NCBI GenBank assembly: GCA_963669155.1
Contig: OZ022591.1
Coordinates: 15,642,336 to 15,706,335, forward strand
DNA from: Arbacia lixula
Lineage: Eukaryota > Echinodermata > Echinoidea > Arbacioida > Arbaciidae
Direction: 5' to 3'
DNA length: 64,000 bases
Positions 1 through 64,000 of the stretch are shown here, piece after piece. The notes beneath the pieces are model-generated. The model was not told the DNA's origin. It saw only the letters and a list, made by a program, of their open reading frames with translations, and did no database searches. The position numbers and the translations under genes were made by a program. How positions within the stretch are numbered: the first letter of the stretch is position 1; each line of letters begins with the position of its first letter.

Positions 1-333
1 TTTATATTGCAATGTTATAATATTGTTATTCTTTTTATTGTATATAATATGGTTAATCTTTTTATTCTTGTTTTGTTTTCTACTAACAATTCAACACTAA
101 TATTTGGTTATCAATTTCTTCCCATTTTCTTTTATTATCTTCCAGTTTCATTGTTCAGTAGTCTCCATTTGAACTAGGATTTTTTCTTGCATGCCACTGA
201 GATTTGCTCATCATTTCAATCCTGAATTGCTAGTTAGTTTCATTCCCTGGATTGCATCAGAGTGGTCCATAATTTATGTTATTTATAGCTTGCCCGATTT
301 GGGCAAATGTCATGCTTGTGAGTTGCTTGCTCC

Positions 334-409
<76 letters not shown>

Positions 410-801
410 ACTCTCTCTCTCTGTAGGTACCTGGATATCTAGCTTGGTATAACATAATACAAAATACAAGATACAAGATACAAGATATTTTATTCAATCC
501 AAAATCATGGAAATTTGCTTGCCACCAGCATAATAACATAACAACATATAGTGATGATATAGACACATATAAACAATAAACAATGATTTAGAAAAACATA
601 TCTAAACATGGTTGTAGTCTGTGTAATATGTACTATATGTGACATAATAATTAAAGACTGAAAAATCATTAACTGAGGACTTGGGTTCGTATTATTAGTT
701 TCCTTCTCGTTCTACTCCTGATGTAATAAGATATATACATGTATTATATTTACTTTGTTTATTCGTCAATTTTTATACATTGTCATATAAGATAGAAACA
801 A
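1..801. other. AT-rich non-coding sequence
   Basis: No supported gene is visible. The stretch is AT-rich and holds a long CT microsatellite at about 340-422. The only open frame there (191-442) translates the CT repeat into Ser/Leu and is treated as spurious. It is probably intron or intergenic sequence upstream of the candidate exon at 802. Confidence 0.6.
340..423. repeat. (CT)n microsatellite
   Basis: About 80 bases of nearly pure CT dinucleotides, with a few TTT and CACT interruptions. Confidence 0.95.
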
Positions 802-889
802 ATGAAGATATTTGATGATCCAGCAACTGTGTACATTTACCAACTGGAAAAGGATCTGGCAGCTGGGGATTTACAGATAGAACACCGAG
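802..889 (+). CDS. Candidate host coding exon (29 codons)
   Basis: The frame opens at an ATG (802) and gives MKIFDDPATVYIYQLEKDLA, then nine more residues ending QIEHR. It runs into a consensus splice donor, CGAG|GTAAAA, at 889/890. Residue composition is protein-like (mixed acidic and hydrophobic, no simple repeat), unlike the AT-rich DNA around it. Upstream AGs after a pyrimidine-rich stretch (about 770-796) could serve as acceptor, so the ATG need not be the start. The exon would end in phase 1. No family is recognised and the next exon is not found in the window. It is a weak but plausible piece of a host gene on the plus strand. Confidence 0.35.
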
Positions 890-1286
890 GTAAAAACTAA
901 ACAAAGGCAAAGCAATTAAGGTCTAGTCAATTTTTAAAGAGTTGTATACAACTCTTTAACCCCATAATTGTTGGTTGTATCAAATTGATTTCTTCACCAG
1001 TTCGTTCCTATCATTCTAAACTTGCTTTTGATGTGTGCATAGCTAATGATTCTGTTTGGAAATTCTCATTATTGGCTGTCACATAATAGTAATATCATTT
1101 GATGTGTAGTCTATGTCATGGCAACAAGGACTCATTTCTCGGTGAACTTTAACAGGCCATAACTCCAAAACGGCTGTATCTATTCCAAAGATTTTTTCAC
1201 CATTGTCTTTCTTTCATTGAGATCTTTCATTTGATATATAATTTGTCCATATTGAAAGAAAAATAAAAAATGGTGTCCCATAGCTA
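890..1286. other. Non-coding sequence
   Basis: No ORF, RNA gene or repeat is recognised. If the exon at 802-889 is real, this is the start of its downstream intron. Confidence 0.5.
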
Positions 1287-2421
1287 CAGCTTACTCTCGA
1301 TATAACGAGGTCGTCGGGACCAGAGCTTTTTCCTCGTTATAACGAAACCTCGTTATATCCAAACAGCATAAAAAACAATAAAAAACATTGAAATATGTGT
1401 GCTTGTGTGTTCTTTGTGTTTTACTATGTTTTGATATCTATAGCCGCCTCGGAAACATGCGTTATCAAAAGGGAAAAGGGGGATTTGAAACATGCATTTT
1501 CAAATGGAAAAGACGATATATTTTTGCTCAACACATCATCTGACCTCGATATACTGTCGCCGTTTAAATAGCTAATTGCATTACATGACATGAATCTGAC
1601 TTTCAAACCACATGCTTTCGATGTACGTACGCTGTGCGAAGGAGTATGCTCCCGTATGTGTGCAGTGTATTACGAGACACGTGTGTCTGGCTCCATGCGT
1701 TGCCGATGCAATACATGTGCTTTCAATGTACAGTACATGTACGTACGCTATGCGAAGGAGGACATGCTTGCGTTGTGGGTGTACAGTGTATTACGAGGTG
1801 TGTGTCTCGCTCCATGCGTTGCCGATGCAATACATGTGCTTTCAATGTACATGTGCGTACGCTATGCGAAGGAATACATGCTTGCGTTGTGTGTACAGTG
1901 TATTACGAGGCTCTATGCGTTGCCGATGCAAGACATGTGCTTCCAATGTACATGTGCGTACGCTATGCGAAGGAGTACATGCTTGCGTTGTGTGTACAGT
2001 GTACATGTATTACGAGGTGTGTGTCTGGCTCCATGCGTTGCCGATGCAATACATGTGCTTTCAATGTACATAAATAAGCTAAGGAGTACATGCTCGCGTT
2101 GTGTGTACAGTGTATTACGAGGTGTGTGTCTGGCCCCGAGCTCCACGCGTTGCCAAAGCAATACGTGTGTAAGAAGATTGCTTTCAGCCCGCTCGCCCTC
2201 AATTTTTCGTTCCTTGTGGTAACGGACACAATTGTTATGTTTTTCTTTGTCTTGGGGTCAACATGAAAAGCTCGTTATAACGAAATCTCGTTATAACCGT
2301 GCTCGTTGTAAGCGGCGTAGTGCACCATAGGTTTGCATGTAGACAATTTTGGGCCCGAGATATTTCCCTCGCTATAACGAAACCTCGTTATATCCGTGCT
2401 CGTTGTATCGAGAGTAAGCTG
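1287..2421. mobile_element. Non-autonomous TIR element, TA target duplication (Tc1/mariner/pogo-like)
   Basis: The left end reads CAGCTTACTCTCGATATAAC and the right end is its inverted counterpart, ending GTATCGAGAGTAAGCTG. Both are flanked by TA (1285-1286 and 2422-2423). Further inverted copies of a CTCGTTATAACGA motif lie inside each end (about 1330-1360 and 2275-2400). The TA duplication and CAG-starting termini are typical of Tc1/mariner/pogo-type elements. No transposase frame remains. The interior is largely a minisatellite, so the open frames around 1590-2222 are repeat translations rather than genes. Family assignment is inference. Confidence 0.8.
1611..2165. repeat. Minisatellite of about 100-120 bp units
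   Basis: Five imperfect tandem units can be aligned on the core TTGCCGATGCAATACATGTG, found at about 1700, 1819, 1920, 2038 and (degenerate) 2150, so spacing is 101-119 bp. Units also share GTACGCTATGCGAAGGAG and GTGTACAGTGTATTACGAGG. Unit length is not a multiple of three, which explains the overlapping open frames in several registers. Confidence 0.9.
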
Positions 2422-2423
2422 TA

Positions 2424-2846
2424 CTATGATAGTAGTTTGCCCTCTTTTTGATCCCATGAATTGCGGTTCTGATTAGCGATAAACCTTAAAGAATACACAG
2501 GTGACACAATGGTCCGACTCCAAAGAAAGCCAGGAAACATTACTTCACAATAAATAGAAAGGTTTCTGCAAATTCCGTGTTCATGCACAATTAACACAGG
2601 CATGAACAAGCCATGGCTAACGATAACCCCGCGTCAATATGGCTTGTACTTTGTAGATTCGCCCCAACGCGTAAGGCCTGGCCCGCCCGTCCAGCGCAAG
2701 CTAGCCGATGATGGTAGACGGGTGTGACCCCGTGTAGCGCGCAGGGCGGCAACTATGAACGCAACTGGCTGTCAAAACAATCATGACAATGCTGCGAACA
2801 ATGTTTTCAAGGTCTCCAATGATAATCATAATTGTTTTTGACATAC
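2424..2846. other. Non-coding; possible intron of the minus-strand gene starting at 2904
   Basis: No further exon is recognised. From about 2640 the sequence becomes richer in GC and CpG than its surroundings, as expected near a promoter or first exon. Confidence 0.4.
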
Positions 2847-2904
2847 CTTGTTTTACACCTGGGTTGCTTGCCTCGATAATCTCCCCGTCTGCGCTATCAG
2901 TCAT
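2847..2904 (-). CDS. Candidate first coding exon on the minus strand
   Basis: An ATG at 2904 opens 19 codons, MTDSADGEIIEASNPGVKQ. They run into an excellent donor, CAAG|GTATGT, at 2847/2846. The bases just before the ATG (CTTCAAG) are a reasonable start context, and the segment sits in a CpG-richer island of about 0.5 kb. An acidic, Ser/Asp-rich N-terminus followed by an intron is common for animal genes. Downstream exons would lie at lower coordinates and were not identified. The protein family is unknown. Confidence 0.4.
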
Positions 2905-3111
2905 CTTGAAGAGAGTTATTAAGCCGGTTTACAAACGTCTCATTTGAAAACGAAGCCAAGTTACGTTCGAAAAATTGCCATTGGAGATCCACAAGTAATA
3001 CGTGCAATACAGTACACACAGCCGAGCTAGCTAGCCAGCTGCGCTATGCGTGTTGATTTCATTGATTAGCTCATGCACGGACGGTCAGAGATGGCGCTAT
3101 ACAAAAATATA

Positions 3112-3297
3112 CTAGTTAGGATCTCCCATTATAACAACGCAAATATTTTTGTAGCATTTGTGGTATGTTCTAACCGCCAGTTTGGCATTCTTTCTGGTTT
3201 GAGTCATAACAGACAATTGTTCAATTTGTTCAAAGTCCTCTAAATTCCCGTCGTTTTCTCTGAACAAGATTTCGCGTAACACTTCCATTTTGAACAA
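3112..3297 (-). CDS. Small unidentified ORF or exon remnant (61 aa)
   Basis: A 61-codon frame with protein-like composition: an acidic helix-like start, then TQTRKNAKLAVRTYHKCYKN, then a hydrophobic end and a TAG stop. The basic stretch is loosely like the N-terminal DNA-binding segment of DUF3504/Crypton-type recombinase-derived proteins (RNT..A...F pattern), but the match is by eye and short. It lies about 200 bp upstream of the candidate first exon at 2904 on the same strand and could instead be its 5' neighbour. No splice donor of good quality was found inside. Function is unknown. Confidence 0.25.
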   Translation of the reverse strand: MFKMEVLREILFRENDGNLEDFEQIEQLSVMTQTRKNAKLAVRTYHKCYKNICVVIMGDPN

Positions 3298-4745
3298 TGT
3301 GACTCACAATGTGTCATCTCTTTCTTGTAATGATCTTCTATTTTCTTCTTTGTGATACCACTGTAGTGTGTGTATACGTGTGGGCGGATGTTGAACACAG
3401 ACCTTCAACTACACCCCATATTTCGAATGTGATTCAAGCAGTTATCAAATCTGGAAACGGGGTGTTGTTTTTCGTTTGTCGCCCTTTCAGCCTTTCCTTC
3501 CACGTTTTCATTTATTTTACCGGTAGCGGGTCGACGATATGGCAAGTCCCTGCATAGTGCAAACACAGAATTATCAAATAATACTACAAAAAATAGAATT
3601 CAGAATATGGGAAACACATTTTCAATTCAAACATTTTCATTCAAATGTATCCCCCCTTCCATCCCCTCCCCCCCCCCCCCCCCCAAAAAAAAAGGAAGAA
3701 AAATGAGAGGGGTGGGGAGAGGGGAAACTATAATAACGTAAATGTCCCACAAGCAACGGACGTTTTTACACCTTTCTGGGTTTTTTTAACTTTGTTGCTC
3801 AGAAACGTATATTTCCAACCTAAAATTCACGAAATATAACATTTTTGAAAGGTTTGTTACAACATATATTAACCCTTACGTGCCACGTGTGTATTATTAA
3901 TTTAATTCATTTTCAATTAATTTATTAAATTTTCCACAAAATAATATTCGTAACATACATCTGAAGATTGAAGCAATATTTAACTAAATTAATACTCGCA
4001 TGTATACATAAAATGAAGTATGTAGATAATATAAAATAACGATCTTACATACATTACATTTCACCATCAATACACGCAAATCTTATAATAGACCTGCGTT
4101 TTGTTTGGAACACAAAGGGTTAAACAAAAGCAAAGTGAACAGTTGTTAGCCTACAAAAGAATCGGAGAAATAAAATATATCATCTTTATAATTTTTTAAG
4201 GCATCGAGTGCTCTCATGATGGTGATCACTCAGGAGGTCCAGCATGTGTGTAATCACGTACAGTGGCATTTTGCATGCAAAACGCCCACAGACGACAGTA
4301 CAAGAAATAAGAGACATGAGCATAATCAGAATTATTTAAATATAGTGCAACAATAAAATATATAGTATTGACAGCTTGCAAAGAATGTCCAATGGGGGGT
4401 CACTAATATGATTTCCTATATTTCACACGTCAACCTTTTTTTTTTCCTGTGAGATTATGCTAAAAAAATAATCGTTAAATTTTCCTGTCTTTTAGTCTGT
4501 ATCCAAACCCCAAACCAATAAGCCGTTCCAATCTTAGTGAACGTACTTTATAGACGACTCCACAGTTGTTATGCGAACTACTTGAAATAGGGTAGAAAAT
4601 ACATTTTTTAGAGATTTTTCAATTATTTAATAACGATTCGGGTTTACAACCATTTAATGTGTTGAAGAATGTAGACGCGTATAGGGAATTTACGACGCGG
4701 ACTAGGAATTATACTAGGAATACAAAAAAAAAAACAAAAAAAAAC
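3298..4745. other. Non-coding sequence with homopolymer tracts
   Basis: A poly-C/poly-A tract sits at about 3667-3692 and a poly-A tract at about 4725-4745. No credible coding frame was seen. The frame at 3309-3557 has a hydrophobic start but no supporting context. Confidence 0.5.
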
Positions 4746-4890
4746 AGGTGATCGTGTGCAACCGTCTTACCAACGGTCTTAACTTCATGTATTGTCCATT
4801 TTAGAAATTTGCTGAAAGTTATTTGCCCTCAAATGCTTCACATTTGGAGAAATTAGTGATTAAATCAGAAATCTTCAAAATGTTCGGGGA
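4746..4890 (+). mobile_element. Fragment of hairpin MITE family A
   Basis: The segment matches one arm of the elements at 57564-58451 and 63490-63857. Shared words include TGTATTGTCCATTTTAGAAA, TTTGCCCTCAAATG and CACATTTGGAG, in the same order. Only about half an element is left; the other arm is replaced by a TG microsatellite. Confidence 0.75.
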
Positions 4891-4952
4891 AAACAAAATT
4901 ATGTATGTACAATCATTGTTAACACTTGAACGTCAGATAAACTGCTGCTCTA

Positions 4953-4964
4953 ACGGTTTGTGTG

Positions 4965-5034
<70 letters not shown>
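4953..5034. repeat. (TG)n microsatellite
   Basis: About 80 bases of nearly pure TG. The short open frames across it on both strands are repeat translations. Confidence 0.97.
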
Positions 5035-5035
<1 letters not shown>

Positions 5036-5490
5036 CAAGGACGTTAAAAGATATTGATATGTATCCCTTTGAACAAGGTTTGAATCACGACTGCGCAAGC
5101 ATACCAGGAGAGGAAACTTCCCCAAAATACTTGTGAGCATACCATCACCACCTCACTCCTTTAGCCAAATAAATATTGTTTGCATTTGCCCATACATGTG
5201 TAAGTTGTTTTTTTCAAAGAAACCCATGTTTTTATATTAAAAACATTATGCGTTGAACGCTCTTACATTCTTTTTTTAAATTGAAAATATCAGATATCTT
5301 ATTAAAAATTTGGTGTTCATTCCTCATACATTATGTGCTGAAAAGTTTTGATAGATAGAGGACGAAACATTTTAGCCACGGCATGAATTCCAAGTGTTTT
5401 CTTTTTATCATTCCATGAATCAAAATATGCTGGAAATATTCCACATGGTGATATTAATGCAAGTACAATCGTATTTTCTTTATCCAAGAG

Positions 5491-5530
5491 GCACCGTGTG
5501 TGGCTGTAGTACTACATCCACACACGGTGC
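5491..5530. repeat. 40-bp near-perfect palindrome
   Basis: The left arm GCACCGTGTGTGGCTGTAGT is followed immediately by its reverse complement with a single mismatched pair (C/T at position 14 of each arm). There is no spacer, so it could extrude as a cruciform or mark a collapsed short inverted-repeat element. Confidence 0.9.
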
Positions 5531-5863
5531 ATTCAGGGAGGTATTAGGAAGGAGAAGAAACTCGAGTAAAATACATTCCAATATAGGTATGGGTTCTAAA
5601 GCGTGCTCATGAATGTCAAAGTCATTCCATAATCATGACAATGCTTTGATGTTCCATGTGCCGGGCCGACATTTAGCCGTTGTCAACTTGAAAAGAAATA
5701 TGTTTACTTGCCAATCATTTGTCTCTAGAAGCTATGTTTTTGAGAAATTTGTTCGCAAACTATAAGGAAGTTAAGGACAGATTATGACAGATCCTTTTCT
5801 CTGCTTTTGTTTCGAAAAGTAATGAGGAATCATTTAAAAAAATAAGATATTTGCATTACTTAC

Positions 5864-5923
5864 AAAATAGACAAATTTCTTCACTTTCTGACATCGTGTG
5901 CATTGGTGGGGCTGTGCCTTCCC
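5864..5923 (-). CDS. Candidate 60-nt internal exon
   Basis: On the minus strand a strong acceptor (T-rich tract ending TTATTCAG) precedes 60 bases that end at a strong donor, TTTT|GTAAGT. The length is a multiple of three. Two frames are open: one gives EGTAPPMHTMSESEEICLF, the other has a CxxC pair (QPHQCTRCQKVKKFVYF). The splice signals are better than expected by chance in this AT-rich DNA, but no flanking exon was found, so the parent gene and frame are unknown. Confidence 0.35.
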
Positions 5924-8384
5924 CTGAATAACAAAATAAAATCTGGTTTGAGAAATATGTTAACCGTTCAGCCTTCGCTGGGACTATAGCTGATCTTGTT
6001 ACACACACTGGGAATTAGATTTGGGGTGAGCGAAGGGAAATTTTAATAAAATTGTAGAACAAATTTGGTCCGTATCTTTTTCGGACATCTCCTCACATGA
6101 AATCAAGGTTATTTTAATGGAAGGCGAAACACTCAATAAACGATTTACAAGATATTTGTAAGGAAATGTGATTGCCTAATGTGCGATATGGAGGCACATG
6201 CACATGCACTTCAGTACATGAAGTTGTTCTGAAATCTTCTGCGCAAACAGAATATATATTCCTCTAAATGCATTAAAGATTCATCATGTTTGTTTTGCGG
6301 CGGATCTCCCTCGATCAAAGAGCCAAACGCGTACAATATTTCATTGTGATATCAATACACGCGACTGCTGGAGGAATAAATTACATTTCATGCTGACACC
6401 ATTCCTTACACCTCTCTGATGGTACTGAGTAAGACTTTTGGTTCCTCCTATATTTTGTGTTTTTTTCCTTTCATTGTTATCACTCCCTCTTTTATCTATC
6501 CATCTCTCCCTTTCTTTATTTTTTTTTTCTCTATCGCTGTCTCGCTCTTTTTGTTACTTCTATTCTTTTGCACAAGTGTTTGAATATATTATGTCTGTTT
6601 GTGTGTGTTGTGTTGTCTCATAGGCTTGTTTGCAATACAGCGAACACTATGAGCGGGCAATGATTATCATTAATGATATTTCTCATATACTTTATGCGTA
6701 ATTTGTATCAGTTGGTGTGATAATAAAATCCTTAATTTTTCGGAACCCGCGATGATAGGGAACTATAATGTTTTTAACACTCGAGGGCGCTAAACCACAT
6801 TGCTCGATCGCTCGCCTACTTGCAAAGAATATCGTCTCGTGCCTTGCACTACTCTACCGATTGAGCTTGCCTTGTCGTATTTATATATCTCTATAATTGT
6901 TTAAGAACACAGATGACTGCGGCTGCCATGGCAACAGTTATAATTCTCAAAGTTCAATTCCTGATTCCATTCTGCAGTGAGAGACATATCTCATAAACCT
7001 ATTTTTTAAAATCCGTCATATGTCACCATTAATACGTATCCCATAGAGCAGCATTTCAGGTCTGGCACACAAAGGCTAAATCATCATTTCTTCTTTGAAT
7101 TGTAATTTCCTTGAAGACCACATGGGGCCATACTTTGAAGATATCAGATGGATTTTGACCCTCATTCGCTGAAAAGGGCTATGTATTCCTGTCACATCTG
7201 TTCTTTCCATTTTTATTTGTTCATTTATTTGTTGACCTGTATTTTACAATCAACCAATCAATCAATCAATCAATCGATTAATTAACTAACTAACGAACCA
7301 ACTAACTAACCAACCAACCAACCTATCAAACAATCAATCAATCAATCAATCAATCAATATTTACGATATGTGAAAACTATAATTTCATGCTAACATGCAA
7401 GCCAATGTCAATATCACATTTTGCAGCATATCCAGAGTTTGGTTTATGCCACAGACAGTCGAAATAGTCCTTAACATATGAATGGTGTAAATATAATATA
7501 TTTGATTTTGTTATAATGCACATTACTTCAGAAAATAGAAAGAATTGCCCATTTAATTTGAGAAAAAAGCAAAAGGGTACAAAAATAGAAGAGGAGTACA
7601 TCGTTAATTAAATAAAAACAGGTTCTATAACTTCGTCAAACAGTAAAATATCCCTACTCTATCTCCTGTCCTGTTTTGTAAGTACTGATCACAAATTGAA
7701 TCGCTATGAACGAACATAAGATATGCACATGGAATTCTAACTTTGGAAAACGAAAACCAGTCAACTAAAAAGAAAACATAGGAAACCATAAGAAATTTAA
7801 CGTGAGAGGAGGCCAGTGAAACCGGCAAATTTAACAGCTCACAGAAAATAATTTGAAGTATTTGATGAAATGTAGTTACTACAAGAACAATCTGTCCGTT
7901 TATAGTTTTGAATCAGTACATCTTATAAAACTTCAAATGTGTATTGTATCAACTAATTAGTTTGTCAAAATGTCAAATGTAACATGGCCTCTCTCCCCAT
8001 ATCCAGCTTACCCTAATAAAAATTGAGATCGACCTAAATGAATTGTCAATATTGTGTCTGCCGCGTCGGCATTGATTTGCTCACCGGTGAAACTACTTTA
8101 ATTTTATGCAGATAATATGTGTCTTGAATTATGTGCCTTGAATTTTTAATGGCGCATTCCCAGCTGTTTTGTTGTTTACAAAATGTGCATATCATTTTAC
8201 GCACATGATAAATATGCATAAGTAACTTATGTTATTATCGTTGATTGGTAGATACATCAAAGGGTCTCCCCGGTAGTTAATTTACATAAGATATGCACCA
8301 ATAGGAGAAGTTTAGGTACAGCCCGGGGGTGGGGCCTGAGTGTTTATTGACCTTTAACCTGACTGGGTTGCACTGGACTAGCAG
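5924..8384. other. Non-coding sequence
   Basis: No supported gene. It contains the CAAT-type tetranucleotide repeat at 7251-7358. Open frames at 6438-6663, 7377-7601 and 7625-7828 are short, low in complexity or lack context, and are not called. Confidence 0.5.
7251..7358. repeat. Imperfect (CAAT/CAAC)n tetranucleotide repeat
   Basis: Tetranucleotide units CAAT, CAAC, TAAC and CAAA alternate over about 105 bases; the best runs are at the two ends. Confidence 0.9.
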
Positions 8385-8436
8385 ATGCTTCCACCCGAGA
8401 TCGTTTTAATTTTCGCAATTTTACAAGAATTTAGCA
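8385..8436 (+). CDS. Very tentative first coding exon
   Basis: An ATG at 8385 opens 17 codons with a hydrophobic, signal-like composition (MLPPEIVLIFAILQEFS). They end at a donor, AGCA|GTAAGT. It lies about 170 bp outside the giant element. There is no other support, and a chance match is quite possible. Confidence 0.2.
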
Positions 8437-8607
8437 GTAAGTTTCTTTAAATGCCGAACGAGAAAGGGGGTGAAGTGTCTGTTTGTGATGTCTGAGCGAA
8501 ATGAAATTGAAAATGTGGTAATTTGTGAGGTGTTTGAGGTGCGAGTTTGACCACTTCTTTGTTCTAGCTACCGGGGAACCGGCAGTGTTCGCTGCTACCT
8601 TGAAACT

Positions 8608-8644
8608 GGCGACCAATAGTATGCAAATGAGCCGCGACCAATAA
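8608..8644 (+). repeat. Left outer inverted block (CCAAT pair with octamer)
   Basis: GGCGACCAATA (8608-8618) and CCGCGACCAATAA (8632-8644) occur here. The same two blocks, in the same order, occur on the opposite strand at 32832-32798, with one mismatch and an 11-base instead of 13-base spacer. The spacer on this side contains an ATGCAAAT octamer. They lie about 120 bp outside the left array and could be element termini, an element promoter, or both. Confidence 0.5.
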
Positions 8645-8764
8645 GGGGGGATTATGGTGTCCGAAGGGTCAAACACAAATGGAAAAAAATATTTTCACGA
8701 TCTCTGTAAGGAGATAAAAGTGATTGTAAGATAATTGTACGGCATGTAAAAAGAATAACAATTA

Positions 8765-11700
8765 TATGAGGTGAAAGCTTAGGGTTTTTTCTTTATTTTG
8801 ATATAAATCACTTGCCAGAACGTTTTGTTTAGGTCTTACTGTTCCAAATTTGATACCTGCGTAATGATATATTTACGCACGGAATTCGTAGGACGTGCAG
8901 GTTCGTCAATTTGACCCACATTTTGAAAGATGTCGAGGCTGTAAAAACTATCAAATGACACTTTCACTAATGTACAACTGATATCAAATGAAAGCTGAAC
9001 ATTTACTCTTTATTCTCATATAGGTGGCATGTTGGGACTTTGTTATTGGGTCTTATTACTTCAGTTTGAACCCAGGGCTCATACCGCGATATTACGCACG
9101 GTCTTCGGAAGTATACCGGGCCAATTTACGGGCGACATAAACTGGACAATAGCAACACGTGTAATTCTTCCAAAAATGTAGGGGCCTTAAAACTATCGCA
9201 TAACCCTTTAACTAGCTCATGATTTATATGAGGTGAAAGCTGAATAGTTGCTCTTTAGCCCCATATAGGTCCCATGTCAAAACTTTTTGATTCAATCTTA
9301 CTGTTGCAATTTGAATTCAGGGCTCAAACCAGCACAATACGCACGGTATTCACCAGATTTATCGAAAATGGCCACAACTCTTCCAAAAATTTCGGGGCTT
9401 TAAAAACTATCGCATGACACTTTAACTAGCTCATGATTTATATGAGGTGAAAGCTGAATAGTTGCTCTTCACCCCCATATAGGTCTCATGTCGGAACTTT
9501 TTGATTCAGTCTTACTGTTGCAGTTTGAATATAGGGCTCAAACCGGCATATGACGCACGGTATTCACCAGATTTATCGAAAATGGCCACAACTCTTCCAA
9601 AAAATTCGGGGCTTTAACAACTATCGCATGACACTTTAACTAGCTCATGATTTATATGAGGTGAAAGCTGAATAGTTGCTCTTTATCCCCATATAAGTGC
9701 CATGTCGGAACTTTTTGATTCAGTCTTACTGTTGCAGTTTGAAGTTTGGGCTCAAACCGGCATTTCGGCCAATTTACGCACGGCATTATCAGAATTTACC
9801 GAGAACGGCCATACCTCTTCCAAAAATGTCAGGGCTTTTAAACCTATCGCATGACACTTTAACTAGCTCATGGTTTATATGAGGTGAAAGCTGAATAGTT
9901 GCTCTTTATCCCCATATAGGTGCCATGTCGGAACTTTTTGATTCAGTCTTACTGTTGCAGTTTGAAGTTTGGGCTCAAACCGGCATTTCGGCCAATTTAC
10001 GCACGGCATTATCAGAATTTACCGAGAACGGCCATACCTCTTCCAAAAATGTCAGGGCTTTTAAACCTATCGCATGACACTTTAACTAGCTCATAGTTTA
10101 TATGAGGTGAAAGCTGAATAGTTGCTCTTTATCCCCATATAGGTGCCATGTCGGAACTTTTTGATTCAGTCTTACTGTTGCAGTTTGAAGTTTGGGCTCA
10201 AACCGGCATTTCGGCCAATTTACGCACGGCATTATCAGAATTTACCGAGAACGGCAATACCTCTTCCAAAAATGTAGGGGCTTTTAAACCTATCGCATGA
10301 CACTTTAACTAACTAATAAATAGTATGAGGTGAAAGCTAAATAGTTGCTCTTTACCCCCATATAGGTGCCATGTCGGAACTTTTTGATTGGTTCTTACTG
10401 TTTCACTTTGAAAAGAGGGCTCAAACCGGCATATAACGCGCGGTATTCACCAGATTTATCGTAAATGGCCACAACTCTTCCAAAAATGTCAGGGCTTTTA
10501 AACCTATCGCATGACACTTTAACTAGCTCATGGTTTATATGAGGTGAAAGCTAAATAGTTGCTCTTTACCCCCATATAGGTCCCATGTCGGAACTTTTTG
10601 ATTGGTTCTTACTGTTTCACTTTGAAAAGAGGGCTCAAACCGGCATATAACGCGCGGTATTCACAAGATTTACCGAAAATTGCCATAACTCTTCCAAAAA
10701 ATGTCAGGGCTTTTAAACCCATCGCATGACACTTTAACTAGCTCATTATTTATATGAGGAAAAAGCTGATTAGTTGCTCTTTACCCCCATATAGGTGCCA
10801 TGTCGGAACTTTTTGATTCAGTCTTACTGTTGCAGTTTGAAAAGAGGGCTCAAACCGGCATATAACGCGCGGTATTCACAAGATTTACCGAAAATTGCCA
10901 TAACTCTTCCAAAAAAGTAGGGGCTTCTAAACCTATCGCATGACACTTTAACTAGCTCATGGTTTATATGAGGTGAAAGCTGAATAGTTGCTCTTTATCC
11001 CCATATAGGTGCCATGTCGGAACTTTTTGATTCAGTCTTACTGTTGCAGTTTGAAGTTTGGGCTCAAACCGGCATTTCGGCCAATTTACGCACGGCATTA
11101 TCAGAATTTACCGAGAACGGCCATACCTCTTCCAAAAATGTAGGGGCTTTTAAACCTATCGCATGACACTTTAACTAGCTCATGATTTATATGAGGTGAA
11201 AGCTAAATAGTTGCTCTTTACCCCCATATAGGTGCCATGTCGGAACTTTTTGATTCAGTCTTACTGTTGCAGTTTGAAAAGAGGGCTCAAACCGGCATAT
11301 AACGCGCGGTATTCACAAGATTTACCGAAAATTGCCATAACTCTTCCAAAAAAGTAGGGGCTTCTAAACCTATCGCATGACACTTTAACTAGCTCATGGT
11401 TTATATGAGGTGAAAGCTGAATAGTTGCTCTTTATCCCCATATAGGTGCCATGTCGGAACTTTTTGATTCAGTCTTACTGTTGCAGTTTGAAGTTTGGGC
11501 TCAAACCGGCATTTCGGCCAATTTACGCACGGCATTATCAGAATTTACCGAGAACGGCCATACCTCTTCCAAAAATGTAGGGGCTTTTAAACCTATCGCA
11601 TGACACTTTAACTAGCTCATGATTTATATGAGGTGAAAGCTAAATAGTTGCTCTTTACCCCCATATAGGTGCCATGTCGGAACTTTTTGATTGGTTCTTA

Positions 11701-14700
11701 CTGTTTCACTTTGAAAAGAGGGCTCAAACCGGCATATAACGCGCGGTATTCACCAGATTTGTCGTAAATGGCCACAACTCTTCCAAAAATGTCAGGGCTT
11801 TTAAACCTATCGCATGACACTTTAACTAGCTCATGATTTATATGAGGTGAAAGCTAAATAGTTGCTCTTTACCCCCATATAGGTCCCATGTCGGAACTTT
11901 TTGATTGGTTCTTACTGTTTCACTTTGAAAAGAGGGCTCAAACCGGCATATAACGCGCGGTATTCAAAAGATTTACCGAAAAGTGCAATAACTCTTCCAA
12001 AAAAGTAGGGGCTTCTAAACCTATCGCATGACACTTTAACTAACTAATAAATAGTATGAGGTCAAAGCTAAATAGTTGCTCTTTACCCCCATATAGGTGC
12101 CATGTCGGAACTTTTTGATTCAGTCTTACTGTTGCAGTTTGAAAAGAGGGCTCAAACCGGCATATAACGCGCGGTATTCACAAGATTTACCGAAAATTGC
12201 CATAACTCTTCCAAAAAAGTAGGGGCTTCTAAACCTATCGCATGACACTTTAACTAGCTCATGATTTATATGAGGTGAAAGCTGAATAGTTGCTCTTTAT
12301 CCCCATATAGGTGCCATGTCGGAACTTTTTGATTCAGTCTTACTGTTGCAGTTTGAAGTTTGGGCTCAAACCGGCATTTCGGCCAATTTACGCACGGCAT
12401 TATCAGAATTTACCGAGAACGGCAATACCTCTTCCAAAAATGTAGGGGCTTTTAAACCTATCGCATGACACTTTAACTAACTAATAAATAGTATGAGGTG
12501 AAAGCTAAATAGTTGCTCTTTACCCCCATATAGGTGCCATGTCGGAACTTTTTGATTGGTTCTTACTGTTTCACTTTGAAAAGAGGGCTCAAACCGGCAT
12601 ATAACGCGCGGTATTCACCAGATTTATCGTAAATGGCCACAACTCTTCCAAAAATGTCAGGGCTTTTAAACCTATCGCATGACACTTTAACTAGCTCATG
12701 GTTTATATGAGGTGAAAGCTAAATAGTTGCTCTTTACCCCCATATAGGTCCCATGTCGGAACTTTTTGATTGGTTCTTACTGTTTCACTTTGAAAAGAGG
12801 GCTCAAACCGGCATATAACGCGCGGTATTCAAAAGATTTACCGAAAAGTGCAATAACTCTTCCAAAAAAGTAGGGGCTTCTAAACCTATCGCATGACACT
12901 TTAACTAACTAATAAATAAATAGTATGAGGTCAAAGCTAAATAGTTGCTCTTTACCCCCATATAGGTGCCATGTCGGAACTTTTTGATTCAGTCTTACTG
13001 TTGCAGTTTGAAAAGAGGGCTCAAACCGGCATATAACGCGCGGTATTCACAAGATTTACCGAAAATTGCCATAACTCTTCCAAAAAAGTAGGGGCTTCTA
13101 AACCTATCGCATGACACTTTAACTAGCTCATGGTTTATATGAGGTGAAAGCTGAATAGTTGCTCTTTATCCCCATATAGGTGCCATGTCGGAACTTTTTG
13201 ATTCAGTCTTACTGTTGCAGTTTGAAGTTTGGGCTCAAACCGGCATTTCGGCCAATTTACGCACGGCATTATCAGAATTTACCGAGAACGGCCATACCTC
13301 TTCCAAAAATGTAGGGGCTTTTAAACCTATCGCATGACACTTTAACTAGCTCATGATTTATATGAGGTGAAAGCTAAATAGTTGCTCTTTACCCCCATAT
13401 AGGTGCCATGTCGGAACTTTTTGATTGGTTCTTACTGTTTCACTTTGAAAAGAGGGCTCAAACCGGCATATAACGCGCGGTATTCACCAGATTTGTCGTA
13501 AATGGCCACAACTCTTCCAAAAATGTCAGGGCTTTTAAACCTATCGCATGACACTTTAACTAGCTCATGATTTATATGAGGTGAAAGCTAAATAGTTGCT
13601 CTTTACCCCCATATAGGTCCCATGTCGGAACTTTTTGATTGGTTCTTACTGTTTCACTTTGAAAAGAGGGCTCAAACCGGCATATAACGCGCGGTATTCA
13701 AAAGATTTACCGAAAAGTGCAATAACTCTTCCAAAAAAGTAGGGGCTTCTAAACCTATCGCATGACACTTTAACTAACTAATAAATAGTATGAGGTCAAA
13801 GCTAAATAGTTGCTCTTTACCCCCATATAGGTGCCATGTCGGAACTTTTTGATTCAGTCTTACTGTTGCAGTTTGAAAAGAGGGCTCAAACCGGCATATA
13901 ACGCGCGGTATTCACAAGATTTACCGAAAATTGCCATAACTCTTCCAAAAAAGTAGGGGCTTCTAAACCTATCGCATGACACTTTAACTAGCTCATGATT
14001 TATATGAGGTGAAAGCTGAATAGTTGCTCTTTATCCCCATATAGGTGCCATGTCGGAACTTTTTGATTGGGTCTTACTGTTGCAGTTTGAAGTTTGGGCT
14101 CAAACCGGCATTTCGGCCAATTTACGCACGGCATTATCAGAATTTACCGAGAACGGCCATACCTCTTCCAAAAATGTAGGGGCTTTTAAACCTATCGCAT
14201 GACACTTTAACTAACTAATAAATAGTATGAGGTCAAAGCTAAATAGTTGCTCTTTACCCCCATATAGGTCCCATGTCGGAACTTTTTGATTGGTTCTTAC
14301 TGTTTCACTTTGAAAAGAGGGCTCAAACCGGCATATAACGCGCGGTATTCAAAAGATTTACCGAAAAGTGCAATAACTCTTCCAAAAAAGTAGGGGCTTC
14401 TAAACCTATCGCATGACACTTTAACTAACTAATAAATAGTATGAGGTCAAAGCTAAATAGTTGCTCTTTACCCCCATATAGGTGCCATGTCGGAACTTTT
14501 TGATTCAGTCTTACTGTTGCAGTTTGAAAAGAGGGCTCAAACCGGCATATAACGCGCGGTATTCACAAGATTTACCGAAAATTGCCATAACTCTTCCAAA
14601 AAAGTAGGGGCTTCTAAACCTATCGCATGACACTTTAACTAGCTCATGATTTATATGAGGTGAAAGCTGAATAGTTGCTCTTTATCCCCATATAGGTGCC

Positions 14701-17700
14701 ATGTCGGAACTTTTTGATTCAGTCTTACTGTTGCAGTTTGAAAAGAGGGCTCAAACCGGCATATAACGCGCGGTATTCACAAGATTTACCGAAAATTGCC
14801 ATAACTCTTCCAAAAAAGTAGGAGCTTCTAAACCTATCGCATGACACTTTAACTAGCTCATGATTTATATGAGGTGAAAGCTGAATAGTTGCTCTTTATC
14901 CCCATATAGGTGCCATGTCGGAACTTTTTGATTGGTTCTTACTGTTTCACTTTGAAAAGAGGGCTCAAACCGGCATATAACGCGCGGTATTCAAAAGATT
15001 TACCGAAAAATGCCATAACTCTTCCAAAAAAGTAGGGGCTTCTAAACCTATCGCATGACACTTTAACTAGCTCATGATTTATATGAGGTGAAAGCTGAAT
15101 AGTTGCTCTTCACCCCCATATAGGTCCCATGTCGGAACTTTTTGATTCAGTCTTACTGTTGCAGTTTGAAGTTTGGGCTCAAACCGGCATTTCGGCCAAT
15201 TTACGCACGGCATTATCAGAATTTACCGAGAACGGCCATAACTCTTCCAAAAATATCAGGGCTTTTAAACCTATCGCATGACACTTTAACTAGCTCATGG
15301 TTTATATGAGGTGAAAGCTAAATAGTTGCTCTTTACCCCCATATAGGTCTCATGTCGGAACTTTTTGATTGGTTCTTACTGTTTCACTTTGAAAAGAGGG
15401 CTCAAACCGGCATATAACGCGCGGTATTCAAAAGATTTACCGAAAAATGCCATAACTCTTCCAAAAAAGTAGGGGCTTCTAAACCTATCGCATGACACTT
15501 TAACTAGCTCATGATTTATATGAGGTGAAAGCTGAATAGTTGCTCTTCACCCCCATATAGGTCCCATGTCGGAACTTTTTGATTCAGTCTTACTGTTGCA
15601 GTTTGAAGTTTGGGCTCAAACCGGCATTTCGGCCAATTTACGCACGGCATTATCAGAATTTACCGAGAACGGCCATACCTCTTCCAAAAATGTCAGGGCT
15701 TTTAAACCTATCGCATGACACTTTAACTAGCTCATGGTTTATATGAGGTGAAAGCTAAATAGTTGCTCTTTACCCCCATATAGGTCCCATGTCGGAACTT
15801 TTTGATTGGTTCTTACTGTTTCACTTTGAAAAGAGGGCTCAAACCGGCATATAACGCGCGGTATTCAAAAGATTTACCGAAAAGTGCAATAACTCTTCCA
15901 AAAAAGTAGGGGCTTCTAAACCTATCGCATGACACTTTAACTAACTAATAAATAGTATGAGGTCAAAGCTAAATAGTTGCTCTTTACCCCCATATAGGTG
16001 TCATGTCGGAACTTTTTAATTCAGTCTTACTGTTGCAGTTTGAAAAGAGGGCTCAAACCGGCATATAACGCGCGGTATTCACAAGATTTACCGAAAATTG
16101 CCATAACTCTTCCAAAAAAGTAGGGGCTTCTAAACCTATCGCATGACACTTTAACTAGCTCATGATTTATATGAGGTGAAAGCTGAATAGTTGCTCTTTA
16201 TCCCCATATAGGTGCCATGTCGGAACTTTTTGATTCAGTCTTACTGTTGCAGTTTGAAGTTTGGGCTCAAACCGGCATTTCGGCCAATTTACGCACGGCA
16301 TTATCAGAATTTACCGAGAACGGCCATACCTCTTCCAAAAATGTCAGGGCTTTTAAACCTATCGCATGACACTTTAACTAGCTCATGGTTTATATGAGGT
16401 GAAAGCTAAATAGTTGTTCTTTACCCCCATATAGGTCCCATGTCGGAACTTTTTGATTGGTTCTTACTGTTTCACTTTGAAAAGAGGGCTCAAACCGGCA
16501 TATAACGCGCGGTATTCAAAAGATTTATCGTAAATGGCCACAACTCTTCCAAAAATATCGGGGCTTTAAAAACTATCGCATGACACTTTAACTAGCTCAT
16601 GGTTTATATGAGGTGAAAGCTAAATAGTTGTTCTTTACCCCCATATAGGTCCCATGTCGGAACTTTTTGATTGGTTCTTACTGTTTCACTTTGAAAAGAG
16701 GGCTCAAACCGGCATATAACGCGCGGTATTCAAAAGATTTACCGAAAAGTGCAATAACTCTTCCAAAAAAGTAGGGGCTTCTAAACCTATCGCATGACAC
16801 TTTAACTAACTAATAAATAGTATGAGGTCAAAGCTAAATAGTTGCTCTTTACCCCCATATAGGTGCCATGTCGGAACTTTTTGATTCAGTCTTACTGTTG
16901 CAGTTTGAAAAGAGGGCTCAAACCGGCATATAACGCGCGGTATTCAAAAGATTTACCGAAAAGTGCAATAACTCTTCCAAAAAAGTAGGGGCTTCTAAAC
17001 CTATCGCATGACACTTTAACTAACTAATAAATAGTATGAGGTGAAAGCTAAATAGTTGCTCTTTACCCCCATATAGGTCCCATGTCGGAACTTTTTGATT
17101 GGTTCTTACTGTTTCACTTTGAAAAGAGGGCTCAAACCGGCATATAACGCGCGGTATTCACCAGATTTATCGTAAATGGCCACAACTCTTCCAAAAATAT
17201 CGGGGCTTTAAAAACTATCGCATGACACTTTAACTAGCTCATGGTTTATATGAGGTGAAAGCTAAATAGTTGTTCTTTACCCCCATATAGGTCCCATGTC
17301 GGAACTTTTTGATTGGTTCTTACTGTTTCACTTTGAAAAGAGGGCTCAAACCGGCATATAACGCGCGGTATTCAAAAGATTTACCGAAAAGTGCAATAAC
17401 TCTTCCAAAAAAGTAGGGGCTTCTAAACCTATCGCATGACACTTTAACTAGCTCATGATTTATATGAGGTGAAAGCTGAATAGTTGCTCTTCACCCCCAT
17501 ATAGGTCCCATGTCGGAACTTTTTGATTCAGTCTTACTGTTGCAGTTTGAAGTTTGGGCTCAAACCGGCATTTCGGCCAATTTACGCACGGCATTATCAG
17601 AATTTACCGAGAACGGCCATACCTCTTCCAAAAATGTCAGGGCTTTTAAACCTATCGCATGACACTTTAACTAGCTCATGGTTTATATGAGGTGAAAGCT

Positions 17701-18225
17701 AAATAGTTGCTCTTTACCCCCATATAGGTCTCATGTCGGAACTTTTTGATTGGTTCTTACTGTTTCACTTTGAAAAGAGGGCTCAAACCGGCATATAACG
17801 CGCGGTATTCAAAAGATTTACCGAAAAATGCCATAACTCTTCCAAAAAAGTAGGGGCTTCTAAACCTATCGCATGACACTTTAACTAGCTCATGATTTAT
17901 ATGAGGTGAAAGCTGAATAGTTGCTCTTCACCCCCATATAGGTCCCATGTCGGAACTTTTTGATTCAGTCTTACTGTCGCAGTTTGAAGTTTGGGCTCAA
18001 ACCGGCATATCACGCACGATATTCACCAGATTTACCGAAAATGTCCATAACTCTTCCAAGAATGTCGGGGCTTTTAAATCTATCGCATGACACTTTAACT
18101 AGCTCATGATTTATATGAGGTCAAAGCTGGATAGTTACTCTGTAGCCCCATATATCCAATGTCGGAATTTTTGATTGGGTCTTACTGTTTTAGTTTGAAT
18201 TCATATTACGCGCGGCCCTTCGTAT
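8765..18225 (+). repeat. Left satellite array, about 44 monomers of 214/223 bp
   Basis: Anchoring on CTTTTTGATT gives 42 regularly spaced units from about 9283 to 18165, plus two degenerate ones at the outer edge. Spacing is 214 bp for type B units (GAAAAGAGGGCTCAAACCGG, then CATATAACGCGCGGTATTCA) and 223 bp for type A units (GAAGTTTGGGCTC, then CATTTCGGCCAATTTACGCA). A third type, B', has the type A front and type B back. All carry TATGAGGTGAAAGCT, CCCCATATAGGT and CTATCGCATGACACTTTAAC. Units near both edges are the most diverged and those in the middle nearly identical, the usual result of unequal exchange. The 61-codon open frames at 9697 and 16212 are identical only because they sit in identical monomers. 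Confidence 0.97.
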
Positions 18226-18721
18226 CGCGGCTTCTACACGTAACATGTTACATTAGACAATGACAAAAACAAATAGAGATATTAAAAAACACTTCGTTTT
18301 CTGCATAATGAAAGCAATCGTTAATTACCACTATACCAGATGACGTGAATTATAAGGGAAGCAATAAAGAAAGGAGAGAATATTGAGTTAGTTAGTCATA
18401 GCAGTCAATATGATGGCAACATGAAACGTTGTGAACAATAAATTCAGCCAACATCAATGGCTTTAGCTGTAATACATTTTCTACTCGATTTAAATGCAAA
18501 ATTTATAGAGAGACAGAGAGAAAAACTCTGCAATATTCAATACTGAAACACAGGGATGAGTAACCAGAGTTCGTTTATTTCCACAGACAACATAATTGGA
18601 AATCTAAGGTTTTATATGGTATCAAAAATATTGTACTTCATAGTGTGTGAGCGGGCACGCTGGTCACAAATGTATGTACAATTCTAAATGTCTAATAGAA
18701 TCAATTTGTATACAATTTGCT
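18226..18721. other. 3' untranslated and spacer sequence of the element gene
   Basis: Unique sequence between the left array and the stop codon of the minus-strand gene. It contains a candidate polyadenylation signal at 18574-18579 and no coding frame. Confidence 0.6.
18574..18579 (-). terminator. Candidate polyadenylation signal AATAAA
   Basis: AATAAA on the minus strand (TTTATT on plus), about 145 nt after the TAA stop of the transposase gene. The distance is suitable for a 3' end signal. Confidence 0.5.
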
Positions 18722-21700
18722 TTACAGTGGAAGTAATTTCAGATCAATAACTTCCCTCAACATCACGCTTCTAAGTTGTTGCAAAGTGTCAGTGGATGAG
18801 GAAAACTGCAACACCTTGCCTTCCATTACAGACCGGGCATACATGCAGATGAAAGCTCCACAATTATATCCATCTTGTTGTTTTGGTAGCCCAGAAGGAA
18901 GTACAATTTTCCATTGCTTGATGTTAAGTTTTATATCAAAACTATCAACATTGACATCAGATGTGTTAAGAGCACGCATATATTCACATAAGTGAATAGC
19001 CCTTTGTGCGACCTTTATTGTGTCAGTTGATGCATTTCCTAGTGGATCCATGATATTAACAACCTGAGATGTTGGTTGCATTACAAACAAAACCCAGTGG
19101 TTACTATAAGACAGGGGGACAAAGACCAAGTCGTGGACAGCCCAATTGCGGTTTCGATTGAGTAGTTTTGCCTGATTGGCATACCAATTTTGTGAATGAT
19201 TTTGAGTGAGCCTGCTACCTGCCCAGCAAGCGTCCATCAATACTATTTTGTGTGTTGTTTGTGAGTTGTTCTTAGCTAGACACAAATAGGCATTGATGAT
19301 CGCATCATTAAACCAGTTATCATTTGTTAGAATTGCGAGATCTCGCTTTTCTAAACAATACCTTCCAACTGAGTGCCTATCCGGTAGCAGATTTGATGGT
19401 ATGGGGGTAACTGAATTCAGAAGGCTGTCATTAAACCCAACCGGAAGACCTGCTAATATGCCAATTGAACCACATCTTTCAATTATTTGCTTGTCAATAT
19501 TATCAACACTATTGTCTATTGATCTCTTGCAAAGGTATATACAAAAGGAATCACTTCCATTAGCAAGTGCACTCATTTGCGAGAGAGTCAACTCTTGTCT
19601 TGTTCTTTTACCCCCTTTCATCAACGTAAACTGATCACCCTCGCGTCGGTAAGTCACTGCAGTTTCCCCATCTACCATTATCACATGGTGCAGGACGTAG
19701 TATTGGTTGTTCACAAAACCCTTCGAACATCCTGGGAATGAGTCTACTATAGCAACATTGTCACCTCTTCTGATCATGTGTATGGATACCTTAGCGTGGG
19801 AAACAACTTTGCACTTTCTGACAAATTCCTTGTCAGAGCACTGACAAACCAGGGATGTAACACTATTTGGGTGGAGATGATTCGCAGCTGCTTCTTCTAT
19901 GTTATTTGCATAGTCGAAAAGAGGAATGAGATTAACATAATCAGACGCTACGTGGTTGCATTTGATACATTTATCAACACATAGAATATGAATCAAGTTG
20001 TCAACATCGTTTTTCTGCTGCATTTCCTCAAGTTTAGTTTTGAATTTATTCTTTAAAGCCACAAATGTGCTTTCATTACTTGCATTACTAGTAACACAAG
20101 CAATGCCTGAAGGAGAGGACAAGTCATCATTCGCATTAATCGGATCTGAAATAGTAGGCGATGATGTCATATCCAATGTTTTATCGTAGATAGCTATGTA
20201 TGCAGACGTGTCCGATTCTAAACATTCTTTTTCGCACGCTTCATATTCCATAACTTTGTCGTCATCAATGATGACATTCTTAGTATTGCACTTTATCAGT
20301 GCAGTGTAATGCCCTAAATCGGCAAAGTTTCCATGGTGTCTTATTACTGCAACTAATTGATACTTTGATACGGTTTGGCCAACTGTCACTGAGACGGAAT
20401 CTTGAACTCGGACCCTTGTGTTGCTTTTTACCATGTGTCCACTTTGAGTTTGGTATCCCGTTGCCCTTTGCAAATGTATCAATAACAGATCTGGAACTTT
20501 AACCATCTCCCTTCGTAGTTGGGCTTTCTTATTTCCGCATTTATCGCAGTTAGCAGAAACCGTGTCAGTTTGGTGTACTTGATTACTGATCATATCTTGA
20601 ATAAATACAACATCTGTCACTTCTGGCATCGCGATAGTCCAAATCTTCTGCGTCTCAATAGAAATACTTGTGTTACCACATGTCTTGCAAGTTCGTTGAA
20701 GCTTCATTGTCCCATCGCACAGTGTTTTCAAACCACAAGCTTGAAGAAAGGGAATGATCAAATTGACTATAAATTCATGGGCATCTTGTTGTCTCCCTAT
20801 CCGAAATTTACATGCGTTACTTACTGCAATCAAAACATTTTTTACACCATTTTTAGGAATAGTTGAATTTTTGGTTAGTGACAAGTGTCTCAAAATATTA
20901 AAAAGCTCATCAAATGCCACCTTCATGTCATGATCAGCTGTATAACCTGTGAATTCTTCATAATTTTCCAAATATTGTTGAACTTGGGGTATGCGAATAA
21001 TCGATTGAACAACAGAGTTAAACCAACAATTATTCAAACCATTTTCAATTCCTCCAAAGTGCCTGAATGTTGCTTCTTTTTTGTTAGCATGCCTTAAGGG
21101 ATTTTTCTTTGGTGCCCTCTGAAATACACCCGCCTTCTTTTTCCCACTTTGCTTGTTCCATTCCTCCCTTATTGTAACGGTGGAGCTTGACTTTACAGAG
21201 ACACCTGACATGCTTGGAGGGGTACTACGGGACTGAAACGCCAGCTCACCGGAATAATTAGGACTAAGGCTAGTATTGACAGTATTTGTTTTTTTCTGTC
21301 TCTTGAGTTTACCGTTTGCCTTTGTACTTCTTCCCGAAAGCCTTGTTGAGTGATCATCGTAACTTCTTTGAATTCCTTTAAAATCCTTTGCAAGAATACT
21401 TATGAACTCATCTACACGATTAATCTTCTTAGTTCCTAGCTGAATGTTTTTAACTACCCCCATTCTTTGCTCGGCGTGGCCAGTTGTCTTTGGCAAGTTT
21501 GATATTTCGGTTTTGAAATCTTTGTAAGACTTTTCGTTTTGTTTAGGACTATACCGTGTCAAGTCGCCCAGCAAGATACTAGACCATAAAATACAAGTTG
21601 GGAGGAGTTTCTTTACAAACCCCATGAACAATACTTCATTGTAATCTGGGTTGGGCGTACATTCCTGTGCACTATGCATTTCTTGATCTAAAATCATATC

Positions 21701-24568
21701 TTTCACTCTATTTGTGTGGTCATTGAAATATACTTTAAAGGGAGAAGGGATTTCAGTGAGGTACTCGGCCTCTGTAGATACAAATGAGATGGAGTTGTCA
21801 TCACCAATGGCCTCCTGTGAAAAATCATCAACAGCTACTTCACTAACCGTCTCCCTAAAATCAAAACCCTCATCACCAAGACCGGCAATCGCGTCATGCA
21901 GCTGTTTGGCATTATCAATGAAAAGGCTATGTTTATATTTCGACAGTAACACCACGGCCAAACTATGGAAAATATGGACAAACTCCTCCCAGTAAATCGC
22001 GTTCAAGAGCAAGCTAATCCCGTACATAGGCAAACGCACTCTGTTGCTATTTGCTTTACACATATTTACGACATTTTTCATGAAATGACTTGTGCACGCA
22101 TGTGGTATGGTTAGTTTATTAAAATCACTCAATTCCCCTTTCATATTAACTATTCTCCAGGCACGGTTCAAAAACCCAGACAGATTGTCACAGTTAAATA
22201 TTTTGATTGTTCCCATTAAAAACACCCAAGCTCTGTCACTGCAAATCAACTTTGGCACACATAAATTTGAATGTCCAAATATTTTTTTCTCGGCAGCTCG
22301 AAATACATTAATCCAGTCGATTATAACCTGTTCGGTATGTTCCTCACTTATCATCCATGCCAGAGGAAGAGTGTGTCCATGCCCACCTTTAGGGCCAATG
22401 CATAATTCATAATATAACAAACGCTTTTTATTTAAAGACGAGCGTACGCAGCTACCAGTTGCATCCCAGAATAGTACTTCGGTCTGTGCTCTTTTGTGAA
22501 ATGTACGGACACCATGTTCCGTAAAACAAACTGCATAAAATGGTTTCGCTGATATTTTTTGGATGACGCCTGGTATACAACCTGGATTTTCTGATGCAAG
22601 GCGAGCTTTCAACTTCATGAGACTTTCGAGTTCTTCTCTGTCTGCTCTTAAATGAGTCCTACTTTCACTTGATATTTTTTGAAGAACATGCAGATTGCAG
22701 CCTGTTAAATCCCGATTACCAGAAAGGCACACGGTGTCCTCCATTGAACTTAATTTATCAATATAGACTTTCATTGGCATACAACCTAAACTGAATTGTT
22801 TTCGCAGCTCCCTTCTGTCATTTCCTGTCACATTTCGACAGTTCATTTCGGTTAGTTTGTGATTGACGCTGCCAGTGTATACACATGTAGCTTTGAATAA
22901 ATGCGAAACAGAAACGCTTACTGTTACATCGCAATCTTCAAATTTACACACGGCATTAGTTCGGAATATTGTTTTTCGACGTCGATTGCATGCGACCGAC
23001 ACGTTGTGGTGTTTAAAGACAAAGACACAATATGGATTACTGTTTTTTAATCCTTTCATGATAATATGTTGCCATTCATTGCGTGCAAACTGACGACCTG
23101 TTTGAGTTGCGCATAAATTACGCCATTCTTCTTCTGGGAAAATAAAAGATGTGGTATCAGGTAACTGATATTTAAATGATGCATCTTCAAAAGAGTTATC
23201 AGTTACAGGTTCCTCGTTTATAGTCACGTCATTAGCATGAGTGGTAAGTGGGTGAGCACTCTTTGAATCGCTTTCACAGGAATAATCGTCTAGATTACGA
23301 GTAAGTCCGCTTGCATTGTTCAATGCATCGCTTCCTTCTACAGTAGTGTTTACGCTCTGTATTCTTTTACGATCAGATTCAAAATTACATTCATTTTCTA
23401 ACTGGTCATTGGATCCATTACAAGGCAAAGAGTGTGAATGAACGCTATCATGCGGCGCACGCGAGTCTGTATGATCAACCTCTTTTTGTATCACATTGTG
23501 ACAAGTTCGCGAACTATGATTCTGAATCTGAATGTCTGACATATTTTCCTGAATATCTTTTTCGCGTTCATCATCAAAATCATTATCAATGATCGATTCT
23601 GTTTCCAAGACGATGCCCGATTTTGCAGCATTAGGATACAATCTAATATCTTCAGAGCATGGCGTGCAGTCTGAAAGTGTGGTTAGAGTTTGATTTTCAT
23701 TTGGCATTGCACTTTTAGACTCTTCTTCATCTATTATATTTCCTACTTTTTCAAGAACAGATGAATTTGTGTTTTCGACCCCGTCACTTTCTATTTTGAT
23801 TTTAACATGTTCATTCAAACCTTCGAATGCAATACATTTTGAACCTGTAGTTAGTCTTACTTCCCCGTTATTGCACGCATTTCGCCCACAGTAAAATGTA
23901 ACACCTCGTCCGTTCTTGATATGAGGAGGAATATTCATGCAAGTGTAATGATACCACTCACTGCAACCATCACATTCCATGTACTGACACTTATCGTCGT
24001 AAGGGGTTTGGCAAATGCAGTAAAGAGTAATACCCCTTTTCGCAGTGTCTTCGACTAACCAGTTATCTGACATGCACTTTCGTTTTCTCGTGCGTTTTCC
24101 ATCGGTAGAGGGCGAAAGGCTTACTAATGCTGGGGAATTACTCGATTCGGGATCCTTTGACCTCACTTCACTGGCAGTAGGATATTGTAATTGAATTAAC
24201 TCCTGTACTAGCTCTCTAATGTTACCCCTATTTTCATTCCAGTACAGCCTAAGCAATATCACTGATTTTTTATGACGCGATGTTGGCCATTCCAGCTTCG
24301 TTGCTACTTTTTTATAGAAAATAGAATCAAATGCAGGAATTTCAGCTCCGTTGATTGTATGAACTATGGCACTTGCAACTTCATTGAGATTAATGGAAGA
24401 ATACTTACGTCTACCATGCCGACCAAAACGCTTGCTAGAAGCTGGAGAACCCCCCAACATCTTTGGAGCGTGCATACCAACCAAACTGTTTTGAACTTTG
24501 CAGCGTCGACGACATCGTGATCTTGTTCGGTGTGCAGGAGTAGAAATCAATTCCTCTTGTTCGATTTC
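18722..24568 (-). CDS. Exon 5: PHD finger, DDE transposase, USP, USP-like and Ulp1 protease
   Basis: 1948 codons in one exon; residues here are counted from the acceptor at 24568. After a basic Arg-rich start comes a C4HC3 PHD finger at 184-232 (C184, C186, C199, C202, H207, C210, C227, C232). An acidic Ser/Asn-rich linker follows, then a Cys/His module (C527, C541, C546, H570) of WRKY/GCM/FLYWCH type by appearance. The DDE core is at about 690-870: D702 in LFWDATG, D778 in LICSDRAW, a CxxH motif (C825, H828) and E861/E862. The USP has C1181 in GLNNCWFNSV, QQDAHEF at 1260-1266, two CxxC knuckles (1294/1297, 1341/1344), H1420 in GHYTAL and DDD at 1435-1437. A USP-like half lies at about 1525-1682. 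Ulp1 has W1752, H1824-W, D1841, Q1898 and C1903 in DGYNCGAF. All catalytic residues of USP and Ulp1 are present. The CxxH between the second D and the E is known for the MULE/hAT/P/Kolobok-type DDE fold. The superfamily is not settled: MULE-like or Zisupton/KDZ-like are both possible. Confidence 0.93.
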   Translation of the reverse strand, partial: EIEQEELISTPAHRTRSRCRRRCKVQNSLVGMHAPKMLGGSPASSKRFGRHGRRKYSSINLNEVASAIVHTINGAEIPAFDSIFYKKVATKLEWPTSRHKKSVILLRLYWNENRGNIRELVQELIQLQYPTASEVRSKDPESSNSPALVSLSPSTDGKRTRKRKCMSDNWLVEDTAKRGITLYCICQTPYDDKCQYMECDGCSEWYHYTCMNIPPHIKNGRGVTFYCGRNACNNGEVRLTTGSKCIAFEGLNEHVKIKIESDGVENTNSSVLEKVGNIIDEEESKSAMPNENQTLTTLSDCTPCSEDIRLYPNAAKSGIVLETESIIDNDFDDEREKDIQENMSDIQIQNHSSRTCHNVIQKEVDHTDSRAPHDSVHSHSLPCNGSNDQLENECNFESDRKRIQSVNTTVEGSDALNNASGLTRNLDDYSCESDSKSAHPLTTHANDVTINEEPVTDNSFEDASFKYQLPDTTSFIFPEEEWRNLCATQTGRQFARNEWQHIIMKGLKNSNPYCVFVFKHHNVSVACNRRRKTIFRTNAVCKFEDCDVTVSVSVSHLFKATCVYTGSVNHKLTEMNCRNVTGNDRRELRKQFSLGCMPMKVYIDKLSSMEDTVCLSGNRDLTGCNLHVLQKISSESRTHLRADREELESLMKLKARLASENPGCIPGVIQKISAKPFYAVCFTEHGVRTFHKRAQTEVLFWDATGSCVRSSLNKKRLLYYELCIGPKGGHGHTLPLAWMISEEHTEQVIIDWINVFRAAEKKIFGHSNLCVPKLICSDRAWVFLMGTIKIFNCDNLSGFLNRAWRIVNMKGELSDFNKLTIPHACTSHFMKNVVNMCKANSNRVRLPMYGISLLLNAIYWEEFVHIFHSLAVVLLSKYKHSLFIDNAKQLHDAIAGLGDEGFDFRETVSEVAVDDFSQEAIGDDNSISFVSTEAEYLTEIPSPFKVYFNDHTNRVKDMILDQEMHSAQECTPNPDYNEVLFMGFVKKLLPTCILWSSILLGDLTRYSPKQNEKSYKDFKTEISNLPKTTGHAEQRMGVVKNIQLGTKKINRVDEFISILAKDFKGIQRSYDDHSTRLSGRSTKANGKLKRQKKTNTVNTSLSPNYSGELAFQSRSTPPSMSGVSVKSSSTVTIREEWNKQSGKKKAGVFQRAPKKNPLRHANKKEATFRHFGGIENGLNNCWFNSVVQSIIRIPQVQQYLENYEEFTGYTADHDMKVAFDELFNILRHLSLTKNSTIPKNGVKNVLIAVSNACKFRIGRQQDAHEFIVNLIIPFLQACGLKTLCDGTMKLQRTCKTCGNTSISIETQKIWTIAMPEVTDVVFIQDMISNQVHQTDTVSANCDKCGNKKAQLRREMVKVPDLLLIHLQRATGYQTQSGHMVKSNTRVRVQDSVSVTVGQTVSKYQLVAVIRHHGNFADLGHYTALIKCNTKNVIIDDDKVMEYEACEKECLESDTSAYIAIYDKTLDMTSSPTISDPINANDDLSSPSGIACVTSNASNESTFVALKNKFKTKLEEMQQKNDVDNLIHILCVDKCIKCNHVASDYVNLIPLFDYANNIEEAAANHLHPNSVTSLVCQCSDKEFVRKCKVVSHAKVSIHMIRRGDNVAIVDSFPGCSKGFVNNQYYVLHHVIMVDGETAVTYRREGDQFTLMKGGKRTRQELTLSQMSALANGSDSFCIYLCKRSIDNSVDNIDKQIIERCGSIGILAGLPVGFNDSLLNSVTPIPSNLLPDRHSVGRYCLEKRDLAILTNDNWFNDAIINAYLCLAKNNSQTTHKIVLMDACWAGSRLTQNHSQNWYANQAKLLNRNRNWAVHDLVFVPLSYSNHWVLFVMQPTSQVVNIMDPLGNASTDTIKVAQRAIHLCEYMRALNTSDVNVDSFDIKLNIKQWKIVLPSGLPKQQDGYNCGAFICMYARSVMEGKVLQFSSSTDTLQQLRSVMLREVIDLKLLPL

Positions 24569-27500
24569 CTAATTATGGAAATATTTAGACACATATTGAT
24601 TTGTTAAGTAATATCCATTCAGTGCATTCAAAATATTTACATAGTAGACATTAAGGTTTGGTCTGGCGAAGCGGACACTATATCTAATATAAAAATCTAC
24701 GATATACTACGTCGAAAGTTTTTTTTCCAATTTCTGTAATCAAAACATGTTCACCCTCTTTAAATAAAAAAATCATAACATTATGCATATACTCATCAAT
24801 CCGTCTCAACGGTGTTACGGTCCCCAAATCATAACAGTATTCTCGTAAGATACTCACGAGGTGGTATGTTGATCACATTGCTTCATTTTTTGTCGAGGCA
24901 TTAGCTCAAATAATAACTTTCTATACTCGAGAATGTGGAGCCATAGTAAAAGACATCGAATTTATGTCTACTTTAATATTACCCAAAGGTTATCAGCCAG
25001 TGTTACATACCTCTAGGATTTGGTCAATGTCAGCGTGATCGGTGGATGTATTGGTATCGCGGCGCCTCAACACCTTCTTGGCCCGTTTACGAGAAGTAGA
25101 AGATGACACCCTCCTGGTCTTTGGGTTGAGTATGATGTCGCTTGAGTACCACCCCGCATGTCGACTGTCAATAAGTGTGATGACCTCACATCCCGCATGC
25201 CCACAGGCGGATGGACTAAGGAGAAAGTCTGGTGCGCTATATGCATACACACAGAAACATGGTAGTATTAAGGTTAATCAAATAACAAAATCCGTATTAA
25301 CAAACAAATGTGTCGGGAGGCGAAAAAGCATCCCCCATGCAAAATCTAGCGACATCGGACACGGGCCAGGAAGAAACAAAGACAGACAGTCACAGAAAGA
25401 GTGAGAGGGAGATAGAGGGTGGTGACTAGAGCTACTTGTATGGAACACAAATTCAAAATCTACAATCAAGACTGGAAATTGTATCCTAGAGAACTTTTTC
25501 AGCTCTAAGGTTAAAAAGTGAACAATCAGTGGCCTGAATTGATAAGAGTGTTGATGCTCAAAAGTATTTACAAACTTAATAAACTTAAACCAAATTGTGC
25601 TCATTAACATTGAGTTGAATATGATTCATTGATGCTGCCTAGCACAATACGTTCATATTTTAATCTAAATATTGACTTATATGCACGTCATGATCAAACT
25701 TACGTGATTTCATCCAGTATTAGTAAAACATCCGACGAGTTCAGCCTGTTATGTCTAGGTGTCATCCCTCGAGTCACTGGAGTGAGTGTCCTCTCAAGTC
25801 GAGCGGTCTGTCGAGTTGGAGTGGAGGTCGTTGGTCTGCGTGAAGTCATCTGTCGAGTTGGAGTGGTGGAGGTCATTGGTCTGGGTGGAGTCGTTTGTCG
25901 AGTTGGAGTGGTGGAGGTCGTTGGTCTTGGTGGAGTCGTTTGTCGAGTCGGAGTGGTGGAGGTCGTTGGTCTTGGTGGAGTCGTTTGTCGAGTTGGAGTG
26001 GTGGAGGTCGTTGGTCTGGGTGGAGTCGCTTGTCGAGTTGGAGTGGTGGAGGTCGTTGGTCTCGGTGGAGTTGGAGTGGTGGAGATCGTCGGTTGAGTTG
26101 GAGTGGTGGAGGCCGTTGGTCTGGGTGGAGTTGGAGTGGTGGAGGTCGTTGGTCTAGGTGGAGTTGGAGTGGTGGAGGTCGTTGGTCTAGGTGGAGTTGG
26201 AGTGGTGGAGGTCGTTGGTCTTGGTGAAGTCGGTTGTCGAGTTGGAGTGGTGGAGGTTGTTGGTCTTGGTGGAGTCGTTTGTCGAGTTGGAGTGGTGAAG
26301 GTCGTTGGTCTGGGTGGAGTCGCTTGTCGAGTTGGAGTGGTGGAGATCGTTGGTCGTGGTGGAGTCGGTTGGCGAGTTGGAGTGGTGAAGGTCGTTGGTC
26401 TGGGCGGAGTCGTCTGTAGAGTTGGAGTGGTGGAGGTCGTTGGTCTAGGTGGAGTTGGAGTGGTGGAGGTCGTTGGTCTAGGTGGAGTTGGAGTGGTGGA
26501 GGTCGTTGGTCTTGGTGAAGTCGGTTGTCGAGTTGGAGTGGTGGAGGTTGTTGGTCTTGGTGGAGTCGTTTGTCGAGTTGGAGTGGTGAAGGTCGTTGGT
26601 CTGGGCGGAGTCGTCTGTAGAGTTGGAGTGGTGGAGGCCGTTGGTCTGGGTGGAGTTGGAGTGGTGGAGATCGTTGGTCGTGGTGGAGTCGGTTGTCGAG
26701 TTGGAGTGGTGGAGGTCGTTGGTCGTGGTGGAGTCGTTTGTCGAGTTGGAGTGGTGGAGGTCGTTGGTCGTGGTGGAGTCGGTTGTCGAGTTGGAGTGGT
26801 GGAGATCGTTGGTCGTGGTGGAGTCGGTTGTCGAGTTGGAGTGGTGGAGGTCATTGGTCTGGGTGGAGTCGCTTGTCGAGTTGGAGTGGTGGAGGTCGTT
26901 GGTCTCGGTGGAGTTGGAGTGGTGGAGGTCGTCGGTGGAGTTGGAGTGGTGGAGGTCGTCGGTTGAGTTGGTGTGGTGGAGGCCTTTGGTCTTGGTGGAG
27001 TCGGTTGTCGAGTTGGAGTGGTCGGAGTGGAGCTCGATGAAGATGGAGACAACGGAGGCCAATCCGCAGTCCTCTCGAGAGGTGGGGGAGCTGTCGGTGA
27101 CGTCCTCCTCTCTACCCGCGCTGCTGTAGCAGAAGGCTCATCCTGCCATAGGCTCGTCGTCATCCTCTGGTACATCACTTTGAGCAGGCGAGGAAGGCCT
27201 GAGCACTCGCTTAGATGAAGCCCATCACGAGCCCAGAGCCTTCTGTCCTCTGTGGGGAAGAAGCTCGTGATGTCAATCCAAGAAACACCCTCCTCTCGGC
27301 AGATCATGGAGAAGGCCTGGTTGAAATCCTTGACGAGGTGTTGCTTGTAGTCTAGCCGAGGAGCGATGCTAGTTGCAAGAACCTATGATAAGTCCATATT
27401 AAATAACAATTCCATTTCATTAACAATAATCATTTACCACAATCGTTCAACTTCTAATTTATCAAATAGAATGAGCTGTCATATTCATGATATGTATCTC

Positions 27501-28904
27501 AATTAAAAAAGCTAAATTTAGTTAATGAAACCTCTACCCAATCAAACAAAGGGAAAACATCAATAGAAAACATTATGCAATGATAATTGATAAATGAATA
27601 ACTATATAACCAATGATATCTAATTTGATTTATGAAGATTGTCACTTGAGAAAAAAAAAAGAGATGACTAAAAATCTTTTACGAGGCCCATGAAAAATTT
27701 GCAAATATTCGAGAACAAAATAAAGCAATGCGCTTGTTTCGTAGCGAGCAGATCAAATGGCGTGGTAAAAATCAAAGGTTGCGACAACAAGAATAACAAA
27801 AAATGGGCATACATGTTGTAAGGCTTTATCAATACGGGTATAGACGTACCAATGGTGTCACACGAAGTGCTGATTCCAAAAGACTCCGGAATTGACGACA
27901 GGCAGTCTCCAGAGATGTCGCTGCAAATCCAATGTTGTTAGTCCCTGCGGCGACTACTGCGATGTCGGGCCCACGTTTCCAGCTGAAGTCCAGGAACTCT
28001 TCCTCGACATGGCGACAGGTCCCTCCCGACGTGCTGTTGATGACGAGTTGGATGGGCCCTCGTGGTAGCTTCACATTCCCCTGAACCACTGGTCTTAGTT
28101 GGCTGTCTCCGAAGATGTAGGCAACCTGCAATTAAATGAACAAATGAAAGTTTAGCAATTGATTTAAAATGTTTTCTGTTGCAATAATTGTTTTGTAACG
28201 AAACAGATATTTATATACTGAAAATGGGTCTTCCCTTTACAATCATTGGTGGCCTCCTGAGAACTAGTGTCCTCTGAAGAGGACATACGCCATTGCCCGT
28301 TTATCTTATGACATTTACACTTTTTACACAAACTTCCTTTGAAGCCAGATTTTCTTTTTTATGAGTAATGTTCTATTCATTTGGTACACTAAAATGTGAT
28401 GGAAAATAACATTTGATATACGAGTACAGTCATTCCTATGAAATGCTTTTAATGATCAAAATGCAAGAACACACATGTGCATATAACGGGATAATGTGAT
28501 GTTTAGTGGTTAGTATATTAGATATAACATTCGCAGCGAAAACTGAAAAAGAATACTATTTAAAGCAATTATTGATATTTTAGCCTTCAACATTATCATT
28601 AGAACCACTATTGCTTTAGTATGCTTATAATGTGATACCACATTAACAGTAAAGTTTGAAGAACAAATATCATTACATGGTATGTAGACTATACGCACAT
28701 GCACCCTTCAAATATCAAATGTCATATTACCGAACGATCCCTGTCGATGCCATCGATGATGGTCTTGTTCTGCTTGCCGCTGATACCTAGATCCCAAATC
28801 TCCGCCTTGCTACGTCTTCCGCTGCCACGCCCAGCATCCCAAGCTCCAAACGTCGATGAGCTGCCGCATCTTCCCGTCGACCGCGTCATCCATCCGGAGG
28901 CCAT
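18722..28904 (-). CDS. Five-exon SGNH-PHD-DDE-USP-Ulp1 fusion gene (predicted 2733 aa)
   Basis: Joining 28904-28731, 28125-27850, 27382-25704, 25236-25011 and 24568-18722 gives 8202 nt, exactly 2734 codons with the stop. Intron borders are GTAATA/TGCAG, GTACGT/CATAG, GTAAGT/ATATAG and GTATGT/AATTAG. Phases are 0, 0, 2 and 0, and each join keeps the frame. Two joins are strongly diagnostic. Exons 2 and 3 together complete one SGNH hydrolase (GDS in exon 2, DxxH in exon 3). Exon 5 has no ATG near its start and is preceded at once by an in-frame TAG that is itself the acceptor. The product would combine an esterase-like domain, chromatin reader, DDE recombinase and two ubiquitin-family proteases, presumably nuclear. 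The start (ATG 28904) is the least certain part, since the frame stays open upstream. Alternatively exon 5 could be used alone from the ATG at 24475 (1917 aa). Exon joins are inference from sequence and need RNA support. Confidence 0.7.
24569..25010 (-). other. Intron 4 of the element gene (442 bp)
   Basis: GTATGT donor after GAG at 25011 and an AATTAG acceptor before 24568, phase 0. The interior is AT-rich with no open frame of note. Confidence 0.65.
25011..25236 (-). CDS. Exon 4: basic linker
   Basis: 226 nt, entered in phase 2 and left in phase 0, encoding APDFLLSPSACGHAG and about 60 more residues. The second half is strongly basic (SRKRAKKVLRRRD), a likely bipartite nuclear localisation signal, followed by an acidic DHADIDQILE end. 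The acceptor is CATATAG and the donor GAG|GTATGT. The first half has Cys/His residues (CGHAGC) and could be the edge of a small fold. No domain is recognised. Confidence 0.65.
25237..25703 (-). other. Intron 3 of the element gene (467 bp)
   Basis: Bounded by GTAAGT (just below 25704) and an ATATAG acceptor (just above 25236). No coding frame on the minus strand that competes with splicing. Confidence 0.6.
25704..27382 (-). CDS. Exon 3: SGNH hydrolase C-terminal half and Thr/Pro-rich repeats
   Basis: 1679 nt. The first 70 codons finish the SGNH fold begun in exon 2: VLATSIAPRLDYKQH resembles the block after the GxND motif, and ARDGLHLS carries the DxxH pair (exon residues 53 and 56) that supplies the catalytic Asp and His. 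After a Ser/Thr/Ala linker, about 420 codons are Thr/Pro/Ser/Arg-rich tandem repeats (TSTTPTRQTTPPRPT and a short form TSTTPTPPRPT). The exon ends DVLLILDEIT at a perfect GTAAGT donor. The repeat part resembles mucin-like or disordered spacers and would hold the hydrolase away from the transposase. Repeat-derived open frames in the other five registers are shadows. Confidence 0.8.
25780..27030. repeat. Coding minisatellite with 45-bp and 33-bp units
   Basis: About 30 tandem units alternate irregularly between a 45-bp form (with GTCGTTTGTCGA) and a 33-bp form lacking a 12-bp block. Both lengths are multiples of three, so the minus-strand Thr/Pro frame is never broken. Units differ by scattered substitutions, with blocks of units duplicated (for example near 26230-26420 and 26510-26620). 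Confidence 0.95.
27383..27849 (-). other. Intron 2 of the element gene (467 bp)
   Basis: The donor GTACGT follows CCATTG at 27850; the acceptor TTATCATAG precedes 27382. AT-rich, without open frames. Confidence 0.65.
27850..28125 (-). CDS. Exon 2: SGNH/GDSL hydrolase N-terminal half
   Basis: 276 nt, 92 codons, phase 0 at both ends. It opens with VAYIFGDSQLRPV, the GDS block with the nucleophile Ser (exon residue 8). It continues with a Gly-rich STSGGT block and DIAVVAAGTNNIG, the GxND-like block (exon residues 61-64) that supplies the oxyanion-hole Asn. The acceptor is a strong TTTAATTGCAG. The catalytic Asp/His are in exon 3. SGNH domains are known passengers of some retroelements (CR1-type LINEs and Ngaro elements), where their role is unsettled; activity on lipids or acetyl groups is inference. 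No signal peptide is visible. Confidence 0.85.
28126..28730 (-). other. Intron 1 of the element gene (605 bp)
   Basis: The donor GTAATA lies just below 28731 and the acceptor TTGCAG just above 28125. The donor is the weakest of the set. Confidence 0.5.
28731..28904 (-). CDS. Exon 1: basic N-terminal leader
   Basis: 58 codons from ATG 28904, beginning MASGWMTRSTGRCGSSS and ending KTIIDGIDRDRS, then a GTAATA donor in phase 0. CpG density and composition differ sharply from the AT-rich flanks, as in the other exons. The frame remains open for some 20 codons upstream with possible acceptors (CCAAG, TTGCAG), so this could be an internal exon with the true start further up. No domain is recognised. 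Confidence 0.5.
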
Positions 28905-29689
28905 TCTTGCACTGCAATCTGTATCTTGGACACGAAAATAAAAATAACTCGGAAAGGACAATGTTAGTATCAACGAACTCGATGAAACAAATCAAAACTA
29001 GAAATCAGCTCAAGATTAACTACAAAAAGTAAACAATTAAAAGTATACGTAAGTCGAAGCGTTCTGGATAACACTGTAGTCAACAGCTAAAAGCGATGTG
29101 AATCCTTCAGATGCAAACGATCAAGTGTGACTGCGTGACCGAATGTCTTCTCATTCTTACCAAACGTGTAAGAGTGCTAAAACTAGATTCCATTATTAAC
29201 CAAAGCGATTATCGTTTTTTTAGAAACCGGTACCCATTGATCTATGCCCGCGTTAAACGCCGTTATTGTCATGAATGTTAACACACTTCTCATTGTACTT
29301 CGCCGCGCTCTATATCCTGTTATTCAACAAAGGTATCATGTAGCTGTATAAAGCACGCGCGAAGTATAAAGGCACCGCAAGCTACATTGTGGAGCTAATA
29401 AGATTAACTCCCTTTGTTCAACGTCGATGGCTCTGATTAATGATAGTCGAGTGTCAATCAAAGAAGACCTGTCACTAGATTGTCACTTTGTGAATCCAAG
29501 ACATGGAATAAAGTTTTACAAGATTGATACACGATATGTTCAACAGCTGAATGACATTTGAATTAAAGGCCTAAAGGTTTGATCCCCAGTTCAAATCCCA
29601 AAACACCATCAATAGTTCTAGCCTGTACGGAACAACTCTTCAGCTTTATATTACCTATATCATGTATGTACATTGCCGGGATATCCGTA
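28905..29689. other. 5' flank of the element gene
   Basis: Unique sequence between exon 1 and the right array, presumably containing the promoter. A TATA-like ATATAAAG occurs on the minus strand at 29644-29651. No coding frame or repeat is evident. The stretch around 29580 (GGTTTGATCCCCAGTTC) is not part of a tRNA fold. Confidence 0.4.
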
Positions 29690-32520
29690 ATTTAAGTAAT
29701 ATGCCGGTTTGAGCCAATATTTCAAACTGGAACAGTAAGACCCAATTAAAAAGTTCGGACATGGGATGAGTTATGGCCATTTTCGGTACGCTCTGATCTG
29801 CTGATAATGCAGTGCGTAAATGCCGGTTTGAGCTTTGACCTCATATAAATAACGAGCTGGTTAAAGTGTCATGCGATGGGTTTAAAAGCCCTGACATTTT
29901 TGGAAGAGTTATGGCAATTTTCGGTAAATCTTGTGAATACCGCGCGTTATATGCCGGTTTGAGCCCTCTTTTCAAACTGCAACAGTAAGACTGAATCAAA
30001 AAGTTCCGACATGGCACCTATATGGGGGTAAAGAGCAACTTTTTAGCTTTGACCTCATACTATTTATGAGTTAGTTAAAGTGTCATGCGATGGGTTTAAA
30101 AGCCCCTACATTTTTGGAAGAGTTATGGCAATTTTCGGTAAATCTGGTGAATACCGTGCGTAATATGTCGGTTTGAGCCCTATATTAAAACTGCAACAGT
30201 AAGACTGAATCAAAAAGTTCCGACATGGGACCTATATGGGGATAAAGAGCAACTATTCAGCTTTGACCTCATACTATTTACGAGTTAGTTAAAGTGTCAT
30301 GCGATTGGTTTAAAAGCCCTGACATTTTTGGAAGAGTTATGGCCATTTTCGGATAATCCTACGCATGCGGTGCGTAATATGCCGGTTTGAGCCCAAACTT
30401 CAAACTGCAACAGTAAGACCCAATCAAAAAGTTCCGACATGGCACCTATATGGGGTTAAAGAGCAACTAATCAGCTTTTTCCTCATATAAATAATGAGCT
30501 AGTTAAAGTGTCATGCGATGGGTTTAAAAGCCCTGACATTTTTTGGAAGAGTTATGGCAATTTTCGGTAAATCTTGTGAATACCGCGCGTTATATGCCGG
30601 TTTGAGCCCTCTATTCACAGTGAAACAGTAAGACCCAATCAAAAAGTTCCGACATGGCACCTATATGGGGGTAAAGAGCAACTATTCAGCTTTCACCTCA
30701 TATAAACCATGAGCTAGTTAAAGTGTCATGCGATATGTTTAAAAGCCCTGACATTTTTGGAAGAGGTATGGCCGTTCTCGGTAAATTCTGATAATGCCGT
30801 GCGTAAATTGGCCGAAATGCCGGTTTGAGCCCAAACTTCAAACTGCAACAGTAAGACTGAATCAAAAAGTTCCGACATGGGACCTATATGGGGATAAAGA
30901 GCAATTATTGACCTTTGACCTCATACCATTTATTAGTTAGTTAAAGTGTCATGCGATAGGTTTAGAAGCCCCTACTTTTTTGGAAGAGTTATGGCATTTT
31001 TCGGTAAATATTGTGAATACCGCGCGTTATATGCCGGTTTGAGCCCTCTTTTCAAAGTGAAACAGTAAGAACCAATCAAAAAGTTCCGACATGGGACCTA
31101 TATGGGGGTAAAGAGCAACTATTTAGCTTTCACCTCATATAAATCATGAGCTAGTTAAAGTGTCATGCGATAGTTTTTAAAGCCCCGATATTTTTGGAAG
31201 AGTTGTGGCCATTTTCGATAAATCTGGTGAATACCATGAATACCGCGCGTTATATGCCGGTTTGAGCCCTCTTTTCAAAGTGAAACAGTAAGAACCAATC
31301 AAAAAGTTCCGACATGGGACCTATATGGGGGTAAAGAACAACTATTTAGCTTTCACCTCATACTATTTATTAGTTAGTTAAAGTGTCATGCGATAGGTTT
31401 AAAAGCCCTGACATTTTTGGAAGAGGTATGGCCGTTCTTGGTAAATTCTGATAATGCCGTGCGTAAATTGGCCGAAATGCCGGTTTGAGCCCAAACTTCA
31501 AACTGCAACAGTAAGACTGAATCAAAAAGTTCCGACATGGCACCTATATGGGGATAAAGAGCAACTATTCAGCTTTCACCTCATATAAATCATGAGCTAG
31601 TTAAAGTGTCATGCGATAGGTTTAAAAGCCCTGACATTTTTGGAAGAGGTATGGCCGTTCTCGGTAAATTCTGATAATGCCGTGCGTAAATTGGCCGAAA
31701 TGCCGGTTTGAGCCCAAACTTCAAACTGCAACAGTAAGACCCAATCAAAAAGTTCCGACATGGCACCTATATGGGGATAAAGAGCAACTATTCAGCTTTG
31801 ACCTCATATAAACCATGAGCTAGTTAAAGTGTCATGCGATAGGTTTAGAAGCCCCTACTTTTTTGGAAGAGTTATGGCAATTTTCGGTAAATCTTGTGAA
31901 TACCGCGCGTTATATGCCGGTTTGAGCCCTCTTTTCAAACTGCAACAGTAAGACTGAATCAAAAAGTTCCGACATGGCACCTATATGGGGGTAAAGAGCA
32001 ACTTTTTAGCTTTGACCTCATACTATTTATTAGTTAGTTAAAGTGTCATGCGATAGGTTTAGGAGCCCCTACATTTTTGGAAGAGTTATGGCCATTTTCG
32101 GTAAATCTGGTGAATACCGTGCGTAATATGTCGGTTTGAGCCCTATATTAAAACTGCAACAGTAAGACCCAATCAAAAAGTTCCGACATGGGACCTATAT
32201 GGGGATAAAGAGCAACTATTCAGCTTTGATCTCATACTATTTATCAGTTAGTTAAAGTGTCATGCGATTGGTTTAAAAGCCCTGACATTTTTGGAAGAGT
32301 TATGGCCATTTTCGGATAATCCTACACATGCGGTGCGTAATATGCCGGTTTGAGCCCAAACTTCAAACTGCAACAGTAAGACCCAATCAAAAAGTTCCGA
32401 CATAGCACCTACATGGGGATGAAGAACAACTATTCAGCTTTGACATCATACTATGTATTAGTTAGTTAAAGTGTCATGCGATGGGTTTAAAAGCCCCGAC
32501 ATTTTTGGAATAGTTATGGC
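29690..32520 (-). repeat. Right satellite array, about 13 monomers in inverted orientation
   Basis: The reverse complement of the left-array monomer. Shared words are AATCAAAAAGTTCCGACATGG, CCTATATGGGG, AGCTTTCACCTCATATAAA and AAAGTGTCATGCGAT. Both the CATTTCGGCC (type A) and CATATAACGCGC (type B) variants are present. The innermost unit (about 29700) and the outermost (about 32500) are the most diverged. It is roughly a third the length of the left array. Confidence 0.97.
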
Positions 32521-32784
32521 CGATACGCCGCTTACATCGTTTTCCAAGTTGGGTTTGTTCATCATCTCTACGGAAGAAAAAGATTGTTTTTACGTTTTTT
32601 ATATATCAAGTAAAGACATACATAGATCCTTTAAATGATCCAGCTTCGTTTTTCTTATAAGTGCCACGTAATATATTTTTTATTCCACTTCTTGTCTCTA
32701 TATTTTTACACTAAACGCTTTAAATTCTCATTTGTTTTTTTGAAGACACCGTAGCACCATATTCTATTGTTCTCGCCCGTAGCA
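32521..32784. other. Spacer outside the right array
   Basis: AT-rich unique sequence between the last monomer and the outer inverted block; no gene or repeat seen. Confidence 0.5.
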
Positions 32785-32960
32785 GACGACGGAAGTCTTA
32801 ATGGTCGCGGACCGGAAGTCTTATTGGTCGCCAAAAGTAGCTCAATGGCAGTGTTGTGTCAAATGCTGAGTTGAACGGCTGTGCCGGTGCGCGGCGCCGG
32901 GCGGAGGCGCGAGTGGGGTGGTATGGGCAGAACATGTACCACTGGCGCTGGCGCTGCTGC
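32785..32960. promoter_or_regulatory. CpG-rich, ETS/CCAAT-containing promoter-like segment
   Basis: Two tandem ETS-type sites paired with inverted CCAAT-type boxes (CGGAAGTCTTAATGGTCGC and CGGAAGTCTTATTGGTCGC, 24 bp apart) are followed by a GC/CpG-rich stretch (GTGCGCGGCGCCGGGCGGAG at about 32887). This architecture is typical of TATA-less metazoan promoters. The right outer block of the element (32798-32832) lies within it. Which transcript it would drive, element or host, is not clear. Confidence 0.45.
32798..32832 (-). repeat. Right outer inverted block
   Basis: On the minus strand this reads GGCGACCAATA, 11 bases, then CCGCGACCATTAA, matching 8608-8644 with one mismatch in 24 bases of the two blocks. 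It lies about 280 bp outside the right array. Confidence 0.5.
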
Positions 32961-33130
32961 TGAAATACATATGTACTAGCAAACAGTTCCTGTGTGTTCG
33001 AATAGATATTGGGTTGCTTCTTCATGCGTTTGCCCTTCAGCTGTACATGTAATGTATATGTTAATTCGAATGAAAGGCAATGTTACCGCTATACAGTACC
33101 CCAACATAGGTACACGTCCCGCGAATCCAG

Positions 33131-33748
33131 GGGGGGCATTCCGAAAACGAAATTAGGAAAAAATTTATTGTATCTCAGGGACTTAGGAAAAATTTTATCT
33201 TTTGGTATTCCGAAAAGCCAACTTACAATAAAAGATAAAAATTTTATTCAAATGAGCTAGAGATAAATTTTTTATGTAAATGAGCCTCCGAGATAATATT
33301 TTTATGCAAATGAGCTAAATCGGTATTCTGAAACGCACTTAGGAAAAAAAGTTAGGATAAAAGATAAAACTGCTCCCAAGCAATTTTATCTCCAGACGTA
33401 CGCGCCTAGGCCCATACCATTACGTGCAAAAATAATTCGCGCATTCAACTTTTTGCTCATGTGCGCATCAAATGCAATAAGGCGCGCTGATAGACATTGA
33501 TGCGCAATGTCCCTTTCAGTTTCATGACATCACACCATCAGCTTGATGGTGTTAATGTATGCAAAAGACATGAAAGGACATTTATTACTGCCTGCCTCTG
33601 GGATATGAGCACAGGGCATGCGCTCATTAATATTGGTTAAAATCTTCCTAAAATGTTTTTCGGAATACCAAAGATAAAATATTTTAAGGACATTGTATCT
33701 TAGGGGAGATAAAAATTTTATCTCTGTGGATTTTCGGAATACCGCCCC
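33131..33748. mobile_element. Hairpin-type MITE (family H)
   Basis: The left end GGGGGGCATTCCGAAAACGA mirrors the right end ATTTTCGGAATACCGCCCC. Inside, TTTATCTTTTGGTATTCCG and its inverted relatives recur. ATGAGCTAGAGATAAA/ATGAGCCTCCGAGATAA and AAATGAGCTAAATCGGTATT form partial internal repeats. No coding capacity. Confidence 0.7.
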
Positions 33749-34861
33749 AGGACTTAGGGATGTAAACTGGGGTACAGATTAGAAGTACGGGGCCTAGTAG
33801 ACTAGGACAGTGTATAAGCACAGTAAGCACTCAGAAGTCAGAACATGATGTGTTGCCATCGCCCCCCCCCAAAAAAAAAAAAAGATAAATAAATAATAAT
33901 AATAAATTAATAAAGTTAACGGGAGGGGTGGAGGGGGTGGGGAGGACGCACCCCTCTCACAGCTCTTAGATCAGGTACTGCATCCAGCCATAAACGATCA
34001 AATAAATATTGAATACACTTGAATAAACTTTCACAAGTTTATTATTCTATTTTAATCTTTATTAAAAAAAAGCTAGTTTATATCTTTTCTTGATTAACAA
34101 ATAGTGTACCTCCTGGCCTTAGTTGAGTAAATGAGACTACCTAACAATTTGGCATCATGCATAGCTCACAGGTTTTGCAGTTGAGTAGAACTGAAAAGTT
34201 CCCTGCATCGGAGGGAATTTCTCATTGTCCTGAATTGGGGAAGTACAAAGTGCTTGCATTAATACAGTTTCTGTTTTGGCTAATATAATTCTGTGATTTA
34301 TGGTCGGGAATATATTCCATTGTTATGTTCCTAACCACTTAAAACACAATATCCACTTCTTAAATGAAACATAATAGAGATAGACATTTATGATGACTTG
34401 ACATTTTCTATTTTAATTACACTGACAAGACACTAGCCTAAAAAATACCTCCAAAGGTTTTTATTTATTACAGTTATTTTTATTTAGGGTGCTTACTAAG
34501 AATTGAATGCAGATGACTAGGACCCCTATCCTCCTTTCCAGAGGGAAAGGCGTATTTTTAGTTGATGGGTGATTTTAGATTGTCATGGCTGGATAAAATC
34601 GTTACGGAGACTGAACATGCTAAGCCCAGTGTGTGTGAGAGTGAGTGTAACTTTCCCCTTTGATGATTGTGACAATGATTGGATATGGAAGGATGGGCTC
34701 GCACCGGGGCTGTACTAGTAATAGTTCAAGAGGGATGGGACTATTTATAGCTGGTTGATAATCTGATATTGTCATGACTGGGAAACATCATTAAGGGGGA
34801 TGAATCAGATCGGTCCTATGACATCTACAGTGCTCATGTGAGTGTGTCATGGTGTGTTTAA
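33749..34861. other. Non-coding sequence
   Basis: Contains a poly-C/poly-A tract (about 33861-33882) and two loosely similar segments at about 34540-34690 and 34720-34860 (both with GATTGTCATG-like and GTGTGAGAGTGAGTG/GTGAGTGTGTCATGG words), perhaps an old duplication. No gene seen. Confidence 0.5.
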
Positions 34862-35270
34862 GGTTAAAGGTACCCTAGGGCACTAGGTTGTGAGGTGCAT
34901 GGACAAAACCCAGTCTGTTAACAACTATGTCTGGTAGCACAGAATATGATCTAATTACATCATGGTTCCTCTGGGTATACACTACAGCTCAAAGGAATTA
35001 GCTTAGGGAAAGGGAAAGGGAAGAAACGACAGTATATTTTGTCCAGTTCAACACAATGCTTTAGCCTAAAAAGCATCATGTTTCATGCTGAAGTGGACAA
35101 AATACCACGGTTTAAAATTGCAGCTCCTTCCCTTTCTCTATGCCAATTCCTTTGAGCTGGAGTGTAGGTAGGATGGGATTAGGGCATAGTCTGTGTTACC
35201 AGACATAGTTGTCAATAGACTGGGTTGTGTCCATGCACCTCACAGCCTAGTACCTAGGTTAGGTTAAAGG
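34862..35270. mobile_element. Hairpin MITE family D, split by a family C insertion
   Basis: The left arm (GTGAGGTGCATGGACAAAAC, ACAACTATGTCTGGTA) is mirrored in the right arm (GTGTCCATGCACCTCAC, TACCAGACATAGTTGT). The loop is occupied by the TA-flanked element at 34980-35164. Remaining arms are about 100 bp each. Confidence 0.85.
34980..35164. mobile_element. Mariner-like hairpin MITE family C (copy 1, nested)
   Basis: Termini CACTACAGCTCAAAGGAATT and its inverted copy, flanked by TA on both sides (34978-34979, 35165-35166). The centre holds AAAAGCATCATGTTTCATGC, shared with copy 2 (44203-44433) and a half copy near 49970. TA duplication and CAC.ACAG-type ends point to Tc1/mariner mobilisation. 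Confidence 0.9.
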
Positions 35271-36112
35271 GGGCGTGGAGCTGGCATTCATGGACAGTGT
35301 GGACCAAGCGTGGGCCAACACTTTTGGTTTTAGCAAGATTGAGCCAACACAAAACTATCCACTTGCTCCACTTCAAAGAGTGTGATTAGAAGGCAATTTC
35401 CCACAAAGTTTTTGTGGATGTCCATCTTATGGCCAGCTGTATATTATTGCCACTAGTATACTGGTACAGGTCAGAATTTTGAATTTATGTAAGGATGCAG
35501 TTATCAAACTCTACAGAAAGACCATGACTCTGCTTTCTTTCCACCTACAGTGATCTTTATCTAAAGCTGATTTATGGGTATTATAGTAGGTCTGCATTCG
35601 AGGGGCATCAGAGAGTACTTGGTGGTTGCATGCGGCCCTGAGGTCAGATATTCGTGCACACCGTGTTCACCGTGCAGCATTGCTGTTCAATCAAAGTGCT
35701 CATTATTTTTTTTTTCTTGCAAGCAAGCTTGATTATCTGTTGGCTCAACCTTGCTCATATGTGTCTATAAAAATGGCGGATGAGCACATTGCTTCATATT
35801 CATGGGAATGTTGTTTTATGTTAAAGGAAAATATGTGTCCAGACTGCCTCCAAAGAGGTCAAGAGCTGTTTCCTTGGGTTTCCCTCTCTCTCTCCATGGA
35901 TGCCCCTTCAGTGACTTTGCGATGATTGGGAGCCAAATTTAGGTCTGTGAGTGATGGTGATTCACGGTGCCACAAAATGAGATAATTCATACCACGAGGC
36001 AAGTGGTCTAGCTCTGAAGGGACTAACAGGTTTGAAGATACTCTGATGAGTTTGTGTGGAGATGGGGGTGGGGTTGGGGTGCATAAGGACGAAAGGTGGA
36101 CAGATCAGCTGA

Positions 36113-36113
<1 letters not shown>

Positions 36114-36160
<47 letters not shown>
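36114..36160. repeat. (GA)n microsatellite
   Basis: An uninterrupted GA run of about 45 bases. Confidence 0.95.
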
Positions 36161-36164
<4 letters not shown>

Positions 36165-36639
36165 AAAGGAACAGAGAGGCAGATGGTGGGGCAGAAAAGA
36201 GAAAGAAAAGAGAACTAGAAGGGAATGATAAAGGGTGGGAAGGGGAAAGAGAAAGGAGGAAAAGAGAAGAGAAAAGGTAGAGGAGGAATGGGTTGTTGAG
36301 GGTAAGAGAGTGGTTGAGAGGGAGTGGGGGAGTGTGAAGGTTCATGAAGGATGATTGAGGGAAAGGGTGCTGCAAACAGAAAAGGAAGGACAGGGGGAAA
36401 AGAAATGGGGATAGAGAAAGACGCTGAGTGGTGGATGGATTGGTAGAGATGGGCGATAAGAGAATGACAAGGTGGAGAGGGTCGGATAAAGAACACAGAA
36501 AATCACATAAAGATGGAGAGAAATGTACAAGCAGTGAAACAGGAAGACGCAAAGAAAAATGTATATAAAAGTGGACAGAGTTTTTATACAGAAACCATAA
36601 TTAGAGAAGATGAAGAAGGACAACTGCATGGCAATGAAA

Positions 36640-36640
<1 letters not shown>

Positions 36641-36686
<46 letters not shown>

Positions 36687-36720
36687 GACAGAGAAAGAGG
36701 GAGGGAGGGAAAGAGGGAGG
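36641..36720. repeat. (GA)n microsatellite grading into GGGA
   Basis: A GA run with ACA interruptions, turning into GGGAGG units. Confidence 0.9.
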
Positions 36721-37059
36721 GGGGGGATATTCTAATACATAACATATGGTTGGTGGGAAGGGGGGGGGGGGGTTACAATGCGGTGAAAGACAGAGAGAGA
36801 GAGACTCTAAATATCAAACTAAATCTGACTAATTGAGGAACCTTGGACTGGGGGTGAATCACATTTCCTCAAAGCTCTGTTACACATCTGAAGAGGGAAC
36901 CTTACAGGGTCTTCCATCGGATATCCTCACACCCCTCCTTACCCCCTTTTAGGGAGAACGTAAAGGAAGAGATGCTGAGTAACACTAGCACCCAGTAAGA
37001 AGGCAGGAAGGCAACCCTATATGAAGACAAGAAAGGGAAAATGCTACAATGCCCACATA

Positions 37060-37991
37060 AGGTGCGTCTGCATTAACCCGATCTGATAAAATAGTGAGCT
37101 AGATTGCTGATGCGGGAAACTAGGCTAAAGTTGCAATCGCGTCTTCATTACCTCGAAACAAGCTGCATAAGTTAGCCCTATATTTGCCCTTTTGCAGTTT
37201 ACGATGGAAATAGGCAACAACTAAGTGGCTTTGGTAGCGAGTTGCGACTGTGAACTCACCTTCAAAGACCTTACTTAAAGATTGTCCGTCCCTTTTGCAA
37301 GCTTAAAATTTGAAATCGTCTATCACGATCGTAAATTGAAGAAAGTGTGATTCAAGACCATTTCTAAGAATATAGCATGTTGAAGCTTTCTGTATATGTA
37401 AAACATTTCAGCCGTTAAATTTCAAACCGACTTTTTTCGTACTACGAAAAAAGTATTAGTCTTTGTTACAGTATCTATATGGTTATTATGCGTGTGTGAA
37501 ATCATAATTTCATGAGTAACTACCAAACTTTGGAGATGATTCCTTCCATTGAACAATTTTTTTCATAATACATTTTATAATTTAATAAACAGATTAATCA
37601 ATAAAGCAGATATTTCAACACAAACTGCTAAGAGCCTGAGGTAAAGACTATTAATCAGACGTTGTTTACGTGCATTATCTGAATTTTACACTACGTATCA
37701 GTTTTAAATTGTGGATATAGAGCTTACTAACACTTCTCTATAAGTTTTGCCAATGTTTTGATGGTTTTGTGGTGATCTGAAAAAGGGACTGGCTGTCTTT
37801 AAACAATGCCTCAGCTGTTCCACATGCTTGGGAGGGTGTGCTGATGCATGATGGGATCAAGGAAGTTTCAGGCTTTTAAAGATGCTCTGGAATTAACTCG
37901 CTATTTGGCCATCTAGCCAAAGATTTCTTGGGATAATTTCTTAACCAAATAGCTAGCTATTTCGCTTGATCAAGCTAATGAAGACACACCT
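37060..37991. mobile_element. Hairpin MITE family F, split by a family B insertion
   Basis: The left end AGGTGCGTCTGCATTAACCC mirrors the right end CTAATGAAGACACACCT. Arms share AGCGAGCTA/TAGCTAGCT-type words. The family B element at 37279-37798 interrupts it at a TTAA. Related fragments lie at about 58562-58830 and 59276-59400. Confidence 0.85.
37275..37802. mobile_element. TTAA-flanked MITE family B (copy 1)
   Basis: Begins TTAA|AGATTGTCCGTCCCTTTT and ends AAAAGGGACTGGCTGTCT|TTAA. Terminal inverted repeats of about 18 bp match at most positions. The sequence is nearly identical along its whole length to 57857-58374. The TTAA duplication is characteristic of piggyBac-type transposition. Confidence 0.93.
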
Positions 37992-40158
37992 GTAAAGTGC
38001 AGTTAAAAACGCACTATAGGCGTTTGGCCCTTTGTACCTCCAACATAGCCAATGCAAGGGAAACAAATAACTTCGGAAGAGGAAAACAAATTGCTGGCAA
38101 AACTCAAATTCTGAAGTTCTACCAAAAGCAGAAAGACAAAACCTACTGAAAAAAACATGGTATTCGATGTTAACTTATAATCATTTTAGGGCGAAAATGG
38201 CTGTATTGTTAGTTTCTGTCCTTTTAGCGATGGACGGTTGCAAAAGAAACCATATGTGTGTTCATAAATGTCAAATGTGATGTACAAAATTGCGACCTGA
38301 AAATACAAAAATAACTCGTCGGATTGAAGGAAGCCCCGGTAAATGAAGGATGAAAGATATTGCTTATGTTGGAAATCTGAAAATAGCTCCCTCATCTTGA
38401 AAATGAAATACATATTTCAAGTTTAAAATAGGCCTATAAGTAGCAGGACTGTTTGGTTTCTGTGACAGGAAAAGATTCCAAGACTACTGTGTAAGCAACA
38501 CGCAATGAAAATTGTTTTGCATCTCTTGGGTCTAGATGTGTCTCCTCACTGTTCTTCAGAAATTGTAAGAAGGGAAGTGTTGAAAATCTGGAGTTTTTAG
38601 ATTGTATATAATTATATAGAATTGTATTTCATTATATATTTTATCGTTGATGTAAAGGATCATTTTGTGAGTACATAAAAACATGAAGATAAAGACTTAT
38701 ATAGCGTACTGTTGTAAGGTGTAACATGAAATTAAAGGCAGATACAGTTTTAGGTGTAACATGAAATAAAGGCTGATACAGTGTAAGGTGTAGCATGAAA
38801 ATATAGACTAATACAGTAAAAGGAGTAACATGAAAATATAGACTTACATTTAAAAAAGGTGTAATGTGAAAATAAACTTAAACAGTGTATTCCAATGTAA
38901 TAAGAATATATCTATAGGGATACACAGTGTAAACTGTAGACACACAGGGGCAACTCATACACACACATAGACGAGTACCCTTGCCAAACCAATGGTGTAT
39001 TAAGGGCTCATCAGGTGACATCCTTGGCGCTTACGTGATGATTGTCTGCTTAAAGGCTAATACAACCCTAAAAACAATTGATTTGATCAGATTGATTGGC
39101 GAAAGCTTGAGGGAAATCGCACGAATCACGAGAAAATGATATGAATTGTTGTCGCTGCCCCTGTAAGTCTTTGCGAGTAGGTCCATTTACCTGAGGGAGT
39201 TACATATTGCACACACGATGAGCTGCTTATATGGATTGACTATTGTCCTTGGGAACATGGCCTGACAGCACAATGGCCAGCGCGTCACCGGAATACAAAT
39301 TAAATCACCAATGCAAAATTTACGGGCTAGTCATGACTGAGTTTATGTCGAGCACTCATCTATTTTGTCATGTCTGATTACGGTTCAACTTTGACCGGTC
39401 TGGTTCCCTAATTTTTCTAATGCGTCACAAATCAATTTGTCAGTAGGGTCCTTCTCTCCTTTAAATAGTAGGCGTCGCTTTCACACGTGCGCATGAGTGT
39501 GAGTAGGCCGAAGCGAGAACGCGGTGGGAGTGTGGAGGAAGCAAAGAATAAAGCCAATAGACTTGGCGGAAGAAAGACAAACTTTTAGCAACTTACAGGA
39601 ACCGACAGAAAGTTGGGGCAGGGGAGTGGGTAGGACTCAGAAAGATAACATTGTAGAGCAATGGAGGTATCAAACATTCTGGCTATGATATCGATAGAAG
39701 AAAGACTGAACTATCATAATTTGCAAAATTAAGTTTGGACAGAGAGAAGGGAAAAAATGTCCTTCCTCTGCGTCTTCACGTAGTTCTTGTGGTCATACTA
39801 TCGAAAACTGACCCATTTTGTGAAGAAGGAACGTCGTAAGGGTGATAAGGAAGCAATACAGAAAGCTTGAAGATCCATCATAGCAAAAGAACTGAACAAA
39901 CTCTTTGAAGATCATCACGAGTAGAATAAAGTCAACAGCGGCAAATTGTTAAGGAGCGTTGCTGGTTTCTAGCTCTTAAGGCCTTTGGTCTGCTACACTA
40001 GGACGGAGGAGGACGCTTCTTGGCTGTGGAACTGTGAAAGCAGAATAAAGATTAGTTAAAGTTCCTGAGAAACAAAACAATGTGCCAGGAGCTTCCAGAA
40101 TATTACACAGGTTCAGCACTCATAAGTTCCTGGATACCACTACCAAGCTCTAGGTGAT
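37992..40158. other. Non-coding sequence with a minisatellite
   Basis: Holds the 40-bp repeat at 38713-38890. A TATA-like TTTAAATAG at about 39461 lies upstream of the cationic-protein locus. No credible gene between. Confidence 0.45.
38713..38890. repeat. Minisatellite of about 40-bp units
   Basis: Four to five imperfect units with the core AAGGTGTAACATGAAA followed by TAAAGGC.GATACAGT. Confidence 0.85.
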
Positions 40159-40528
40159 CTCTCCAACCCGTCGTTTGTCTTGTAATTCTACTGCCCCTTG
40201 GAATGGCAGCATGGACTTGATGCCATCTTCCCGTCTCAGTGTTGGTGCCCACGTCATCATCTCGCGCGAGTGTCCTCAGTGACTGTGCAGCACTCTTGAA
40301 GAACCTCTCTTGCATCTGGTATCTGTTCTGTTGAGTCGGCTGCCTCTCCAACCCGTTGTTTTTCCGTAACTTCTACTACCCCTTGGAATGGTAGCATTGA
40401 CTTGATGCCATCTTCCCATTTCAGTGTTGGTGCCCACGTCATCATCTCGCGGGAGTGTCCTCAGTAACTGTGCAGCACTCTTGAAGAACCTCTCTTGCAT
40501 CTGGTATCTGTTTTGTTGAGTCAGCTGC
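40159..40528. repeat. 185-bp tandem duplication
   Basis: CTCTCCAACCCGTCGTTT at 40159 recurs as CTCTCCAACCCGTTGTTT at 40344. The following about 185 bp match closely through CTCTTGCATCTGGTATCTGT. The overlapping minus-strand open frames are repeat shadows. Confidence 0.92.
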
Positions 40529-40544
40529 CTGCTGGATGCACGTG

Positions 40545-40765
40545 AAGGGCAGTACTTTGTTGTTCTTCCCCATCTGCTCAGCTCCTGAATGAAGTGCCAG
40601 TTGGAATGAAAGCATTGCGGAGGTTCTTTGGAAAGAAATCTAAGACTAAACGAGAGTTGGGGGAAAGAAGAGAAAAGGTGGAAATCAAGAAGGGCAGGAC
40701 TCTGTTGCTCTTCCCCATCATCTCAGCTCCTGCATGGAGTGCCATTTGCAGTGAAAGCAATACAA
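40545..40765. repeat. Second local duplication in the cationic-protein locus
   Basis: GTTCTTCCCCATCTGCTCAG, then CTCCTGAATGAAGTGCCA and AATGAAAGCA (about 40560-40612), recur as GCTCTTCCCCATCATCTCAG, CTCCTGCATGGAGTGCCA and AGTGAAAGCA (about 40709-40760). The spacing is about 149 bp. Confidence 0.8.
40594..40698 (+). CDS. Possible upstream exon of the cationic repeat protein
   Basis: From ATG 40594 the frame gives MPVGMKALRRFFGKKSKTKR and further basic residues to about 40698 (VEIKKG). FFGKKSKTK matches IFGKKSKTK in the ORF at 40989, and the DNA (GGAAAGAAATCTAAGACTAA) is a near copy. Beyond 40698 the frame stays open but loses this character. It may be an exon of the same gene or a decayed duplicate. 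Confidence 0.35.
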
Positions 40766-40988
40766 AGCAGCTAACGTCACTATCCCATCTTGATATTGGT
40801 AACCACCTTCATCATAATGTTCCCAGTCATCTGTTGTACTGTGATGTAATCAGTCTGTCTGTCTGAAAAACAGCCAAAGTACTGCAACTGTGACTGATGT
40901 GTCTTGTATCTAGTAGCCTGGAGGGTTAGTAGCCATTCTGTGTTTGAAACCCTTTTTGTTCCCCATCTCCAAGAATCATCAACATTCA

Positions 40989-41309
40989 ATGCCAGAAGGA
41001 AAGTTTGTAGGCCTCCGAATCGGAGGGAAAAAAAAGAAGAGCAAAGGCGGGAAAAAGAAGAGCATATTGCAGAGGATCTTTGGGAAGAAATCAAAGACTA
41101 AAAGTAAAAGGAAGAGCATTTTACAGAGTGGTGGGGGGAAGAAGAAAAAAAGTGGCAATCAGAGTCTAGTACGGAGGCTCACGCAAAAAAAGAAGAAAAG
41201 CGGAAACGCCGGAGGAAGGAGGTCGATATTCCAGCGGATGACAGGAAGGAAGAACAAAGAAGGAAGAGTCAGTGGATTATTGCGAAGGATGACAGGGAGG
41301 AAGAAATGA
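40989..41309 (+). CDS. Lys/Arg-rich repeat protein (106 aa), unidentified
   Basis: From ATG 40989 (the frame is open further up, but the upstream part lacks the composition) to a TGA after GRKK. More than a third of residues are Lys or Arg. A short amphipathic module recurs: SILQRIFGKK (25-34), SLVRRLTQKK (59-68), SIFQRMTGRK (79-88) and GLLRRMTGRK (96-105). Polylysine or Gly/Ser spacers separate the modules. No signal peptide or known domain is visible. The composition could suit a nucleic-acid-binding or sperm-nuclear-type basic protein, or a precursor of small cationic peptides. Purine-rich low-complexity DNA can also produce such a frame by chance. Neighbouring duplications (40159-40765) suggest a rapidly changing locus. 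Confidence 0.4.
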   Translation: MPEGKFVGLRIGGKKKKSKGGKKKSILQRIFGKKSKTKSKRKSILQSGGGKKKKSGNQSLVRRLTQKKKKSGNAGGRRSIFQRMTGRKNKEGRVSGLLRRMTGRKK

Positions 41310-42193
41310 GAGTCTAAGGGAGATTGCAAGAAGGAAGAAAGGCGATTTTCGGCAGATTTGCTGGAAAGGAAAATAAATAGTCAAGCGACTATTGTTGAAG
41401 ATTGAAGTGTAAAGTCTGTAGAGTGGACAAGGATACTACAATACGGACCAAAAATATTGTAAGGGAAAAACAACATTTGATATCAAAGTTGGAAGCAAGT
41501 CGACATGTCATATATTGTGGAAGACCAACAAAAGGAAGCATAATCATGCCAGAGTTGGCCAGCCGAAACAATTTTGCGGAGGATTGAGGGAAAAAGATTA
41601 TCGCACTGTGGGAAATAAACTATCATATTGTGGGAAAAAGACTATCGTACTGTGGGAAAGCGACTATCGTACTGATTCCATGGATCTGAAGATTAGGCAG
41701 GGGATGAACTGTACTGCCTATGCATGATACTGCGTGTATCAAAACTGACAATAAGAAGGTAACCAGAATAATAGACTTAGTTCTTCTCACTGGAACATAA
41801 GTTTTTTTGGAGGCAAATCGGAGCGAGGTGAATAAAAACAGGATTTTCGCCTTTAGTGGAAGGAGTGATAAAAAGAGTCATAGCACTTCTGACATACATA
41901 ATTTTGCATTAGTCTAATGCGGTTAAACATGTATACATGTACGTAGATATGGCAGTACGTAATTACATACTGTCCTATATGTAGTGTGCATTGAAAATAT
42001 ATTGTGGTTTGAATGAAGTTGTGAAATTCATTTTGTTGATTTTTGTGTTGCAAGCAATTCTTAAGATATGTTATTTTGCTTTTAAATTTTATTCAAGCTT
42101 TTATTATTATTTAAACTTTTATTTTAACTTACATAGAGAATAACTTGAATTTTTATTTTAGTTATGCGCTTGTGTGATGAATGTATCAAACTT
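41310..42193. other. Non-coding; decayed copy of the cationic module near its start
   Basis: At about 41329-41378 another frame gives EGRKAIFGRFAGKENK, matching the module of the preceding ORF beyond its stop. A short repeat (ACTATCGTACTGTGGGAAA) recurs at 41600-41670. Nothing else is recognised. Confidence 0.45.
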
Positions 42194-42302
42194 TGCTATG
42201 CAGTGCAATGCAACTTGTAGCTTCAAGCTTTGCTACGCAGTGCAATGGAACTTGTAGAGCTTCAAGCTTGGCTATGCAGTGCAATGCAACTTGTAGCTTC
42301 GA
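42194..42302. repeat. Three units of about 40 bp
   Basis: GCTATGCAGTGCAATGCAAC followed by TTGTAGCTTCAAGCTT occurs three times with small changes (42194, about 42230, about 42269). Confidence 0.88.
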
Positions 42303-43222
42303 CACTTTGTCCATTGCGGACTGCTGTATGCAGCTTTTCTCAGGAATCGTCGCTTGATCTGATTCACAGAATAATTCTTCTCCTGCGTATCGATTACATA
42401 CGTGTGCCTCCAAAACTAGAGCGCCGCGTCAACCCCTCGCACACACTCATCTCAGCATCACTGTCATCCTTCCCCCTCATTCTCCTCCTCATCCTCAGGC
42501 TTACTCAGCAGCAGCAGCAGCATCATCACCCCCGCTACATGAATGCAGTTGCCATGACAACACCGGCATTGGCCTGAATGGGAGTGTGAGTCACCGTGAG
42601 CTGTTGCCGTGGAGTTTCGAACAAAAGGTTGACTGAGCTGATCGGTGAGTGGAAGCATGAAGGATGGGGAGAGTGGGGTTGAGGAGAGAAATGTGGAAAG
42701 AGAAGTGGGGAGGGAGTCGCAGAGATGGAGATAAGGATGAGGAGGGAAGAAAGGAAGATAGAGAGGGGGGGAATGAAGAGGTGAGGTGGTTAAGGAGAGA
42801 GAGATGTGGAAAGAGATGTGCGGAGGGAGTTGCGGAAATGGAGAGAAAGGAGGAAGAAGATGAGGATGGAGGAAAGGAAGAAAGAGACGGGGTGGATGAA
42901 GAGATGGTTAGGGAGAGAGAGATTATAGAGCAAAATAGGGTGGCAGGGGTAAGGGGGTAGGGAAGGGGGTAGGGAAGGGGGGAATGGAAAGAGGGAGAGA
43001 GAGATGAATTGAAGAGGAGGGTTATACGGAAGGAGAGTGTAGCGCGAGCAAGAGAGAGAGAGAGAAGGAGTAAGGGAGAGAGAGATAGAGAGAGCGAGAG
43101 AGAGAAGGGAGGGGGAAGGGGGAGGGAGAGAGAGAGAGAGAGAGAAAGGGAGAGAGAGAGAGGGAAAGAAAGAAATGGAGAGAGAGAGAAAGTGCGAGAG
43201 AGTGGGGGCAGAGAGAGAGCGA

Positions 43223-43264
<42 letters not shown>

Positions 43265-43281
43265 GTAGGAGAGAGAGATAG

Positions 43282-43331
<50 letters not shown>

Positions 43332-44202
43332 GGAGAGAGAGAGAGAGGGGGGGGGGGGAGGGGGGGAGAGCGATGACAAGAGGGATGAGGGCATAGGGAA
43401 AAGGGAATCCCGCATAATTATGAATTTACCCATAAACTCAATGCATCAATTCAGAGTGCTGCACAAATTGTGCTGGAGAATATTGATGTGCAGCTGTCTA
43501 AGCAATATAATGTTTATTACAATGACGTGGATAATGTCAGACGGTCTTCAGATAACCTTATTTATTAAAAGGTTAATAAGAAGAAATAATTCCATGTTCC
43601 AGTCTGGAGTGAGCTGAGCGATAGCGCCACAATCTGTTCATGTGTGTTGTACAACTGATCAGTGTTAATACATCTTGGATAATGACTTCACATTCTTATA
43701 ATGGATGGAAGTGCATGTTTTTTTCTGTGTTCCTATTCTTTCCCCTCTGTTGTTATGTTTAACGGTATTGAAAAATCCCTTTTGTAGAATATTATCAAAT
43801 TCTGTAAAACATAACACAAACAACAAGACCAACACTATTGGTTGGTCCATTTCATGAAGTATGAAATATGCATGTACTAGCATATGAAAATGCACTGCTA
43901 TGGTAGATATTAATGCATGAAAATGCAGTGCTTTCCATTTTGACTTTCATGCTCAGCTTTTTCTTCCAATGCATACATAAAAGGCAATTTTGAAGTTTGG
44001 AACAGTAGTGGCTTTCAATTCAACTTGATAATGCCCTGTCACACAGCTAATGTCATGGACATTTTCTATCAGTTCTGCTTAGATAGTATAGTAAAATGGA
44101 AGAGTACATCATTATAAGGTTCATTTTTCATTTTTAAAGGACACTGTGCATGAGAGAGACAAAAGAGTACATAAGTATGTTTTTCATGCTATTTTATTTC
44201 TA
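42303..44202. other. Non-coding, dominated by purine-rich repeat
   Basis: Includes a CAG/CAT-rich patch (about 42508-42530) and the long GA tract. All long open frames here (42591-43433 and partners) are Ser/Leu/Pro or Arg/Glu repeat translations. Confidence 0.6.
43047..43355. repeat. Long interrupted (GA)n tract
   Basis: About 300 bases of GAGA with AAGG, GCGAG and GGGG interruptions, ending in a poly-G run. Confidence 0.95.
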
Positions 44203-44433
44203 CACTACAGCTCAAAGGAATTGGCATAGGGAAAGGGAAAGGGAAGAAAGGGAAGGAACCACAGTTTTAAACCACGGTATATTTTGACCAGTTCAGCACA
44301 AAACATGGTGCATTAGCCTAAAAAGCATCATGTTTCATGCTAAACTGGATAAAATATACTGGGGTTTAAAACTACGGCTCCTTCCCTTTCTTCCCTTTCC
44401 CTTTCCCTATGCCAATTCCGTAGAGCTGTAGTG
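44203..44433. mobile_element. Mariner-like hairpin MITE family C (copy 2)
   Basis: A near-complete palindrome: CACTACAGCTCAAAGGAATT at one end, the inverted form ending GAGCTGTAGTG at the other, TA on both sides (44201-44202, 44434-44435). The loop contains AAAAGCATCATGTTTCATGC. Confidence 0.93.
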
Positions 44434-44435
44434 TA

Positions 44436-45295
44436 CATTGTTGTTCAGTGTTATATTTCACGAATGTGACCAAGCTATGTTCTTTTTGCGGTTCTGGCAA
44501 TGTTTTGATTTGAAGGATGTACTGCCTTAAATGCAAGGTGTCTGCTTGGAGACATTTACTTGGATGATTCCCATAATTGAAATGTCAGTGTATCTCTGTT
44601 CGTTGCCACTGTCTTTGTCTTTTTGCTGACACTCTTCAGTTTGTTAACACCTATCGGTACTCCAACGTCTTCCCCCAGCCGGATTGAAGGGTTTTCCCCC
44701 TTCTTCATTGCCTCTAACATTTGAAGCATCTAAATGTGAGATGCTAGACATGACGTAAATGTCAGCTCAGATCTGTTTACGCATATGGTACAATCATGTT
44801 GCTCTCTGTTAAGTTTGACTTTTATTACAATATCCTCCCCCTACCCCATAAAAACGAATGAAAGTACACCATCTATTCAAAACTTGTTTTTAAGCAAACT
44901 GAATTTTGATGATTTTCTCCTGTTATACCTCCTTGTCGTGAGTAAGCATTTAAATGTGAGGTACATGTACATGAAAGCAAAGTGCAGTGGACATATTAAA
45001 GTTAAATGCCAGCTCAGGTCCCGTGCCTGATATAATTTCCGTCCATTCTTCCCTCTTGTTTACCTTGACTTTTAGTGTAAAGTTGCTTTCAAAGGTTCCT
45101 TTCTTTTATTATAAGCTGTAAGGCTTGTACTCTGTAGACAGTAAACATGTTTTCTTGTTTTATGTAGACACAGAAAAAGGAAAGTAAATTTTGACATTCT
45201 GAACTACAGATTACAACGATCTTATTTCCTACCCCTGTTATTCTGAAAAATAAGGCCAAGTTCAAATGGATTGAGAATCAGATATGACTTAAAAT
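44436..45295. other. Non-coding sequence
   Basis: No gene or recognised repeat. Confidence 0.5.
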
Positions 45296-45545
45296 GATTG
45301 GATATATGATGGGATATACACATATGATGGGATATATGATAAAATATCAGTATGATGAGAAATCTGATGGGATAATAACATATAATGGGATATATGATGG
45401 GATATACACATATGATGGGATATATGATAGAATATATGATGAGAAATCTAATGGGATAATGACATATAATGGGATATATGATGGGATATATGATGGGGTA
45501 TATAATGGGATATATGATGGGATATATGATAGGGTATATGATGTA
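45296..45545. repeat. 12-bp minisatellite (GATGGGATATAT)n
   Basis: About 20 units with variants (ACACAT, AGAATA, AGAAATC inserts). It is open on both strands (DGIY and IIYP repeats), which is a result of the repeat and not evidence of coding. Confidence 0.93.
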
Positions 45546-47781
45546 ATAGTGTAGGTAAAGCATTGAATACTTTATTTGCATGCGTTCTATGGGAGCAGTG
45601 CACACAATGGCGCGCTGACAGGAACAATACGATTATGAATGAAGATTGTGGTCTGTGCGTTTCAAACGTATGTTAGGATAATTTTTAATTTCATGAAGCT
45701 ATGACTGAGATTTCATACACGTTATTGTTAGGGTATACTGCTGATTCGTGCACAGAGTTTTATGACTTTTGCAAATGGGACACCCTGTCTTAAAGCCTGA
45801 TATCACGACACAAAGACCCTGAACTATGTTTTGCATCATATGAGAAACATAATTCTTATTTTCTGTCACCATGACGACAGCTTGAATACAGGTAGAGCGT
45901 CTAAACACTTTTTCAAAATTAGAAACATCGTGGACTTTGGATGCATCATTGATAGAGTATATTCGTTTGTAGGTTTTCATTAATTATCTGTCACTATGCT
46001 GTCAGTATGTAGTGACAAACTTGGGTGATAGAGAACTGTGCTGTTTATTTCAGGAAAGTTTAGTCTTCACAAACATCACAATGAACTCAACCCAACCATG
46101 ACAAAATCAGTACGAACGTATGCATTTAATTGCATACTATACAATCGCATGTATTTTGGAATTTCAATGACTGCAAATTTAACCACTTATGGAATACATG
46201 TAATCTGTGAAGTCTAATGATCAAAGATATCTAGAAAAAAGGGGAAATTTGCATGTATTTCTTGATAAAAATTTGAGTCTTTTCTTAGCATGCACATTGT
46301 TCATTGTTTTTTAAGTCTGTAATTATGTAATTATTCATTTGATTTTGCTAGATCCCATGACAGGATTCAAATTGTGAATGTGCCCTCTCTAGTTCACAAC
46401 CTGTACATGTAGCTTTCATTTTTACCATAGTTTCCTGACCTACATACATGTGTGTACAGTATATATGCACAACAAATTAATAATGGCATTCTGGAGAGCA
46501 GAAAAGGAAAATACAAATACAATCTCATCAGAGTCATTTTCTCAGAACAAGAAACTTTCTGAAAATTAATATGGGTATTGTTAAGTGGAATACAAGAAAG
46601 CAATCATGATATTGGTAAAGAATTAGTGTGGGTGGAGGGAAAGGTGTAACAATAGGTGATTGAAATAAAGGGAAGTAAATGTGTTTGTAGGAAATGTGGG
46701 GGTGGGTTGGAATGAGGGAGATTAACAAAAGGAAGAGACTGAAACAGGAACAACGAAAGTTAAGAGCACTTAGGCTAGGGGTCAAAGGTGGAGCAGGAAG
46801 TGGCTGGCAGGTGACAAGAAAAGTACAGGTTCAATATTTATTAGTCAAGAGTGCATACATCGTGAGAGCATGGAATGCAATAGACAAACCTAATTGCATG
46901 GAAAAAGAATCAGCAAAGTACATGAAAATATGCTGGCATGTAAGAGTTGTCTGCGAGGTAGTTAACCTTCAAAAAATCGTGACATGGTTCAATAACATTG
47001 ATGATGTAATTGTAACTGCGTGGTAAACAAAGGCTCGAGTTATTAGTGTGTGACTCATATCACAGGTAGTCGACCTTGCAGAATTATGAATGGGCAGAAT
47101 TACATTGGTACATGATCTTTGTATATGTGCATATTTGATACAAGTGCTTCTAGGGGATCAGGGGCTATTTTTTGGCAACAGCAGTGAACAAAAGAAGTGT
47201 AGGTTTGGGGGGTTTTCACTAAAAAGAGCTCCTATGAGGACTTTTTTTTCTTCATGTAATGTGCAATATCGTTCATGGTGTTTGAGTCCCAATGTTAAGT
47301 AGCCCCGTACTAGTATTTTCCTTTGTGGGATCTATGCCCCCCCCCCCACCCCCACACCGCCCTATTCCCTCTCCTAGTAATTACATTGCACATGAAACAA
47401 AGCCTTCCTTGCAAAGTGAAAAAGGCTTAGCACAAGTTTGGGGGAACACTGAAAATAATGCATTGAAAAAAACATTCCCCCTGAAATTGTAATATTGCCA
47501 ATTTCTTTCCAAACAAACAATTGTGTTTCATGTTTTTGCAGGACAAATCTGTCTTTTAGAAGAAACAAAAAACCCTCACACTAACTTTATTTATAATTTC
47601 AAAAAGCTTGAAAATTGATAACAATAGATGGGGGTTGAAAAGTTTGCAGAAAATGAGAAAAATCATAAAAAAGCTCCATTAAGAATGACAAATATTCATT
47701 TACCCCCTAGGCCACAAAGTTCATAGTGGGAACAGTCTTTGTGCATGCATAATAAAGTCGAAACCAGTATAGTACACTACT
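45546..47781. other. Non-coding sequence
   Basis: No supported gene. The segment at about 45735-45810 (GGGTATACTGCTGATTC, then GCAAATGGGACACCCTGTCT) resembles pieces at 49795-49845, 56495-56565 and 59650-59680 and is probably a dispersed repeat end. A poly-C tract lies at 47338-47348. Confidence 0.5.
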
Positions 47782-48113
47782 TAAATAGCCCGTTCCTTAA
47801 CTTGACATCATTTGAGAGTGAGTGGCTATATAACCTTTCCCTGGAATTGACAAAGCTTAATATTCGGTTTTTAAGGAAATAATCTTCGATTATTGATCGA
47901 GCTTTCTTTTTTCATACCACAAATAGTTGTAATTTCAAAAAGTCAATGGTCGGCAATCAATTTGAATCAAGTCTCAGTGTTAGATTTTCATTTATTCTCT
48001 GGGAGTTATATTACCTGTGACCTTAAAATTTCACAGTTGGTATGCCAAAGATAAATATGTGCAAACTTTTGTGAAGTTTGCAGATGTTTGTAAAAGGGAC
48101 GGGCCATCTTTAA
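47782..48113. mobile_element. Diverged TTAA-flanked MITE related to family B
   Basis: Starts TTAA|ATAGCCCGTTCCTTAACTT and ends GTAAAAGGGACGGGCCATCT|TTAA, resembling the family B termini, but the interior is different. Probably a relative mobilised by the same transposase. Confidence 0.65.
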
Positions 48114-49964
48114 GAGCGCTCAAATTAATTACACACAATTTCAAAATCAGTGATTAAGATTTGAGTCTTAACATCATTGTAATCATTTGCCCATTGTTTA
48201 CCAATCTGCCTTTTCTCAATCGTGTGCTTTTATTGAAATAAAATGTGGGTTTTGTTTCCCTTTAAGTTATATGTGACATACGGTTGACATTAAATGGAAA
48301 CAGGTCATTTTATGATAAGACGTAAAACTATAGATCTGTCTTGACCTCTCTCTGACCTTTCAAATTGTTTCCTCACATATGTAGGTGCTTACATCTGTTT
48401 AAACAAAAAATGGCAAAAGAGTTGATAGGTCAACTTTGTTTTCATTGTAGATCCAGTACCATCTGGTGTCTTGTCTAAAAAAAAAAAATTCCGAGTTATG
48501 ATGTCTCACTTCAGAAGTGTATGTTGTGATTGTTTTTTGTTTAACTGTCTGTCTTTTGTCTGTCTGTCTGACTTTCTGTCTGACTTTCTGTCTGAGCGTT
48601 ATGTCTGTCTGACAACTAAATTCCAGAACACTGCTACATATCAACTTGCACCTTGTACACAGGATTACAAATGTTGTCGAAGTGTGTGTAGGTTGAATGT
48701 GGTTGATTCAATTACCTAATTGCCCTTTCTTGTTTCTAGCCTAGACGATATCATTATTAAGAGTTGTGACAAAACAAAACTTAACCTTAAATACCCCTGT
48801 ATGTTAAATAATCATTCCATATATATTCTGAATTACCCATATTTTAATTTAAATATCAATGCATAACAAATATATTTGCCATAGAGAGTGCAGGCATAAA
48901 CCTGTAATAACCATTGCCCTTCACAATATATTCACAATATATATATTCACAATATCCCCTAATTTGGTACAACTATGGCATACTAGCTACATGTTCCGTA
49001 GAGAGCATAGACACAGCCCTGTAATTTGACTACTAGTGATTGTTGTACATGCAAGTAGTATGCACCCTCAGCGACTGTTTTGTGATAAAAATAATTTACA
49101 GTGTAGCTGTACATAATTTAACGCTTACATACAGTTTGTAGCCTTGAAAACATGTGGTAGAAATTATTTATGGGAAATACAGTGAAAGCTGTACTCTCCA
49201 TAATTTAACCCTTACATACATGTATGCGGCCTTAAAAACCCTACACATCTTCATGCCAATGTTAATGGTCGAGTTACACTGTTATACAAAAACATGTTAT
49301 ACCAGCTACAGTGTATATGGACAGTATAAAGGCAGCCCTACAGTAACCTTCTTGTGATTGTCTTACATGTAAATAGTACACTTCCTCTTCATGCACTTGC
49401 ACTGTACAATGTTCATTAGCACTATGAACTTGGAAGGAGAGTTGACCGAGCAATGAACTTAGACTCAGCAGGGCAAAAGCAACAGACGGCAGCGAAGCGA
49501 GGAGGGAAGCCGAGGCTGGGGAGCTTTCAGTGGGGAGTCGATAGCGAGGAAGGAGCAATTTTCTATGGCAACGTTAATTTTTAGGCCTGTCACTTGTTTT
49601 TGAAGGGGATTTATGGTATGGAGAGAAGGCGAGACTGTGTTGGTTGCTTGCAAACGTGTATAGATGGCTGCTTATTGCTTGGACTGTCCGATGCAGTACT
49701 GGGGATAATTTGTCTGCAGAGTGTGTATCGTTATGCGTATCAAACTTGGCAAACTTTTGATGTCAAGCCATGATGAGGCAGGGGAGCCCGTTTGCAAAAG
49801 TCATGAAACTCTGCAGAAATCAGCAGTATACCCTAAGATAACATGTCTGAAATCTTACAGGACTTCATAGCTTCACGAGTTCAGGAACAGTGGAAATTTA
49901 TCCTTGTTTATATATATGCTCATATAGAGTACTGAAGTGGTGTCGTCATATGAGCATGTTGTCA
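48114..49964. other. Non-coding sequence
   Basis: A loose duplication: the segment at about 48983-49153 (CTACATGTTCCGTAGAGAGC, CATAATTTAACGCTTACATA) has rearranged partial copies at 49195-49240 and 49305-49400. A TCTG-rich patch is at 48548-48610. No gene. Confidence 0.5.
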
Positions 49965-50060
49965 TATTTCATGCTGAACTGGACAAAATATACCATAGTT
50001 TGAAACTGAGGCCCCTTCCCTTTCTTCCCTTTCCCTATGTCAATTACTTTGAGCTGTAGT
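49965..50060. mobile_element. Half copy of MITE family C
   Basis: CATATTTCATGCTGAACTGG through CTTTGAGCTGTAGTATA matches the right half of 44203-44433; the left arm is missing. Confidence 0.85.
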
Positions 50061-50437
50061 ATACTACAATTTTAGAAACCTTTCTTATTATTTGACATAT
50101 TGTAGATAATCTGCCCAAGGAGTTACTGACTGACTTCGAAGGAAATTACTGGGTGGAAACAATTAAATAAATCTGTAGTTCCATACTTATTACACTGTAA
50201 ATGTGATTAAGATCCTATTTGGACGTCAATATCCTTTCTAATACCAGCAACTGAAGCAAAACCTCTATGCCTTGTATATTTTTTAACCCTGAACTTTGGT
50301 CCGGAGTCAAGCCTAGACTTGCCCATGGACTTTGCCCTGCTTTTTCCTGCTCAGCTGGGCAGCCTGGTCCAGAACCAGTGTCCACCCAAGCACTGACCAA
50401 GTCCAGTAGGCTAGTTTGCAGACGCAAATCTTGTCAG

Positions 50438-50942
50438 TTAAAGGAGAAGTTCACCCTGAAATTATTTTGGTTTCAATAAAAAGAGGCAAATGAAAGAAAA
50501 ATATGAGTGAAGGTTTGACGAAAATCGGTCAAAGGAAAAGAAAGTTATTTGATTTTAAAGTTTTGATTTTGTGACGTCACATGCGAGGTGCTCTCCCATA
50601 TGTTGTGTACAATTTTTTTCGAAAATGTGCATTTTCTCACAAATATATTCATCCTTTTGCTCATGCGTTTGATACATTATCAGAAATATGTTTTTACACA
50701 CGTACCTGTACGAAAAAAAATCAATCCGTTGTCAAAAACAGGGAAAAAAGCAATTTATCGACTTATTTTGTACACAACATATGGGAGAGCACCTCGCACG
50801 TGACGTCACAAAATCAAAACTTTAAAATCAAATAACTCTCTTTTCCCGTGACCGATTTTCGTCAAACCTTCACTCATATGTTTCCTTCATTTGTCTCTTT
50901 TTATTGAAACCAAAATAAATTCAGGGTGAACTTCCCCTTTAA
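50438..50942. mobile_element. Long-palindrome MITE family E with CRE-like sites
   Basis: TTAA at each end. The left arm AAGTTCACCCTGAAATTATT is mirrored by the right-arm end AATTCAGGGTGAACTTCCCC. The arms are paired over most of about 200 bp each, including TGTGACGTCACATGCGAGGT and CCATATGTTGTGTAC in both arms. Diverged single-arm copies lie at 54676-54970 and about 58480-58562. Confidence 0.93.
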
Positions 50943-53491
50943 AGGATACACCCGGGCAGAAATTTGATTCTCTTATGTCAAAGATATATCTCAAATGAAC
51001 ATACATTTAACAAGTTTGAGATCCTGAATTTATTTCTACATTGCTAGGGGATCATTTTAATATCACATTGCAATACTTCTGTCTGATAACGATATCACCT
51101 CACGATACTCTAATCAATCGCAGCCAGCAAAGCCCTACTTATCACGCGAGCTGCATGTGTACACATTATAGCATAAAAGTTCGAGTGAGCGCACGCGATT
51201 ATTTCCACCGGCGATAGATCGCTAAAAATTGCGATGTATCTGTAGCCTTGCTCCAAGACACAAATTTTGAGACGGTGCCACACCTAGAGTCTGTGTATGT
51301 AGACTACCAGTCTACTCCTTCCTGACTCTTTCTCCCAGGCTTGTTGACATTTATTTCTACTTATCTATCGCATATGTCACTTTACAAGAAATTGAACAAA
51401 TGTTATGAAGTGATCAAGTTTCATAAACAAATTTCACGCAAATTTAGTCATCACCAGCTATAAGTTTGGTTAGTGAGGAATATTATGTGACGTGGGCTTA
51501 TGACTCATAAGCATCTGCATAAAAGGATACTCCATGGTAAAATGGACGATTCGATTTATTTTATGATATTTTATGATATGAACGCAATGAATATTTTGCA
51601 CCATACCCCCCCCCCCCCCTCTCCAAGCTTGTACTCCTTCATCACAGTAATTTTGGAGGCCTTTGTACTAGTCTCAAGATAGTAGCTCAAATTCATCTTA
51701 AACATTGATATATTATGTTGATGGGCACAGACATCTTGGATGGTTGCTATCCACAGTCTAAAAATAACTCTGGTTTTGTCATATTTCTGCTACATGTAGA
51801 CTTTGTAAAAGGATTATTCAGAATATTAAATTTACTTTTTGATCATCACAGTTGTTGATGGCAAACACAATTTGTGATGATCGCTAAAATGCATGTTAGT
51901 GAAATAGGGCCATGGGCAAAAAAGAAAATTCAGAGTAGCCTGGCAAGTAGGCTATGTGCGACCATCCAGCCAGGCTGACCACTAGTCGGGTCAAGGCCTC
52001 ACACCAATGTAGATCAAGTTGCCCTAGAAACTGACCGGGTCAATTCAGGCCACAAAAGCCAGCCTTTAGTGTAGATATTAGTCCCCATTCGATACACAGA
52101 TAGACTTGGATCTGTTGTGGATAAATTTATGCCCATTGTGATATAAATGAAAGATATATGCGATTTTGATTCAGTCTCCAATTGATGATGCTGTCTTCAT
52201 CTTGACTCAATGCCAACTGTTCAAATCTCCTCAGAAACCTGTGTTTATTCACTGGGTATTAAACTTCTTTGTTTAATCTCTGAGTATTGAACTTATAAGA
52301 GCTAATCCTGTGTACATTGGTCCCTGTGTATCAATATTGGTTGCTTTGATTGGTGAAGTGTCAAACGTTTTTGAGGACAACAACATGTTTTGTTCTCAAG
52401 GTTTGTGACGTTTTTCTGAAGTTGAGATTAGGCTAAGTATCTTGGAGCAATACAGACTTTGTACTTTGTATCATTGATCTTTGCAGCATCTGGAGGTTGG
52501 ACTTGAATTTTTTTTAATGTTCAGCATATTTCCTTCTGAAGGGGTAATATCAATACATGTAGTTTGATTGCTACAGTAAGTTGTCCTTGTGAATTTTCAA
52601 GGTTGAAAGAATGCACATTCATGTCATAATGGAAATGCTTCATGATGAGTGATAAAGCAAAACCTGTTCTTCCCTTCTTTGACAAAAGGAAGCAACTAAA
52701 AAAAGAGACTTTCCTTGGAAATAAGCAATATGTGTCTGTCACCTGCATTGGCATCAATGCAACACCACATCATGTTGAATTGAATATCTCGTAGCAAGAT
52801 GAATTTTCCTTTTTCAGATTTTGCTTGTACATATGGAGTGCTGGGTACAATCTGAGACACACTCAAATTAAAGTGATTTGTCACTTGCTTCCTTTTGTCA
52901 TGGTAGGGCAGTGTAACTGTTAGGTAATGCCATGTGATATTGATAGCCTCTTCATGTATGATACAATGATAAAAGATAAGACACATTATACATACATGAC
53001 TGATAGCAATGCAATGACATCCAGTGGCATTCTGCACACAGCAATATGACTTGCTGTGAACAGCTTATATCTCCAAATTGTCTACTAAGAGAGAAATTTT
53101 GTTGCCAGATTAATAGATCATTATTATATTTAAGGAAAAGAGATGATGGGGGGGGGGGGTAGGGGAGGGGAGGGTAAAAAGAGCAAAATTGCATTATGCA
53201 ACAAAATGAAAGCACAAATAATTGATATGATTTCTTGACAGTAGTTGTGTATTATTGGTGTTCTGCATGTATGCAATATGAAGAGTGACTGACTATCCAA
53301 AATGAGAGAGAGAAAGTGAGAGAGGGATGGGGAGAGAGATAGAGTTAGAGAGAAAAAGGGGAGGGGGGGGGGGGGGAGTGAGAGAGAGAAAGGGAGAAAA
53401 AAGACTAGGGAGAAAAAGAGGGGGAGAAGAGAGGAATGTAAAAAGCGATAATGTGCCCATTGGAATAAACTGTTGACAGTGATGGCGGATG
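50943..53491. other. Non-coding sequence
   Basis: Poly-C (51607-51620), poly-G (53150-53159) and purine-rich (53300-53430) tracts. No supported gene. Confidence 0.5.
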
Positions 53492-53560
53492 TACAGTTGA
53501 GGTCAAAAGTTTACGTACACCCACAAAATTCAAAGAAAAGTTGACACTTGCCAAACATCA
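53492..53560 (+). mobile_element. Left end of a Tc1-family transposon
   Basis: TA followed by CAGTTGAGGTCAAAAGTTTA and CGTACACCC is the characteristic Tc1-type terminus (compare CAGT.GA.GTC.GAAGTTTACATACAC of known Tc1-like elements). No matching inverted end or transposase frame was found downstream, so the copy is truncated or a very diverged MITE. Confidence 0.8.
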
Positions 53561-54026
53561 TAAAATTTACTGTATCTTATAACATATTTGTGCTATCATG
53601 ATGAATTTGATATCAAATAAATGAGTATGACATGCCCCTTCATCACATTGCTTTGTCATCAGGAGCTGAAAATATTTATGTGTCATTTTCCCCCCCAAAT
53701 CTTCATATTTTGGGCAAATTAAAAATAAAAACTTGACAAAAACATTTCATATTTGTGCAAGTTACTCAACACTAACATTTCAGATTACACTTTTTTGTTC
53801 AGTGGTGACATATCATGATAGAAAATGTAATGTAAATCATAGATTTGACATTCATATATTTCTATGAAATGATGTTTGAAAATAAAATAAACAATAGAAT
53901 ACATTTGGCATGAATATTACTTATTTTTTCTTCAAAGAAAATTCCACCTGAAATTTAATCCTAACGGCATTCCAATCACATGAAAGAGCTTAATGCGCTC
54001 TTTCATGATGGACTAAATGATATCCA

Positions 54027-54028
<2 letters not shown>
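53561..54028. other. Non-coding sequence, possibly interior of the truncated Tc1-type element
   Basis: AT-rich with no open frame. A short inverted repeat GAAAGAGCTTAATGCGCTCTTTC occurs at 53981-54003 (9-bp arms). Confidence 0.4.
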
Positions 54029-54065
<37 letters not shown>

Positions 54066-54127
54066 TATGTGTGAGGGAGATACAGAGAGAGAGAGAGAGT
54101 GAGAGAGAGAGGGCGAACGAGAGAAAG

Positions 54128-54173
<46 letters not shown>

Positions 54174-54236
54174 AGAAAGAGAGAGAGAGAGAGAAAGGGG
54201 GGGGGGAGAGGGCGAGAGAGAGAGAGGGAGAGTGTG

Positions 54237-54296
<60 letters not shown>

Positions 54297-54340
54297 TGTG
54301 TAAGAGAGAGAGAGAGAGAGGGAGATAGAGAGAGATACAG
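54029..54340. repeat. Compound (GA)n microsatellite with duplicated blocks
   Basis: GA runs separated by GTGTATGTG and GGGG interruptions. A block GGGAGAGTGTGTGTAAGAGA is repeated at about 54227 and 54288. Confidence 0.95.
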
Positions 54341-57300
54341 AGGAAGAGCTTACTTCCATACAAAAACAAAAGCCTAAATATGCCTAGTATCTTCCCGATC
54401 TGTTGACGATGCTTGTATGTCATGGCCATTGTCCAGATTAGATGAGGCTGTATTAGTGACATACATCCGCGTTTAATTGCAGTTAATACGGTCAAGGATT
54501 TTGTGGTGATGTATGTCAGTGATAATGACCATGTCTGATTGACCACTCTGTCTACAGGTGTCTGTAGCTGACTGCCCATCTATGTGGTCACTGCCCTCCC
54601 ATGATATTTCTTGATGTTCTTTCTCAACAAAAAAAAGACTTTAAAAACTAAGTTGATGAATTGCTTCCTCTGTCTTAAAGGGATAGTTCACCCTGAAATT
54701 AAGTTTGGTGAAAATCTGTCAAAGGATAAGAGTGTTATGATTATTTAAAGCTCTGATTTTGTTGCATCACATGTGAGATGTTGTGTACTCATTTTTTTGA
54801 AAATGTTGATTTTCTCAAGGATATGATATCAGGCCTAAATGATGCATTATTTTACATGTGCATGTGATACATCTTAAGAAACTTTGTTTTACACACATAA
54901 CTCTATGTAAAAAAGATACAGAGATTTGACAAAAATTTGTCAAAGGATAAGGAAGTTATGACCTTTTGAAATTTGGCCCATAAACCATTTCCCCAATTAA
55001 TCTTATTATAAGGATGTCAACAAAACAATGCCATTGATTTCAAGGTCAAAGGAAAGAGAAATCAATGTGAGAAGGACCCCCACGATGGTGTGTATTATTT
55101 GTTTTGAGTAATCTGTATTGCGTGTTTGTGATCTGGAACGTTGAAGTGCACTTCACTTATCATCAAGTGCTGCTGTTGATACAGGAAGGAAAGCGAGTGC
55201 TTGAATGTACGTCATTACATGTACTAGGTGTTTTAAAAAACTGTTGACATTTTTGAAAAATAATTACGAATCAGATTCAACTCACAACAAGCTGATATTG
55301 ACACATCAAAATGTCAAAGGAAGTCATTTTTTTTAGAGACAGGTCTTGTGACATTTCATTGATTACTTTTCTTGTATTAATCCTTGGAATATTTAATGAG
55401 ATTTGTACTTTTGGACAAATTTGGATCTGAAAATTTGTTGGTATGAGATAATTAATTCAGAGCATGAGAATGGTCCTGGGACATACGAACAGAAGTATAT
55501 TATGGAAGAAATGTGTCTTTGTTATGCCCTTGTGCACATACGAGTAATATGACGATATCCAATACATGCATGTGTGGCAATCCAGAAATTCACTGATAAT
55601 GAGGATGAAATGTAATGAATATCATAACTTTCTCATGATTTATCACATTAGATGGAAGTGGGCATAGACACTTTGAACATGGTCTTTTCTTACGTGGACA
55701 AACTTTTACCACAATGTTATCACAACACTAAATGACAATATTTAACAGGGACCCTTTGAAATTTTGTCTGCATAACAACAGACCGTGTTCATAGGGAGTC
55801 CAAATGACATTACATGACATAATCATTAGCCCCATTTACACTTGCTAAAATCGCGATTTTATGTTTCACCATTTACACTCCACAGAATGATTTTTCTGGC
55901 GCGGTGTTTTGGTTGTTTGGGAGAAAGTTGCCGAACAACTTACACCCAAAGATCGCGATGTTAGAAAAATTGCGATTTTTGCTGGCCAGTATAAATGAGC
56001 CTATTTTGGGTTTGTTTTCCTGTCAAGCAGGCCTAGTGTATGTTTCAACCACTATTGAAGACTTGAGGTACTTATGGTTCGTGACTGAGGGGTCAGTGAC
56101 CTGAAGGTGTGTTGTGGTACCATTGTCTTTTCATTGTAATCAAATGAGCGTGTCTCCTCACTAGTATGTGTCCTGCCAATGCCAAAATGTGAAGTGAAAG
56201 CTCTCTGAGTAGTCAGCAGCTTTTTGATGTCATTGTTTTCTGTTTAATGCCCCTTCCAGATACATTCCATTATTTGCAGTAGTGAATAAAAAAATAGCAA
56301 GGGTAGGTGGTTGGAGGGACAGCAGATTAAAGAGCTTTCAAAAATAATAAACGTGCCCGTGAGAAAAGTACATTTCCCTCGTACATGTAGAGTGCAATGA
56401 TTCAGAATCTACTTCTCAGAATATCAACTTCAAAAGCTTGTTATTATAGAGGATTAAACCTGAATTATGCAATGATTTAATTAAAAGTATGAATAAATTT
56501 CAAGGGTATACTGCTGATTCCTGCCAAGTTTCATGACTTTTTCAAATAGACCACCCTCTCTTTAAGTGTGAGAAGAAGTTGGTGAATTCATTTACAGTAC
56601 TTGATTTCAAGTCCAAAGTCCCCCTCCCCCAAAGATGCTCTATGGATATTAGCAAATTTTAAATGAAAATATGGGAAGGGATAAATAAAAGAAAAAAAGG
56701 AGATGAGATGAAAATAAAATAATCTCAAAAGCCTCGGGTAAAGACTAAATGCATCTAGCATTCTTTTCTTCCATTGCAAAAAAAAAAAGTTGAGAGTAGA
56801 AGTGTGCTGTGGTCAAACCCATCCACTGTGACATAGTATTTTAATTAGCAGGTCATTGCCGATGATGAGGTCATAATAGACGTGTTCCTCCTCGCTGGAT
56901 TCTTGACAACGCCTGTGATTACGAGCATAATACTGCCCCTAACACCCTGAGCCGGATGTAGTTCACGTGCTCACCCATATCAATACTTCCTCGATTGAAA
57001 GGTTGTTTGTTTACTAAATACGATGCGATAATTTTGAGGTCATGATCAAGCTGGCCAGACCCAACGTGACGCATGATTGGCATATTTTTAACATTTATCT
57101 CAAACTTAAAAGCAAGTATTAGTTATTTAACAGATTGAGAACATGTCTTCTCTTTTGACTAAACAATGAATTTTAACTTGAACATTGAAGTTTTAACATC
57201 CACTGTACAAAATGTACAATCAAACCTGTCCGTGCAGAACAGTAATTCTTATGGCCTTGGCGGTTGTTCTTTGTAGGTTTGACTGTATCCAATACGGTTG

Positions 57301-57563
57301 ATTAACATGGATGAATGATTGTACTGGTAGTTGAGTGACATTATCAGCACATCAACGATATTATTCCTTGTACTTTCTGTGTGACCTACATAATCGAGCT
57401 GCATTCTCCTGGTACTAACGTGAAGCTAGAACTAGAAGAGAGAAACACATTTGCATAGTGAAAGTTTTGGATATATGGCTATGTGATCTCTTGCTCTAAA
57501 TAGCAGTCTGCAGTAGCTGCAGGAAGTAGATGCAGGATCCTGATGACACAGCAGTTTTATCCA
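54341..57563. other. Non-coding sequence with MITE E fragment
   Basis: Includes the family E fragment at 54676-54970. The region around 55830-55990 contains paired AATCGCGATTTT-type words and looks like another dispersed inverted repeat, so the ORF at 55904 is not called. Confidence 0.5.
54676..54970 (+). mobile_element. Diverged fragment of MITE family E
   Basis: TTAAAGGGATAGTTCACCCTG, then GTCAAAGGATAAGA, CTGATTTTGTTGCATCACATG and GATGTTGTGTAC follow the order of the left arm of 50438-50942. Confidence 0.8.
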
Positions 57564-58451
57564 TTAAAGGGACTGTGCTGTACTAGGAAGACAAAAAGCC
57601 TTCTAAAGGGTGATCATGAGCAATCTTATTGGCAATGGTCTTAAATGCATGTATTGTCCATTTTAGAAACTTGCAGAAAGTCATTTGCCCTTAAATGATC
57701 CACATTTTGGAGTAATTAGTCAAAATTTGTGAAATCGTCAAAACGTTCGGCCCGGAGATTTTTAGGATTTGTGATTTAATCACTAATTACTCCAAATGTG
57801 GATCATTTAAGGGCAAATGACATTCAGCAAGTTTCTAAAATGGACAATACACTAATTTAAAGATTGTCCGTCCCTTTTGCAAGCTTAAAATTTGAAATCG
57901 TCTATCACGATCGTAAATTGAAGAAAGTGTGATTCAAGATCATTTCTAAGAATATAGCATGTTGAAGCTTTCTGTATATGTAAAAAATTTCAGCCGTTAA
58001 ATTTCAAACCGACTTTTTTCGTACCACGAAAAAAGTATTAGTCTTTGTTACAGTTATTATGCGTGTGTGAAATCCTAGATTTATGAGTAACTACCAAACT
58101 TTGGAGATGATTCCTTCCATAGAACAATTTTTTTCCATAATGCGTTTTATAATTTAATAAACAGATTAATCAATAAAGCAGATATTTCAACACAAACTGC
58201 TAAGAGCCTGAGGTAAAGACTATTAATCAGACGTTGTTTACGTGCATTATTTGAATTTTACACTACGTATCAGTTTCAAATTGTGAATATAGAGCTTGCT
58301 CACAGTTCTCTATATGTTTTGCCAATGTTTCGATGGTTTTGTGGTGATCTGAAAAAGGGACTGGCTGTCTTTAAGACCATTGACAGTAAGATTGCTTACG
58401 ATCATCTTTTTGAAGGCCTTTTGTCTTCCCAGTACAGTATATTCTCTTTAA
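57564..58451. mobile_element. Hairpin MITE family A interrupted by family B
   Basis: The outer element begins TTAAAGGGACTGTGCTGTAC and ends GTACAGTATATTCTCTTTAA. Its arms carry TGTATTGTCCATTTTAGAAAC and the inverse. The right arm is interrupted at 57857-58374 by a family B copy. Compared with the uninterrupted copy at 63490-63857, the insertion falls in a TTAA that is now present on both sides. Confidence 0.93.
57857..58374. mobile_element. TTAA-flanked MITE family B (copy 2, nested)
   Basis: Same ends and nearly the same sequence as 37275-37802 (about 10 bp shorter). It shares long identical words such as GAAATCGTCTATCACGATCG and ATTAATCAATAAAGCAGATA. Confidence 0.95.
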
Positions 58452-58561
58452 GTTGGTTGTAACTAAAGCAAAAACACAAAAGAAAAAAATTATTGAAGGT
58501 TTGATGAAAATCCGTCGAAAGATAAGAAAGTTATGACTTTTTAAAAGTTTTTAGTTTGTGA

Positions 58562-59400
58562 CTAGATGGCCAAATAGCGAGCTAATTCACAGAGCGTCTT
58601 TATTAGCCTGAAACTTTATCGATCCCATCATGCATCAGCGTGCACTCTTTATACGTGCATGAAGGTGAGCTCACAGCCAATTTCTGTCGCACAATACGCA
58701 ATCATCGGGCTAATTTATGCATCCCGATTTTCAAGCTAACAACGACGCAATTGCATCTTCAGGCTAGTTTCCCCCGAATCTAGCAAACTAGCTCAGTATT
58801 TTGTCAGATAAGGCTAATGTTAATGCTAATGGGAGGATGTTAGTAGTGATGAAGTGCTCGTTTCCAAGTAAGCAAATCACATGTGGAGACATGTGGCATC
58901 TGCAGTACTGCTGATTGGATCATCACAGCTAATGATTAGTTTCTGTTCAGTGGCTTCTCTCAAGGATCTGAAAGGGAAAGGGGCAAGGTAGATGGTGTTA
59001 TACGTGACAGATGGGATGTTGTTGAGATTGTTGCTGGTCTCTTGCTCAATGTTGATGGCCGCCTGCTCACTTTGTAGCCTTGGCTATTGTAAAACCCTGT
59101 TATGGCTGGTGACCCACTGTTGTTTTTAAGCGTGTGTATATTTTGGCATGTCAATAGTGTTCTCTGTTCTTTTTATGTGGCTTATGCATGTACATGCATT
59201 TGTTTGAATCATCTATTCACCTATTGCATTTTTAACACAAATAATCAGTGATGAAAGTCTCAACATTTCTTGTAATAAGGTGCGTCTGCATTAGCCCGAT
59301 CAGATGAAATAGCGAGCTAGTTTGTTGATCTGGGGAACTAGCCTGAAGTTGCAATCGCGGCTTCATTAGCTCGAAACTCAGGATACGTAAGCTCATTACA
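58562..59400. mobile_element. Fragments of MITE family F
   Basis: 58562-58830 matches the family F arm (GATGGCCAAATAGCGAGCTA, GCATCATGATGGGAT-type words inverted, CAGGCTAGTTTCC). 59276-59400 restarts with AAGGTGCGTCTGCATTAGCC and GAAATAGCGAGCTAG, then is truncated. Sequence between the two (about 58831-59275) shows nothing recognisable. Confidence 0.7.
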
Positions 59401-60437
59401 TCGAGGCGCCCAAGCTCTGAAAGGAATGTTTGCTCCTTCAAGGAGGAATGGAGCGAGTGAGCAGCTCTTGAGATAATTTGATGCTTTAAGTGTAAAAAAT
59501 CATTAACATTGTATTATGTAATAAACGTGTGTATGTTAATCCTATATTGATCGCTATAATTTTGAGATAAGTTCTATCAGTGGGAGGGAAGGTCTGATAG
59601 AGTATGTTTTTCCATTTCCCATGTTTTTTGCAAAATTATATTAAATTTGACCTGCAAATGGGATACCCTGTCTTTACTGTTGATGAATATTTGATTCCAT
59701 GTGATGTACATTCTGTATGCCTGTACTGTAGACCCAGTTTACAAAAATCACATGTGACCTGGGCATTATAAATGTGACCACAGTTTCTGTGAAAACAATG
59801 GTCAGCGATCTTTGACTCCACAAGATGTACATCCTGTATTTTGACCAGTGTATAAAGACATGTGACCAAGCCGTCACATGGCATTGCAGTGATAACACTG
59901 GTCAACGTTCATGACTTTTTGACTCCGGCCACATGTGCATGTGTTGGACCGATACTTGATCCGGGTATCATGGGTGTGATAACATTGACAGCAATGTTCA
60001 TGAATCTTTGGACCCCGGGGGCAATTATGTCAACAACAACAACATCTACCATGCCTGCCTGTATCTTTTCTGATGACCAGTACGGGGCTGGCGGTCAGTC
60101 ATTGTCAGACCAGGGTTGGTTGGTGTCAGACTGTCAAGGTTTTCATGCTGGATGGTCAAGGGTGACCCAAGGGTGACCGTTGGTTGATGGGACTTGGCAA
60201 TCATCAGTGAGTAGCAGCTGAACTTCCTCTTAAAGCCTTGATCTGAGCACATTCTAGGCGTGACTCATTAATCAAAGTTAATCCCAGTTCAGTTTGTTTG
60301 GTTGTAAACTTGTTGTGAAAGGAAACTTGCACAGGGCATTTTGCCATTACAATAGTCTGTTATCTATACCGTGGATGTATTTGTTACTTTTGTTTGAGTG
60401 CAAATGTGTGTGAGGTGTGTGTGTGTGTTGGTGTTGG

Positions 60438-60493
<56 letters not shown>

Positions 60494-62511
60494 TGTGTGA
60501 GTTCATGTATCAATATATGTTGGATATGGATTGTATGAGAAGAGTATATGATTGTAAGGGGGAGGGGGGGGGGGGTCCCCTTTCCTATTTCTTCTCTTCT
60601 ATTTCTTTCTGCATTTCATTAAGATTCTCTAGTGCTGGTGAAGGGTACATTCCTTGAATATCAAAACAGAGTATAGTTCCCTGTAGCATAAAACTGACCA
60701 ATTTACCCTTGATGATAACTACCAATGGCAATTTCAATGGAATCCTTTAATTTCATTGGCTGTCAAGCAATGTTACCGTGGTAGTTACCATTGATGGCAG
60801 AGTTACCATTGATGCTAAGTTTTATGCAATAGGGCCAGAGTCAGGGTTTTCCTAGAATGAGTTTATGGAAAAACATTGAACAGAAATTACTATGCAAAAT
60901 AGTAATATGTGAGTATGCATTTTGATACGGGGGTGGGTGGGGGGAGTGGGGGGGATGTTCCCCACACGCACAATTCTTTGCTGATTGCTGATAGTCAAGG
61001 TCACACATAGAGTGCACGTAGCTTTGCTCATTGGAAACGAGGCTGATATCCTTATGATCATACGTAAAGTCAATCAATGTGGAAGTGATACAGGTACTGG
61101 TACCACGTACACATATGAGAGTAGAGCCTATGTACTGTGGGAAAAACAGAATTGTCTCATGTACTATACATTTTTTCATTATTTTACTTTGTTGAGAAGT
61201 TCAATCGCTTTGATCTCAACCACTGAAGCTCCTCACAGTACACTTTGTGTGTACTTTTTCCCCAGGCCATTCAATTTCTGATCAGTGATAAAGCAGGTTT
61301 TTAGATGAATGTGTTTAGGATTGCATGCTAACTTTTGCTGGTTTCAAAACATCTCATCCACTATCGACACGAAGCCCTGTACAAAAGTATAGGCGCCAGA
61401 TATCGATAGGATTATACTAAATTGGTAAGAGTATTTTTGTGATTTCTACTGAGCCGTTTGAGAAAACGGCTTACCAAACAAAAATGCTGATGTGTTTTTC
61501 AATAGCTGGACATAGGACCCCATGCCATAGGCTAGGTTACATGGTGTGGGACTGCCGATGGATGGCAAAGTTCAGCTTGCTGTTGATAACTCCAATACAC
61601 AGAATATTACTAGTAAAATATAAAATGTGACTTTACAGCATTTATCAAAACCCAGCGCAGATTCAAACCCACGTGCCCACCATCAAGTCTTCATCTCTCC
61701 TTCTATTCTGTCCTCAACAACTAAGTACCCTTACATCTCTAAATCAAAGGTCACTTGAGGTTCTTCAAGCAGTGGCAAGAACGAAGCCACTAGATAATAA
61801 ATATTTACTGCCTGTGTGTGTAAACAAACCCAGGCTGTGTCGTCACATCGCTGCGCTCGTTCCGGAAAACGTGCCGACAGTCTTTGTATTTGCTTCCTCC
61901 GCAATATAGCCAAGGATTGATAACTGCTATGATTTTTGCCTAGCAATTGCTCTTTGATCATGTTATTGACGGAGCTAATTGTCAAGAAGGCTGTAGAATG
62001 ATAAGAATAATCTTAAACAACATGTTGTTGTCAGTATTAGTGCTGGATGTTTTGTTCGTCTCAGTATGTGATTCTTTGAAAAAATGTACTTTCCCAACAA
62101 ATCACAACCTATTTAACCTGTCAAGTGATGAGTTTCTAGAAATGAAGCCAATGCATCAATAAGTGCTATGTGAGCTTCTCTAGTCAGTTTTACATTGTTT
62201 TTTTAGCCCTGTTCTATCCTTAACTATGTACTGTTTTGTTTTAGGATTTTTACTCTCATTTAGCCCCACTCTATGCTTTAAACCTGGTTCAGGAATTCCA
62301 TGATGTTCACATTCTAAATCACTATCCCCAGACTTTCTTGATAGCTTATGAATATTTATGAGTACACATCCTGCACAGAGCTCGCTCAGCCATCGTGCAT
62401 AAGCTTCCCTCGGATTTGTCACTGCGTTTTGGCCTTTTAAGCTTAGTTAGAGTCACTTTTCCTTTTCCTTAGCCCCAGATTTTATGACCTGGGTCATGGT
62501 GCATATATAGG
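59401..62511. other. Non-coding sequence with a TG microsatellite
   Basis: Two loosely repeated segments occur at 59640-59940 (CACATGTGACC, TGACTCCACAAGATGTACAT / TGATTCCATGTGATGTACAT). (TG)n is at 60411-60500. Partial copies of the ACCATTGATGGTA palindromic family lie at 60710-60830. No supported gene. Confidence 0.5.
60411..60500. repeat. (TG)n microsatellite
   Basis: About 90 bases of TG with a few TTGG/TTTG interruptions. Confidence 0.96.
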
Positions 62512-62636
62512 TTTTCAATTATTGTAACTTACCATCAATGCTACATGTAACTACCATGGTAACAGGTGCAATAATGAGAGCTCATTGGCCTTTGCCATGG
62601 TAGTTACCATTGATGGTAAGTTACAATAATTGAAAA
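62512..62636. mobile_element. Small palindromic MITE (family G)
   Basis: TTTTCAATTATTGTAACTTA at the left and AAGTTACAATAATTGAAAA at the right are inverse of each other. Inside, ACCATCAATG/ATTGATGGT and CCATGGTA form further pairs; the loop carries GAGAGCTCATTGG. Confidence 0.85.
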
Positions 62637-62829
62637 ACAATATGCATTATGGCCCTGACACGGCACTCATTGGGTTATCCCTGATTTTTACAGGGCAAAA
62701 AATAATCCTGTATTTTCGACGGGGCTAACCCACTTTGATAAAAACCAGTCTGAAAAGAAAGTGGTCCAAGAGGGCTAACATGCCTGAGCCCCCATGTCAT
62801 CGTATAGCTGAATCTGTACTGTACCAGGG

Positions 62830-63054
62830 CCATACAGGTCTTCAATTATTGTAACTTACCACCAAGGGTAACTGCCATGGCAACAGGTTCAATAATGAGA
62901 GCTCATGGGCTGTTGCCATGGTACACATGTTGCCTCTACTGGTTTCTGATTGTTGTAACTTACATGTACCATCGATGGTAACTACCATGGCAATGGGTAC
63001 AATGATGGGAGCTCATTGGCTATTGCCATGGTACACATGTTGCCTCTACTGGTT
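62830..63054. mobile_element. Family G copy with internal 111-bp duplication
   Basis: TCAATTATTGTAACTTACCA opens the copy. GAGCTCATGGGCTGTTGCCA, then TGGTACACATGTTGCCTCTA (about 62898-62943), is repeated as GAGCTCATTGGCTATTGCCA and the same continuation (about 63009-63054). Confidence 0.8.
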
Positions 63055-63489
63055 TTCCGCTGGCAAAGAACTAATTCACTGTGTATTGGGTGGCTGGTAC
63101 GTTGGACACAATTTCATCTTATGAGTGAAAATTGCTATCCAAATTGTTCTTCAAAAATAACTGATAATACTGTACAGACAGAGTGTGAAAGAAGAGAAAT
63201 TGAGACAAAAATCATATTTTGTATGGTATGACAAAGTTACGGATGTATTACTGTACATTGAGAACATGATTGAAATTTTATGAATTAGCCTGATTCTCTT
63301 CAACAGAAATGAAAGTGAATGAGCGTAGAAAATCATTTAATGATTGAGGGCAGGAAAAGAAAAATCACCATGGTAGACTGTTTGATGCTTGAGAAGAAAA
63401 ACATCTATCACTTGTTCATATGCTTGTAGGTATATTCTGTCAATGCATGATTAATAATGAAGCCGTAGAGTTGAGACCACACAGCAACC
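63055..63489. other. Non-coding sequence
   Basis: No gene or repeat recognised. Confidence 0.5.
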
Positions 63490-63857
63490 TTAAAGGGAGT
63501 ATAATGGGAAGAAAAAAAAACTTTCTAAAAGGAGATCGTGAGCAATCTTCTTCCCAATTGTCTTAAATTCATGTATTGTCCATGTTAGAAACTTGCTGAA
63601 TGTTATTTGCCCTCAAGTGATCCACATCTGGAGTAAGTAAAGATGAAATCACAAATCCTCAAATGTTCAGTCCGAACATTTTGATGATCTGTGATTTAAT
63701 TTTAAATTCCTCCAAATGTGGATCATTTGAGGGCAAATAACGTTCAGCAAGTTTCTAAAATGGACAATCCATGAATTTAAGACCATTGGTAAGGAGATTG
63801 CTCACGATCGCCTGTTGGAAAGCTTTTTGTCTTCCCAGTACAGTATATGCCCTTTAA
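63490..63857. mobile_element. Hairpin MITE family A, uninterrupted copy
   Basis: TTAAAGGG at the left and CCCTTTAA at the right. Arms of about 150 bp pair with each other (TGTATTGTCCATGTTAGAAA / GTTTCTAAAATGGACAATCC, GATCCACATCTGGAG / CTCCAAATGTGGATC). The loop is TCAAATGTTCAGTCCGAACATTTTG-like, itself palindromic. Confidence 0.95.
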
Positions 63858-64000
63858 CAGGGAAACTAGAAATGAGATCATATTTCTTGTTCTCCACTCC
63901 ACCGTTCCTTCTGCATGAAGCAAGGACCTCTTTGCATGAAGCATGGGGAAACAGATACTTGGCCTACTCCTTTGTGGCCTGGATTTATTATATATGGAGC
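63858..64000. other. Window end, non-coding
   Basis: A short repeat of CTGCATGAAGCAAGGACC/TTGCATGAAGCATGGGGA is seen; nothing else. Confidence 0.5.

Follow-up and report, generated by a model that had tools for sequence, protein, structure and literature searches.

A 24-kb transposon with satellite-rich ends in a sea urchin genome, predicted to encode a PHD finger, a transposase-like region, and USP and Ulp1 proteases in one protein

We have analysed here a 64,000-nucleotide stretch of the genome of the sea urchin Arbacia lixula (the window), which contains a large mobile element with a gene on its minus strand. The gene is predicted to have five exons (Table 1), with GT..AG borders at all four introns and matching phases, and as judged from the sequence the exons would be spliced into one protein of 2733 aa. 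The sequence-only reading had described a single exon of 1948 codons, and this frame stands as one uninterrupted stop-to-stop frame, the runner-up in the window having 560 aa; but four predicted exons precede it, and the predicted protein is therefore longer than 1948 aa. The N-terminus of the predicted spliced protein is a GDSL/SGNH hydrolase (Lipase_GDSL_2, PF13472; E 1.9e-11, 45.2 bits against a cut-off of 32.9), and the top PDB sequence match of this part is a weak one (E 0.019) to 4c1b, an 'ORF1-encoded protein' which we take to be the esterase of the zebrafish L2 retrotransposon. Genome searches covered the window's own genome (607 Mb in 590 contigs, denoted C1, C18 and so on), in which exon 4 is matched in six loci at 99-100%. 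A Pfam match to Bindin (E 2.2e-65, far above its cut-off) agrees with an echinoderm host, bindin not being known outside the echinoderms. The copy of the gene on C18 has the same splice sites and an open model with a product of 2649 aa, an in-frame 252-nt length difference from the window product lying in the exon 3 repeats. Other families of SGNH exons are present at C8:9057999-9059795 and C8:9083076-9084875, and at C18:15014958-15079249, with 85-90% and 36-52% identity; no transposase match is listed at these sites, which are probably subfamilies or other elements with the same hydrolase.

Table 1. Positions in the window of the element, its termini and the parts of its predicted gene.
Feature	Positions	Strand	Description
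Whole element	8590..32846	minus (gene strand)	24,257 bp; ends from the C82/C18 comparison, end matches and 9-bp duplications
Left target-site duplication GGCAGTGTT	8581..8589		same as 32847-32855
Left terminal unique segment	8590..8925	plus	starts CGCT(GCTA)CCTTGAAACTGGCGACCAATAG
Left 214/223-bp satellite array	9162..18199	plus	about 42 copies, preceded from about 8926 by repeat that is more degenerate
AATAAA polyadenylation-like signal	18574..18579	minus	3' of the stop codon
Exon 5	18722..24568	minus	1948 codons and stop; PHD, transposase-like region, USP, Ulp1
Ulp1 (Peptidase_C48)	18782..19318	minus	aa 1751-1929; Pfam E 1.7e-16
USP (UCH, peptidase C19)	20186..21052	minus	aa 1173-1461; Pfam E 2.7e-29
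Transposase-like region	21314..23146	minus	aa 475-1085; D702, D778, C825xxH828, E1033
PHD finger	23888..24019	minus	aa 184-227; Pfam E 1.3e-5, above cut-off
Exon 4 (predicted)	25011..25236	minus	75 codons, basic linker; GT..AG borders and phase
Exon 3 (predicted)	25704..27382	minus	last part of the GDSL/SGNH hydrolase, followed by Pro/Thr-rich repeats built of 45-, 33- and 27-bp units
Exon 2 (predicted)	27850..28125	minus	GDSL/SGNH hydrolase, GDS and GTNN boxes
Exon 1 (predicted)	28731..28904	minus	start codon at 28904; open in other copies
Right array, same 214/223-bp satellite, inverted	29831..32521	minus	about 12 copies
Right terminal unique segment	32522..32846	minus	reverse complement starts ATTGAGCTACTTTTGGCGACCAATAAG
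Right target-site duplication GGCAGTGTT	32847..32855		same as 8581-8589

The PHD finger, USP and Ulp1 domains that had been read by eye in the 1948-codon frame are borne out by Pfam matches above the cut-offs and by the presence of the catalytic residues, and the UCH match spans nearly the entire Pfam profile. The PHD ligands are C184, C186, C199, C202, H207, C210, C227 and C232; the USP has its Cys/His/Asp triad (C1181, H1420 and D1435/1436), the QQDAHEF box at 1260 and zinc cysteines at 1294, 1297, 1341 and 1344; and the catalytic set of Ulp1 is H1824, D1841, Q1897 and C1903. USP12/USP46, SENP2/SENP1 and the BPTF PHD finger are among the best matches of exon 5 in a PDB sequence search. Of the profiles that the sequence-only reading had named for a search of the exon translation, PHD, UCH and Peptidase_C48 were found, and MULE and KDZ gave no match.

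The region between the PHD finger and the USP is more difficult to classify. The RNase H-like core of MULE transposases has the motif D, D, (C/D)xxH, E, and the D..D..CxxH..E residues on which a DDE transposase had been proposed are indeed present; D702, D778, C825, H828 and E1033 are all retained in a second family of the element (described below), with which this region shares 34-38% identity. The DDE assignment itself found no backing in Pfam, PDB or structure prediction. The region has no Pfam or PDB match at E values up to 10, a range in which the HMMER filters conceal most very weak matches; the MULE domain PF10551 is likewise absent up to E 10 in Pfam, and its seven matches in the same genome are all at other loci. 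AlphaFold2 run without an alignment gave an unusable model of the region (pLDDT 36.7). When its profile was compared by hhalign with those of three MULE proteins encoded elsewhere in this genome, the E values were 0.28, 0.095 and 0.17, with the strand of the first Asp in register in two of the three comparisons, none of them significant, and in a column-shuffle control of the MULE profile comparison 8/200 and 39/200 shuffles scored equally high. No alternative transposase candidate is found in the element outside the arrays among frames of at least 70 aa, and within the arrays there is no frame of at least 200 aa.

The second family is represented on contig C1 by a 2317-aa frame with 29% overall identity to exon 5 of the window, in which PHD, UCH and C48 matches follow in the same order (Pfam, 2176 aa scanned), the PHD finger above its cut-off and UCH and C48 with E values of 3.4e-17 and 1.4e-14. 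Retention of key residues is complete for the PHD ligands (8/8), the transposase-like region (5/5) and Ulp1 (5/5); the USP boxes retain nine of ten residues, with Q1261 replaced by Ala and the triad intact, together with three of the four zinc cysteines. Four loci belong to this family at 94% identity or more (C1, C10 and two on C12). The C10 copy is 94-96% identical to that of C1 and is broken, and part of the history separating the two is therefore probably neutral. In this comparison, with its one broken copy, dN is below dS in all four segments: 0.0197 against 0.0491 in the N-terminal segment, 0.0207 against 0.0350 in the transposase, 0.0112 against 0.0244 from the second half of the USP to the start of Ulp1, and 0.0108 against 0.0444 in Ulp1, with uncorrected Fisher p values of 0.011 for the N-terminal segment, 0.043 for the transposase and 0.005 for the latter two segments joined. 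Beside the second-family gene, at C1:30245857-30249114 (plus strand), is a 1086-aa frame which by eye resembles a BEL/Pao-type gag and is probably a nested retroelement. No relatives were confirmed in viral contigs or in bacterial and archaeal genomes.

Two further segments of exon 5 deserve comment. Residues 58-118 approximately (window 24215-24397) have a conserved counterpart in the second-family gene (tblastn E 1.8e-4) and look Myb/SANT-like by eye, with no Pfam match above cut-off; this segment is a possible candidate for an end-binding domain. In the interval between USP and Ulp1 (aa 1495-1680, window 19529-20086), Cys motifs are partly retained in both families. A degenerate second USP, which had been suspected there by eye, was unsupported by Pfam, by PDB profile search and by comparison with the first USP.

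The same nine bases, GGCAGTGTT, occur on both sides of the element and therefore define its extent (Table 1). The two outer ends share near their tips only a 12-bp sequence, TGGCGACCAATA, and the long inversion resides in the two satellite arrays. The GCTA at the left end is peculiar to the window copy among the loci whose ends were compared. Scans of the window for tRNA genes and Rfam families gave no match. Outside the element the window also contains tandem arrays with 101-bp and 84-bp units (1809-2003 and 45300-45490), a dispersed repeat of about 530 bp at 37275-37802 and 57857-58375, each copy 92-93% identical to C18:7499364-7499893, and a common and partly palindromic repeat at 4743-4888, 57564-57860 and 63502-63857, which is 83-88% identical between sites and looks like a MITE- or hairpin-like family.

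The element is mobile, as seen in its paired ends, its 9-bp duplications and shorter copies bearing pieces of the gene. Searches with the terminal segments gave at least 41 left-end and at least 40 right-end matches, window included, and pairing of these by hand yielded 30 elements (29 besides that of the window) ranging from 3.2 to 24.3 kb, of which the window copy is the longest; the C18 copy was left out, the sequence to its left consisting of N only. Flanks were compared for 22 of the 30 paired loci (20 fetched loci, the window and C82). The 9-bp duplication is perfect in 14 and matches at eight of nine positions in two, where one of the matches consists of low-complexity A/T sequence; it is absent in five, C82 included, and in the remaining locus one end was not found. 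Among 16 SGNH loci picked from 59 matches, 11 (window included) are situated between paired ends, as are six of ten exon 5 pieces picked from 25 matches, and the gene is thereby tied to these ends. Two left ends on C14 (456984-457173, minus strand, and 457211-457400, plus strand) lie head to head with 37 bases between them, indicative of a nested or self-inserted copy. At C1:15364605-15370523 and C18:19830547-19836580 there are exon 4 and exon 5 pieces at about 6 kb or less from a left end, with no right end among those scored; these are further partial copies.

Activity has also been recent, with exon 5 of two copies being only six bases apart. The C18 copy differs from the window at three synonymous and three non-synonymous positions in this exon (3/1948 aa), and the unique parts compared are 99.3-100% identical, which argues for recent movement; the exon 3 repeats are 92% identical over the alignable stretch. 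The C82 copy of exon 5 is 99% identical from aa 314 onward, has one stop and lacks the 5' part, and several further fragments of the exon are present in the genome.

Taken as a whole, the locus is probably best explained as a 24-kb cut-and-paste transposon of the Rehavkus/MULE kind, encoding a single protein with the order SGNH, Pro/Thr-rich region, PHD finger, DD(CxxH)E transposase, USP and Ulp1, in which the proteases act nearby on ubiquitin and SUMO. In the mechanism that we propose, the transposase would bind the satellite-rich ends of the element, the PHD finger would read histone H3 at the donor or target chromatin, and the DDE-like region would cut and paste the element. The tethered USP and Ulp1 may strip ubiquitin and SUMO in cis from proteins within reach, and the likeliest substrates would be silencing factors, repair factors or the transposase itself. 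The outcome would be an element that is less silenced and a transposase that is less readily destroyed. We put forward only tentatively the more ambitious proposal of a self-contained anti-silencing transposase, in which the ubiquitin and SUMO removers, and the SGNH esterase, would act in cis at the satellite-rich ends to undo silencing and to steer repair during movement.

Several other explanations may be considered. It is possible, though we are inclined to doubt it, that the proteases serve only their own protein, with Ulp1 and perhaps the USP processing the polypeptide or shielding the transposase from ubiquitin-dependent destruction, and with no action on chromatin. The predicted protein is large (2733 aa) and includes an extended Pro/Thr-rich region, which suits such a role, and the deubiquitinases of Helitrons have been proposed to guard transposition proteins from degradation (PMC9741609), although the PHD finger favours a chromatin setting. 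It is somewhat unlikely that two genes are present, the SGNH hydrolase and Pro/Thr repeats of exons 1-3 being separate from the PHD-transposase-USP-Ulp1 protein of exon 5, which may or may not include exon 4. No clear equivalent of exon 4 was found in the second family, and in three of the four second-family loci (not C10) SGNH-like exons with 34-42% identity precede the gene by 13-38 kb in the same orientation, a link that is positional only. However, the borders and phases of all four introns of the window gene agree, and the C18 copy can be read through with this same model, with an in-frame length difference in its repeat exon.

That the USP, Ulp1 and SGNH domains are captured passengers with no present function in transposition we consider improbable. 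Some MULEs often carry captured pieces of genes (PMC6431247, PMC13317346), and identity between the two families, which is 32/54 in the PHD finger and 122/330 in the transposase-like region, is lower than the latter in the USP (74/277) and in Ulp1 (54/195). Nevertheless, the domain order and the core catalytic residues have been retained between families that are only 29% identical overall, and dN is below dS in the protease segments compared between the second-family copies. An assembly chimera or a chance juxtaposition of separate genes, the former named beforehand by the sequence-only reading as the case against itself, has practically nothing to commend it, since exon 5 recurs nearly identical on C18 and at 99% on C82 and the diverged family has the same order in one 2317-aa frame; no evidence for a chimera was found, and these independent copies rule it out.

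If the more ambitious proposal is correct, the element would represent a class of animal DNA transposon in which a transposase, a histone-reading finger, and ubiquitin and SUMO removers are combined in one polypeptide. The element also places a satellite DNA within the inverted ends of a transposon that has moved recently. Because the USP and Ulp1 are in one frame with the transposase-like region, their core catalytic residues are retained in two families and the element is young, with exon 5 copies six bases apart, the effect of cis deubiquitination and deSUMOylation on transposition, silencing and repair could be tested directly.

The relationship to known elements can be considered from the duplications and the domains. 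The comparison with KDZ/Zisupton elements drawn in the sequence-only reading did not hold up, and kinship with them is ruled out by the length of the duplications, 9 bp here and 8 bp in KDZ/Zisupton elements, and by the absence of a KDZ match in the Pfam scans. Ginger kinship is similarly ruled out by duplication length, which is 4 bp in Ginger1, and by the lack of any integrase match in the Pfam scans, the Ginger1 transposase being recognised by rve-type models. Ulp1, OTU and C19 domains have been on record in transposons since at least 2006-2010 (PMC2836005). Ginger1 transposons have a C-terminal Ulp1 or OTU domain, and one has Ulp1 together with a PHD finger, so that they resemble the present element in having a transposase fused to a ubiquitin/SUMO-type protease; they differ in their Gypsy-integrase-type transposase and their size of about 2.6-7 kb, and no USP and Ulp1 pair is listed for them in the parts of that account available to us (PMC2836005). 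A Trichomonas vaginalis protein joins a USP-type protease (peptidase C19) to a transposase as here, but of the Transposase_11 type, and the same parts of that account mention no Ulp1, PHD or SGNH domain for it (PMC2836005).

Ulp1 in a Mutator context is described in hydra, lancelet and several plants, including the Vandal/KIU elements of Arabidopsis (PMC2836005, PMC13317346). The plant Vandal MULEs carry an anti-silencing protein with Ulp1, although in Arabidopsis Vandal the domain belongs to VANC, one of three genes, the available portion of the source makes no mention of a USP, and the role of Ulp1 in plant elements is still stated there as unknown (PMC13317346). Helitrons and Helentrons also encode proteins that contain a deubiquitinase domain or several, but these are OTU and VTD rather than USP and Ulp1, and they accompany a rolling-circle RepHel and not a DDE transposase (PMC9741609). 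The joining of Ulp1, OTU or USP singly to transposons is thus known. The combination of USP and Ulp1 in one transposase polypeptide had struck the sequence-only reading as unfamiliar, and no such protein was found in a literature search of partly accessible sources, with Repbase and most subscription journals outside its scope.

In the architecture of its ends the element resembles Tm1, a Mutator/Foldback element with composite inverted termini and 9-bp duplications, which differs in its 496-aa putative transposase and whose abstract names no proteases (PMC3169594). The closest fit in anatomy is with Rehavkus, a group of DNA transposons of arthropods and annelids placed as an outgroup or sister of MULE, with 9-bp duplications, a PHD finger in the transposase protein and satellite or minisatellite termini (PMC6446971, PMC10218199); Rehavkus-1_TC, for example, has a 164-bp satellite in short arrays within its inverted termini (PMC6446971). 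The present element shares the 9-bp duplications, the PHD finger (in both families) and the satellite in inverted termini, and we liken it to Rehavkus in anatomy, as a possible rather than a proven member. It is larger (24.3 kb compared with 9.5 kb), and its arrays hold about 42 copies on the left and 12 on the right, where Rehavkus has mostly five and eight. Rehavkus has terminal inverted repeats of 26-400 bp, to which the 12-bp sequence near the outer ends of the present element, or the long inversion in its arrays, may or may not correspond. The USP, Ulp1 and SGNH domains, all three present here, go unmentioned in the published Rehavkus descriptions as far as these were accessible. The host is an echinoderm, as opposed to the arthropods and annelids of Rehavkus, and the element extends a Rehavkus-like anatomy to such a host.
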